33,670 nt of DNA from Actinomycetota bacterium (lineage in GTDB: Bacteria > Actinomycetota > Acidimicrobiia > Acidimicrobiales > Microtrichaceae). Of the stretch, positions 1-33,670 are shown piece after piece; position 1 is the stretch's first letter; every line of letters begins with the position of its first letter. The translations under genes were made by a program, and so were the position numbers. The DNA is taken from NCBI GenBank assembly GCA_016870275.1, contig VGBZ01000027.1, positions 1 through 33,670 on the forward strand, in the 5' to 3' direction. Below the pieces are notes generated by a model. The model saw only the letters and a program-made list of their open reading frames with translations. It was not told the DNA's origin and did no database searches.

Positions 1-162
1 GACGCATGAGCGGTACAAGTTCGATCTTGTACGGAGGTGCGGGTCGGTGGTCTGGCGGTACAAGTTCGATCTTGTACGTGTGGTTCGTTTCAGACGCATG
101 AGCGGTACAAGTTCGATCTTGTACGTTTGGTTCGTTTCAGACGCATGAGCGGTACAAGTTCG
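1..162. repeat. Tandem palindromic repeats, about 47-bp period
   Basis: The palindrome GTACAAG-N6-CTTGTAC, with spacer TTCGAT, is complete at 13-32, 58-77 and 105-124. Only its left half remains at 152-158. Start-to-start spacing is 45, 47 and 47 bp. The flank GACGCATGAGCG precedes copies 1, 3 and 4, and TGGTTCGTTTCA lies between copies 2-3 and 3-4, so whole units have been duplicated. Each unit could form a 7-bp stem with a 6-base loop. No gene is visible here. The array may continue left of the window. Its role is unknown: regulator-binding array, REP-like element or transcript hairpins are all possible. Confidence 0.85.
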
Positions 163-170
163 CAGGGGTG

Positions 171-200
171 GGTAGTCGGGGGTAGTCGGGGGTAGTCGGG
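171..200. repeat. Three perfect copies of a 10-bp direct repeat
   Basis: GGTAGTCGGG occurs three times back to back, immediately after the truncated palindromic repeat and about 30 bp before the predicted rex -10 box. It is G-rich on the plus strand. A simple slippage repeat is the most economical reading. Confidence 0.85.
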
Positions 201-230
201 TGGGTTTCGACGGTGTGGAGGGAGTCGCGT

Positions 231-236
231 TACCGT
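231..236 (+). promoter_or_regulatory. Predicted -10 box of rex (leaderless)
   Basis: TACCGT fits the actinobacterial TANNNT -10 pattern. The A of the ATG at 243 lies exactly 7 nt after its last T, which is where transcription would begin, so the mRNA is predicted to start at the start codon. The same geometry recurs at other genes in this window. No convincing -35 box is seen; TTCGAC at 206-211 is the nearest weak candidate. Confidence 0.5.
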
Positions 237-242
237 CAGGCG

Positions 243-989
243 ATGGTGAGCGACGGTCCGCGCCGGGCAGTTCCTGATGCTGCTGTAGCTCGTCTGCCCG
301 TCTATCACCGGTGCCTCCTCGACCTCGACGCCAGGGGCCGGGAGACGGTGTCCTCCGAACAGCTCGCCGAGCTCGCCGGAGTGAACGCCGCCATGGTTCG
401 CAAGGACCTGTCGTTGTTCGGGACCTACGGAACCCGGGGAGTGGGCTACCACGTCGCCGATCTGATCGTGGATCTCCGACGGGAACTCGGCCTCACGTCG
501 AGCTGGCCGTGTGTGATCGTCGGAGCGGGCAACCTGGGTTCTGCACTCGCAGCGTTCGGCGGCTTCGCCGAGCGTGGCTTCGAGGTGGTCGGAGTGGTCG
601 ACATCGACCCGCAGCGCATCGGTCAACGGATCGCCTCGCTCGTGGTGGCCCACCAGAACGACCTCGACCGGATCGTGGCCGACCACGTGGTGCTGATCGG
701 GGTGATCGCAGTTCCTCCGGGAGCTGCCCAGGATGCCGCCGATCGGCTGGTGGCCAGCGGGGTGCGTTCGCTCCTCAACTTCGCTCCGACGGTCATCGAC
801 GTTCCCGACGACGTCGGTGTCCGCAACGTCGACCTGGCGGTGGAGCTGCAGATCCTGGCGTTCCACGAGGGCCGTCGCGACGCCACACCGGCTGATGCGG
901 TGTCGCCGACCGACGATGAGGTCGAATCGCTGGCTGGCGCAGCGGTCGGTGTGGCCACAGATGCGCTGGAGGAATCGGCGACCGCCTGA
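243..989 (+). CDS. rex: Redox-sensing transcriptional repressor Rex
   Basis: Rex is a cytoplasmic dimeric repressor that binds DNA when NADH/NAD+ is low and is released by NADH. The protein (248 aa) has the N-terminal winged helix (about residues 13-80), with the family pattern around V-R-K-D-L-S and G-x-R-G-V-G-Y, then a Rossmann fold with GAGNLG near residue 93 and the conserved swapped C-terminal helix region (L-N-F-A-P ... V-D-L-A-x-E-L-Q). The ATG at 243 is preferred because it sits 7 nt after a -10-like TACCGT; a GTG at 213 in the same frame would add 10 residues. It heads the tetrapyrrole operon, as in Streptomyces where rex-hemACD is a known Rex-regulated operon. The final 30 residues are an acidic, poorly conserved-looking tail. 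Confidence 0.95.
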   Translation: MVSDGPRRAVPDAAVARLPVYHRCLLDLDARGRETVSSEQLAELAGVNAAMVRKDLSLFGTYGTRGVGYHVADLIVDLRRELGLTSSWPCVIVGAGNLGSALAAFGGFAERGFEVVGVVDIDPQRIGQRIASLVVAHQNDLDRIVADHVVLIGVIAVPPGAAQDAADRLVASGVRSLLNFAPTVIDVPDDVGVRNVDLAVELQILAFHEGRRDATPADAVSPTDDEVESLAGAAVGVATDALEESATA

Positions 990-1003
990 GCGTCGCCGGG
1001 CCC

Positions 1004-1651
1004 GTGCTGTTGGACCTCGACGTCCGTGGCTGGCCGTGTCTGGTCGTCGGTGCCGGTCCCATCGGCACCCGTCGGGCGTTGCGCCTCGCTGCCGCTGGAG
1101 CCCGGGTCGTGGTCGTCGCCCCGGAGGCCACCGACGACGTCGAGACTGCTCACGCCGAGGGTCGACTCGTGTGGTTCGCTCGCCCGTTCGAAGACGCTGA
1201 TGCCGCCGAGGTTCGCCTGCTCGTCACTGCGAGCGGATCCCCGACGGTCGACGATGCTGCTGCGGCGGCGGTTCCCTCGGGTGCGCTCGTGTCCCGGTCC
1301 GGCGATGCGGCCCGCACCGACGTGGCGTTCCCGGCGGTGGCGGTCGAGGACGGGATCGTGGTGACCGTCGCCACACCGGATCGGGTCCCGGGGTTGTCCC
1401 GCTGGTACGCGGAGCGTCTCGCCGGGGCGGTCGACGACCTCGCTGGGCTCGACTCCGCCGGGCGGGTCCTCCTCGCCGGACTCCTCGCCGAGGTACGTGC
1501 CGGTCTGCCCGAGCGTTCCGCGCCGGGCGGCGTAGATTGGATCTTGGGTCTAGATCGAAGCATGCTGGACCCGATCCTTTTGGATCTCGTCCGTCGTGGC
1601 CTTCGGGCCGAAGCGAAGGAGCGCCTGCTGGCGTGTCTGTCGTCGTCGTAG
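1004..1651 (+). CDS. Precorrin-2 dehydrogenase / sirohydrochlorin ferrochelatase-like protein (Met8/CysG N-terminal type)
   Basis: This family oxidises precorrin-2 to sirohydrochlorin with NAD+, and some members insert Fe2+ to give siroheme. The protein is 215 aa. It opens with a Rossmann NAD-binding motif, VVGAGPIG at about residues 14-21, followed by a G-A-R-V-V-V-V-A-P strand and the L-L-V-T-A-S-G segment typical of the family. The C-terminal third is the helical dimerisation region (P-G-L-S-R-W-Y-A-E-R-L). The GTG at 1004 is 14 nt after the rex stop. The 3' end overlaps hemA by 19 nt. The SUMT domain that makes precorrin-2 is encoded three genes downstream, so the context fits siroheme synthesis. 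Whether it has ferrochelatase activity cannot be told from the sequence. Confidence 0.85.
   Translation: MLLDLDVRGWPCLVVGAGPIGTRRALRLAAAGARVVVVAPEATDDVETAHAEGRLVWFARPFEDADAAEVRLLVTASGSPTVDDAAAAAVPSGALVSRSGDAARTDVAFPAVAVEDGIVVTVATPDRVPGLSRWYAERLAGAVDDLAGLDSAGRVLLAGLLAEVRAGLPERSAPGGVDWILGLDRSMLDPILLDLVRRGLRAEAKERLLACLSSS
1616..1621 (+). promoter_or_regulatory. Ribosome binding site that fixes the hemA start
   Basis: AAGGAG lies 11 nt before the GTG at 1633, inside the end of the preceding gene. It supports 1633 as the hemA start instead of in-frame starts further upstream (for example 1537), which would add about 32 residues unlike the family. Confidence 0.6.
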
Positions 1652-3015
1652 GAGCGAACCACCGCTCAGCCCCGCTCGACCTGCTCGAGCTGATGACCGT
1701 CGATCGTTCGAACCTGCCCAAGGCGCTCTCGGCCCTCGCTGGAGCCGAGCACATCTCCGAGTCGGTGATCCTCTCCACCTGCAACCGGACCGAGGTCTAC
1801 CTCGTCGCCGAGAAGTTCCACGGAGCGTTCGACGAGGCCCGCAACTTCTTCTCCGACCTGACGTTCCTGCCCCCTGAGCGCTTCTCGGATGCGCTCTACG
1901 TCCACCACGACGCCGACGCCGTGCGGCATCTCTTCGAGGTGGCTGCCGGCCTCGACTCAGCCGTGCCGGGCGAACACGAGGTGCTCGGGCAACTGCGGTT
2001 GGCCTGGGATGTCGCCCGTGAAGAGGGCATCTGCGGACGACAGCTGAACTCGCTGTTCCGCCACGCAGTGGAGGTCGGCAAGCGGGCCCGGACCGAGACG
2101 GCGATTGCCCAGGGTGTGACGTCGGTGCCACAGGCCGCCGTGGTGCTCGCTGCCGAAGCGCTCGGCACGCTGCAGGGTCGTGACGTCCTGCTGGTCGGGG
2201 CCGGGTCCATGGGTCGGTCGGTCGGCGGGTTCCTGCTCGACGCGGACGTGCGATCCCTCACCGTGGTCAACCGGAGCGTCGACGCCGCCGCTGCTCTCGT
2301 GGCCAGCCTCGAAACCGAGGAGCCGACCCGTGGCACGAGCCCCGCAGCGTGCCGGGCGGACAACCTCAGTGCGCTCGAGGATCTGCTCGCAGAGGTCGAG
2401 GTGGTGGTGACGGCCACCAGCTCCCCCCGGGCAGTCGTGACCGTCGAGATGATCGAGCGCAGCCGGGCCGCCGCCAGCGCGGACCTCGTGGTGGTGGACA
2501 TCGGGCTCCCTCGTGATGTGGAGCCGGCCTCCGGCGACCTTCCCGGGGTGACCCTCCTCGATCTGCATTCCGTGACGGCGCTCACCGACTTGAGCCTCGC
2601 CGAACGCCACCGTGAGGTGTCTGCGGTGCGCCGGATCGTCGCCGAGGAGGTCGAGCGCTTCGCCGCAGTGGCCCGGGCCCGAGAGTTCGATCCGGTCGTG
2701 CGGGCCCTCCGTGATCACTTCGAGTCGATCCGTTCCGAGGAGGTCGGTCGCACCGCCAACCGTCTGACACCGGAGCAGTTCGAGTTCGTCGACGGCGTCA
2801 CCCGGGCGATCCTCGCCAAGCTGCTCCACGAACCGACCGTCAGCCTCAAGCGCACTGCTGGCACGTCGCTCGGCGATCGCCTCGCCGAGTCGGTCAGGGA
2901 CCTCTTCGGCCTCGGAGCGGACGCTTCGGTGACCCCTGCCGCTGCGGCCGCCCCCGACGCTGACGGCGATTCCGGCCCGGACGATTCACACAGCGGCCCC
3001 GCGCAGCCGAGCTGA
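1633..3015 (+). CDS. hemA: Glutamyl-tRNA reductase
   Basis: HemA reduces glutamyl-tRNA(Glu) to glutamate-1-semialdehyde with NADPH, the first committed step of the C5 tetrapyrrole pathway. The protein is 460 aa from the GTG at 1633. The N-terminal V-V-G-A-N-H-R-S-A-P motif begins the catalytic domain, and the nucleophilic cysteine is Cys50 in S-T-C-N-R-T-E-V-Y, exactly where the family has it. The G-E-H-E-V-L-G-Q segment follows. The NADPH Rossmann motif VLLVGAGSMG is near residues 185-195 and the C-terminal helical dimerisation domain follows. The last 30 or so residues are an Ala/Asp/Pro-rich tail beyond the usual end. It overlaps the upstream gene by 19 nt and hemC starts 6 nt after its stop, so translation is probably coupled. 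Confidence 0.96.
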   Translation: MSVVVVGANHRSAPLDLLELMTVDRSNLPKALSALAGAEHISESVILSTCNRTEVYLVAEKFHGAFDEARNFFSDLTFLPPERFSDALYVHHDADAVRHLFEVAAGLDSAVPGEHEVLGQLRLAWDVAREEGICGRQLNSLFRHAVEVGKRARTETAIAQGVTSVPQAAVVLAAEALGTLQGRDVLLVGAGSMGRSVGGFLLDADVRSLTVVNRSVDAAAALVASLETEEPTRGTSPAACRADNLSALEDLLAEVEVVVTATSSPRAVVTVEMIERSRAAASADLVVVDIGLPRDVEPASGDLPGVTLLDLHSVTALTDLSLAERHREVSAVRRIVAEEVERFAAVARAREFDPVVRALRDHFESIRSEEVGRTANRLTPEQFEFVDGVTRAILAKLLHEPTVSLKRTAGTSLGDRLAESVRDLFGLGADASVTPAAAAAPDADGDSGPDDSHSGPAQPS

Positions 3016-3021
3016 GGGGTC

Positions 3022-3939
3022 GTGGGGGGACACGCCCTGCGGATCGCCACCCGGTCCTCGCCGCTGGCGCTCATCCAGGCCGAACTGGTCGCTGGTCTGC
3101 TCCGCAACGCTCACCCCGACCTCGACGTCACCACCGTCCCCCTCGTGACGGAGGGTGATCGCCGCACCGATGTTCCACTGAGTGAGCTCGGTGGAAAGGG
3201 TGTCTTTGCCACCGAGGTCCAGGCTGCGGTCATCAGCGGCTGGGCCGACGTTGCGGTCCACTCCGCCAAGGACCTCCCGGCGCTGACACCCCCGGAGCTC
3301 GTGATCGGCGCAGTCCCCGAACGCACCGAGGCCCGCGACGCCCTCATCGGTGGTGCCCTCTCGACCCTGCCGACTGGTGCGGTCGTGGCGACGGGTTCCC
3401 GTCGTCGGCAGGTGCAACTCGCCCATCTGCGCGGCGACCTGCGCTTCGTGGACCTGCGCGGCAACATGGCGACCCGCCTCGATCAGGTCGGACGTGACGG
3501 CGTGGCAGCGGTCGTCGTGGCGGTCGCCGCTCTCGACCGGCTCGGATGGCAGGAGCGCCTCGGGGCGAACGAGTCCGAGGTGCTGAGCGTCACCGACATG
3601 GTTCCCCAGGTCGGTCAGGGTGCGCTCGCTGTGGAGTGCCGGGCCGACGACGCCACCACCCGCGGCCTGCTCGCCGATGTCGAGCACGGCCCCACCCGCC
3701 GGTGCGTCGATGCCGAACGGGCGTTCCTGTGCGAACTCGGTGGGGACTGCGATCTACCGGCCGGGGCGCACGCCGGTATCGACGGCGCCGGGCTCAGGAT
3801 CCGGGCGGTCCTGGCACCGGGGGAGTGGCCCACGCATCCCGTCCCGATCGCCCGTGTGGAGTTGAGCGGCACGGACCCGGTGGCGCTGGGGCGTTCGGCG
3901 GCGATCGACCTGCGCTCGGCACTCGGGGAGCTCGCGTGA
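3022..3939 (+). CDS. hemC: Hydroxymethylbilane synthase (porphobilinogen deaminase)
   Basis: HemC joins four porphobilinogens into hydroxymethylbilane, using a covalently held dipyrromethane cofactor. The 305-aa protein shows R-I-A-T-R-S-S-P-L-A-L near the N terminus, catalytic Asp84 in H-S-A-K-D-L-P, the G-S-R-R-R-Q substrate-binding segment near residue 125, and L-R-G-N-M-x-T-R-L near 145. The cofactor cysteine is Cys243 in G-G-D-C-D-L-P-A-G-A, with Asp in place of a more usual Gly just before it. The GTG at 3022 starts 6 nt after hemA stops. The stop codon is shared as GTGA with the next gene. Confidence 0.96.
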   Translation: MGGHALRIATRSSPLALIQAELVAGLLRNAHPDLDVTTVPLVTEGDRRTDVPLSELGGKGVFATEVQAAVISGWADVAVHSAKDLPALTPPELVIGAVPERTEARDALIGGALSTLPTGAVVATGSRRRQVQLAHLRGDLRFVDLRGNMATRLDQVGRDGVAAVVVAVAALDRLGWQERLGANESEVLSVTDMVPQVGQGALAVECRADDATTRGLLADVEHGPTRRCVDAERAFLCELGGDCDLPAGAHAGIDGAGLRIRAVLAPGEWPTHPVPIARVELSGTDPVALGRSAAIDLRSALGELA

Positions 3940-5399
3940 CGGTGTACCTCGTGGGTGCCGGTCCGGGGGACCCCGGTCTCATCACCGTTCGTGGCGCTGA
4001 GGTGCTCGCGACCGCCGACGTGGTCGTCCACGACCGGCTGGCTCCCGTTGAACTTCTCGACCTTGTTCCCGCACGGGCGGAGCGGGTCGACGTGGGCAAG
4101 TCTCCGCGTCACCCCACCATGACCCAGGATGAGATCAACGACCTGCTCGTCGACCGTGGCCGGGCCGGACTCGAGGTCGTGCGACTCAAGGGAGGCGATC
4201 CGTACGTGTTCGCCCGGGGCGCCGAGGAGGCCGGTGCGCTCGCTGCGGCCGGCGTCGCGTACGAGGTCATCCCCGGCGTGTCGGCGGCGTTCGCCGTGCC
4301 TGCATCTGCGGGCATCCCGGTCACCATGCGGAACCTGTCGACGAGCGTCACCGTGGTCACCGGTCACGAGGACCCGTCCAAGCCCGAACCGCAGGTCGAC
4401 TGGGAGGCGCTCGGGCGAGTCGGTGGCACGATCGTGATCCTCATGGGGGTCACGCACCTCCGGACCATCACCGATCGTCTGATCGCCGGTGGTCTCGCCC
4501 CGGACACGCCGGCTGCTGCGGTGACGTGGGGGACCCGGCCCGATCAGCGGACGATCCGAGCCACGCTCGCCACGCTCGCCGACGAGCGGCCCGATGCGCC
4601 GGCGACCGTCGTGGTGGGAGCGGTGGCGGCACAGTCACTCGACTGGTTCGAACAACGGCCGCTGTTCGGCCGCACCGTCGTGGTCACACGATCGCGCTCG
4701 CAGGCGTCGGAGCTGGCACAGGAACTCCGTCGAGTCGGCGCCGCTGTGGTCGAGGCTCCCGTCATCTCGATCACCGATCCGCTCGACGACGGCGCTGCGC
4801 TCGATGCGGCCCTCGCCGACGTCGGCCGCTACGACTGGCTCGTGCTCACCTCGCCCAACGGTGCGCAGCGGGTGTGGGACCGTCTCAGCGACGCTCGTCA
4901 ACTCGTCGGGGTCGCTGTGGCGGCGATCGGACCGGGCACCGCCCGCGTGCTGGCCGACCGGGGGATCGTCGCCGATCTCGTCCCCGAACGATTCGTGGCG
5001 GAGTCGCTGCTCGAGGCCTTCCCCGCTCCGCCGGCCGGTGGCGGACGGATCCTCCTCGCCCGTGCGGCCGAGGCCCGTGACGTCCTTCCCGACGGACTGC
5101 GGGCGGCGGGTTGGGACGTCGATGTGGTGCCCGCCTACCGGACGGTCGCCGCCGAGCACGACCCGGCGGTGCTCGATGCCGTCCGCTCTGCCGACGTGGT
5201 GACCTTCACGAGTTCCTCCACCGTCGACCGGTTCGTTGCGGCGTTCGGAATCGAGTCGGTCCCGCCCGTGGTGGCGTGCATCGGTCCGATCACTGCGGCC
5301 ACCGCTGTCGGCCACGGGGTGTCGGTCGATGTCGAGGCGGAGCGCCACACGATCGAGGGTCTCGTGGACGCCTTGTGTGACTGGGCGGCGAAGAGGTGA
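3936..5399 (+). CDS. cobA-hemD: Fused uroporphyrinogen-III C-methyltransferase / uroporphyrinogen-III synthase
   Basis: This is a two-domain enzyme of 487 aa. Residues about 1-240 are a SAM-dependent uroporphyrinogen-III methyltransferase (SUMT), with V-Y-L-V-G-A-G-P-G-D-P-G-L at the start, G-D-P-Y-V-F-A-R-G near residue 87 and V-I-P-G-V-S-A-A near 110. It makes precorrin-2 for siroheme and cobalamin. Residues about 245-487 are HemD, which cyclises hydroxymethylbilane to uroporphyrinogen III (start G-R-T-V-V-V-T-R-S; later F-T-S-S-S-T-V and C-I-G-P-I-T). The GTG at 3936 overlaps the hemC stop as GTGA; the open frame runs further upstream, but inside hemC and without family similarity. The fusion is common in actinobacteria and Gram-positives. 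Confidence 0.94.
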   Translation: MTVYLVGAGPGDPGLITVRGAEVLATADVVVHDRLAPVELLDLVPARAERVDVGKSPRHPTMTQDEINDLLVDRGRAGLEVVRLKGGDPYVFARGAEEAGALAAAGVAYEVIPGVSAAFAVPASAGIPVTMRNLSTSVTVVTGHEDPSKPEPQVDWEALGRVGGTIVILMGVTHLRTITDRLIAGGLAPDTPAAAVTWGTRPDQRTIRATLATLADERPDAPATVVVGAVAAQSLDWFEQRPLFGRTVVVTRSRSQASELAQELRRVGAAVVEAPVISITDPLDDGAALDAALADVGRYDWLVLTSPNGAQRVWDRLSDARQLVGVAVAAIGPGTARVLADRGIVADLVPERFVAESLLEAFPAPPAGGGRILLARAAEARDVLPDGLRAAGWDVDVVPAYRTVAAEHDPAVLDAVRSADVVTFTSSSTVDRFVAAFGIESVPPVVACIGPITAATAVGHGVSVDVEAERHTIEGLVDALCDWAAKR

Positions 5400-6079
5400 G
5401 CGAACTGCGTGCGGTCGTGTTCGACTTCGACGGGCTCGTTCTCGACACGGAGCTCTGCGAGTACTCCACGACGGCGGCGATCTTCGCCGACCGTGGCGTC
5501 GAGCTCCCGCTCGAGTTGTGGAGGACGTTCATCGGCACGACCGATCATCCGCACTGGGCCGACATCCTGGAGGCGAAGCTCGGCCACACCATCGATCGCG
5601 CCGAACTCGTTCCTCGGCGTCGGCTCGCGAACTGGCAGTGCGCCCGTGGCCTCGAGCCGCTCCCAGGTGTGATCGAACTGATGGACGGACTCGCCGCAGC
5701 GGGCATCCCCATTGCCGTGGCGTCGTCGTCGCCTGCTGACTGGGTGGTGGCACACCTGAGCGAGCGCAACCTCATCGACCGTTTCGTGACGGTGTGCAGC
5801 GGCGATGAGGTGCGCCGCACCAAACCCGATCCGGCGCTGTACCGGTTGGCCGTCGAGCGACTCGGCGTCCCAGCTGCTGGCGCAGTGGCCATCGAGGACT
5901 CGGTTCACGGGGTGGCGGCGGCCAGGGCTGCTGGTCTGACGGCGGTGGCGGTTCCGAGTGAGCTCACCTCGGGCATGGACTTCTCCGCTGCGGACCTGGT
6001 GGTCACATCGTGTGAGGCGCTCGACGTCGCCGTGCTCGTCGAGTTGCTCGCTGGGCTCGCCGATGGCAACGGGCCGTAG
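5396..6079 (+). CDS. HAD-superfamily phosphatase, beta-phosphoglucomutase-like
   Basis: A 227-aa soluble HAD hydrolase with all four motifs: motif I F-D-F-D-G-L-V-L-D-T (nucleophile Asp10, acid/base Asp12), motif II V-A-S-S-S, motif III lysine in R-R-T-K-P-D-P, and motif IV I-E-D-S-V-H-G. A helical cap follows motif I, as in the subfamily containing beta-phosphoglucomutase and phosphoglycolate phosphatase. The substrate cannot be read from the sequence. It is tightly placed in the hem operon: its GTG overlaps the cobA-hemD stop as GTGA. Its TAG stop doubles as the start of the predicted hemB -10 box. Confidence 0.88.
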   Translation: MSELRAVVFDFDGLVLDTELCEYSTTAAIFADRGVELPLELWRTFIGTTDHPHWADILEAKLGHTIDRAELVPRRRLANWQCARGLEPLPGVIELMDGLAAAGIPIAVASSSPADWVVAHLSERNLIDRFVTVCSGDEVRRTKPDPALYRLAVERLGVPAAGAVAIEDSVHGVAAARAAGLTAVAVPSELTSGMDFSAADLVVTSCEALDVAVLVELLAGLADGNGP

Positions 6080-6082
6080 GCT
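6077..6082 (+). promoter_or_regulatory. Predicted internal -10 box before hemB
   Basis: TAGGCT matches TANNNT and lies 8 nt before the GTG at 6090; its first three bases are the stop codon of the HAD gene. No Shine-Dalgarno sequence precedes the GTG, which fits a leaderless transcript. This would let hemB-hemL be transcribed separately from the upstream rex-hem genes. Confidence 0.4.
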
Positions 6083-6089
6083 CAACCCC

Positions 6090-7070
6090 GTGGATCTCCC
6101 GGTTCGTCGTCCCCGTCGCCTGCGGCGCACGCCGGCGTTACGTCGCCTGGTCGCCGAGACCCGTCTCGGAGTGGACGACCTCGTCGCACCATTGTTTGTC
6201 CGGGAGGGGATCGGTGAGCCGGTTCCGGTTCCGTCGCTGCCCGGCGTCGTCCAGCACTCACGGTCATCGTTGCTCGCCGAGGTCGGTGAACTCGTCGATC
6301 TGGGGATCCCCGCCGTGATCCTCTTCGGGGTGCCCGAGCGCAAGGACGCCGTCGGCTCGGGTGCGTCCGATCCCGACGGTGTGGTCCAGGTGGCGTTGCG
6401 TGATCTGCGTGACCGGTTCGCCGACGATGTCGTGCTCATCGCTGATCTCTGTGTCGACGAGTACACCGATCACGGTCACTGCGGCGTCCTCGACGACCGT
6501 GGCTGCGTCGACAACGACGCCACGCTCGAGCGCTACGCCGAGGTCGCCGTGGCCCAGGCCGGTGCCGGTGCCGACGTGTGCGCACCCTCCGGGATGATGG
6601 ACGGGCAGGTCTGCGCCATCCGTCGGGCGCTCGACGGGACCGGTGCCACCGACGTGGCGATCCTCGCCTACGCCGCCAAGTACGCCTCGGCGCTCTACGG
6701 TCCGTTCCGGGATGCTGTCGACGTGGAGATCGCAGATGGTGGCGATCGCCGCGCCTATCAGCAGGACTACGCCAACGTGCGGGAGTCGCTCGAGGAACTC
6801 CGACTCGACCTGGCCGAGGGCGCCGACGCCCTCATGGTGAAGCCGGCGCTCACCTATCTCGACGTGTTGAGCCGGGCCCGGCAGATGGTGGACGTTCCCC
6901 TTGCCGCCTACCACGTCTCCGGTGAGTATGCGATGGTCCACGCAGCGGCGGAGCGAGGGTGGATCGACGGCGACGCCGTGGCGCTCGAGCAGATCACCGC
7001 TGTGGTGCGCGCCGGCGCCGACTTCGTGCTCACCTACTTCGCCCGCTCGCTCGCGGAACGACTGCAGTGA
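6090..7070 (+). CDS. hemB: Delta-aminolevulinic acid dehydratase (porphobilinogen synthase)
   Basis: HemB condenses two 5-aminolevulinates into porphobilinogen. The 326-aa protein begins V-R-R-P-R-R-L-R-R as in the family and carries the two Schiff-base lysines: Lys197 in A-Y-A-A-K-Y-A-S and Lys251 in L-M-V-K-P-A-L. The metal-site segment reads D-L-C-V-D-E-Y-T-D-H-G-H-C-G: Cys121 and Cys131 are kept, but the middle cysteine of the zinc site of E. coli-type enzymes is Asp123, so the metal requirement is uncertain. The GTG at 6090 is chosen because of the -10 box 8 nt upstream; an ATG at 6063 in the same frame would overlap the HAD gene and add 9 residues. The stop overlaps the hemL start as GTGA. 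Confidence 0.95.
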   Translation: MDLPVRRPRRLRRTPALRRLVAETRLGVDDLVAPLFVREGIGEPVPVPSLPGVVQHSRSSLLAEVGELVDLGIPAVILFGVPERKDAVGSGASDPDGVVQVALRDLRDRFADDVVLIADLCVDEYTDHGHCGVLDDRGCVDNDATLERYAEVAVAQAGAGADVCAPSGMMDGQVCAIRRALDGTGATDVAILAYAAKYASALYGPFRDAVDVEIADGGDRRAYQQDYANVRESLEELRLDLAEGADALMVKPALTYLDVLSRARQMVDVPLAAYHVSGEYAMVHAAAERGWIDGDAVALEQITAVVRAGADFVLTYFARSLAERLQ

Positions 7071-8350
7071 GCACCAACGAGGAACTCTACGAGCGGGGAC
7101 TGCGTGTCATCCCGGGTGGGGTGAACTCGCCGGTACGGGCGTTCCGGTCCGTCGGCGGAACGCCGTACTTCGTCGCCCGGGCCGAGGGCCCGTACGTCTG
7201 GGACTGCGAGGGCCGGCAGCTCGTCGACATGGTCCAGAGCTACGGGGCGTCGATCCTCGGCCACGCTGACCCGCAGGTCGTCTCGGCGGTGCGCGAGGCG
7301 GCGGGGCGGGGCTCGACCTACGGCGCACCGACCGAGGGCGAGGTGCTCCTCGCCGAGGAACTCACTGCCCGGTACCCCGGGCTCGAGCAGGTGCGGCTCG
7401 TCAGTTCCGGGACCGAGGCCGCCATGTCGGCGTTGCGGCTCGCCCGGGGCGTCACCGGTCGATCCCGGGCCCTCAAGTTCTCGGGCAACTACCACGGTCA
7501 CTCCGACGCGCTGCTCGCTGCCGCCGGGTCCGGCGTGGCCGAGGGGGTGATCGGAACCGACGTCGTGCCCGACTCAGCCGGGGTGACGGCGGGTGCTGTC
7601 GTCGACACGATCGTCGCTCCGTACAACGTTGTGCCGACACTCGACGAGTCCGTGGCGGTCGTGTGCGTCGAGCCGGTCGCCGCCAACATGGGTCTGGTCC
7701 CGCCGGTACCGGGCTTCCTCGAGGGCCTTCGGGCCGAGTGCGATCGAGTCGGTGCGCTGTTGTTGTACGACGAGGTGATCACCGGGTGCCGGCTCGCTCC
7801 GGGTGGGGCGACAGAGCGTTTCGGCGTTCAACCGGACGTGTGGTGCTTCGGGAAGGTCATCGGCGGCGGGCTGCCCGTCGGGGCGTTCGGTGCGTCCGCC
7901 GACGTGATGGCTGCGCTCGCCCCGACCGGGCCCGTGTACCAGGCGGGGACGCTCTCGGGGAACCCGCTCGCCACAGCTGCGGGACTCACCGTGATGCAGG
8001 CACTCGACGCCGACGCCTACGAGCAACTCGAGACGACCGCCAAGGCGCTCGCCACCGGGCTGCGCCTGGCGTTCGACGCTGCCGGCGTCCCGGCGGTCGT
8101 CCCCCGTTGCGGCCCGCTGGTTGGGATCTTCTTCGGGAGCGAGGCCCCGATCGACTTCGACTCGGCGTCTGAGTCGGTGGCCATCGGTCGGTATCCGGCG
8201 TTCTTCCACGGGATGCTCGATCGGGGAGTGGCCTTGGCCCCGGGTCCGTACGAGATCATGTTCCCGTCGCTCGCTCACACCGATGCACACCTCGAGCAGG
8301 TCGTCGGGGTCGCCCACGAGGTGGCGACGGAGCTGGCACGGTCCGCTTGA
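7067..8350 (+). CDS. hemL: Glutamate-1-semialdehyde 2,1-aminomutase
   Basis: HemL is a PLP-dependent enzyme turning glutamate-1-semialdehyde into 5-aminolevulinate, the step between HemA and HemB. The 427-aa protein has the N-terminal P-G-G-V-N-S-P-V-R-A-F motif, V-S-S-G-T-E-A-A-M-S near residue 110 for the PLP phosphate, Y-H-G-H-S-D, D-E-V-I-T-G, and the PLP lysine Lys263 in F-G-K-V-I-G-G-G-L-P-V-G. The GTG at 7067 overlaps the hemB stop (GTGA); the longer open frame to 6959 lies within hemB. It is the last gene of the tetrapyrrole operon. The pathway is thus complete here to uroporphyrinogen III, with hemE and later steps outside the window. Confidence 0.96.
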   Translation: MSTNEELYERGLRVIPGGVNSPVRAFRSVGGTPYFVARAEGPYVWDCEGRQLVDMVQSYGASILGHADPQVVSAVREAAGRGSTYGAPTEGEVLLAEELTARYPGLEQVRLVSSGTEAAMSALRLARGVTGRSRALKFSGNYHGHSDALLAAAGSGVAEGVIGTDVVPDSAGVTAGAVVDTIVAPYNVVPTLDESVAVVCVEPVAANMGLVPPVPGFLEGLRAECDRVGALLLYDEVITGCRLAPGGATERFGVQPDVWCFGKVIGGGLPVGAFGASADVMAALAPTGPVYQAGTLSGNPLATAAGLTVMQALDADAYEQLETTAKALATGLRLAFDAAGVPAVVPRCGPLVGIFFGSEAPIDFDSASESVAIGRYPAFFHGMLDRGVALAPGPYEIMFPSLAHTDAHLEQVVGVAHEVATELARSA

Positions 8351-8389
8351 GTCGGTTGCGGCCGAGCCCACGCCGGGGACCTGATTCTC

Positions 8390-8395
8390 TAGGCT
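8390..8395 (+). promoter_or_regulatory. Predicted -10 box (leaderless)
   Basis: TAGGCT ends exactly 7 nt before the A of the ATG at 8402. It lies in the 51-bp gap after hemL. No ribosome binding site is seen between it and the start codon, so the mRNA probably begins at the AUG. Confidence 0.55.
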
Positions 8396-8401
8396 GATCC
8401 T

Positions 8402-9403
8402 ATGGGTGCTGGTGGATCGTCTGCGGTTGATCCGCCGCCGTCGCAGTGCAGAGCCGGGTCCGCCGGTGGGAACACCGCAGCGGCTCAGCCGCCGGGTCAG
8501 CCCGGCACGGGGTCACGATCCACGTCCGGGGCGGCGTCCGGAACGGCGCACGGGGCCCGTCCTGGAGGCTCGGCCGGCCGATCGGAGCGGCCCGACCTGG
8601 ATCGCGATGCCGCAGAGCGGGTGCTGCGCCGGGCAATTGCGTTGAGCGAACGGACCGCAGGACGCCACGACGGGATCGACCTCGGGTCGCTCCTCGCTGC
8701 CGCCGAGGAACTCGATCTCCCGACCGAAGGGGTCCACCGGGCGTTCGCCGAGGAGCAACTCGGTCTGCTCGATTGTGATGAACGACCCGCAGACCGCATC
8801 CTCGGACCTGATCAGGTCGCTGTCGCCCGGGTGGTCCGAGGGTCGCCTGAGGAGGTGCTCGACCGGATCGACGGGTGGATGCGTCACGGCCGGATTCTCC
8901 GTCGTCGACGACGCGACACCGGTCGTGCGGTCTACTCGAGACGGTCCGATCCCGTGGCGGTGGCGCAGCGGACGATCCGAGCGGCCCGCGGAAGCGAGCG
9001 GCTCGCCCGTGTCCGCCGTCTCGAGGTCGCTGTTGCTGCGGTCGCCGCCGACCGGACGCTCGTGGTGCTCCGGGTCGACACCTCGGCGAGTCGGGTCACA
9101 GCGGCAGTCGGTGCGGCGACCGTGGCCACCTCAGGAGTGCTGACCTCGGCGGTCGCTGCGGTGGAGTTCGTGCCGTGGGCGTGGCTCGGGGTGCCCGTGG
9201 CGGTCGCCGGTGGCGCCGGGGTGGCGGTGGCTCGCCGCGCCTGGCTCGCCGACGTCGACGAGGATCTCGAGTCGGTCCTCGACGGCGTGGCCTCGGGCGC
9301 TGCGCCGGTGTCGGTGATCAACACGATGGCGTCGCATCTGGCTGCGTCGGCGAGTCGGGTCGGAGTTCGTCGCCGGCCGGGTCCGACCGCCGACTCTCCC
9401 TGA
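8402..9403 (+). CDS. Unrecognised protein with two C-terminal membrane segments
   Basis: I do not recognise this 333-aa protein. Residues 1-60 are low-complexity (Gly, Ser, Ala, Pro, Arg). Residues about 65-125 look like a small helical domain (A-A-E-R-V-L-R-R-A-I then L-L-A-A-A-E-E-L-D-L-P), a pattern seen at the start of other bacterial membrane proteins of unknown role. A basic middle region (R-R-R-R-R-D near 165) follows, then two adjacent hydrophobic stretches at about 232-250 and 255-278, and a basic C terminus. The ATG is backed by the -10 box 7 nt upstream. GC at third codon positions is lower in the first 60 codons than later, so the N terminus is less certain. It is convergent with the minus-strand permease, 20 nt apart. 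Confidence 0.65.
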   Translation: MGAGGSSAVDPPPSQCRAGSAGGNTAAAQPPGQPGTGSRSTSGAASGTAHGARPGGSAGRSERPDLDRDAAERVLRRAIALSERTAGRHDGIDLGSLLAAAEELDLPTEGVHRAFAEEQLGLLDCDERPADRILGPDQVAVARVVRGSPEEVLDRIDGWMRHGRILRRRRRDTGRAVYSRRSDPVAVAQRTIRAARGSERLARVRRLEVAVAAVAADRTLVVLRVDTSASRVTAAVGAATVATSGVLTSAVAAVEFVPWAWLGVPVAVAGGAGVAVARRAWLADVDEDLESVLDGVASGAAPVSVINTMASHLAASASRVGVRRRPGPTADSP

Positions 9404-9423
9404 GCGGTTCGCCTGCTGGAGCG

Positions 9424-10635
9424 TCAGTTCTTCGGCTCGGGCCCGGCGTCGGGCACAGCGTGATCGTCTGGAGCAGCATCGCCGGCGTGGGTGATCACTG
9501 CGACGACGAGGCACCCGATGAACAACCCGATGAACACGCCGACCATGCCGTAGAGACTCGCCCCGAGCGCGATCGACACCACCGTGACGAGGACTCCGAC
9601 CCGCACCGACCGCTGGTTGATCCTCGGTTGGACGATCATCGAATCAGCAGCCTGCAGTCCGACTGCGGCGATCGTCGCGGCGGCAACTGCTGCCCCACCC
9701 TCCAGGGCCGCAACGGTGATCAGCGGGATGAACCCCAGCACGATCCCGACGCGTGGCACGAACGATGTCATCCCAGCGACCACTGCCAGCACTGCAGCGA
9801 GGTCGAGTTGCAGCACTTCGGCGAGGACGAACGCCGCAGCGCCGACGGCGAGCGCTCGCAGCGTCGTGAGACCGAGGTAGATGAGCGTCGAGCGGTGGGC
9901 GGCTGCGAGCACCTCGCTGGCCCGCTCCTGTCCGTTGGCCGGCATGAGTCCAACGGTGCCGGCCACCATGGCCGGACCGACGAAGACCATCATCACGGCG
10001 AGCACCCACACGATGAACGCCGAGGACAGCCGACCACCCACCGCGGAGGCCAGACCGGGAAGGTCGGCGCCGCCCAGATCGAACGTCCGGGCGATCGCCG
10101 CAGTGGTCTGGCGGACCTGTTCGGAGAATCGAAGGTCGGCGAGGATCGGTCCGAGTGGTTCGGAGTTCTCGAGGTCCTCCGCAGCACGCGGCGCCTGTTC
10201 GACCAGACGGACGCTCTCTGAGTGGACCTCGGAGAAGCCGACCGCAGCGAGTCCGACGACGGCCCCCACTGCGAGTGCGGTGATGACGAGGACTGCAAAC
10301 CATTCGGGGATCCGGCGACCGAGCCGGAGGACCGCAGGTCGGGCGAGCGCAGCGACCACCGCGGCTTCGAGGAACGAGACCAGTGGATGGACCGCCCGCA
10401 GGGCCACCGCCCCGATGGCGAGGGCGACGGCGACGATCAGGACCGCACGGACGATGGAGCTGACGCTGAGGCGCAGGACCGGATGGTCGGTGGCAGGCTC
10501 GCTGTCGGTCCCGGCTGCGGTGAGGGTGCCGATGGCGGTCCCGAGTCCCGTGGAGGTTCCGGGCCCGGTCGTGAGCGGGCCTTCGGATCCGTCCTCGCTC
10601 CGTCGTTCCGGCGTGTCGTTCCGCTGATCGGCGAT
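9424..10635 (-). CDS. AI-2E family (PF01594-type) transporter, likely non-standard start
   Basis: This is a multi-pass inner-membrane permease of the AI-2E family, whose members include autoinducer-2 exporters and Na+(Li+)/H+ antiporters; the substrate here is unknown. Late membrane segments carry the family-like S-F-V-P-R-V-G-I-V-L-G-F-I-P and a P-R-I-N-Q-R-S loop. The first standard start codon is the GTG at 10407 (327 aa), but that cuts through membrane segment 1 (A-V-L-I-V-A-V-A-L-A-I-G-A-V). The frame stays open upstream to a TAG at 10646-10648, with high GC3 codons and no ATG, GTG or TTG. An ATC at 10635 lies 7 nt after a -10 box and would give M-A-D-Q-R-N-D-T-P and 403 aa, close to the 395 aa of the divergent paralogue. 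The stop is certain; the start is inferred. Confidence 0.75.
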   Translation of the reverse strand: MADQRNDTPERRSEDGSEGPLTTGPGTSTGLGTAIGTLTAAGTDSEPATDHPVLRLSVSSIVRAVLIVAVALAIGAVALRAVHPLVSFLEAAVVAALARPAVLRLGRRIPEWFAVLVITALAVGAVVGLAAVGFSEVHSESVRLVEQAPRAAEDLENSEPLGPILADLRFSEQVRQTTAAIARTFDLGGADLPGLASAVGGRLSSAFIVWVLAVMMVFVGPAMVAGTVGLMPANGQERASEVLAAAHRSTLIYLGLTTLRALAVGAAAFVLAEVLQLDLAAVLAVVAGMTSFVPRVGIVLGFIPLITVAALEGGAAVAAATIAAVGLQAADSMIVQPRINQRSVRVGVLVTVVSIALGASLYGMVGVFIGLFIGCLVVAVITHAGDAAPDDHAVPDAGPEPKN

Positions 10636-10641
10636 GAGGTG

Positions 10642-10647
10642 AGCCTA
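10642..10647 (-). promoter_or_regulatory. Predicted -10 box of the minus-strand permease
   Basis: Read on the minus strand this is TAGGCT, the same hexamer as before hemB and the gene at 8402. Transcription would start at 10635, the position of the proposed ATC codon. It shares two base pairs with the plus-strand -10 box at 10646-10651. Confidence 0.5.
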
Positions 10648-10651
10648 GAGT
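10646..10651 (+). promoter_or_regulatory. Predicted -10 box of the plus-strand permease
   Basis: TAGAGT ends 7 nt before the GTG at 10658, predicting a leaderless mRNA. It overlaps the minus-strand -10 box, so the two permease genes seem to be driven from one divergent promoter. Confidence 0.55.
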
Positions 10652-10657
10652 CGCCGT

Positions 10658-11845
10658 GTGCCCCCTGAGTGGGATCGATCCCCTGTGATCGTCGTCGACC
10701 TCGACTGGCGCAGCGTGGTCTGGATGCTCGTGGCACTCGTTGCCCTCGGGTTCGTCGTGACGGTGCTGGGCATCGCCACGCCTGTGGTGCTGCTCGTGGT
10801 CGTCGCCACGTTCGTTGCGCTGGCGCTCGACCCGATCGTGACCACACTGGAACGTCGTGGTGAACGGACTGGCTGGCCGAGCCGGGGGTGGGCGGTAGGA
10901 ATCGTCGCTGCTGTTGCGTTTCTCGCCGTTGGGCTCTTCGCCGCCTTCGCCGGCCCGGAACTCGTCCGGCAGACCCGGGCCTTGAGCGTCGATCTTCCAC
11001 GGACAGCCGAGTCGATGACGGATCTACCGCTCGTGGGCGGGTGGTTGCGCAACGCCGATGCCCCGTCGCAGGTGAGCGAGTTCATCGACTCGATCCCCAA
11101 GAAGATCCAGGCGACGGACGCCAACCTCTCTGCGGTCGCCGAGGGATTCGGTCTCGGTCTGGGCGTGGTCGTGTTGTTGCTGGTGCTCATCGGTGGGGTG
11201 CTCTTCGACGGCCCCCGGCTGATTGGAATCGTCCGACAGGCCGTCCCGGCGAACCACCGCCAGCGACTCGACTCCTTCGGCCGCATCGTCTACGAGGTCA
11301 TCGCCCGGTACTTCGCCGGGAGCCTGTTGATCGCACTCATCAACGGCGTGTGGGTGACGATCAGCGCACTCGTCGCCCGGGTGCCGCTCGCTCCGGTGCT
11401 CGGGCTGTGGGCCGCCGTCACGTCGCTCATCCCCCAGATCGGTGGCCTGTTGGGGTTCGCCCTGGTGGCGCTGGTGAGCCTGACCGCCGGGTTGGTCCCA
11501 GCGATCATCATGTGTCTGTCGTTCCTCGTGATCATGCTGGTCACCAACCATGCCCTGCAGCCGCTGATCGTCGGCCGGGCGGTCAGCCTCTCGGCACCGA
11601 CGACCATGCTGGCGACGATCGTCGGTCTGACCGTGGCGAGCATTCCCGGCGCTCTCTTCGCCGTGCCCATCGCGGGTGCGGTCAAAGCCGTTGTGCAGCA
11701 TCTCCGTGGGATCGACCCGGCGCCACGGCCCGAGGGCACCGGGCTCCTCGATCGACTTCGTCGCCACCGCCATTCGGGCGAGGAGCCTGATCCCGACGGC
11801 GACCCCGACGGGGATTCCGACAGGTCTGCTGCGAAGCTGCGCTGA
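10658..11845 (+). CDS. AI-2E family (PF01594-type) transporter
   Basis: A 395-aa inner-membrane permease of the same family as its divergent neighbour. Hydrophobic segments lie near residues 20-65 (two), 75-95, 155-185, 220-240, 245-300 (two to three) and 320-345. The family-like S-L-I-P-Q-I-G-G-L-L-G-F loop comes before the late segments and is followed by N-H-A-L-Q-P-L-I-V-G-R-A-V, near the conserved N-x-x-x-x-P of the family. The C-terminal 45 residues are charged (many Asp and Arg) and probably cytoplasmic. The GTG at 10658 is supported by the -10 box 7 nt upstream. The transported substrate cannot be inferred. It converges with the next minus-strand gene across a 32-nt gap with no convincing terminator. 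Confidence 0.88.
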   Translation: MPPEWDRSPVIVVDLDWRSVVWMLVALVALGFVVTVLGIATPVVLLVVVATFVALALDPIVTTLERRGERTGWPSRGWAVGIVAAVAFLAVGLFAAFAGPELVRQTRALSVDLPRTAESMTDLPLVGGWLRNADAPSQVSEFIDSIPKKIQATDANLSAVAEGFGLGLGVVVLLLVLIGGVLFDGPRLIGIVRQAVPANHRQRLDSFGRIVYEVIARYFAGSLLIALINGVWVTISALVARVPLAPVLGLWAAVTSLIPQIGGLLGFALVALVSLTAGLVPAIIMCLSFLVIMLVTNHALQPLIVGRAVSLSAPTTMLATIVGLTVASIPGALFAVPIAGAVKAVVQHLRGIDPAPRPEGTGLLDRLRRHRHSGEEPDPDGDPDGDSDRSAAKLR

Positions 11846-11877
11846 GGTCTGGACTGCCGAGCGGAGTCCGGCTCGAT

Positions 11878-12438
11878 TCAGACTGCCTGGAGAGTCAGGC
11901 GGACTCGCAGCCGCTCACCCTCGGGTGTCACCTCGAGCGCCCGGTTGATCCCGTTGCGCACATCTGCGGAGCCGCTGATCGGAGTTCCGGGGTTCAGCTT
12001 CCACAGGGGAGAGGAGTGGAGGATGGGTCGGGCACCCTCGGCGAGCGGCGGCAGACCCGACCCCGACACCAGCGCACCGGCCTGGTCTGTGTCGATCGTA
12101 AAGGTCACGTCGAGTTGGCGGTCACCGTCGAGCCGGGCGGTGAGGAAGTCCTGTGCCCCGTCGGGCACGTCGACGCCGCTGAACGACTCGACACCGGCGA
12201 GCGAGAGGTCGCTCAGTGCGAGTGTCGGAGTCGGACGACTCGGCACCGTGTTCGGACCGGGCTCGTCGGATCCTCCGCCCGTGATCACGAGACACCCGCC
12301 GATGAGCAGACCGATCAGCAGCAGACCGAGAACTGCGAGTCGACCGGGTGATGGAACCGCAACCCGGCTCTGTGGTTGCGGGTGGGTGTCCTCCGGTTGG
12401 TCGGTCGATTCGCTCAGACCGGGGGCTCCGCTGTCCAC
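11878..12438 (-). CDS. Unrecognised membrane-anchored or lipoprotein-like protein
   Basis: I do not recognise this 186-aa protein. After a hydrophilic Pro/Gln/Asp-rich stretch of about 30 residues it has one hydrophobic segment (about residues 33-52) ending L-L-I-G-G-C, then a soluble extracytoplasmic domain rich in beta-like sequence. The cysteine looks like a lipobox cysteine (I-G-G-C), but the long N-terminal stretch before the hydrophobic segment argues for a plain membrane anchor. It is co-directional with, and overlaps the end of, the cytochrome c gene, so the two are probably cotranscribed. The GTG at 12438 is the only standard start available; a CTG at 12417, overlapping the previous stop as CTGA and 8 nt after a GGAG, would give M-S-E-S-T-D-Q-P and is a serious alternative. 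Confidence 0.7.
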   Translation of the reverse strand: MDSGAPGLSESTDQPEDTHPQPQSRVAVPSPGRLAVLGLLLIGLLIGGCLVITGGGSDEPGPNTVPSRPTPTLALSDLSLAGVESFSGVDVPDGAQDFLTARLDGDRQLDVTFTIDTDQAGALVSGSGLPPLAEGARPILHSSPLWKLNPGTPISGSADVRNGINRALEVTPEGERLRVRLTLQAV

Positions 12439-13160
12439 TCCTCGAGCACCTTCTCGTACTCCGCTGCCTGATCGGGCAGGAACTCCTCCATGGTGGCGGC
12501 GAAGTCCTTGGACCACTTCTCCGCCTCGAACGCCTCGCCGTTGAACAGTCGTTCGTGGAGCGTCACCGCCATGATCTCCTCGGGGTCGAGGGACGCTTCG
12601 AACGCCGGCATGCCTCCCTTGAACGGCGTGCCGTTCTCCCAGGTGGTCTGACCGGCTTTCCTCCAGCCATCGGAGCCGAGGGCGATCCAGGCGACCTGCT
12701 TTGCGGGCGTGGGCCAGACCTTGGTCACGGCGGTGTCGCCGATCAGCGCGGGGATGTTCCCGTTGCCGCCGCCTCCGGCGCCGTGGCAACCAGCGCAACC
12801 CTTGCCGGCGTAGACCTCATCACCGAGTGTCACGGGGGAGTCCTTGGGGGTGGGCGGATCCAGCGTGAGGGCGTACAGCACGGCCCAGAACGGCAACAGG
12901 GCCAGTACCGGGACGGCCCAGTAGGGGATCTTCTTCCGTTGCTTGGCCGCATCGACCCATGGAGGCGTGGGCTCCACCGCAGCAGGAGTCACCACGGCTG
13001 GAGCAGCGGCAGCCGTTGGTGCCGGGGCCGAACTCTCCGTCGCTGCAACCGGTGCTGCCGAGGCCGCCTCGGGGACCGGTGTGGCATCACCGCCGTCGCC
13101 GGAGAGGGCGGCGCGCCGAGCGCGACTCCGGGCCAACAGGTGTTCGGGTACTTCGCTCAA
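12414..13160 (-). CDS. Membrane-anchored mono-haem cytochrome c
   Basis: This 248-aa protein carries one c-type haem site, C-A-G-C-H at residues 122-126, with a likely axial methionine Met184 in G-G-M-P-A-F. One membrane segment (about 79-99) anchors it, placing the haem domain outside the cytoplasm, so it could pass electrons from the bc complex to an oxidase. The first 70 residues are Ala/Pro-rich and begin M-S-E-V-P-E-H-L-L-A-R-S, nearly the same as the start of the subunit-IV-like cytochrome b protein at 15222. That match, plus GGAGG (13166-13170) 5 nt upstream, fixes the start as the TTG at 13160; the longer frame to 13424 runs through the promoter region of the divergent operon. The C-terminal helix is charged and unfamiliar. 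Confidence 0.85.
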   Translation of the reverse strand: MSEVPEHLLARSRARRAALSGDGGDATPVPEAASAAPVAATESSAPAPTAAAAPAVVTPAAVEPTPPWVDAAKQRKKIPYWAVPVLALLPFWAVLYALTLDPPTPKDSPVTLGDEVYAGKGCAGCHGAGGGGNGNIPALIGDTAVTKVWPTPAKQVAWIALGSDGWRKAGQTTWENGTPFKGGMPAFEASLDPEEIMAVTLHERLFNGEAFEAEKWSKDFAATMEEFLPDQAAEYEKVLEEWTAEPPV

Positions 13161-13165
13161 CGCTG

Positions 13166-13170
13166 CCTCC
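13166..13170 (-). promoter_or_regulatory. Ribosome binding site for the TTG-started cytochrome c
   Basis: GGAGG on the minus strand, 5 nt before the TTG at 13160. Together with the conserved N-terminal peptide it decides this rare start codon. Confidence 0.65.
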
Positions 13171-13204
13171 GCGGCGGATGGGGGACGACGGGATGAACCT
13201 GCCC

Positions 13205-13210
13205 ACTCTA
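13205..13210 (-). promoter_or_regulatory. Predicted -10 box for the minus-strand cytochrome c gene
   Basis: TAGAGT on the minus strand, with TTGTCC at 13230-13235 as a possible -35 box after a 19-bp spacer. The predicted transcript start near 13198 leaves a leader of about 38 nt that includes the GGAGG site, unlike the leaderless genes elsewhere in the window. Confidence 0.4.
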
Positions 13211-13370
13211 CGCCGTCGGCGTGGGTCGAGGACAAGCGACGAGGGTCCCGATCACGCTTCGGTCGGGTGTCACAGCGAGGGCACGAACTGGGCTGCGGAT
13301 GTGCCAGTGAGCCCCGTCGGGTGGTAGACCAAAGGCACGCCGACGATCCCTCCGGACACCGTCGGAGAGG

Positions 13371-13376
13371 TACATT
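13371..13376 (+). promoter_or_regulatory. Predicted -10 box of the cytochrome bc operon
   Basis: TACATT fits TANNNT. The predicted transcript start is about 13383, leaving a 23-nt leader with a GGAGG site before the GTG at 13406. It overlaps the palindrome at 13375-13392. No clear -35 box is seen. Confidence 0.4.
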
Positions 13377-13392
13377 GTGAGAACTTTCACGA
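13375..13392 (+). promoter_or_regulatory. Candidate Rex (or CRP-family) operator
   Basis: The 18-bp site TTGTGAG-AACT-TTCACGA matches the known Rex consensus TTGTGAA-N4-TTCACAA at 12 of 14 specified positions, with the core TGTGA-N6-TCAC intact. It covers the predicted transcription start of the bc operon, where a bound repressor would block initiation. The consensus of CRP/FNR-family proteins, TGTGA-N6-TCACA, is nearly the same, so the binding protein cannot be decided by sequence. Rex is encoded in this window and respiratory genes are typical Rex targets, which favours Rex. Confidence 0.5.
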
Positions 13393-13405
13393 GCGGAGGC
13401 CGAAT

Positions 13406-13843
13406 GTGGTTGCGTTCCTGACATCGCTGCTGCTGACAGTGATCATGGTGGCGCCGATCTTCCCGTACGCCAAGCGCCGTCCGGTCGGTACCACGCTGAC
13501 GTGGGGCGAGGCCATCCTCGGTGGCACCTATATCTTCTTCGTGCTCTTCTGGATCTACGGCGTGGTTCCTCACCATTGGCTCACCTGGGCCGACTCCGAG
13601 TTGAACTGGCGCCCGGACACCATCTGGCTCGGACCCGGCGGTTCGCTGCTCGAGGTGTTCCCCGTGCAGGTCTCCGCCCAGGTGGTGCGGGACATCATCG
13701 CCACGCTCATCTACGTCGTGTTCCTCGGCGGCCAGATGTGGATGTGGGCGTGGTGGCAGAACCGTGGCGTGCGCGCCGAGAAACTCGCAGCCATCGAACC
13801 GACGTCGACCTACGGTCGCCCACTCATGAAGCGGGCCGGGTGA
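13406..13843 (+). CDS. Small membrane protein of the cytochrome bc operon, function unknown
   Basis: A 145-aa protein with three hydrophobic segments (about residues 2-21, 33-53 and 92-115), the last rich in Trp and Met (Q-M-W-M-W-A-W-W). A conserved-looking loop, V-V-P-H-H-W-L-T-W-A-D-S, contains two His that could face the outside. I do not recognise a family. It is the first gene of the bc operon, with GGAGG (13395-13399) 6 nt before the GTG; an overlapping ATG at 13404 is in another frame. Its place before the ferredoxin and cytochrome b suggests an accessory subunit or assembly factor, by inference only. Confidence 0.75.
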   Translation: MVAFLTSLLLTVIMVAPIFPYAKRRPVGTTLTWGEAILGGTYIFFVLFWIYGVVPHHWLTWADSELNWRPDTIWLGPGGSLLEVFPVQVSAQVVRDIIATLIYVVFLGGQMWMWAWWQNRGVRAEKLAAIEPTSTYGRPLMKRAG

Positions 13844-13907
13844 TCGTCGTGAGCACACCATCCGAGCGCAACTGCACCACTGAGACGAGCAGGGGAGGAG
13901 CCAGGCC

Positions 13908-14324
13908 GTGACCACCACTGACGCCAACCCGCCGATGCCGGAGTTCGTCGACGACTACGTCCTCCAAGAGGTCGACGCCGACTATCTCGCCAAGGCGGTC
14001 AAGCCCAAGCAGTTCATCCACATCGACCAGTCCGAATGCATCATGTGTGAGGGATGCGTCGACATCTGCCCGTGGAAGTGCATCCACATGGTCACCACCG
14101 ATGCGATCGACGACGCCGTGGGTGTCGACCGTCCCGGCACGGACCCGTCCGACCACGTGGTGTTCCTGATCGACGACGACGTGTGCACCCGCTGCGCTCT
14201 CTGTGTGGATCGCTGCCCGACCGGCGTGATCATCCTCGGAAAGGTCGGAGATCCCGCCGCTGCCGGCGATCTCCACCAGCGCACCTCGACCCACGGCTAC
14301 GGCTACGGCATGCGCCTCGGCTGA
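13908..14324 (+). CDS. 2x[4Fe-4S] ferredoxin-like protein of the bc operon
   Basis: A 138-aa soluble protein with two cysteine clusters: Cys44, 47, 50, 54 (C-I-M-C-E-G-C-V-D-I-C-P) and Cys93, 96, 99, 103 (C-T-R-C-A-L-C-V-D-R-C-P). Each is the CxxCxxCxxxCP pattern of bacterial [4Fe-4S] ferredoxins. The clusters are about 39 residues apart, separated by an acidic insert. A 35-residue N-terminal extension and a Gly/Tyr-rich tail (T-H-G-Y-G-Y-G) are extra. The GTG at 13908 follows a GGGAGGAG site. No signal peptide is seen, so it should be cytoplasmic. A ferredoxin inside a bc-complex operon is unusual; it may be a subunit or an electron carrier to the quinone-reducing side. Confidence 0.88.
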   Translation: MTTTDANPPMPEFVDDYVLQEVDADYLAKAVKPKQFIHIDQSECIMCEGCVDICPWKCIHMVTTDAIDDAVGVDRPGTDPSDHVVFLIDDDVCTRCALCVDRCPTGVIILGKVGDPAAAGDLHQRTSTHGYGYGMRLG

Positions 14325-14369
14325 GCCATCCTGAGACAACCACCCCGACGACACGAACAGGAGCGACAC

Positions 14370-15155
14370 GTGGCCAAGACCATGCAGGGCTCGCCGAAGA
14401 CGAAGATCCAGGACAAGATCAGCCAGGTCACCGACTCGGTGCAGGGCTCGCAGGCCTGGAACTCCATCTTCCGACCCGGCTCGATCTTCCGGAAGGGCTA
14501 CTCCGACAGTCCCCGGAACCGGTCCTACGTGATCATGAACAGCGTCCTGTACCACCTGCACCCGGTGAAGGTGAAGCGACACGCCGTCAAGGTCAGCTAC
14601 ACGCTCTGTCTCGGTGGGCTGAGCTTCTTCGTGTTCATCGTGTTGACGGTGACCGGCATCTTCTTGATGTTCTTCTACCGACCAACCGCCGCCCAGGCCT
14701 GGGACGACATCTACACGCTCCAGACCTCGGTCACCTTCGGTCTACTCGTACGAAACATGCACCGATGGGGCGCGCACCTCATGGTGCTGACCGTGTTCCT
14801 CCACATGGCACGCGTCTTCTACCACGGTGCGTACAAGGCACCACGAGAGTTCAACTGGGTGATCGGTGTGGTGCTCCTCACCCTCACCCTGTTGTTGTCC
14901 TTCACCGGTTACCTGCTGCCATGGGACCAGTTGGCGCTCTGGGCGGTGACCGTGGGCACCAACATGATGGGCTACACGCCGGTGTTCGGGAATCAGGTGA
15001 GATTCGTGCTGCTCGGCGGCGCCGAGATCGGAACCGACACGCTGCTGCGATGGTACGTACTCCACGTCCTGTTCTTCCCGTTCATCACCGTCATCTTCAT
15101 GGCCATCCACTTCTGGCGGGTCCGCAAGGACGGCGGCATCTCCGGGCCGCTCTGA
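14370..15155 (+). CDS. Cytochrome b, b6-like N-terminal subunit of the bc complex
   Basis: This 261-aa membrane protein binds the two b haems of the quinol:cytochrome c reductase. Four membrane helices carry the haem ligands His131/His232 and His145/His247. Spacings of 14 and 15 within the pairs and 101 between them match cytochrome b6. It also has H-R-W near 131, G-Y-L-L-P-W-D-Q near 180 and a b6-like C terminus, R-K-D-G-G-I-S-G-P-L. Cys80, in L-C-L-G-G, lies 51 residues before His131, exactly where b6 Cys35 attaches the extra haem c_i. The N-terminal 45 residues are hydrophilic. The GTG at 14370 follows an AGGAGCG site. Like b6 it lacks the C-terminal half of long cytochrome b, which the next gene supplies. 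Confidence 0.93.
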   Translation: MAKTMQGSPKTKIQDKISQVTDSVQGSQAWNSIFRPGSIFRKGYSDSPRNRSYVIMNSVLYHLHPVKVKRHAVKVSYTLCLGGLSFFVFIVLTVTGIFLMFFYRPTAAQAWDDIYTLQTSVTFGLLVRNMHRWGAHLMVLTVFLHMARVFYHGAYKAPREFNWVIGVVLLTLTLLLSFTGYLLPWDQLALWAVTVGTNMMGYTPVFGNQVRFVLLGGAEIGTDTLLRWYVLHVLFFPFITVIFMAIHFWRVRKDGGISGPL

Positions 15156-15221
15156 TTCGCCGGTCCGACCACACGAACACTTGAGACACCCGATCCATCC
15201 ATCCGAACCTGGAGCGAACAG

Positions 15222-16028
15222 ATGACCGAAGTTCCAGAACACCTCCTGAAGCGAGCCAAGGCGGCCCGGGACAAGGCCGCCACTCAACCCGAGGCGTCGG
15301 GCGAGACCCCGGCCGAGGGTGCCCCGGCAGAAGCCGCCGCCTCGGGTGGCGGAGACAGCCGCATCCCGGCGCACCTGCTCGAACGATCCAAGTCGGCCAA
15401 GGCCCGCAAGGCTGGTGGCGACGGTGACGGTGCTGCTGAGTCCGGCGGCGGCGTCGCCACCGCCGTGGCGACCACCACCACCGGAGGTGCAGTGGTGGCC
15501 GCCGGCGGCCCACCGCTCGCAGCCGGTCCGGGCGGTCACACGCAGCGGTTGCTGACCGTCGTGAAAGCCGGTTCGATCCAGGACGTCAAGGCCAAGCCGC
15601 AGGACAAGGTGCACGTCTGGCCCCACCTGATCGTGGGTGAGTTCGTGGCCGCTCTGGCGTGTTCGGTGTTCCTGTTGTTCTTCTCGTGGTTCGTCAACGC
15701 CCCACTGCTCGAGTTGGCCGACTTCAACAAGACGCCCAACCCGTCCAAGGCGCCGTGGTACTTCCTCGGACTCCAGGAGCTGTTGACCATGTTCCACCCG
15801 ATGGTCGCTGGCGTGACCATCCCGGGAATGGGGATCTTCCTGCTCATCCTGGCGCCCTACATGGACAAGAACTCGTCCAACAAACCCGAGGACCGGAAGT
15901 TCGCCATCTCCCTCATGACGCTGTTCCTCATGTTCTGGGCGGTCCTCGTCATCATCGGATCGTTCTTCCGCGGTCCCGGATTCAACTTCACCCTGCCCTG
16001 GGTGGACGGTCTCTTCTTCGAGTTGTGA
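15222..16028 (+). CDS. Cytochrome b C-terminal (subunit IV-like) protein with long N-terminal extension
   Basis: The C-terminal half of this 268-aa protein (about 130-268) has three membrane helices and matches subunit IV, the second half of split cytochrome b. The Qo-site region reads N-P-S-K-A-P-W-Y-F-L-G-L-Q-E at residues 173-186, so the PEWY motif is A-P-W-Y, without the usual glutamate. The first 110 residues are an extra Ala/Gly-rich, probably disordered stretch with two copies of a short motif: V-P-E-H-L-L-K-R-A-K at 4-13 and I-P-A-H-L-L-E-R-S-K at 48-57. The same motif starts the divergently encoded cytochrome c. The ATG at 15222 follows GGAGCG. It works with the preceding b6-like subunit. 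Confidence 0.92.
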   Translation: MTEVPEHLLKRAKAARDKAATQPEASGETPAEGAPAEAAASGGGDSRIPAHLLERSKSAKARKAGGDGDGAAESGGGVATAVATTTTGGAVVAAGGPPLAAGPGGHTQRLLTVVKAGSIQDVKAKPQDKVHVWPHLIVGEFVAALACSVFLLFFSWFVNAPLLELADFNKTPNPSKAPWYFLGLQELLTMFHPMVAGVTIPGMGIFLLILAPYMDKNSSNKPEDRKFAISLMTLFLMFWAVLVIIGSFFRGPGFNFTLPWVDGLFFEL

Positions 16029-16040
16029 GGTGATTGCATC

Positions 16041-16922
16041 GTGAACGGTTTCTTCATCGTCCTGTCCGTCCTGGTCGTCGTGGTCCTCGCTGCGGTGGCG
16101 CTCGCCGGTGCCATCCGCAGACGTGACGTCGACAGCGCCGTCGGATCGCTGGCTCGTGAGACCAGGCAGCGAGACAAGTCCGCCCGGAAGGCCGAGATGT
16201 CCGCCGTCGTCGACGCACCGGCGACCGGAGCCGAGGTGGAGCGCAGCGCAGCCCTCGCCCGGGTCGGTGGCGACGTCGCAGTGATCGACGAGCCGTCACC
16301 GCCCGCGGTGTTCGTGCCGCCCGACCCGGAGACCTACGGCGTGACCCGACGTCAGTTCCTCAACCGAGGTGTTTTTGCGCTCTTCGGTCTGGGGCTCACC
16401 GTGTTCGGCGTGGCGATCGTCGGATTCCTGTGGCCGTCGAGCAGTGGCGGCTTCGGGTCCAAGATCAAGGTGGGTTCGGTCTCCGACCTCAAGTCCGAGA
16501 TCGAACGGAGCGGGGGCTTCCTCTACAAGCCCGAGGGCCGCATGTGGCTCACCAACTACCCCTCGTCTGCCCTCGCCAAGGCCGAGCAGGTCTACTCACC
16601 GGCCGTGCTCAACTCGCTCAAGGCCGGAATCGCCGTGCTCTACCAGAAGTGCCCGCACCTCGGTTGCCGGGTGCCGGACTGCAAGAGTTCCCAGTGGTTC
16701 GAGTGCCCGTGCCACGGTTCTCAGTACAACCAGGCCGGCGAGAAGAAGGGCGGCCCGGCTCCTCGGGGCATGGACAACTTCGCCACCGAGGTCAACGGTG
16801 GCGTGCTCACCGTCAACACCGGACAGGTGATCCAGGGCCCGCCCATCGGGACCAACACCACCGGCCAGGAGGCCGAGGGCCCGAACTGCATCGGTGCCGC
16901 CTCCGGTGGGCACAGCGGCTGA
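16041..16922 (+). CDS. Rieske [2Fe-2S] iron-sulfur protein of the bc complex
   Basis: This 293-aa protein passes electrons from quinol at the Qo site to cytochrome c. The cluster ligands are Cys204/His206 (C-P-H-L-G-C) and Cys222/His225 (C-P-C-H-G-S), with Cys209 and Cys224 as the disulfide pair; an additional Cys214 lies between. There are two hydrophobic segments: an extra N-terminal one at about 4-24, and one at about 111-131 preceded by the twin-arginine sequence T-R-R-Q-F-L (102-107), as expected for Tat-dependent Rieske insertion. The loop between the two is charged and would be cytoplasmic. The GTG at 16041 follows GAGGTG. The C terminus extends past the usual end by about 40 Gly/Thr-rich residues. 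Confidence 0.94.
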   Translation: MNGFFIVLSVLVVVVLAAVALAGAIRRRDVDSAVGSLARETRQRDKSARKAEMSAVVDAPATGAEVERSAALARVGGDVAVIDEPSPPAVFVPPDPETYGVTRRQFLNRGVFALFGLGLTVFGVAIVGFLWPSSSGGFGSKIKVGSVSDLKSEIERSGGFLYKPEGRMWLTNYPSSALAKAEQVYSPAVLNSLKAGIAVLYQKCPHLGCRVPDCKSSQWFECPCHGSQYNQAGEKKGGPAPRGMDNFATEVNGGVLTVNTGQVIQGPPIGTNTTGQEAEGPNCIGAASGGHSG

Positions 16923-16965
16923 TCCGATTCGACCTGACTGACCCTGCGGAAGGAAACTCCCACAC

Positions 16966-18201
16966 GTGATCGTCCTCGCCACCACCCAACGTGCGATCGG
17001 TTTCGTCATTCTCGTACTCGTCGTCATCGGGTTCCTCCTGTGGTACTTCGTCAACCTTCGGGCCAGTCGGGCAGAGATCGGCTCCGAGATCGAGTTGGCT
17101 GCCAACCGCAAGCCCGGGACGCCGGACGAGGAACTCGAGGGCAAGCGCCTGAACGTGGCGCTGTTCTCCGCCCTCGGCCTGCTGGCCCTCATCGCCGTGG
17201 GTCTCCCGCTCTACTGGTTGGGTGAGCCCGGCCGGATGGACGGAGCGGTCGAGACCTTCGACGAGACGTTCGTCCGGCGTGGTCTCGACATCTACGAGAA
17301 CGGCGCCCAGTGCGTGAACTGTCACGGCGGCGCCGGTGTCGGCGGGCTCGCCAACTTCGTGATCAACGACCAGAGCGGCAGTTTCGTGGCGCAGGTCAAC
17401 TGGATCGCCCCGGCGCTCAACAATGTGTTGTATCGCTTCGATGAGGATCAGGTGCGCTACATCCTCAACTACGGCCGGCCGGGGTCGCCCATGGCGGCGT
17501 GGGGTGCTCCCGGCGGTGGTCCGCTCACGACCCAGCAGATCGACGAGATCATTTCCTACCTGTGGACAGTGCAGCTGCCGGTCGAGGAGATGCGTTTCGA
17601 GGTCGACGAGTTCGTCAAGGGCATCGACCCGGGCCTCTACGAACGCATGATGCAGGTCCGCAAGTCCAATGAGGACGTCGCCCCGAAGGGCGACGTGGAG
17701 CCGGTCAACGCCAACCGTCTCTCGCGCGGCGATGAGATCAAGCTCGGCGAGATCCTGTTCAACAACCAGGAACTCGCCGCCGGGTCGTACTCCTGCGCCC
17801 GCTGTCACGTCGCCGGTACGAGTTACGGGAAGGGCTGGGAGCCGTTCGAGCGCCTGCAGTACGGATCGTTCGGCCCGAGCCTGATCGGTGTGGAGGTTGA
17901 TGCCACCGAGGAGCAGCACTTCGACCTCATCTGGAAGGGTATGGATTCGGGCAAGCTCTACTTCTCCCGCAGGCAGGGCAATCCGCAGATGCCCGGATTT
18001 GGCGTCAACCGAAACTCGGGTCAGGCCGACAAGGGCATCCCGGACCTGGGCAAGGAAGGACAACTCGCCCCCGAACAGGTCTGGGCGATCGTGACCTACG
18101 AGCGCAACCTCTCCAACGACTCGACGGTGAAGTCGCCCGTCGCCGGAACCGCCGAATCCCCGTCGTTCATCGACGTCGTTCGCCCGCCTGCGAGCGAGTG
18201 A
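16966..18201 (+). CDS. Membrane-bound di-haem cytochrome c of the bc complex
   Basis: A 411-aa protein with two c-type haem sites, C-V-N-C-H at 116-120 and C-A-R-C-H at 277-281. Likely axial methionines are Met176 (S-P-M-A-A-W) and Met342 (Q-M-P-G-F-G), so it looks like two class-I cytochrome c domains in a row. Two hydrophobic helices, about 11-30 and 63-84, flank a charged 30-residue loop and anchor it with the haems outside. It would take electrons from the Rieske protein, in the role of cytochrome c1 or of the di-haem QcrC of actinobacteria, though its two N-terminal anchors differ from the C-terminal anchor of QcrC. The GTG at 16966 follows GGAAGGAAA. Confidence 0.92.
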   Translation: MIVLATTQRAIGFVILVLVVIGFLLWYFVNLRASRAEIGSEIELAANRKPGTPDEELEGKRLNVALFSALGLLALIAVGLPLYWLGEPGRMDGAVETFDETFVRRGLDIYENGAQCVNCHGGAGVGGLANFVINDQSGSFVAQVNWIAPALNNVLYRFDEDQVRYILNYGRPGSPMAAWGAPGGGPLTTQQIDEIISYLWTVQLPVEEMRFEVDEFVKGIDPGLYERMMQVRKSNEDVAPKGDVEPVNANRLSRGDEIKLGEILFNNQELAAGSYSCARCHVAGTSYGKGWEPFERLQYGSFGPSLIGVEVDATEEQHFDLIWKGMDSGKLYFSRRQGNPQMPGFGVNRNSGQADKGIPDLGKEGQLAPEQVWAIVTYERNLSNDSTVKSPVAGTAESPSFIDVVRPPASE

Positions 18202-18226
18202 CGACTGCTAGCCCATCAGGAACCCG

Positions 18227-19219
18227 ATGACACTGTTCTTCTCCGCAATCAGCTTCGATCCCAACATCCGCGGGGCCCTCGTCGTGGCGGTGGGCGTGGT
18301 GGTGCTGTGCGGATCGGTGTACCTGCTGCTCGCCACCAACACCGGTGTCCGCAACGGATTCCTGATCGCTGCGGCCGGCCTCATGGGCTGGATGTTCTCC
18401 ATGGGGATCATCTGGTGGATCTACGGCATCGGCCTCCGCGGCACGGACCCGTCGTGGTCGTCGAAGGAGATCAACTTCTCGCGCTCGGATGGCGTGGCCA
18501 CCGAGGTGGTCGAACGTCTGCCCGCCTCTGCGGACCTACCGGACCCGCAGACGTTCCTGTCCGACTACCTCGCAACCAACCCCGAACTGGCCCAGAAGAT
18601 CGCTGACACCGAGGGCGAGGGGTTCACCGCCCGGACGCTCACGGATGCTGTGACGGTGGCTCCGACGCTCAAGGAACCACTCGACGGGCAACTCGAGGGC
18701 TGGCGGATCCTGCCGGCGACCGACTCGCGTCGTGGCGATGCCGTTGCCTCAGCGGACGCTCTGCTCGCCGAGGCCGGGGCGTTCGGCCAGTCCACATCGA
18801 CGTCGATGTACACCGTCAAGGACGTGTTCTTCTACGGCGGCAAGAGTGCGTCCGAACCGGAGACGGTGAAGGGCGAGCGGTCCGCTCTGGACAGGGCATG
18901 GCGTCGTGTGGTCACGATCTTCGAACCGCTCAACCCGCCGCTCTACGCAGCGGTCACGGTGCAGAAGAATGTTGAGCAGATCGTCGCACCCGGCGAAGCA
19001 CCTCCTCCCCCCAAGGTCGACGAGTCCGCAGACACGGTCACCGTCGTGATGGTTCGCAACCTCGGCACCCGACGGTTGATCCCCTTCCTGTTCACCCTGT
19101 TCTCGGGTCTCGTCTTCTTCGCCCTGGTGTGGATGCTCCACAACCGTGACAAGCGAGCAATGGCGGCCAGGTCCGATTGGGATCCGTCGCAGGCCGAGCT
19201 CCCAGCCGGGACTCGCTGA
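18227..19219 (+). CDS. Unrecognised membrane protein between bc genes and nuoA
   Basis: I do not recognise this 330-aa protein. Two membrane helices near the N terminus (about 13-36 and 43-66; the second contains [10 protein letters not shown]) are followed by about 215 soluble residues and a third helix near 284-306, then a basic tail. The W-x-x-S-x-E-I-N-F-S segment after helix 2 looks like a functional loop. No cysteines or haem motifs are present, so it does not bind c-type haem. The ATG at 18227 has AGGA about 7 nt upstream. It lies 25 nt after the di-haem cytochrome gene and 3 nt before nuoA, so it probably belongs to the same transcript. A structural or assembly subunit of the bc complex is a reasonable guess. 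Confidence 0.78.
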
Positions 19220-19222
19220 GTC

Positions 19223-19690
19223 ATGGGGCAGTATCTGCCGATTGTGGCGATGATCGTGCTCGCCGGGTTGTTCGCCGCACTCAGCTTCGTGGCGTCGAGC
19301 CTGCTCCAGCCCCGACGACCCAACCCGATCAAGGTCTCGCCGTACGAGTGCGGCATCGTCGATCAGACCGAACCTCCAGAGCGCTTCCCGGTGCGCTTCT
19401 TCCTCATTGCGATGATCTTCATCGTGTTCGACATCGAGATCATCTTCTTCTACCCCTTCACGATGGTCGTCGATCAGCTCGGCGGTTACGGACTCGCAGC
19501 GATCGGGATCTTCGCTGTGGCGGTGTTCGAGTCGTTCCTCTACCTAGTCCGCAACGGAGCCCTCGAGTGGGGTCCGGTGGTGCGGGCCCGGAGGACGCAG
19601 CTCCGCTCACAGGTCGATCGGACATCGGCGAGCACGATCCGCCGGGTGGGCAGCGAGGGTCGCCCAGTGTCGACGGAGGTGGCGGCCTGA
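19223..19690 (+). CDS. nuoA: NADH-quinone oxidoreductase subunit A
   Basis: A membrane subunit of complex I, 155 aa, with three helices. The family signature is clear: the Y-E-C-G loop at about residues 40-43, then [20 protein letters not shown], with the conserved acidic residues of helix 2. The C terminus is extended by about 35 polar residues past helix 3. The ATG follows the previous stop by 3 nt. The stop overlaps the nuoB start as TGATG. No promoter-like gap separates it from the bc genes. Confidence 0.96.
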
Positions 19691-20283
19691 TGGGACTCGT
19701 CTCCAACGTCGCAGACGACGGTCTCGCCGGTCTCGAACACAACGTCCTGACCGGCCGGATCGAGGATCTCGTGCGCTGGGCCCGCAAGCGGAGTTGTTGG
19801 CCGGCGACGTTCGGTCTGGCGTGCTGTGCGATCGAGATGATGGCCACCGGTGGTGCCCACTACGACCTCGCCCGCTTCGGGATGGAGGTGTTCCGGGCGT
19901 CGCCTCGGCAGGCGGATCTGATGATCGTCGCTGGTCGGGTCTCCCAGAAGATGGCGCCGGTGCTCCGCACGATCTACGACCAGATGATGGAACCGAAGTG
20001 GGTCATCTCCATGGGCGTGTGCGCCTCCTCCGGCGGGATGTTCAACAACTATGCGATCGTCCAAGGCGTCGACCAAGTGGTCCCGGTGGACGTCTACGCC
20101 CCGGGTTGCCCTCCCGGCCCGGAGACCCTCCTGCAGGCGATCATCACGCTGCACGAGCAGATCGAGACCGGTGAGATCCTCCGGCGCCGTGGCGACGAAG
20201 GCGTCGGCGCCCGCATCGTGATCGATCAGGTCGACGGGCAGGCAGCACCGGTGCTCCTCGCCAACCGCACCACCGACCGGTGA
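19690..20283 (+). CDS. nuoB: NADH-quinone oxidoreductase subunit B
   Basis: This peripheral-arm subunit (197 aa) holds cluster N2, the last iron-sulfur cluster before quinone. The four ligands are visible: Cys45 and Cys46 (G-L-A-C-C-A-I-E-M), Cys111 (G-V-C-A-S-S-G-G) and Cys140 (P-G-C-P-P-G-P). The ATG at 19690 overlaps the nuoA stop. The frame is open upstream to 19177, but that part lies in nuoA and has no family similarity. The last 35 residues are a less conserved tail. Confidence 0.97.
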
Positions 20284-20296
20284 TCGGACGGCGGAC

Positions 20297-20833
20297 GTGA
20301 CCGAGGTGGCCGAGGAGGTTCCCGGAGAACCTGCTGCTCCGGGTGCGACTGTGCACGGTGTGTTGGTCTCGGATTCTCGGGGCCAGGAGGTGCTGCACCC
20401 TGATCGCAGCGACTACGTCGACCTCGTCGAGCGCCTGCGGGCCGAGGGCTACTGGATGGCCGTCGACCTGTGCGGAGTGGACTACCTGAACACGCCGGGG
20501 GATCGAGGCCTCCCTGTCGGTGTCGAGCCGGAGCGTTTCGAGGTCGTCGTCAACCTGATCGATCACCGCAACCGTCGTCGCACCCGAATCCGAGTGCAGG
20601 TTCCCGACGACGACCCGGTGGTCCCGTCGCTGTTCTCCGTCCACCCCGGTCTCGAGGCGTCCGAGCGTGAGGCCCACGACCTGCTCGGCATCGTGTTCAG
20701 CGGACACCCCGACCTGAGCCGCATCCTCCTGCCCGACGACTGGGTCGGCCACCCGCTCCGCAAGGACTCCTCGATCGGTCGGATCCCGGTGCAGTTCAAG
20801 GACCCGACGGCGAGTGGAGGTGCCCGCCCGTGA
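20297..20833 (+). CDS. nuoC: NADH-quinone oxidoreductase subunit C
   Basis: This 178-aa soluble subunit of the connecting arm has the 30-kDa family signature H-P-x-L-x-A-S-E-R-E-A-H-D-L-L-G-I-x-F-x-G-H-P-D-L near residues 117-140, then I-L-L-P-D-D-W-x-G-H-P-L-R-K-D. The first 40 residues are variable. It is separate from NuoD, unlike the fused NuoCD of E. coli. The GTG at 20297 follows GGACGGCGGAC; the stop overlaps nuoD as GTGA. Confidence 0.95.
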   Translation: MTEVAEEVPGEPAAPGATVHGVLVSDSRGQEVLHPDRSDYVDLVERLRAEGYWMAVDLCGVDYLNTPGDRGLPVGVEPERFEVVVNLIDHRNRRRTRIRVQVPDDDPVVPSLFSVHPGLEASEREAHDLLGIVFSGHPDLSRILLPDDWVGHPLRKDSSIGRIPVQFKDPTASGGARP

Positions 20834-22164
20834 GCCAGGTCGTCGATCCCGAAACCATCTCCGGCCCTGATGCCGCAATCGACCTGTCCGTCCTCGACGA
20901 GGCCCGCAGCCGCCTCGCCAACGACGACGCAGTGCTGCGGTTGTCGGCGACCGAGGCCGAGGAACGCTCCGGCTACCAGCCGCCCACCGACGAGGGTCTC
21001 GGTGAGCGGATGATCATGAACATGGGTCCCCAGCACCCGTCCACCCACGGTGTGCTGCGTCTCGTCCTCGAACTCGACGGCGAGGAGATCACGCGGTCGC
21101 GGCCCGTCGTCGGCTACCTCCACACCGGCATGGAGAAGACCGCCGAACAACTCACCTACCTGCAGGGTCCGACCAACGTCACCCGCATGGACTACGCAGC
21201 CCCGCTGTTCAACGAGCTCGTCTTCTCGATGGCCACCGAGCAGCTCCTCGGCGTGGAGGTTCCCGAGCGGGCCCAGTGGATCCGGACGCTCATGTGCGAG
21301 GTCAATCGGATCTCATCGCACATGTTGTTCATGGCCACCAACGGCATGGACCTCGGTGCGGTGGGCATGATGCTGTACGGGTGGAGGGAGCGGGAGGAAC
21401 TGCTCCGGTTCCTCGAGCAGGTGACCGGCCTGCGCATGAACCACAACTACATCCGCCCGGGGGGTGTGGCCGCTGACCTGCCCGACGGATGGGAGGAGCA
21501 CCTCGATTCGGTCCTGTCGGTGCTGCCCGAACGCCTCGAGGAATTCGACACGCTCATGACCGGTCAACCCATCTGGCGGGACCGACTCCAGGGCGTCGGC
21601 GTGATCACCGCCGAGGAAGCCATCACGCTGGGCGCCACCGGTCCGATTCTCCGCTCCACCGGTTACGCCTGGGACCTGCGCCGCGACCTGCCGTACCTCT
21701 GCTACGACCAACTCGACTTCGACGTGATCGTCGGTACGCACGGCGACAGCTTCGATCGCTACAGCATTCGCCTCGCTGAGATCCGTGAGTCGATCGGCAT
21801 CGTCCGACAGTGCATGGAGAAGATGCCTCCCGGCGACTACCGGATCCAGGACAAGAAGGTGACTCCGCCGCCCCGAGCTCGCATCGACGAGTCCATGGAG
21901 GCGCTCATCCATCACTTCAAGATCTTCACCGAGGGATTCAAGGTTCCCGAGGGGGAGGTCTACGTGGCGGTCGAGAACCCGCGGGGCGAGCTGGGCTGCT
22001 ACCTCGTCTCGGACGGTTCGTCGCACCCGGTGCGCATGCACATCCGGGCGCCGAGCTTCTTCAACCTCCAGACACTGCCGCACCTCATGCAGGGTTCGCT
22101 CATCGCCGACACGGTCGCCGTCGTGTCGTCGGTGGACCCGATCATGGGCGACGTGGACCGCTGA
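20830..22164 (+). CDS. nuoD: NADH-quinone oxidoreductase subunit D
   Basis: This 49-kDa subunit (444 aa) helps form the quinone-binding cavity with NuoB. It shows M-N-M-G-P-Q-H-P-S-T-H-G-V-L-R near residues 61-75 with the quinone-site histidines, then H-T-G-M-E-K, M-D-Y-A-A, and the C-terminal D-P-I-M-G-D-V-D-R that ends the family. The first 55 residues are a variable extension. The GTG at 20830 overlaps the nuoC stop. A GAGGAGG run after the stop serves nuoE. Confidence 0.97.
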   Translation: MSQVVDPETISGPDAAIDLSVLDEARSRLANDDAVLRLSATEAEERSGYQPPTDEGLGERMIMNMGPQHPSTHGVLRLVLELDGEEITRSRPVVGYLHTGMEKTAEQLTYLQGPTNVTRMDYAAPLFNELVFSMATEQLLGVEVPERAQWIRTLMCEVNRISSHMLFMATNGMDLGAVGMMLYGWREREELLRFLEQVTGLRMNHNYIRPGGVAADLPDGWEEHLDSVLSVLPERLEEFDTLMTGQPIWRDRLQGVGVITAEEAITLGATGPILRSTGYAWDLRRDLPYLCYDQLDFDVIVGTHGDSFDRYSIRLAEIRESIGIVRQCMEKMPPGDYRIQDKKVTPPPRARIDESMEALIHHFKIFTEGFKVPEGEVYVAVENPRGELGCYLVSDGSSHPVRMHIRAPSFFNLQTLPHLMQGSLIADTVAVVSSVDPIMGDVDR

Positions 22165-22175
22165 GGAGGACGTCC

Positions 22176-22811
22176 GTGCCCAGGTTCACCCCCGACAACG
22201 AGACGATCGCCCGCAACATCGTCGAGCGCTACCCGCTGCCCAAGTCGGCCACCATCCCCCTGTGTCATCTGGCTCAGGAACAGGACGGCTACCTCACCAC
22301 CGATGCCATGGAGCACGTCGCCGAACTCGTCGGGTGCACCCCGGCGGAGGTGCTCGGCACGGCGAGCTTCTATGAGATGTTCAAGCTCCACCCCGTCGGC
22401 CGGTACTGCCTGAACATCTGCACCAACATCTCGTGTCGGATCGTCGGCGCCCGGGAACTGCTCGAGCATGCCGAGGGACGTCTCGGTGTTCGCGCCGGTG
22501 GGACCACCGCGGACGGGACCATCACGCTCGAGGACGTGGAGTGCATCGCAGCGTGCACCGAGGCCCCGGCCCTGCAGGTCAACTACCGCTACGTCGAGAG
22601 GGTCGACGTCGAAGCGCTCGACGCGCTCATCGACGACCTGCGTTCGGGCACCGGGCGGGCCGAGGAGTTCCCGCCGCACGGAACCCTCGGTCTGATCCGT
22701 CAGGATCTTGCCCCGGGTGATCTCGCCAACGTCACCCCGCCGGAGGATCAGACCGAACCGGTGTGGTTCTCCCGGAACGCCACCACCGACAGCGAGGAGG
22801 GAGCATCGTGA
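22176..22811 (+). CDS. nuoE: NADH-quinone oxidoreductase subunit E
   Basis: The 24-kDa subunit (211 aa) carries the off-path [2Fe-2S] cluster N1a. Ligands are Cys82 and Cys87 (C-T-N-I-S-C) and Cys123 and Cys127 (E-C-I-A-A-C), the thioredoxin-like pattern of the family. The GTG at 22176 has GAGGAGGA 5 nt upstream. About 45 residues follow the last conserved part. Its end overlaps the nuoF start as GTGA. Confidence 0.95.
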   Translation: MPRFTPDNETIARNIVERYPLPKSATIPLCHLAQEQDGYLTTDAMEHVAELVGCTPAEVLGTASFYEMFKLHPVGRYCLNICTNISCRIVGARELLEHAEGRLGVRAGGTTADGTITLEDVECIAACTEAPALQVNYRYVERVDVEALDALIDDLRSGTGRAEEFPPHGTLGLIRQDLAPGDLANVTPPEDQTEPVWFSRNATTDSEEGAS

Positions 22812-24280
22812 GCGCCTCGGCCACCAACGGTCACGCCGACGGGACCGTCACCAGCAGCGGTGACACGCCGCTGATCGTGTCGTCCCGATTCGATGTGCCC
22901 GACGCCCACACGCTCGAGGTCTACCGGACCTCGGGGTCGTTCCCCGGATACGCCGGTCTCGCCGCTGCGCTCGAACTCACCCCGGACGAGGTGAGGGCGT
23001 CGGTGACGGCCGCCACCCTGCTCGGCCGTGGCGGAGCAGGTTTCCCGGCCGGCGTGAAGTGGGGCTTCTGTCCACCCGGGGTCTGGCCCCGCTACGTCGT
23101 GGTCAACGGCGACGAGTCCGAACCGGGCACCTTCAAGGACCGTCGTCTCATGGAGCGCGATCCGCACCAACTGATCGAGGGGGCGCTCATCGCCGCCTAC
23201 GCCATCGGTGCGGCGCAGGTGTTCCTCTACGTGCGCGGCGAGATGCCGCACGCCCAGGAGCGGATCGCCGGAGCGCTCAACGAGGCGCTCGCTGCCGGTC
23301 TGGTCGGCCGGAGCATCCTCGGCTCGGACTTCAGCGTCGACGTCGTCCTCCACTGGGGCGCCGGCGCCTACATCGTCGGTGAGGAGACAGCGCTCATCGA
23401 GTCGCTCGAGGGCAACCGCGGCATGCCCCGACTGAAGCCACCCTTCTTCCCGGCGGCCAAGGGCCTCTACATGCAGCCGACGATCGTCAACAACATCGAG
23501 ACCTTGTCCAACCTGCCGTGGATCCTCCACCACGGAGTCGACGCCTACACCGCCATCGGGAGCGAGACATCTCCCGGTACCCGGCTCGTGGCGCTGTCGG
23601 GTCACGTCCGACGCCCCGGCATCTACGAGATCCCCCAGGGCACCACGACGTTCCGTGATCTGATCTACGACGACCGCTACGGCGGTGGGATCCGTGACGG
23701 CCGTGAGCTCAAGATGTTCATCCCCGGTGGAGCGTCGGCACCGTGGTTCTTCCCCGAGCAACTCGACCTGCCGTTCGAGGCCAAGCCCGTCGGTGCCGCC
23801 GGTTCCATGCTCGGTTCGGGTGCGGTCGTCGTGATGGACGAGACCACCGACGCCGTCGAGGCCTGCTACTCGATCGTGCGGTTCTTCGCCCGGGAGTCCT
23901 GCGGCAAGTGCACTCCCTGTCGTGAGGGCACCACATGGGAGGAGAAGATCCTCGAGCGGATCCTCGAGGGCCACGGCCGCCCGTCCGACATCGACCTGCT
24001 CCTCGACGTGGCCGACAACATCAGCCCTGGGCCCTACCCTGTCGCCGCTGATCCCGCTCAGGAGCTCTCCGCCGTGCCGTTCCCCCCCAAGCAGACGACC
24101 ATCTGCCCGCTCGGTCCGTCGTCGGTCGCACCCATCACCTCGGCCATCCGCCGATTCCGCTCGGAGTTCGAGTTGCGGATCACCCGCCGTGACCTGATCC
24201 CGGTGGCTGCCGGCGGAGTTGTGTCCTCAGACGGTGAGGCGAGCAGTGACCTCGGTGACGAACGGCGGGTCGATGTCTGA
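22808..24280 (+). CDS. nuoF: NADH-quinone oxidoreductase subunit F
   Basis: The NADH- and FMN-binding subunit (490 aa), where NADH gives up its electrons. It has the G-R-G-G-A-G-F-P-A-G-V-K-W NADH/FMN motif near residue 75, N-G-D-E-S-E-P-G-T-F-K-D-R near 100, and G-A-G-A-Y-I-V-G-E-E-T-A-L near 185. Cluster N3 ligands are Cys365, 368 and 371 (C-G-K-C-T-P-C) and Cys433 (T-T-I-C-P-L-G). The spacing of 62 from third to fourth cysteine, against 41 in E. coli and Thermus enzymes, shows an insertion of about 21 residues (roughly 408-428). The GTG at 22808 overlaps the nuoE stop. The end overlaps nuoG by 8 nt. Confidence 0.96.
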   Translation: MSASATNGHADGTVTSSGDTPLIVSSRFDVPDAHTLEVYRTSGSFPGYAGLAAALELTPDEVRASVTAATLLGRGGAGFPAGVKWGFCPPGVWPRYVVVNGDESEPGTFKDRRLMERDPHQLIEGALIAAYAIGAAQVFLYVRGEMPHAQERIAGALNEALAAGLVGRSILGSDFSVDVVLHWGAGAYIVGEETALIESLEGNRGMPRLKPPFFPAAKGLYMQPTIVNNIETLSNLPWILHHGVDAYTAIGSETSPGTRLVALSGHVRRPGIYEIPQGTTTFRDLIYDDRYGGGIRDGRELKMFIPGGASAPWFFPEQLDLPFEAKPVGAAGSMLGSGAVVVMDETTDAVEACYSIVRFFARESCGKCTPCREGTTWEEKILERILEGHGRPSDIDLLLDVADNISPGPYPVAADPAQELSAVPFPPKQTTICPLGPSSVAPITSAIRRFRSEFELRITRRDLIPVAAGGVVSSDGEASSDLGDERRVDV

Positions 24281-26753
24281 GCGTCCCCGTCCGCTGGAGA
24301 TCACCGATCCCGTCACGATCACCGTCGACGGGCGATCGGTCGAGGTGCAGCGAGGCGAGCTGCTGATCGATGCGTGCGAGCGCAACGACGCCTACATTCC
24401 TCGATTCTGCTACCACCCACGCATGGAGCCGGTCGGCATGTGCCGCATGTGCCTGGTCGAGGTCGACACCGGTAGAGGTCCGGCGCTGCAGCCGAGTTGC
24501 ATGATCCCGACCGCTGCCGACATGGTCGTATCGACCACCAGCGACCTGGTCGCCAAGGCCCAGGACGGGGTGCTCGAGTTTCTGCTCGCCAACCACCCGC
24601 TCGACTGCCCGGTGTGCGACAAGGGTGGCGAGTGTCCGCTGCAGGACCAGACGATGTCCTACGGCCCCGGCGAGTCCCGCTGGGTGGAGGAGAAGCGCCA
24701 CTACGAGAAGCCCATTGAGATCTCCCCGTTGGTGTTGTTGGACCGGGAGCGCTGCATCCTCTGTGACCGCTGCACCCGGTTCGCCTCCGAGGTCACCGAC
24801 GATCCGCTGATCCACTTCATCAACCGGGGTTCGAACACCGAGGTCAACACCTTCCCCGGCGACCCCTTCAGTTCGTACTTCTCGGGCAACACCGTGCAGA
24901 TCTGTCCGGTCGGGGCGCTGACGGCCACGCCGTACCGGTTCCGGGCCCGGCCGTGGGACCTGGAGCGCACCGAGTCCACCTGCACGGTGTGTTCGGTCGG
25001 TTGTCGGGTGACGCTCGAGTCGAGTCGTGACCGGCTGCTGCGGATCAACGGCGTCGACTCAGATCCGGTCAACTGGTCGTGGCTCTGCGATGCCGGTCGG
25101 TTCTCCTTCGAGGCCACCAACAGCAAGGACCGTCTCACCGACCCACTCCATCGACGCAGCGATGGATCCTTCGATCCGATCCGCTGGTCCGAGGCGCTCG
25201 CTGCGGTGGCCGACGTGCTCGCTTCGACCGCGCCGGAGCGTCTCGCTGTCCTCGGCGGTGCGCGGCTCACCGACGAGGCCGCATTTGCGTGGGCGTCCCT
25301 CGCCAAGGGCGTCGTCGGCACCGATCACGTGGACGCCCAGCTCGGTGACGGCCTGCCGGCCGACGTGTTCGACCTGCCCGGCGCCAGCATCGACGACGTC
25401 TGCCGGCCGGGTGGCACGGTCATCTACATGGGACCCGATCCCAAGGAGGAGCTGCCGGTGCTCTTCCTCCGGCTCAAGCACGCCGCCGTCCGGGACCGGG
25501 TGCGGATCGTGGAGGTCACGCCCACTGCAACGAGCCTCTCGCTCTACGCCGCTGCGAGCGTGCACCCCCGACCCGGCGAGCTCGCCGCCGTCGCCGGGGT
25601 GCTCGCCGGGGCCTCCATCCCCGACGACGGAGTGGCCGGGGTCGACGCCGAGCACCTGCGCAGTGCCCTGAGTGTCCTCTCCGATGCCGACGGCCCGCTG
25701 ACGGTCGTGCTCGGTCGGGCCAACCTCGCCGAATCCGGCGCCGTGGTACTCGCCGCCGCAGCTCAACTCGCAGGTCTGCCCGATGTCAGCTTCCTGCCGG
25801 TCGTGCGCCGTGGCAACGTCCGTGGCGCCGTCGCCGCCGGCCTGACCCCCGGCCGACTGCCGGGCGGCGGCCGACTCGACTCCGACACCCACTGGTCGTC
25901 GGTGTGGCCGACGTTCCCCGCCGCGCCGGGTGCGGATGCGCTCGGCATCCTGTCTGCGGCCGCAGCCGGTGAGATCTCGACGCTCGTACTGCTCGGAGCC
26001 GATCCGTTGAGCGACGCCCCCGACCGCGCGCTCGCCGAGCGGGCGCTGGAGCGGGTCGAGACCATCATCGCCCTCGACGCATTCGAACAGCCGTCGGTCG
26101 CTCGGGCGCACATCGTGCTGCCTGTGGCGATGCCCGGCGAGGTCGACGGGACCACCACCAACGCCGAGGGACGGGTGTCGCGGGTTCGCGCCAAGGTGAC
26201 GCCTCCTGGCACCGCCCGACCCGACTGGATCGTCGCTGTCGAACTCGCCCGACGTCTGGGCGCCGAGTGGCAGGCGGGCACTGCCGAGGAACTGCGCAAC
26301 GAACTCGTCGCCGGATCACCCCGGCTCAGCGGGACCGAGTGGTCCGTCGTCGATGCCGCCACCGACGGCGTGCTCGTGGATCTCTCCGCCGGCACCTTCG
26401 ACCCCGGACCCCCTCCGCCGGTACCGCAGGTCGACAGCTACTCGCTCCGATTGGTCCTGACCCGTGAGCTCTACGACCATGGCGAGATGCTCGAGCGCTC
26501 CGAGTCCCTCGTCGGCCTGTCGCGTACCCCCACCGTCGGCATCTCGACCGGTGACGCGGAGCGACTCGGGGTCACCTCCGGGACGCCGCTGGTCGTGCGG
26601 GGCGAGCGGTGGTCGATCACGCTCCCGGCCCGCGTCAGCACCGGAGTGCCCCGAGGATCGGCGCACCTCGTCCACCGTCTGGCCGACTCCGACCCGATCG
26701 CCCTGCTCGACAGCGGCGAGCTCGCCTGCGACGTGCGAGTGGAGCTGGCCTGA
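24273..26753 (+). CDS. nuoG: NADH-quinone oxidoreductase subunit G
   Basis: The largest peripheral subunit (826 aa), carrying several iron-sulfur clusters. Residues 1-80 are a [2Fe-2S] ferredoxin domain with Cys46, 57, 60 and 76 (N1b). Then come the H-P-L-D-C-P-V-C-D-K-G-G-E-C-P-L-Q-D segment (N5, with its His ligand supplied nearby) and C-I-L-C-D-R-C-T-R-F with C-P-V-G-A-L (N4). A further C-T-V-C-S-V-G-C ... C-D-A-G set follows, like the extra cluster (N7) at the start of molybdopterin-oxidoreductase-type domains. The remainder is the degenerate molybdopterin-oxidoreductase fold, with a C-terminal beta domain. The ATG at 24273 overlaps the nuoF stop; an in-frame upstream start at 24219 is less likely. 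Confidence 0.95.
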   Translation: MSERPRPLEITDPVTITVDGRSVEVQRGELLIDACERNDAYIPRFCYHPRMEPVGMCRMCLVEVDTGRGPALQPSCMIPTAADMVVSTTSDLVAKAQDGVLEFLLANHPLDCPVCDKGGECPLQDQTMSYGPGESRWVEEKRHYEKPIEISPLVLLDRERCILCDRCTRFASEVTDDPLIHFINRGSNTEVNTFPGDPFSSYFSGNTVQICPVGALTATPYRFRARPWDLERTESTCTVCSVGCRVTLESSRDRLLRINGVDSDPVNWSWLCDAGRFSFEATNSKDRLTDPLHRRSDGSFDPIRWSEALAAVADVLASTAPERLAVLGGARLTDEAAFAWASLAKGVVGTDHVDAQLGDGLPADVFDLPGASIDDVCRPGGTVIYMGPDPKEELPVLFLRLKHAAVRDRVRIVEVTPTATSLSLYAAASVHPRPGELAAVAGVLAGASIPDDGVAGVDAEHLRSALSVLSDADGPLTVVLGRANLAESGAVVLAAAAQLAGLPDVSFLPVVRRGNVRGAVAAGLTPGRLPGGGRLDSDTHWSSVWPTFPAAPGADALGILSAAAAGEISTLVLLGADPLSDAPDRALAERALERVETIIALDAFEQPSVARAHIVLPVAMPGEVDGTTTNAEGRVSRVRAKVTPPGTARPDWIVAVELARRLGAEWQAGTAEELRNELVAGSPRLSGTEWSVVDAATDGVLVDLSAGTFDPGPPPPVPQVDSYSLRLVLTRELYDHGEMLERSESLVGLSRTPTVGISTGDAERLGVTSGTPLVVRGERWSITLPARVSTGVPRGSAHLVHRLADSDPIALLDSGELACDVRVELA

Positions 26754-27988
26754 TGGACACGCTGCTCACGGGCGACCCGATGCTCTCCGGTGGCATCGGC
26801 CTGACCGAGATCCTCATCGTCGTGTTGAAGGTCGTGGTGTCCTTTGCGGCGCTCATGGTCGGCGTGATGCTGATGGTGTGGTTCGAGCGCAAGCTCATCG
26901 CCGACATGCAGAACCGGATCGGCCCCAATCGGGCTGGTCCGTTCGGGCTCTTCCAGACGTTGGCGGACGGCATCAAGTTGTTCTTCAAGGAGGATCTCCA
27001 GCCGGAGCGCTCCGATCCGTTCGTGTTCAAGCTGGCGCCGTACCTGTCCTTGGTCCCGGCGTTCCTCGTCTTCACGGTGATCCCGATCGCCGGCAACTTC
27101 TCCAATGGTGGCGACGGGGTGGTGACGCTGCTCGGACAGGAGACGTTGATGCAGGTCGCCAACCCCCAGATGGGGATCCTCTTCGTTCTGGCGATGAGTT
27201 CGATCGCCGTCTACGGCGTGATGCTCGCCGGGTGGTCGTCCGGCTCGAAGTACCCGTTGCTCGGCTCGGTCCGGGCGTCGGCGCAGATGGTGTCCTACGA
27301 GGCGGCGCTCGGCCTGTCGGTTGCGTCGGTGCTCCTCCTCGCCGGGACGCTCACCACCAACGGGATCGTTGCTGAGCAGTCCGGTTGGCGCTGGAACATC
27401 TGGATGACACTGCTGGTGCCGTTCGTCGTGTTCGTGATTGCGGCGACCGCCGAGCTGAACCGGCCGCCGTTCGATCTGGTCGAGGCCGAACAGGAACTCG
27501 TCGGCGGGTTCCACACCGAGTACTCCTCCATTCGATTCGCCCTGTTCTTCCTGGCGGAGTTCATGAACACGGTGACCATGTCGGCAGTGATCGTCACCCT
27601 GTTCCTCGGTGGCCCAGAGGGTCCCATCCCCTCCGGGGCCCCCGGATGGGTGCAGGACTACCTCCTGCCGATGACCTACTTCTTCGGGAAGCTCTTCATC
27701 TTCTTGTTCATCTTCGTGTGGTTCCGGGCGACGCTCCCGCGTTTCCGCTACGACCAGCTCATGGACCTGGGTTGGAAGTTCCTCATCCCATTGGCGCTGG
27801 GGTGGTTCTTGATCCTCACCTCGCTGAAGGTGGCCGAGGATCAGGGCTGGAACCCTGTGGTGGCAGTCCTCGGGGCCGTGGCGGTGGTCGCCGTGGGTGC
27901 GGTACTGCTGCGATCATCGATTCGTGCGGCATCTGGTGCTGAACTCGAGGACGTGACTGTGGCAGCATCCGGTGGAGGGGAGTCCTGA
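26753..27988 (+). CDS. nuoH: NADH-quinone oxidoreductase subunit H
   Basis: A membrane subunit (411 aa) with about eight helices that joins the peripheral arm to the membrane arm and forms part of the quinone channel. Family motifs are W-F-E-R-K-x-I-A-x-M-Q-x-R-x-G-P-N-R-x-G-P near residues 43-63, the [24 protein letters not shown] loop near 230-255, and [15 protein letters not shown] near 323. The ATG at 26753 overlaps the nuoG stop. A short polar tail follows the last helix. Confidence 0.97.
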
Positions 27989-28662
27989 TGGGGTACCTGA
28001 ACGGGTTCGTCGTGACGTTCCGCAAGTGGTTGGGGACCCGTTCCGACACCGGTCGCCGGATCACGGTGCAGTATCCGGAGGAGACTCGCCCCAAGCCCGA
28101 ACGGTTCCACGGCCGTCACGTGCTCAACCGCTACACCGACGGCATGGAGAAGTGCATCGGGTGCGAGTTGTGCGCCGGTGTGTGTCCGGCACGGTGCATC
28201 TACGTCCGTGGCGCCGACAACGATCCCGACGACCCTCGCTCTCCCGGGGAGCGCTACGGCTTCGTCTATGAGATCAACTACCTGCGGTGCATCCACTGCG
28301 ACCTGTGCGTGGAGGCGTGCCCGACCGAGGCCATCACCGAGACGAAGCTCTTCGAGTTCGCCTTCACCAACCGTTCCGACGCCATCTACACCAAGTCCGA
28401 ACTGCTCGTCGGGAACGACGGCCGACCTCAGCAGCTGCCGTGGGAGCACTGGGGCGACGGGTTCGACCCGGCGGCGGACACCTCGGGTTGGATGCGTGCC
28501 ACCGCTCCGAGCGGGGACGCCTCGTTCGAGGGGATCGTGGCGTGGTCCGCTGAGCTCGGTTACGGCGTCCGGGCCCCCGAAGGTGGGCAGCCGCTCGAGG
28601 CTGAAGTGCGTGCGGCCGCCACCCACGACACCCACGACGATCACGACAGCGCAGCCCACTGA
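27988..28662 (+). CDS. nuoI: NADH-quinone oxidoreductase subunit I
   Basis: The subunit (224 aa) carrying clusters N6a and N6b in two C-x2-C-x2-C-x3-C-P motifs: [12 protein letters not shown] and [12 protein letters not shown]. It starts with the typical amphipathic membrane-surface helix. The C terminus is about 60 residues longer than the core and ends in a His/Asp-rich stretch (T-H-D-T-H-D-D-H-D). ATG overlaps the nuoH stop (TGATG), with GGAGGGGAG upstream. Confidence 0.96.
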
Positions 28663-29417
28663 TGCGCGTCGAAGTGTTCACGTTCCTCGTCGCCGGCGCC
28701 ATCTGCGTCGGTGGAGCCCTCGGTGTGGTGCTGTTCCGCAATCCGGTCCACAACGCCCTCAGTCTGGTGGCGACGCTGTTCGGTGTGGCGGTGCTGTTCA
28801 TTGCCCAGGAGGCGTACTTCCTCGCCGCCATCCAGGTGATCGTCTACGCCGGTGCGATCGTGATCCTGTTCCTGTTCGTGATCATGCTGCTCGGGGTCGA
28901 CCGCGCCGAGGCTCTCGAGAGCGACCCGTTCCACCTTCGACGCACCATCACCATCCTCGGCGGTGCGGTGCTCCTCGTCGGCAGCGTGGCGATCCTCCTC
29001 GCCGCCGGTCAGCGCGCCACCGGCCGGGAGTCGGTCACCGCCCCGCTCGACGGGGGAGCGTCCGACGTCGAACGCCTCGGTCGGGCGATCTTCACCGACT
29101 ACGTGTTCGCCTTCGAGATCACGGCGCTGTTGTTGACCGTGGCCGTTGTGGGAGCGGTGGTGCTGACCCGCCGCAGCGTGGGTGCGCCCATCGATCTCGA
29201 GGAGTTCCCCGACGGCACGGCCTATGACATCTGGCTCGAGGACCACCCCGGAAGCGAACTCGAGGTCCCCGACGCCGAGGATGAGCTTGATCGAGAGGAC
29301 GATCCCGCAGATCCTGACGGCCTCGGGGATCCTGTCGAACCCGAGGCCGACGAGGCGGAGCCGGCAGTGGTCGAGCCGGTCGGATCCGAGTCCGAGACCA
29401 CCGAGGCGGCCCGCTGA
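28662..29417 (+). CDS. nuoJ: NADH-quinone oxidoreductase subunit J
   Basis: A membrane subunit with five helices in the first 170 residues. The conserved helix-3 region reads [16 protein letters not shown], where the family has its pi-bulge, and N-P-V-H-N-A-L near residue 27 is also family-like. At 251 aa it is longer than most NuoJ: the last 70 residues form an acidic tail of Asp, Glu and Pro without hydrophobic segments, probably on the cytoplasmic side. Start and stop overlap its neighbours. Confidence 0.94.
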
Positions 29418-29725
29418 TGTTCACCTTCGGCGACTCGTGGTACCTGGTGCTCGCTGCGATCATCTTCGCCATCGGGGCGGTCGGCCTGATCGTCCGACGC
29501 AACCCCTTGGTGATGTTCATGTGCGTCGAGCTCATGCTCAACGCCGTGAACCTGACCTTCGTGGCCTTCGGGAATCTGCTCAACGACGTGGGTGGTCAGA
29601 CGGTCGTGTTCTTCGTGCTCGTGGTCGCCGCCGCCGAGGTCGTGGTCGGTCTGGCGATCATCGTGGCCATCATGCGGCGCCGAGCCGATGCCAACGCCGA
29701 CGATCTGTCGTTGCTGAGGGGATGA
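29417..29725 (+). CDS. nuoK: NADH-quinone oxidoreductase subunit K
   Basis: A small antiporter-related (MrpC-like) membrane subunit of 102 aa with three helices. It has the conserved [20 protein letters not shown] segment, including the functional glutamate of helix 2, and [11 protein letters not shown] for the second conserved glutamate in helix 3. Its ATG overlaps the nuoJ stop. Confidence 0.96.
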
Positions 29726-29741
29726 GGTCGAGGTAACCGAG

Positions 29742-31736
29742 ATGGAACTGATCTGGCTCATCCCTGCGTTGCCGGTGGCCGGTTTCGTGCTGCTCGCCGC
29801 CCTCGGCCGTCGCATCGGCGAACCCCGGGCGGGAGCGATCGCCACGTTGGCCGTGGCGGGCTCGTTCGTGGCGTCGGTCGCGATCGTGTTCACCCTGGCC
29901 CAGGAACCGGAGGGTTCCCGCCAGATCACCCAGACCCTGTGGACGTGGATCCCGGCGGACTCCTTCCAGGTGTCCTTCGGCCTGCTCGCCGACGAACTCA
30001 GCTTGATGATGTGCCTGTTCATCACCGGTGTCGGTGCGCTGATCCACGTCTATTCGATCGGATACATGAAGGGTGACCCCGAGTACGCCCGGTTCTTCAC
30101 CTACCTCAACCTGTTCGTCGCCTCGATGCTCCTGCTGGTGCTCGGCGACAACCTGATCCTCACCTTCCTCGGGTGGGAGGGCGTGGGTGCGTGCTCCTAC
30201 CTGCTGATCTCGTTCTGGTTCACCGAACCGGCGAATGCCACAGCGGGCAAGAAGGCCTTCGTCACCAACCGCATCGGCGACTTCGGCTACATGCTCGGGA
30301 CCTTCCTGGTCTTCGTCACTTTCGGGACGATCGACTTCCTGCAGATCGACGCCGCTGCACCGGGTGTCTCGTCAGGGACGGCCACGGTGATAGCACTGCT
30401 GTTCTTCCTGGCCGCCACCGGCAAGTCGGCCCAGTTGCCGCTGTTCGTGTGGTTGCCCGACGCCATGGCCGGACCCACCCCGGTCTCTGCGCTGATCCAT
30501 GCCGCCACCATGGTGACCTCGGGGGTGTTCCTGCTCACCCGACTCAGTCCCATTCTCGAGGCCGCCGGGTGGGCCAACGATCTGATCGCCTGGGTCGGTG
30601 CCGTCACGGCGCTCCTCGCTGCGGGTGCGGCCGTCGCACAGAACGACATCAAGAAGGTGCTCGCGTACTCGACCGTGTCGCAACTGGGGTTCATGTTCAT
30701 TGCGATCGGTTCGCAGAACTACGTGGGTGCCCTCTTCCACATGATCACGCACGCCTTCTTCAAGGCACTGCTGTTCCTCGGTGCGGGTGCGGTCATCTAC
30801 TCGATGGCCCACGAACAGGACATGCGTCGTTACGGCCAGTTGCGCAGGTACCTGCCGGTCACCTTCGCCACGATGTTCATCGGTTGGTTGGCCATCAGCG
30901 GGATCCCACCGTTCTCGGGCTTCTGGTCCAAGGACGAGATCCTCGCCGGATCGTTCCAGGTGAAGCCGGCAGGCCAGTTGCTCTGGGTCGTCGGGATCAT
31001 CGCTGCGGTGCTCACGGCGTTCTACATGACCCGTCTGATGATCATGACCTTCGCCGGTGGTACCGAGAAGTGGCGCACCGCCGCTCCGGAGTCGTTGCCG
31101 GAGGCTCCAACCGGTTCCGACGATCATGCCGACGGCGCCGCTGCAGATCATCCGGCCCCGGCGCACGGCGCCCACGATGACCACCACCTGACCCCGGACC
31201 ACACGCCGCGGGAGCCTTCTGCGCTCATGCTCGGCCCGCTGGTCGTGCTCGCTGCGTTCGCCGCAGTGGCCGGTCTGTTGAACCTGCCGTTCGCCGATCA
31301 ACTCCACTTCCTCGACCACTGGGTCGAACCAGTGCTCGAGGGCCAGAGCGGGCTGCCCCCGGCGGCGGTCCAGTGGGTATTGGCCCTGGTGTCCATCGCC
31401 GGGGCGTCGTTCGGAGTCTTGTTCTCCTGGCGGGTCTACCAGCGCCACCGGGTCGACCCCGCGAAGATCGAGCAGCCGGTGTTCGCCCACGCCTGGTACA
31501 TCGATGACTCCTACGCCGAGGTCGTCGGTGGTCCGGGTGAAGCGGCGTTCCAGGGTGTCGCCGACTTCGATCACAACGTGGTCGACGGCGCCGTCCGGGG
31601 TGTGGGTGGCGTGACTGTCAGGGCCGGTGAGATCACCCGCAGGCTGCAGACCGGCTTCGTGCGCAGCTATGCGTTCGGGATCGGTGCCGGAGCGTTGGCC
31701 GTGGTCGTCTTCGCAGTGGTGAGGATGAGCCTGTGA
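29742..31736 (+). CDS. nuoL: NADH-quinone oxidoreductase subunit L
   Basis: The distal proton-pumping antiporter-like subunit (664 aa), with some 14-16 helices. Family motifs include F-L-G-W-E-G-V-G-A-C-S-Y-L-L-I (helix 5 glutamate), K-S-A-Q-L-P-L-F-V-W-L-P-D-A-M-A-G-P-T-P-V-S-A-L-I-H-A-A-T-M-V (helix 7-8) and the C-terminal lateral helix region. A loop at about 459-488 is unusually rich in His and Asp (D-D-H-A-D-G ... H-D-D-H-H-L). GAGGT 8 nt before the ATG is the ribosome binding site. The stop overlaps nuoM as GTGA. Confidence 0.96.
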   Translation: MELIWLIPALPVAGFVLLAALGRRIGEPRAGAIATLAVAGSFVASVAIVFTLAQEPEGSRQITQTLWTWIPADSFQVSFGLLADELSLMMCLFITGVGALIHVYSIGYMKGDPEYARFFTYLNLFVASMLLLVLGDNLILTFLGWEGVGACSYLLISFWFTEPANATAGKKAFVTNRIGDFGYMLGTFLVFVTFGTIDFLQIDAAAPGVSSGTATVIALLFFLAATGKSAQLPLFVWLPDAMAGPTPVSALIHAATMVTSGVFLLTRLSPILEAAGWANDLIAWVGAVTALLAAGAAVAQNDIKKVLAYSTVSQLGFMFIAIGSQNYVGALFHMITHAFFKALLFLGAGAVIYSMAHEQDMRRYGQLRRYLPVTFATMFIGWLAISGIPPFSGFWSKDEILAGSFQVKPAGQLLWVVGIIAAVLTAFYMTRLMIMTFAGGTEKWRTAAPESLPEAPTGSDDHADGAAADHPAPAHGAHDDHHLTPDHTPREPSALMLGPLVVLAAFAAVAGLLNLPFADQLHFLDHWVEPVLEGQSGLPPAAVQWVLALVSIAGASFGVLFSWRVYQRHRVDPAKIEQPVFAHAWYIDDSYAEVVGGPGEAAFQGVADFDHNVVDGAVRGVGGVTVRAGEITRRLQTGFVRSYAFGIGAGALAVVVFAVVRMSL

Positions 31737-33334
31737 TCGCCTCGAACTCCCTCAACTGGTTGGTCCCTGCGCTCATCGGGGTGCCTTTTGTGGGCGCACT
31801 GGTGCTGGCAGTCATGCCCGCCCGACGCATCGAGTTGTTCCGGCCGGTGGCGTTGCTCTTCTCCGCCACCACCGGCATCCTCGCCATCTACCTGCTGACC
31901 CAGTTCAACGGCGACGAGGCTGGGTTCCAGTTCGCCGTGGAACAGCCGTGGGTCGAGGAGATCGGCATCTCGCTCACGTTCGGCGTCGACGGGATCTCGC
32001 TGTTCCTGATCGTGCTCACGGGCCTGATCTTCCCGATCGCCATGCTCGGCGCCACTCCGCACCACGATCCCAAGCCGTACTACGCATGGCTGTGTGTGCT
32101 GATGGGTGCGTCCATGGGCGTGTTCATGGCGTTGGACCTGGTGTTGTTCTTCGTGTTCTTCGAACTGGTGCTGGTCCCGATGTACTTCCTGATCGGACTG
32201 TGGGGGTACGCCGAGCGGACCACGGCCGCGACCAAGTTTTTCCTCTACACGATGTTCGGCTCGGCGCTGATGCTCGTGGGGTTGGTCGCCACAGCAGTCC
32301 TGCACCAGCGTGGCGTCGGTGGCGAGCTCACGTTCAACCTGCTCGAGATCGCCAACGATCCCGGTATCTCCAACGTTGCCGCCCGGGTCATCTTCGTGGC
32401 GTTCGCCGTGGCGTTCGCCATCAAGGTGCCGCTCGTCCCGCTGCACACGTGGCTTCCCGACGCCCACACCCAGGCCCCGACCGCCGGTTCGGTCATCCTG
32501 GCGGCGGTCATGTTGAAGCTGGGCACCTATGGGTTCCTGCGTTTCGGCATCTACCTGTTCCCCGAGGCCGCCGTCTGGGCCAAACCCGTGCTGTTGACCA
32601 TGGCGGTGCTCGGCATCACCTACGGCGCCATCGCTGCGACCATGCAGACCGACCTCAAGCGACTCGTCGCCTACTCGTCGATCGCCCACCTCGGATTCGT
32701 GGTGCTCGGGCTCTTCAGTCTCACCGTCGTGGGTATCGAGGGCGGAATCCTCATCATGGTGAACCACGGGATCACCACCGGTGCGTTGTTCCTGTTGGTC
32801 GGCATGGTCTACGAGCGTCGCCACACCCGTGAGATCTCGCAGCTGTCCGGCCTGCAGAAGTCCGCTCCGCTCCTCGCTGCGGTCATGACGATCGTGGTGC
32901 TCGCCTCGGTCGGCCTGCCGGGGCTGAACGGGTTCCCCGGTGAACTCCTCGCCCTGCTCGGGGCGTTCCAGACGTCTCGGGTCTGGGGCATCATTGCGGT
33001 GACCGGAGTGATCCTCGCCGCCCTCTACCTCCTGTGGGCCTACCAGCGCACCTTCCACGGACCGGCGACCGGCGAGAACGCCAAGATCCCCGACATGCGA
33101 CCGTCGGAGTTCCTCGTCATGGCACCGCTGTTGGTGCTGATCGTCGTGCTGGGCTTGTTCCCCGGCTTGATGCTCGACCGCATGGAGCCGTCGGTGAAGG
33201 CACTCATCGACCACGTCGACGAGTCCGTCGACGGCTTCGAGCAGAGCGTCTACGAGTTCGTCGGACCCGCTCCCGCATCGACCTCCGGCGCAGAAGGTGG
33301 GGGACACTCCGGCTCCAGCGGGGGTGAGGGCTGA
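31733..33334 (+). CDS. nuoM: NADH-quinone oxidoreductase subunit M
   Basis: A proton-pumping antiporter-like subunit (533 aa), about 14 helices. Visible motifs are F-F-E-L-V-L-V-P-M-Y-F-L-I-G (helix 5 glutamate), F-A-I-K-V-P-L-V-P-L-H-T-W-L-P-D-A-H-T-Q-A-P-T-A-G-S-V (helix 7-8 lysine) and D-L-K-R-L-V-A-Y-S-S-I-A-H-L-G. The C-terminal 40 residues are polar and Gly/Ser-rich. The GTG start overlaps the nuoL stop. Confidence 0.96.
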   Translation: MIASNSLNWLVPALIGVPFVGALVLAVMPARRIELFRPVALLFSATTGILAIYLLTQFNGDEAGFQFAVEQPWVEEIGISLTFGVDGISLFLIVLTGLIFPIAMLGATPHHDPKPYYAWLCVLMGASMGVFMALDLVLFFVFFELVLVPMYFLIGLWGYAERTTAATKFFLYTMFGSALMLVGLVATAVLHQRGVGGELTFNLLEIANDPGISNVAARVIFVAFAVAFAIKVPLVPLHTWLPDAHTQAPTAGSVILAAVMLKLGTYGFLRFGIYLFPEAAVWAKPVLLTMAVLGITYGAIAATMQTDLKRLVAYSSIAHLGFVVLGLFSLTVVGIEGGILIMVNHGITTGALFLLVGMVYERRHTREISQLSGLQKSAPLLAAVMTIVVLASVGLPGLNGFPGELLALLGAFQTSRVWGIIAVTGVILAALYLLWAYQRTFHGPATGENAKIPDMRPSEFLVMAPLLVLIVVLGLFPGLMLDRMEPSVKALIDHVDESVDGFEQSVYEFVGPAPASTSGAEGGGHSGSSGGEG

Positions 33335-33670
33335 TGTCGCCCCTCGGAGTCCTTGCGGCGTCGCTCCAGGACGTGCTCGTCGAGCCCGTCGAGCAGTTCG
33401 TCCTCCCGTCGGTCGACTGGGCGGCGATCGCACCGAACCTCATCCTCATGCTGGGCGGGATCCTGCTGCTCACCGTGGTGTCGGTGCTCAAGCGTCGGGT
33501 GCCGGCGTGGTTCGCCCCCGTGTGGACCATCTCCGCTGCCGTGGCCGCCGGGTGCGCCGTCGTGCCGTTGTGGCAGCGCTTCCTCGACTCCGGACCCGAG
33601 ACCCTCATCGGCGGTGCCGTCGGCCTCGACGGATTCTCGCTGTTCGCCACCGTGGTGGTCTGTATCTCCG
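33334..33670 (+). CDS. nuoN: NADH-quinone oxidoreductase subunit N, 5' part (cut by window end)
   Basis: Only the first 112 codons are present. The ATG overlaps the nuoM stop as TGATG. The visible part has a short polar N terminus, the segment V-D-W-A-A-I-A-P-N-L-I-L-M-L-G-G-I-L-L-L typical of the first NuoN helix, a second helix near 65-78, and G-L-D-G-F-S-L-F-A-T-V-V-V, matching the NuoN helix after the V-D-x-F/L loop. Position after nuoM supports the call. Confidence 0.9.
   Translation, partial: MSPLGVLAASLQDVLVEPVEQFVLPSVDWAAIAPNLILMLGGILLLTVVSVLKRRVPAWFAPVWTISAAVAAGCAVVPLWQRFLDSGPETLIGGAVGLDGFSLFATVVVCIS

Follow-up and report, generated by a model that had tools for sequence, protein, structure and literature searches.

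A predicted operator for the NADH-sensing repressor Rex in front of a cytochrome bc and complex I gene cluster in an actinobacterium of the order Acidimicrobiales

A palindrome at 13375-13392 of the window (the whole stretch of DNA analysed, 33,670 nucleotides) stands in front of a long set of respiratory genes and raises the question of which regulator uses it. In the work of Brekasis and Paget from 2003, Rex of Streptomyces coelicolor is said to repress respiratory genes and to be released from them by NADH; S. coelicolor belongs to a different lineage from the organism treated here. CRP sites (TGTGA-N6-TCACA) are nearly identical to Rex sites, and GlxR controls respiratory genes of Corynebacterium glutamicum. 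The initial annotation of the window had proposed Rex and left the choice between Rex and a CRP/FNR-family protein open. Our analysis indicates that the palindrome is very probably (roughly 0.92) the operator for the Rex protein encoded in the same window, because of the site itself, its conservation, its position at a −10-like element and its dependence on rex across the order. Binding of Rex, release by NADH and repression at this site are proposed by analogy with known Rex proteins, that of Streptomyces avermitilis in particular (PMC5355995).

The initial annotation described a set of about 20 kb of bc and complex I genes behind the site, and reading the cluster gene by gene (13406-33669; Table 1) bears this out. 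Intergenic gaps from 13406 onward are at most 66 nt, some starts being approximate, and the gene order is identical in all 15 relatives for which the downstream 20 kb was taken. While nuoA was named by NCBIfam (under its curated cut-off), the other nuo genes were named from their translations and conserved order. A terminator scan of 13300-33200 gave 12 matches against 7.1 in shuffles, none of them decisive. The rex gene, earlier placed 13 kb away, lies about 12.4 kb from the operator on the same contig (C27 of the genome) and is identified by its NCBIfam equivalog match. On its 3' side are a siroheme-synthase-like gene (below curated cut-offs) and then hemA, hemC, hemD, hemB, and hemL, all five named from translations.

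Table 1. Features of the window discussed in the text (coordinates are window positions).
Feature	Position	Strand	Evidence or remark
rex	213..989 (real start probably ~244)	+	NF003992 Rex equivalog, 306 bits; solved Rex structures, E 3e-51
Divergent cytochrome c gene, shares intergenic region	12414..13196	-	Cytochrome_CBB3 1.5e-07; start inferred
TGGTAGAC, possible extended −10 of second upstream promoter or divergent-gene element	13322..13329	+	
−10 element candidate TACATT	13371..13376	+	Shares operator's first two bases; TANNNT register statistics
Rex operator, predicted	13375..13392	+	TTGTGAGAACTTTCACGA; sequence, rarity, conservation, co-occurrence with rex
GGAGG ribosome-binding site	13395..13399	+	6 nt ahead of GTG 13406; sequence
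145-aa membrane protein, cluster's first gene	13406..13843	+	GTG start; no Pfam/NCBIfam match
4Fe-4S ferredoxin-like protein	13908..14324	+	Fer4 7.9e-11
Cytochrome b N-terminal half	14337..15155 (start approximate)	+	Cytochrome_B 7.1e-46 for 14370-15155
Cytochrome b C-terminal half	15222..16028	+	Cytochrom_B_C 8.6e-08
Rieske iron-sulfur protein	16041..16922	+	NF010001 1.9e-14, under its curated cut-off
Cytochrome c, two CxxCH motifs	16966..18201	+	Cytochrome_CBB3 3.8e-11; motifs in translation
330-aa conserved membrane protein	18227..19219	+	No Pfam/NCBIfam match
nuoA to nuoM, then open frame off contig end (nuoN by position)	19223..33669	+	

The palindrome reads TTGTGAG-AACT-TTCACGA and fits the Rex consensus TTGTGAA-N4-TTCACAA at 12 of 14 positions; re-reading the sequence confirmed both the place and the score given for it earlier. 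The window has no second place with three or fewer mismatches to this consensus, and shuffled versions of it are expected to hold 0.10 such matches (at least one in 10 of 100 shuffles). A genome-wide motif scan, suggested as a check in the initial annotation, found that in the 3.2-Mb genome (96.3% complete) the palindrome alone fits TTGTGA-N6-TCACAA with no more than one mismatch; when up to two are allowed, 19 places match, compared with 12 for a reversed-pattern control. When the motif was instead learned from the relatives, 13375-13392 was the only exact match in its own genome, and allowing one mismatch gave 9 places, this one included, vs. 2 in the control. Both deviations from the consensus (G7 and G17) are common in the order, being found in 42% and 82%, respectively, of 72 distinct sites. 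These sites, which include one from a genome without rex (G167), give the logo (T/A)TGTG(A/C)(A/G)NNNNTTCAC(G)A(G).

Among the window and its relatives, a site with at least 10 of 12 core bases occurs within 350 bp upstream of the homologue of the 145-aa protein at 42 of 50 loci. It lies 26 to 229 nt before the matched frame, and is thus kept while its position shifts. According to the initial annotation, the proposal would be refuted if close relatives had lost the palindrome. The outcome was the opposite: the five other genomes of the genus that were examined (L005-L009) all have it intact, although some genomes of the same family (G006, G020, G021, and G028) have lost it. The eight loci without the site in this first set include rex-positive G021 and G028. 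The ribosome-binding site is kept together with the operator in both same-genus genomes that were aligned. A scan of genome contigs brought up 11 relatives, all titled as MAGs and hence no cultured organism. Public records titled Bifidobacterium breve (L161 and L162) group with these other actinobacterial assemblies, at 69% identity to the window's protein, and are probably mislabelled.

The two candidate regulators can be told apart by their distribution. To this end, a set of 140 order genomes with a completeness of at least 95% was searched for the genome's own CRP (matched at 0.001 in 115), the Rex DNA-binding domain (found in 108) and the 145-aa protein (homologues in 102). A CRP match below 1e-30 was counted as positive, and "without CRP" means that no match to the own protein reached 1e-10. 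The upstream 450 bp were read at 102 places in 101 genomes (G079 was not fetched, two fragment places were omitted, G136 contributes two places, and G093 contributes 262 bp), a site again being at least 10 of 12 core bases, a threshold that base-shuffled upstream regions reach in 0.6%. The site is present at 73 of the 83 places with rex, as opposed to 1 of the 19 without (Fisher p 5e-12, uncorrected for kinship, with 14 of the 19 rex-less places in two families, f35 and f47). The matched frame lacks a start codon at 30/83 rex-positive and 9/19 rex-less places, where the promoter is less sure; when only frames with a start codon are counted, the site is found at 49/53 places with rex vs. 1/10 without. 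Re-reading 700 bp at 22 site-less places (17 of them rex-less, with G165 left out, and two places covering 262 and 679 bp) added no site. The site thus tracks rex across the order, as expected if Rex is the regulator that was proposed.

The genome's own CRP/FNR-family (GlxR-like) protein, for which the cluster would be a cAMP-type target, was considered as the rival regulator. A cNMP-binding protein with an HTH_Crp_2 domain is encoded at G000:C60:5938-6594 (56 bits; SRERVNKAI in the helix-turn-helix), the site differs from a TGTGA-N6-TCACA-type core by one mismatch in 12 bases, and the GlxR and CRP sites of Actinobacteria are nearly the same in their half-sites and likewise have respiratory targets. 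Unlike those sites, the presence of the site here is independent of the own-type CRP: it occurs at all 9 places that have rex without such a CRP, and is lost at 5 of the 6 that have CRP without rex (present at 1/6). Where neither gene is found it occurs at 0/13 places. For two of the nine CRP-less places (G041 and G060), an additional HTH_Crp_2 search gave weak, partial matches of 25 bits and, slightly above the cut-off, 28.4 bits; the other seven were judged by the own protein. In addition, a global CRP would need a genome-wide excess of sites, and the scan above gave one place with at most one mismatch and little over the control with two. TTGTGC half-sites, found in 33% of the 72 order sites, are also present at one of the footprinted Rex sites of S. 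avermitilis (PMC5355995). Co-occurrence therefore led us to reject CRP/FNR as the regulator, a reading we consider very unlikely, and the choice that had been left open is largely settled in favour of Rex by the relatives.

Control by Rex and CRP together at the one site would suit the sequence, which fits both kinds of protein, as well as the presence of both genes in the genome. Among rex-positive places, however, the CRP makes no clear difference, the site being found at 62/72 with CRP against 11/11 where CRP is missing or doubtful (doubtful in two of these; p 0.34), and such dual control appears exceedingly unlikely. An 18-bp palindrome could also arise without function somewhere in a genome of 3.2 Mb, but a sequence that has no equal elsewhere in the genome and is kept at such a share of the rex-positive places leaves next to no room for chance.

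The places without rex bear further on the assignment of the site to Rex. A hemA gene was matched in 18 of the 19 rex-less genomes (weakly in G172), and in 17 it is strong and followed by hemC and/or a hemD-type gene. These 17 genomes have no rex match in the 1.5 kb before hemA, where three rex-positive control loci do show rex, and the site is found in none of the 17 (0/17). The single rex-less place that retains a site is that of G167; as hemA is likewise unmatched there, the assembly probably lacks the rex-hem block. Remnants can be seen elsewhere. For instance, the aligned place of G142 reads TTGAGCGCAGGTGAAT, where three relatives of the same genus (G065, G110, and G154) carry TTGTGCGAGGATTCACGA, and G137 and G172 have similarly decayed sites. 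The rex-less genomes fall into five groups (f35, f47, G142, G165, and g99) plus G167, a tally of groups and not a tree-based count of losses. In several lineages rex and the operator are missing together, a pattern that resembles a natural knock-out series and favours Rex over CRP, and the same co-occurrence method could be used on other look-alike sites.

Contrary cases exist in both directions. Ten of the 83 rex-positive places have no site (G006, G020, G045, G055, G038, G101, G094, G080, G135, and G148); they score 6-9 of 12, G055 having a shortened spacer, and five of them (G080, G094, G101, G135, and G148) have none within 700 bp either. Conversely, G016, G017, and G033 (75, 85, and 84% complete) have the site with no rex match, and G035 (97% complete) has no rex match, yet carries TTGTGAAACTTTTCTCAA at an atp-operon-like gene. 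These four may represent gaps or other regulators.

The position of the operator suggests how Rex could act. Of the 72 distinct sites, 45 are preceded by a TANNNT element in the −6 to −4 registers, compared with 0-4 of 72 in 13 other three-register windows. Since this −10-like element abuts the operator, the operator is predicted to cover −10/+1, and transcription would be expected to start at about 13382-13384, within it. The earlier claim that the operator lies over the transcription start is supported indirectly by this register; a simple sigma-70 consensus scan did not report TACATT and had its sole match within the first gene. A Rex dimer on the site would cover −10/+1 and block RNA polymerase. 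At low NADH, Rex would repress the bc-complex I cluster, and a rise in NADH would free Rex, such that more of the NADH-oxidising chain would be made.

Upstream of the operator, TGGTAGAC is found in 25/102 upstream regions, and TG(G/C)TAGAC or similar, about 50 nt upstream of the operator, at 48/102 places vs. 1.8% in shuffles, the wider variant set behind the latter count having been picked after the data had been seen. This type of element may be a second promoter, which Rex on the operator would obstruct from downstream.

S. avermitilis Rex provides the closest described system. Gel shift, ChIP, and footprinting there show binding to the rex-hem, nuoA1-N1, atp, and cyd promoters, gel shift and ChIP identify wblE as a direct target, and NADH weakens the binding (PMC5355995). 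Its footprinted sites include TTGTGCACGCGTTCACAA (rex), TTGTGATACGGTTCACGA (atpI), and TTGTGACCTGCTTCACAT (nuoA1), and its sites at rex-hemAC1DB, nuoA1-N1, atpIBEFHAGDC, and wblE have the same TTGTGAA-N4-TTCACAA consensus as here, with the tolerated variants TTGTGCA and TTCACGA common to those sites and the sites of the order (PMC5355995). The rex gene lies beside haem genes in both, and nuo, rex-hem, atp, and a WhiB gene recur as targets, in the order as candidates (PMC5355995). Two features differ from the reported S. avermitilis arrangement: here one site fronts a joint bc and complex I cluster, and it overlaps the 3' end of the −10-like element and the expected start, whereas in S. avermitilis the sites of nuoA1, atpI, and rex are placed between −35 and −10 (PMC5355995). 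In Streptomyces, nuo, rex-hem, atp, and wblE were thus already known to be controlled by Rex (PMC5355995). According to the present analysis, Rex would control complex I in another actinobacterial order too, and a single switch would govern the cytochrome bc genes along with it; this joint target and the promoter geometry are the local features. A literature search, as worded, returned no paper on Rex in this lineage, which does not prove absence from print.

The same motif recurs at other promoters of the order. A site of at least 10/12 lies near the rex start in 18 of 30 rex loci; these sites commonly read TTGTGAA-N4-TGCACGA, with half-site variants in common with the cluster sites, and the rex-promoter site is decayed in five of six genomes of the window's own genus. 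Thirty-six stretches (35 distinct) were opened around other sites in relatives, chosen from the best matches listed. Six of them are near a WhiB-type gene (by tblastn) and five near gene 1 of the F0F1-ATPase (three over the Pfam cut-off, one below, and one called by eye); many of the rest are in reading frames or uninformative, and the G036 site and several of G060 have no informative context. At the start of the ATPase gene 1, L300 (G035:C58), L298, L301, L306, and L154 carry TTGTGAA-N4-TTCTCAA or similar. The lack of a rex match in G035 speaks against Rex at its atp-type site, or else rex was missed there. In the window's own genome, TTGTTCTAGGTTTCACAA (L055:1501-1518 = G000:C1:142871-142888) scores 10/12 about 188 nt before a WhiB-family gene, and TGATGAAGTTCTTCACAA (L003) is an intergenic weak match about 170 nt before an unnamed frame. 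The weak matches of this genome were also considered as a regulon and set aside, as eight of the sites at the ten loci opened fall inside reading frames or at their edges, the other two being intergenic.

In the Rex protein, all 30 rex loci compared (the best 30 of 53) have the same VRKDLS in the DNA-binding domain. In the same 30, a tyrosine that lies near the NAD(H) site in solved Rex structures is Phe in 24, the window included, and Tyr in 6. In Thermotoga maritima Rex, the dimer closes with NADH and Tyr100 contacts the nicotinamide (PMC6125430). By alignment, the Phe/Tyr position would be the equivalent of Tyr100, and the change from Tyr to Phe may alter the response to NAD+. The sole strong site at the bc-complex I cluster, the lost rex operator and this sensor change together lead us to suggest, tentatively and as the less probable course of events, that the Rex circuit of this genus has been reduced to nearly a single target, where Rex would serve as a minimal homeostat linking NADH to the chain that oxidises it, with altered NAD+ sensing. 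Directly upstream of rex, at the contig end (1-170), GTACAAGTTCGATCTTGTAC recurs whole or in part within near-identical stretches.

The cluster also holds two membrane proteins without a family, encoded at its first position and ahead of nuoA, that are kept across the order. The 330-aa protein has the same cluster position in 15/15 relatives, and both are possible unnamed subunits of the bc complex. In two genomes of one family (f29; L267 of G060 and L275 of G107), whose fetched stretches stop before the cluster end, nuoD and nuoE are separated by about 4 to 5 kb of other DNA.
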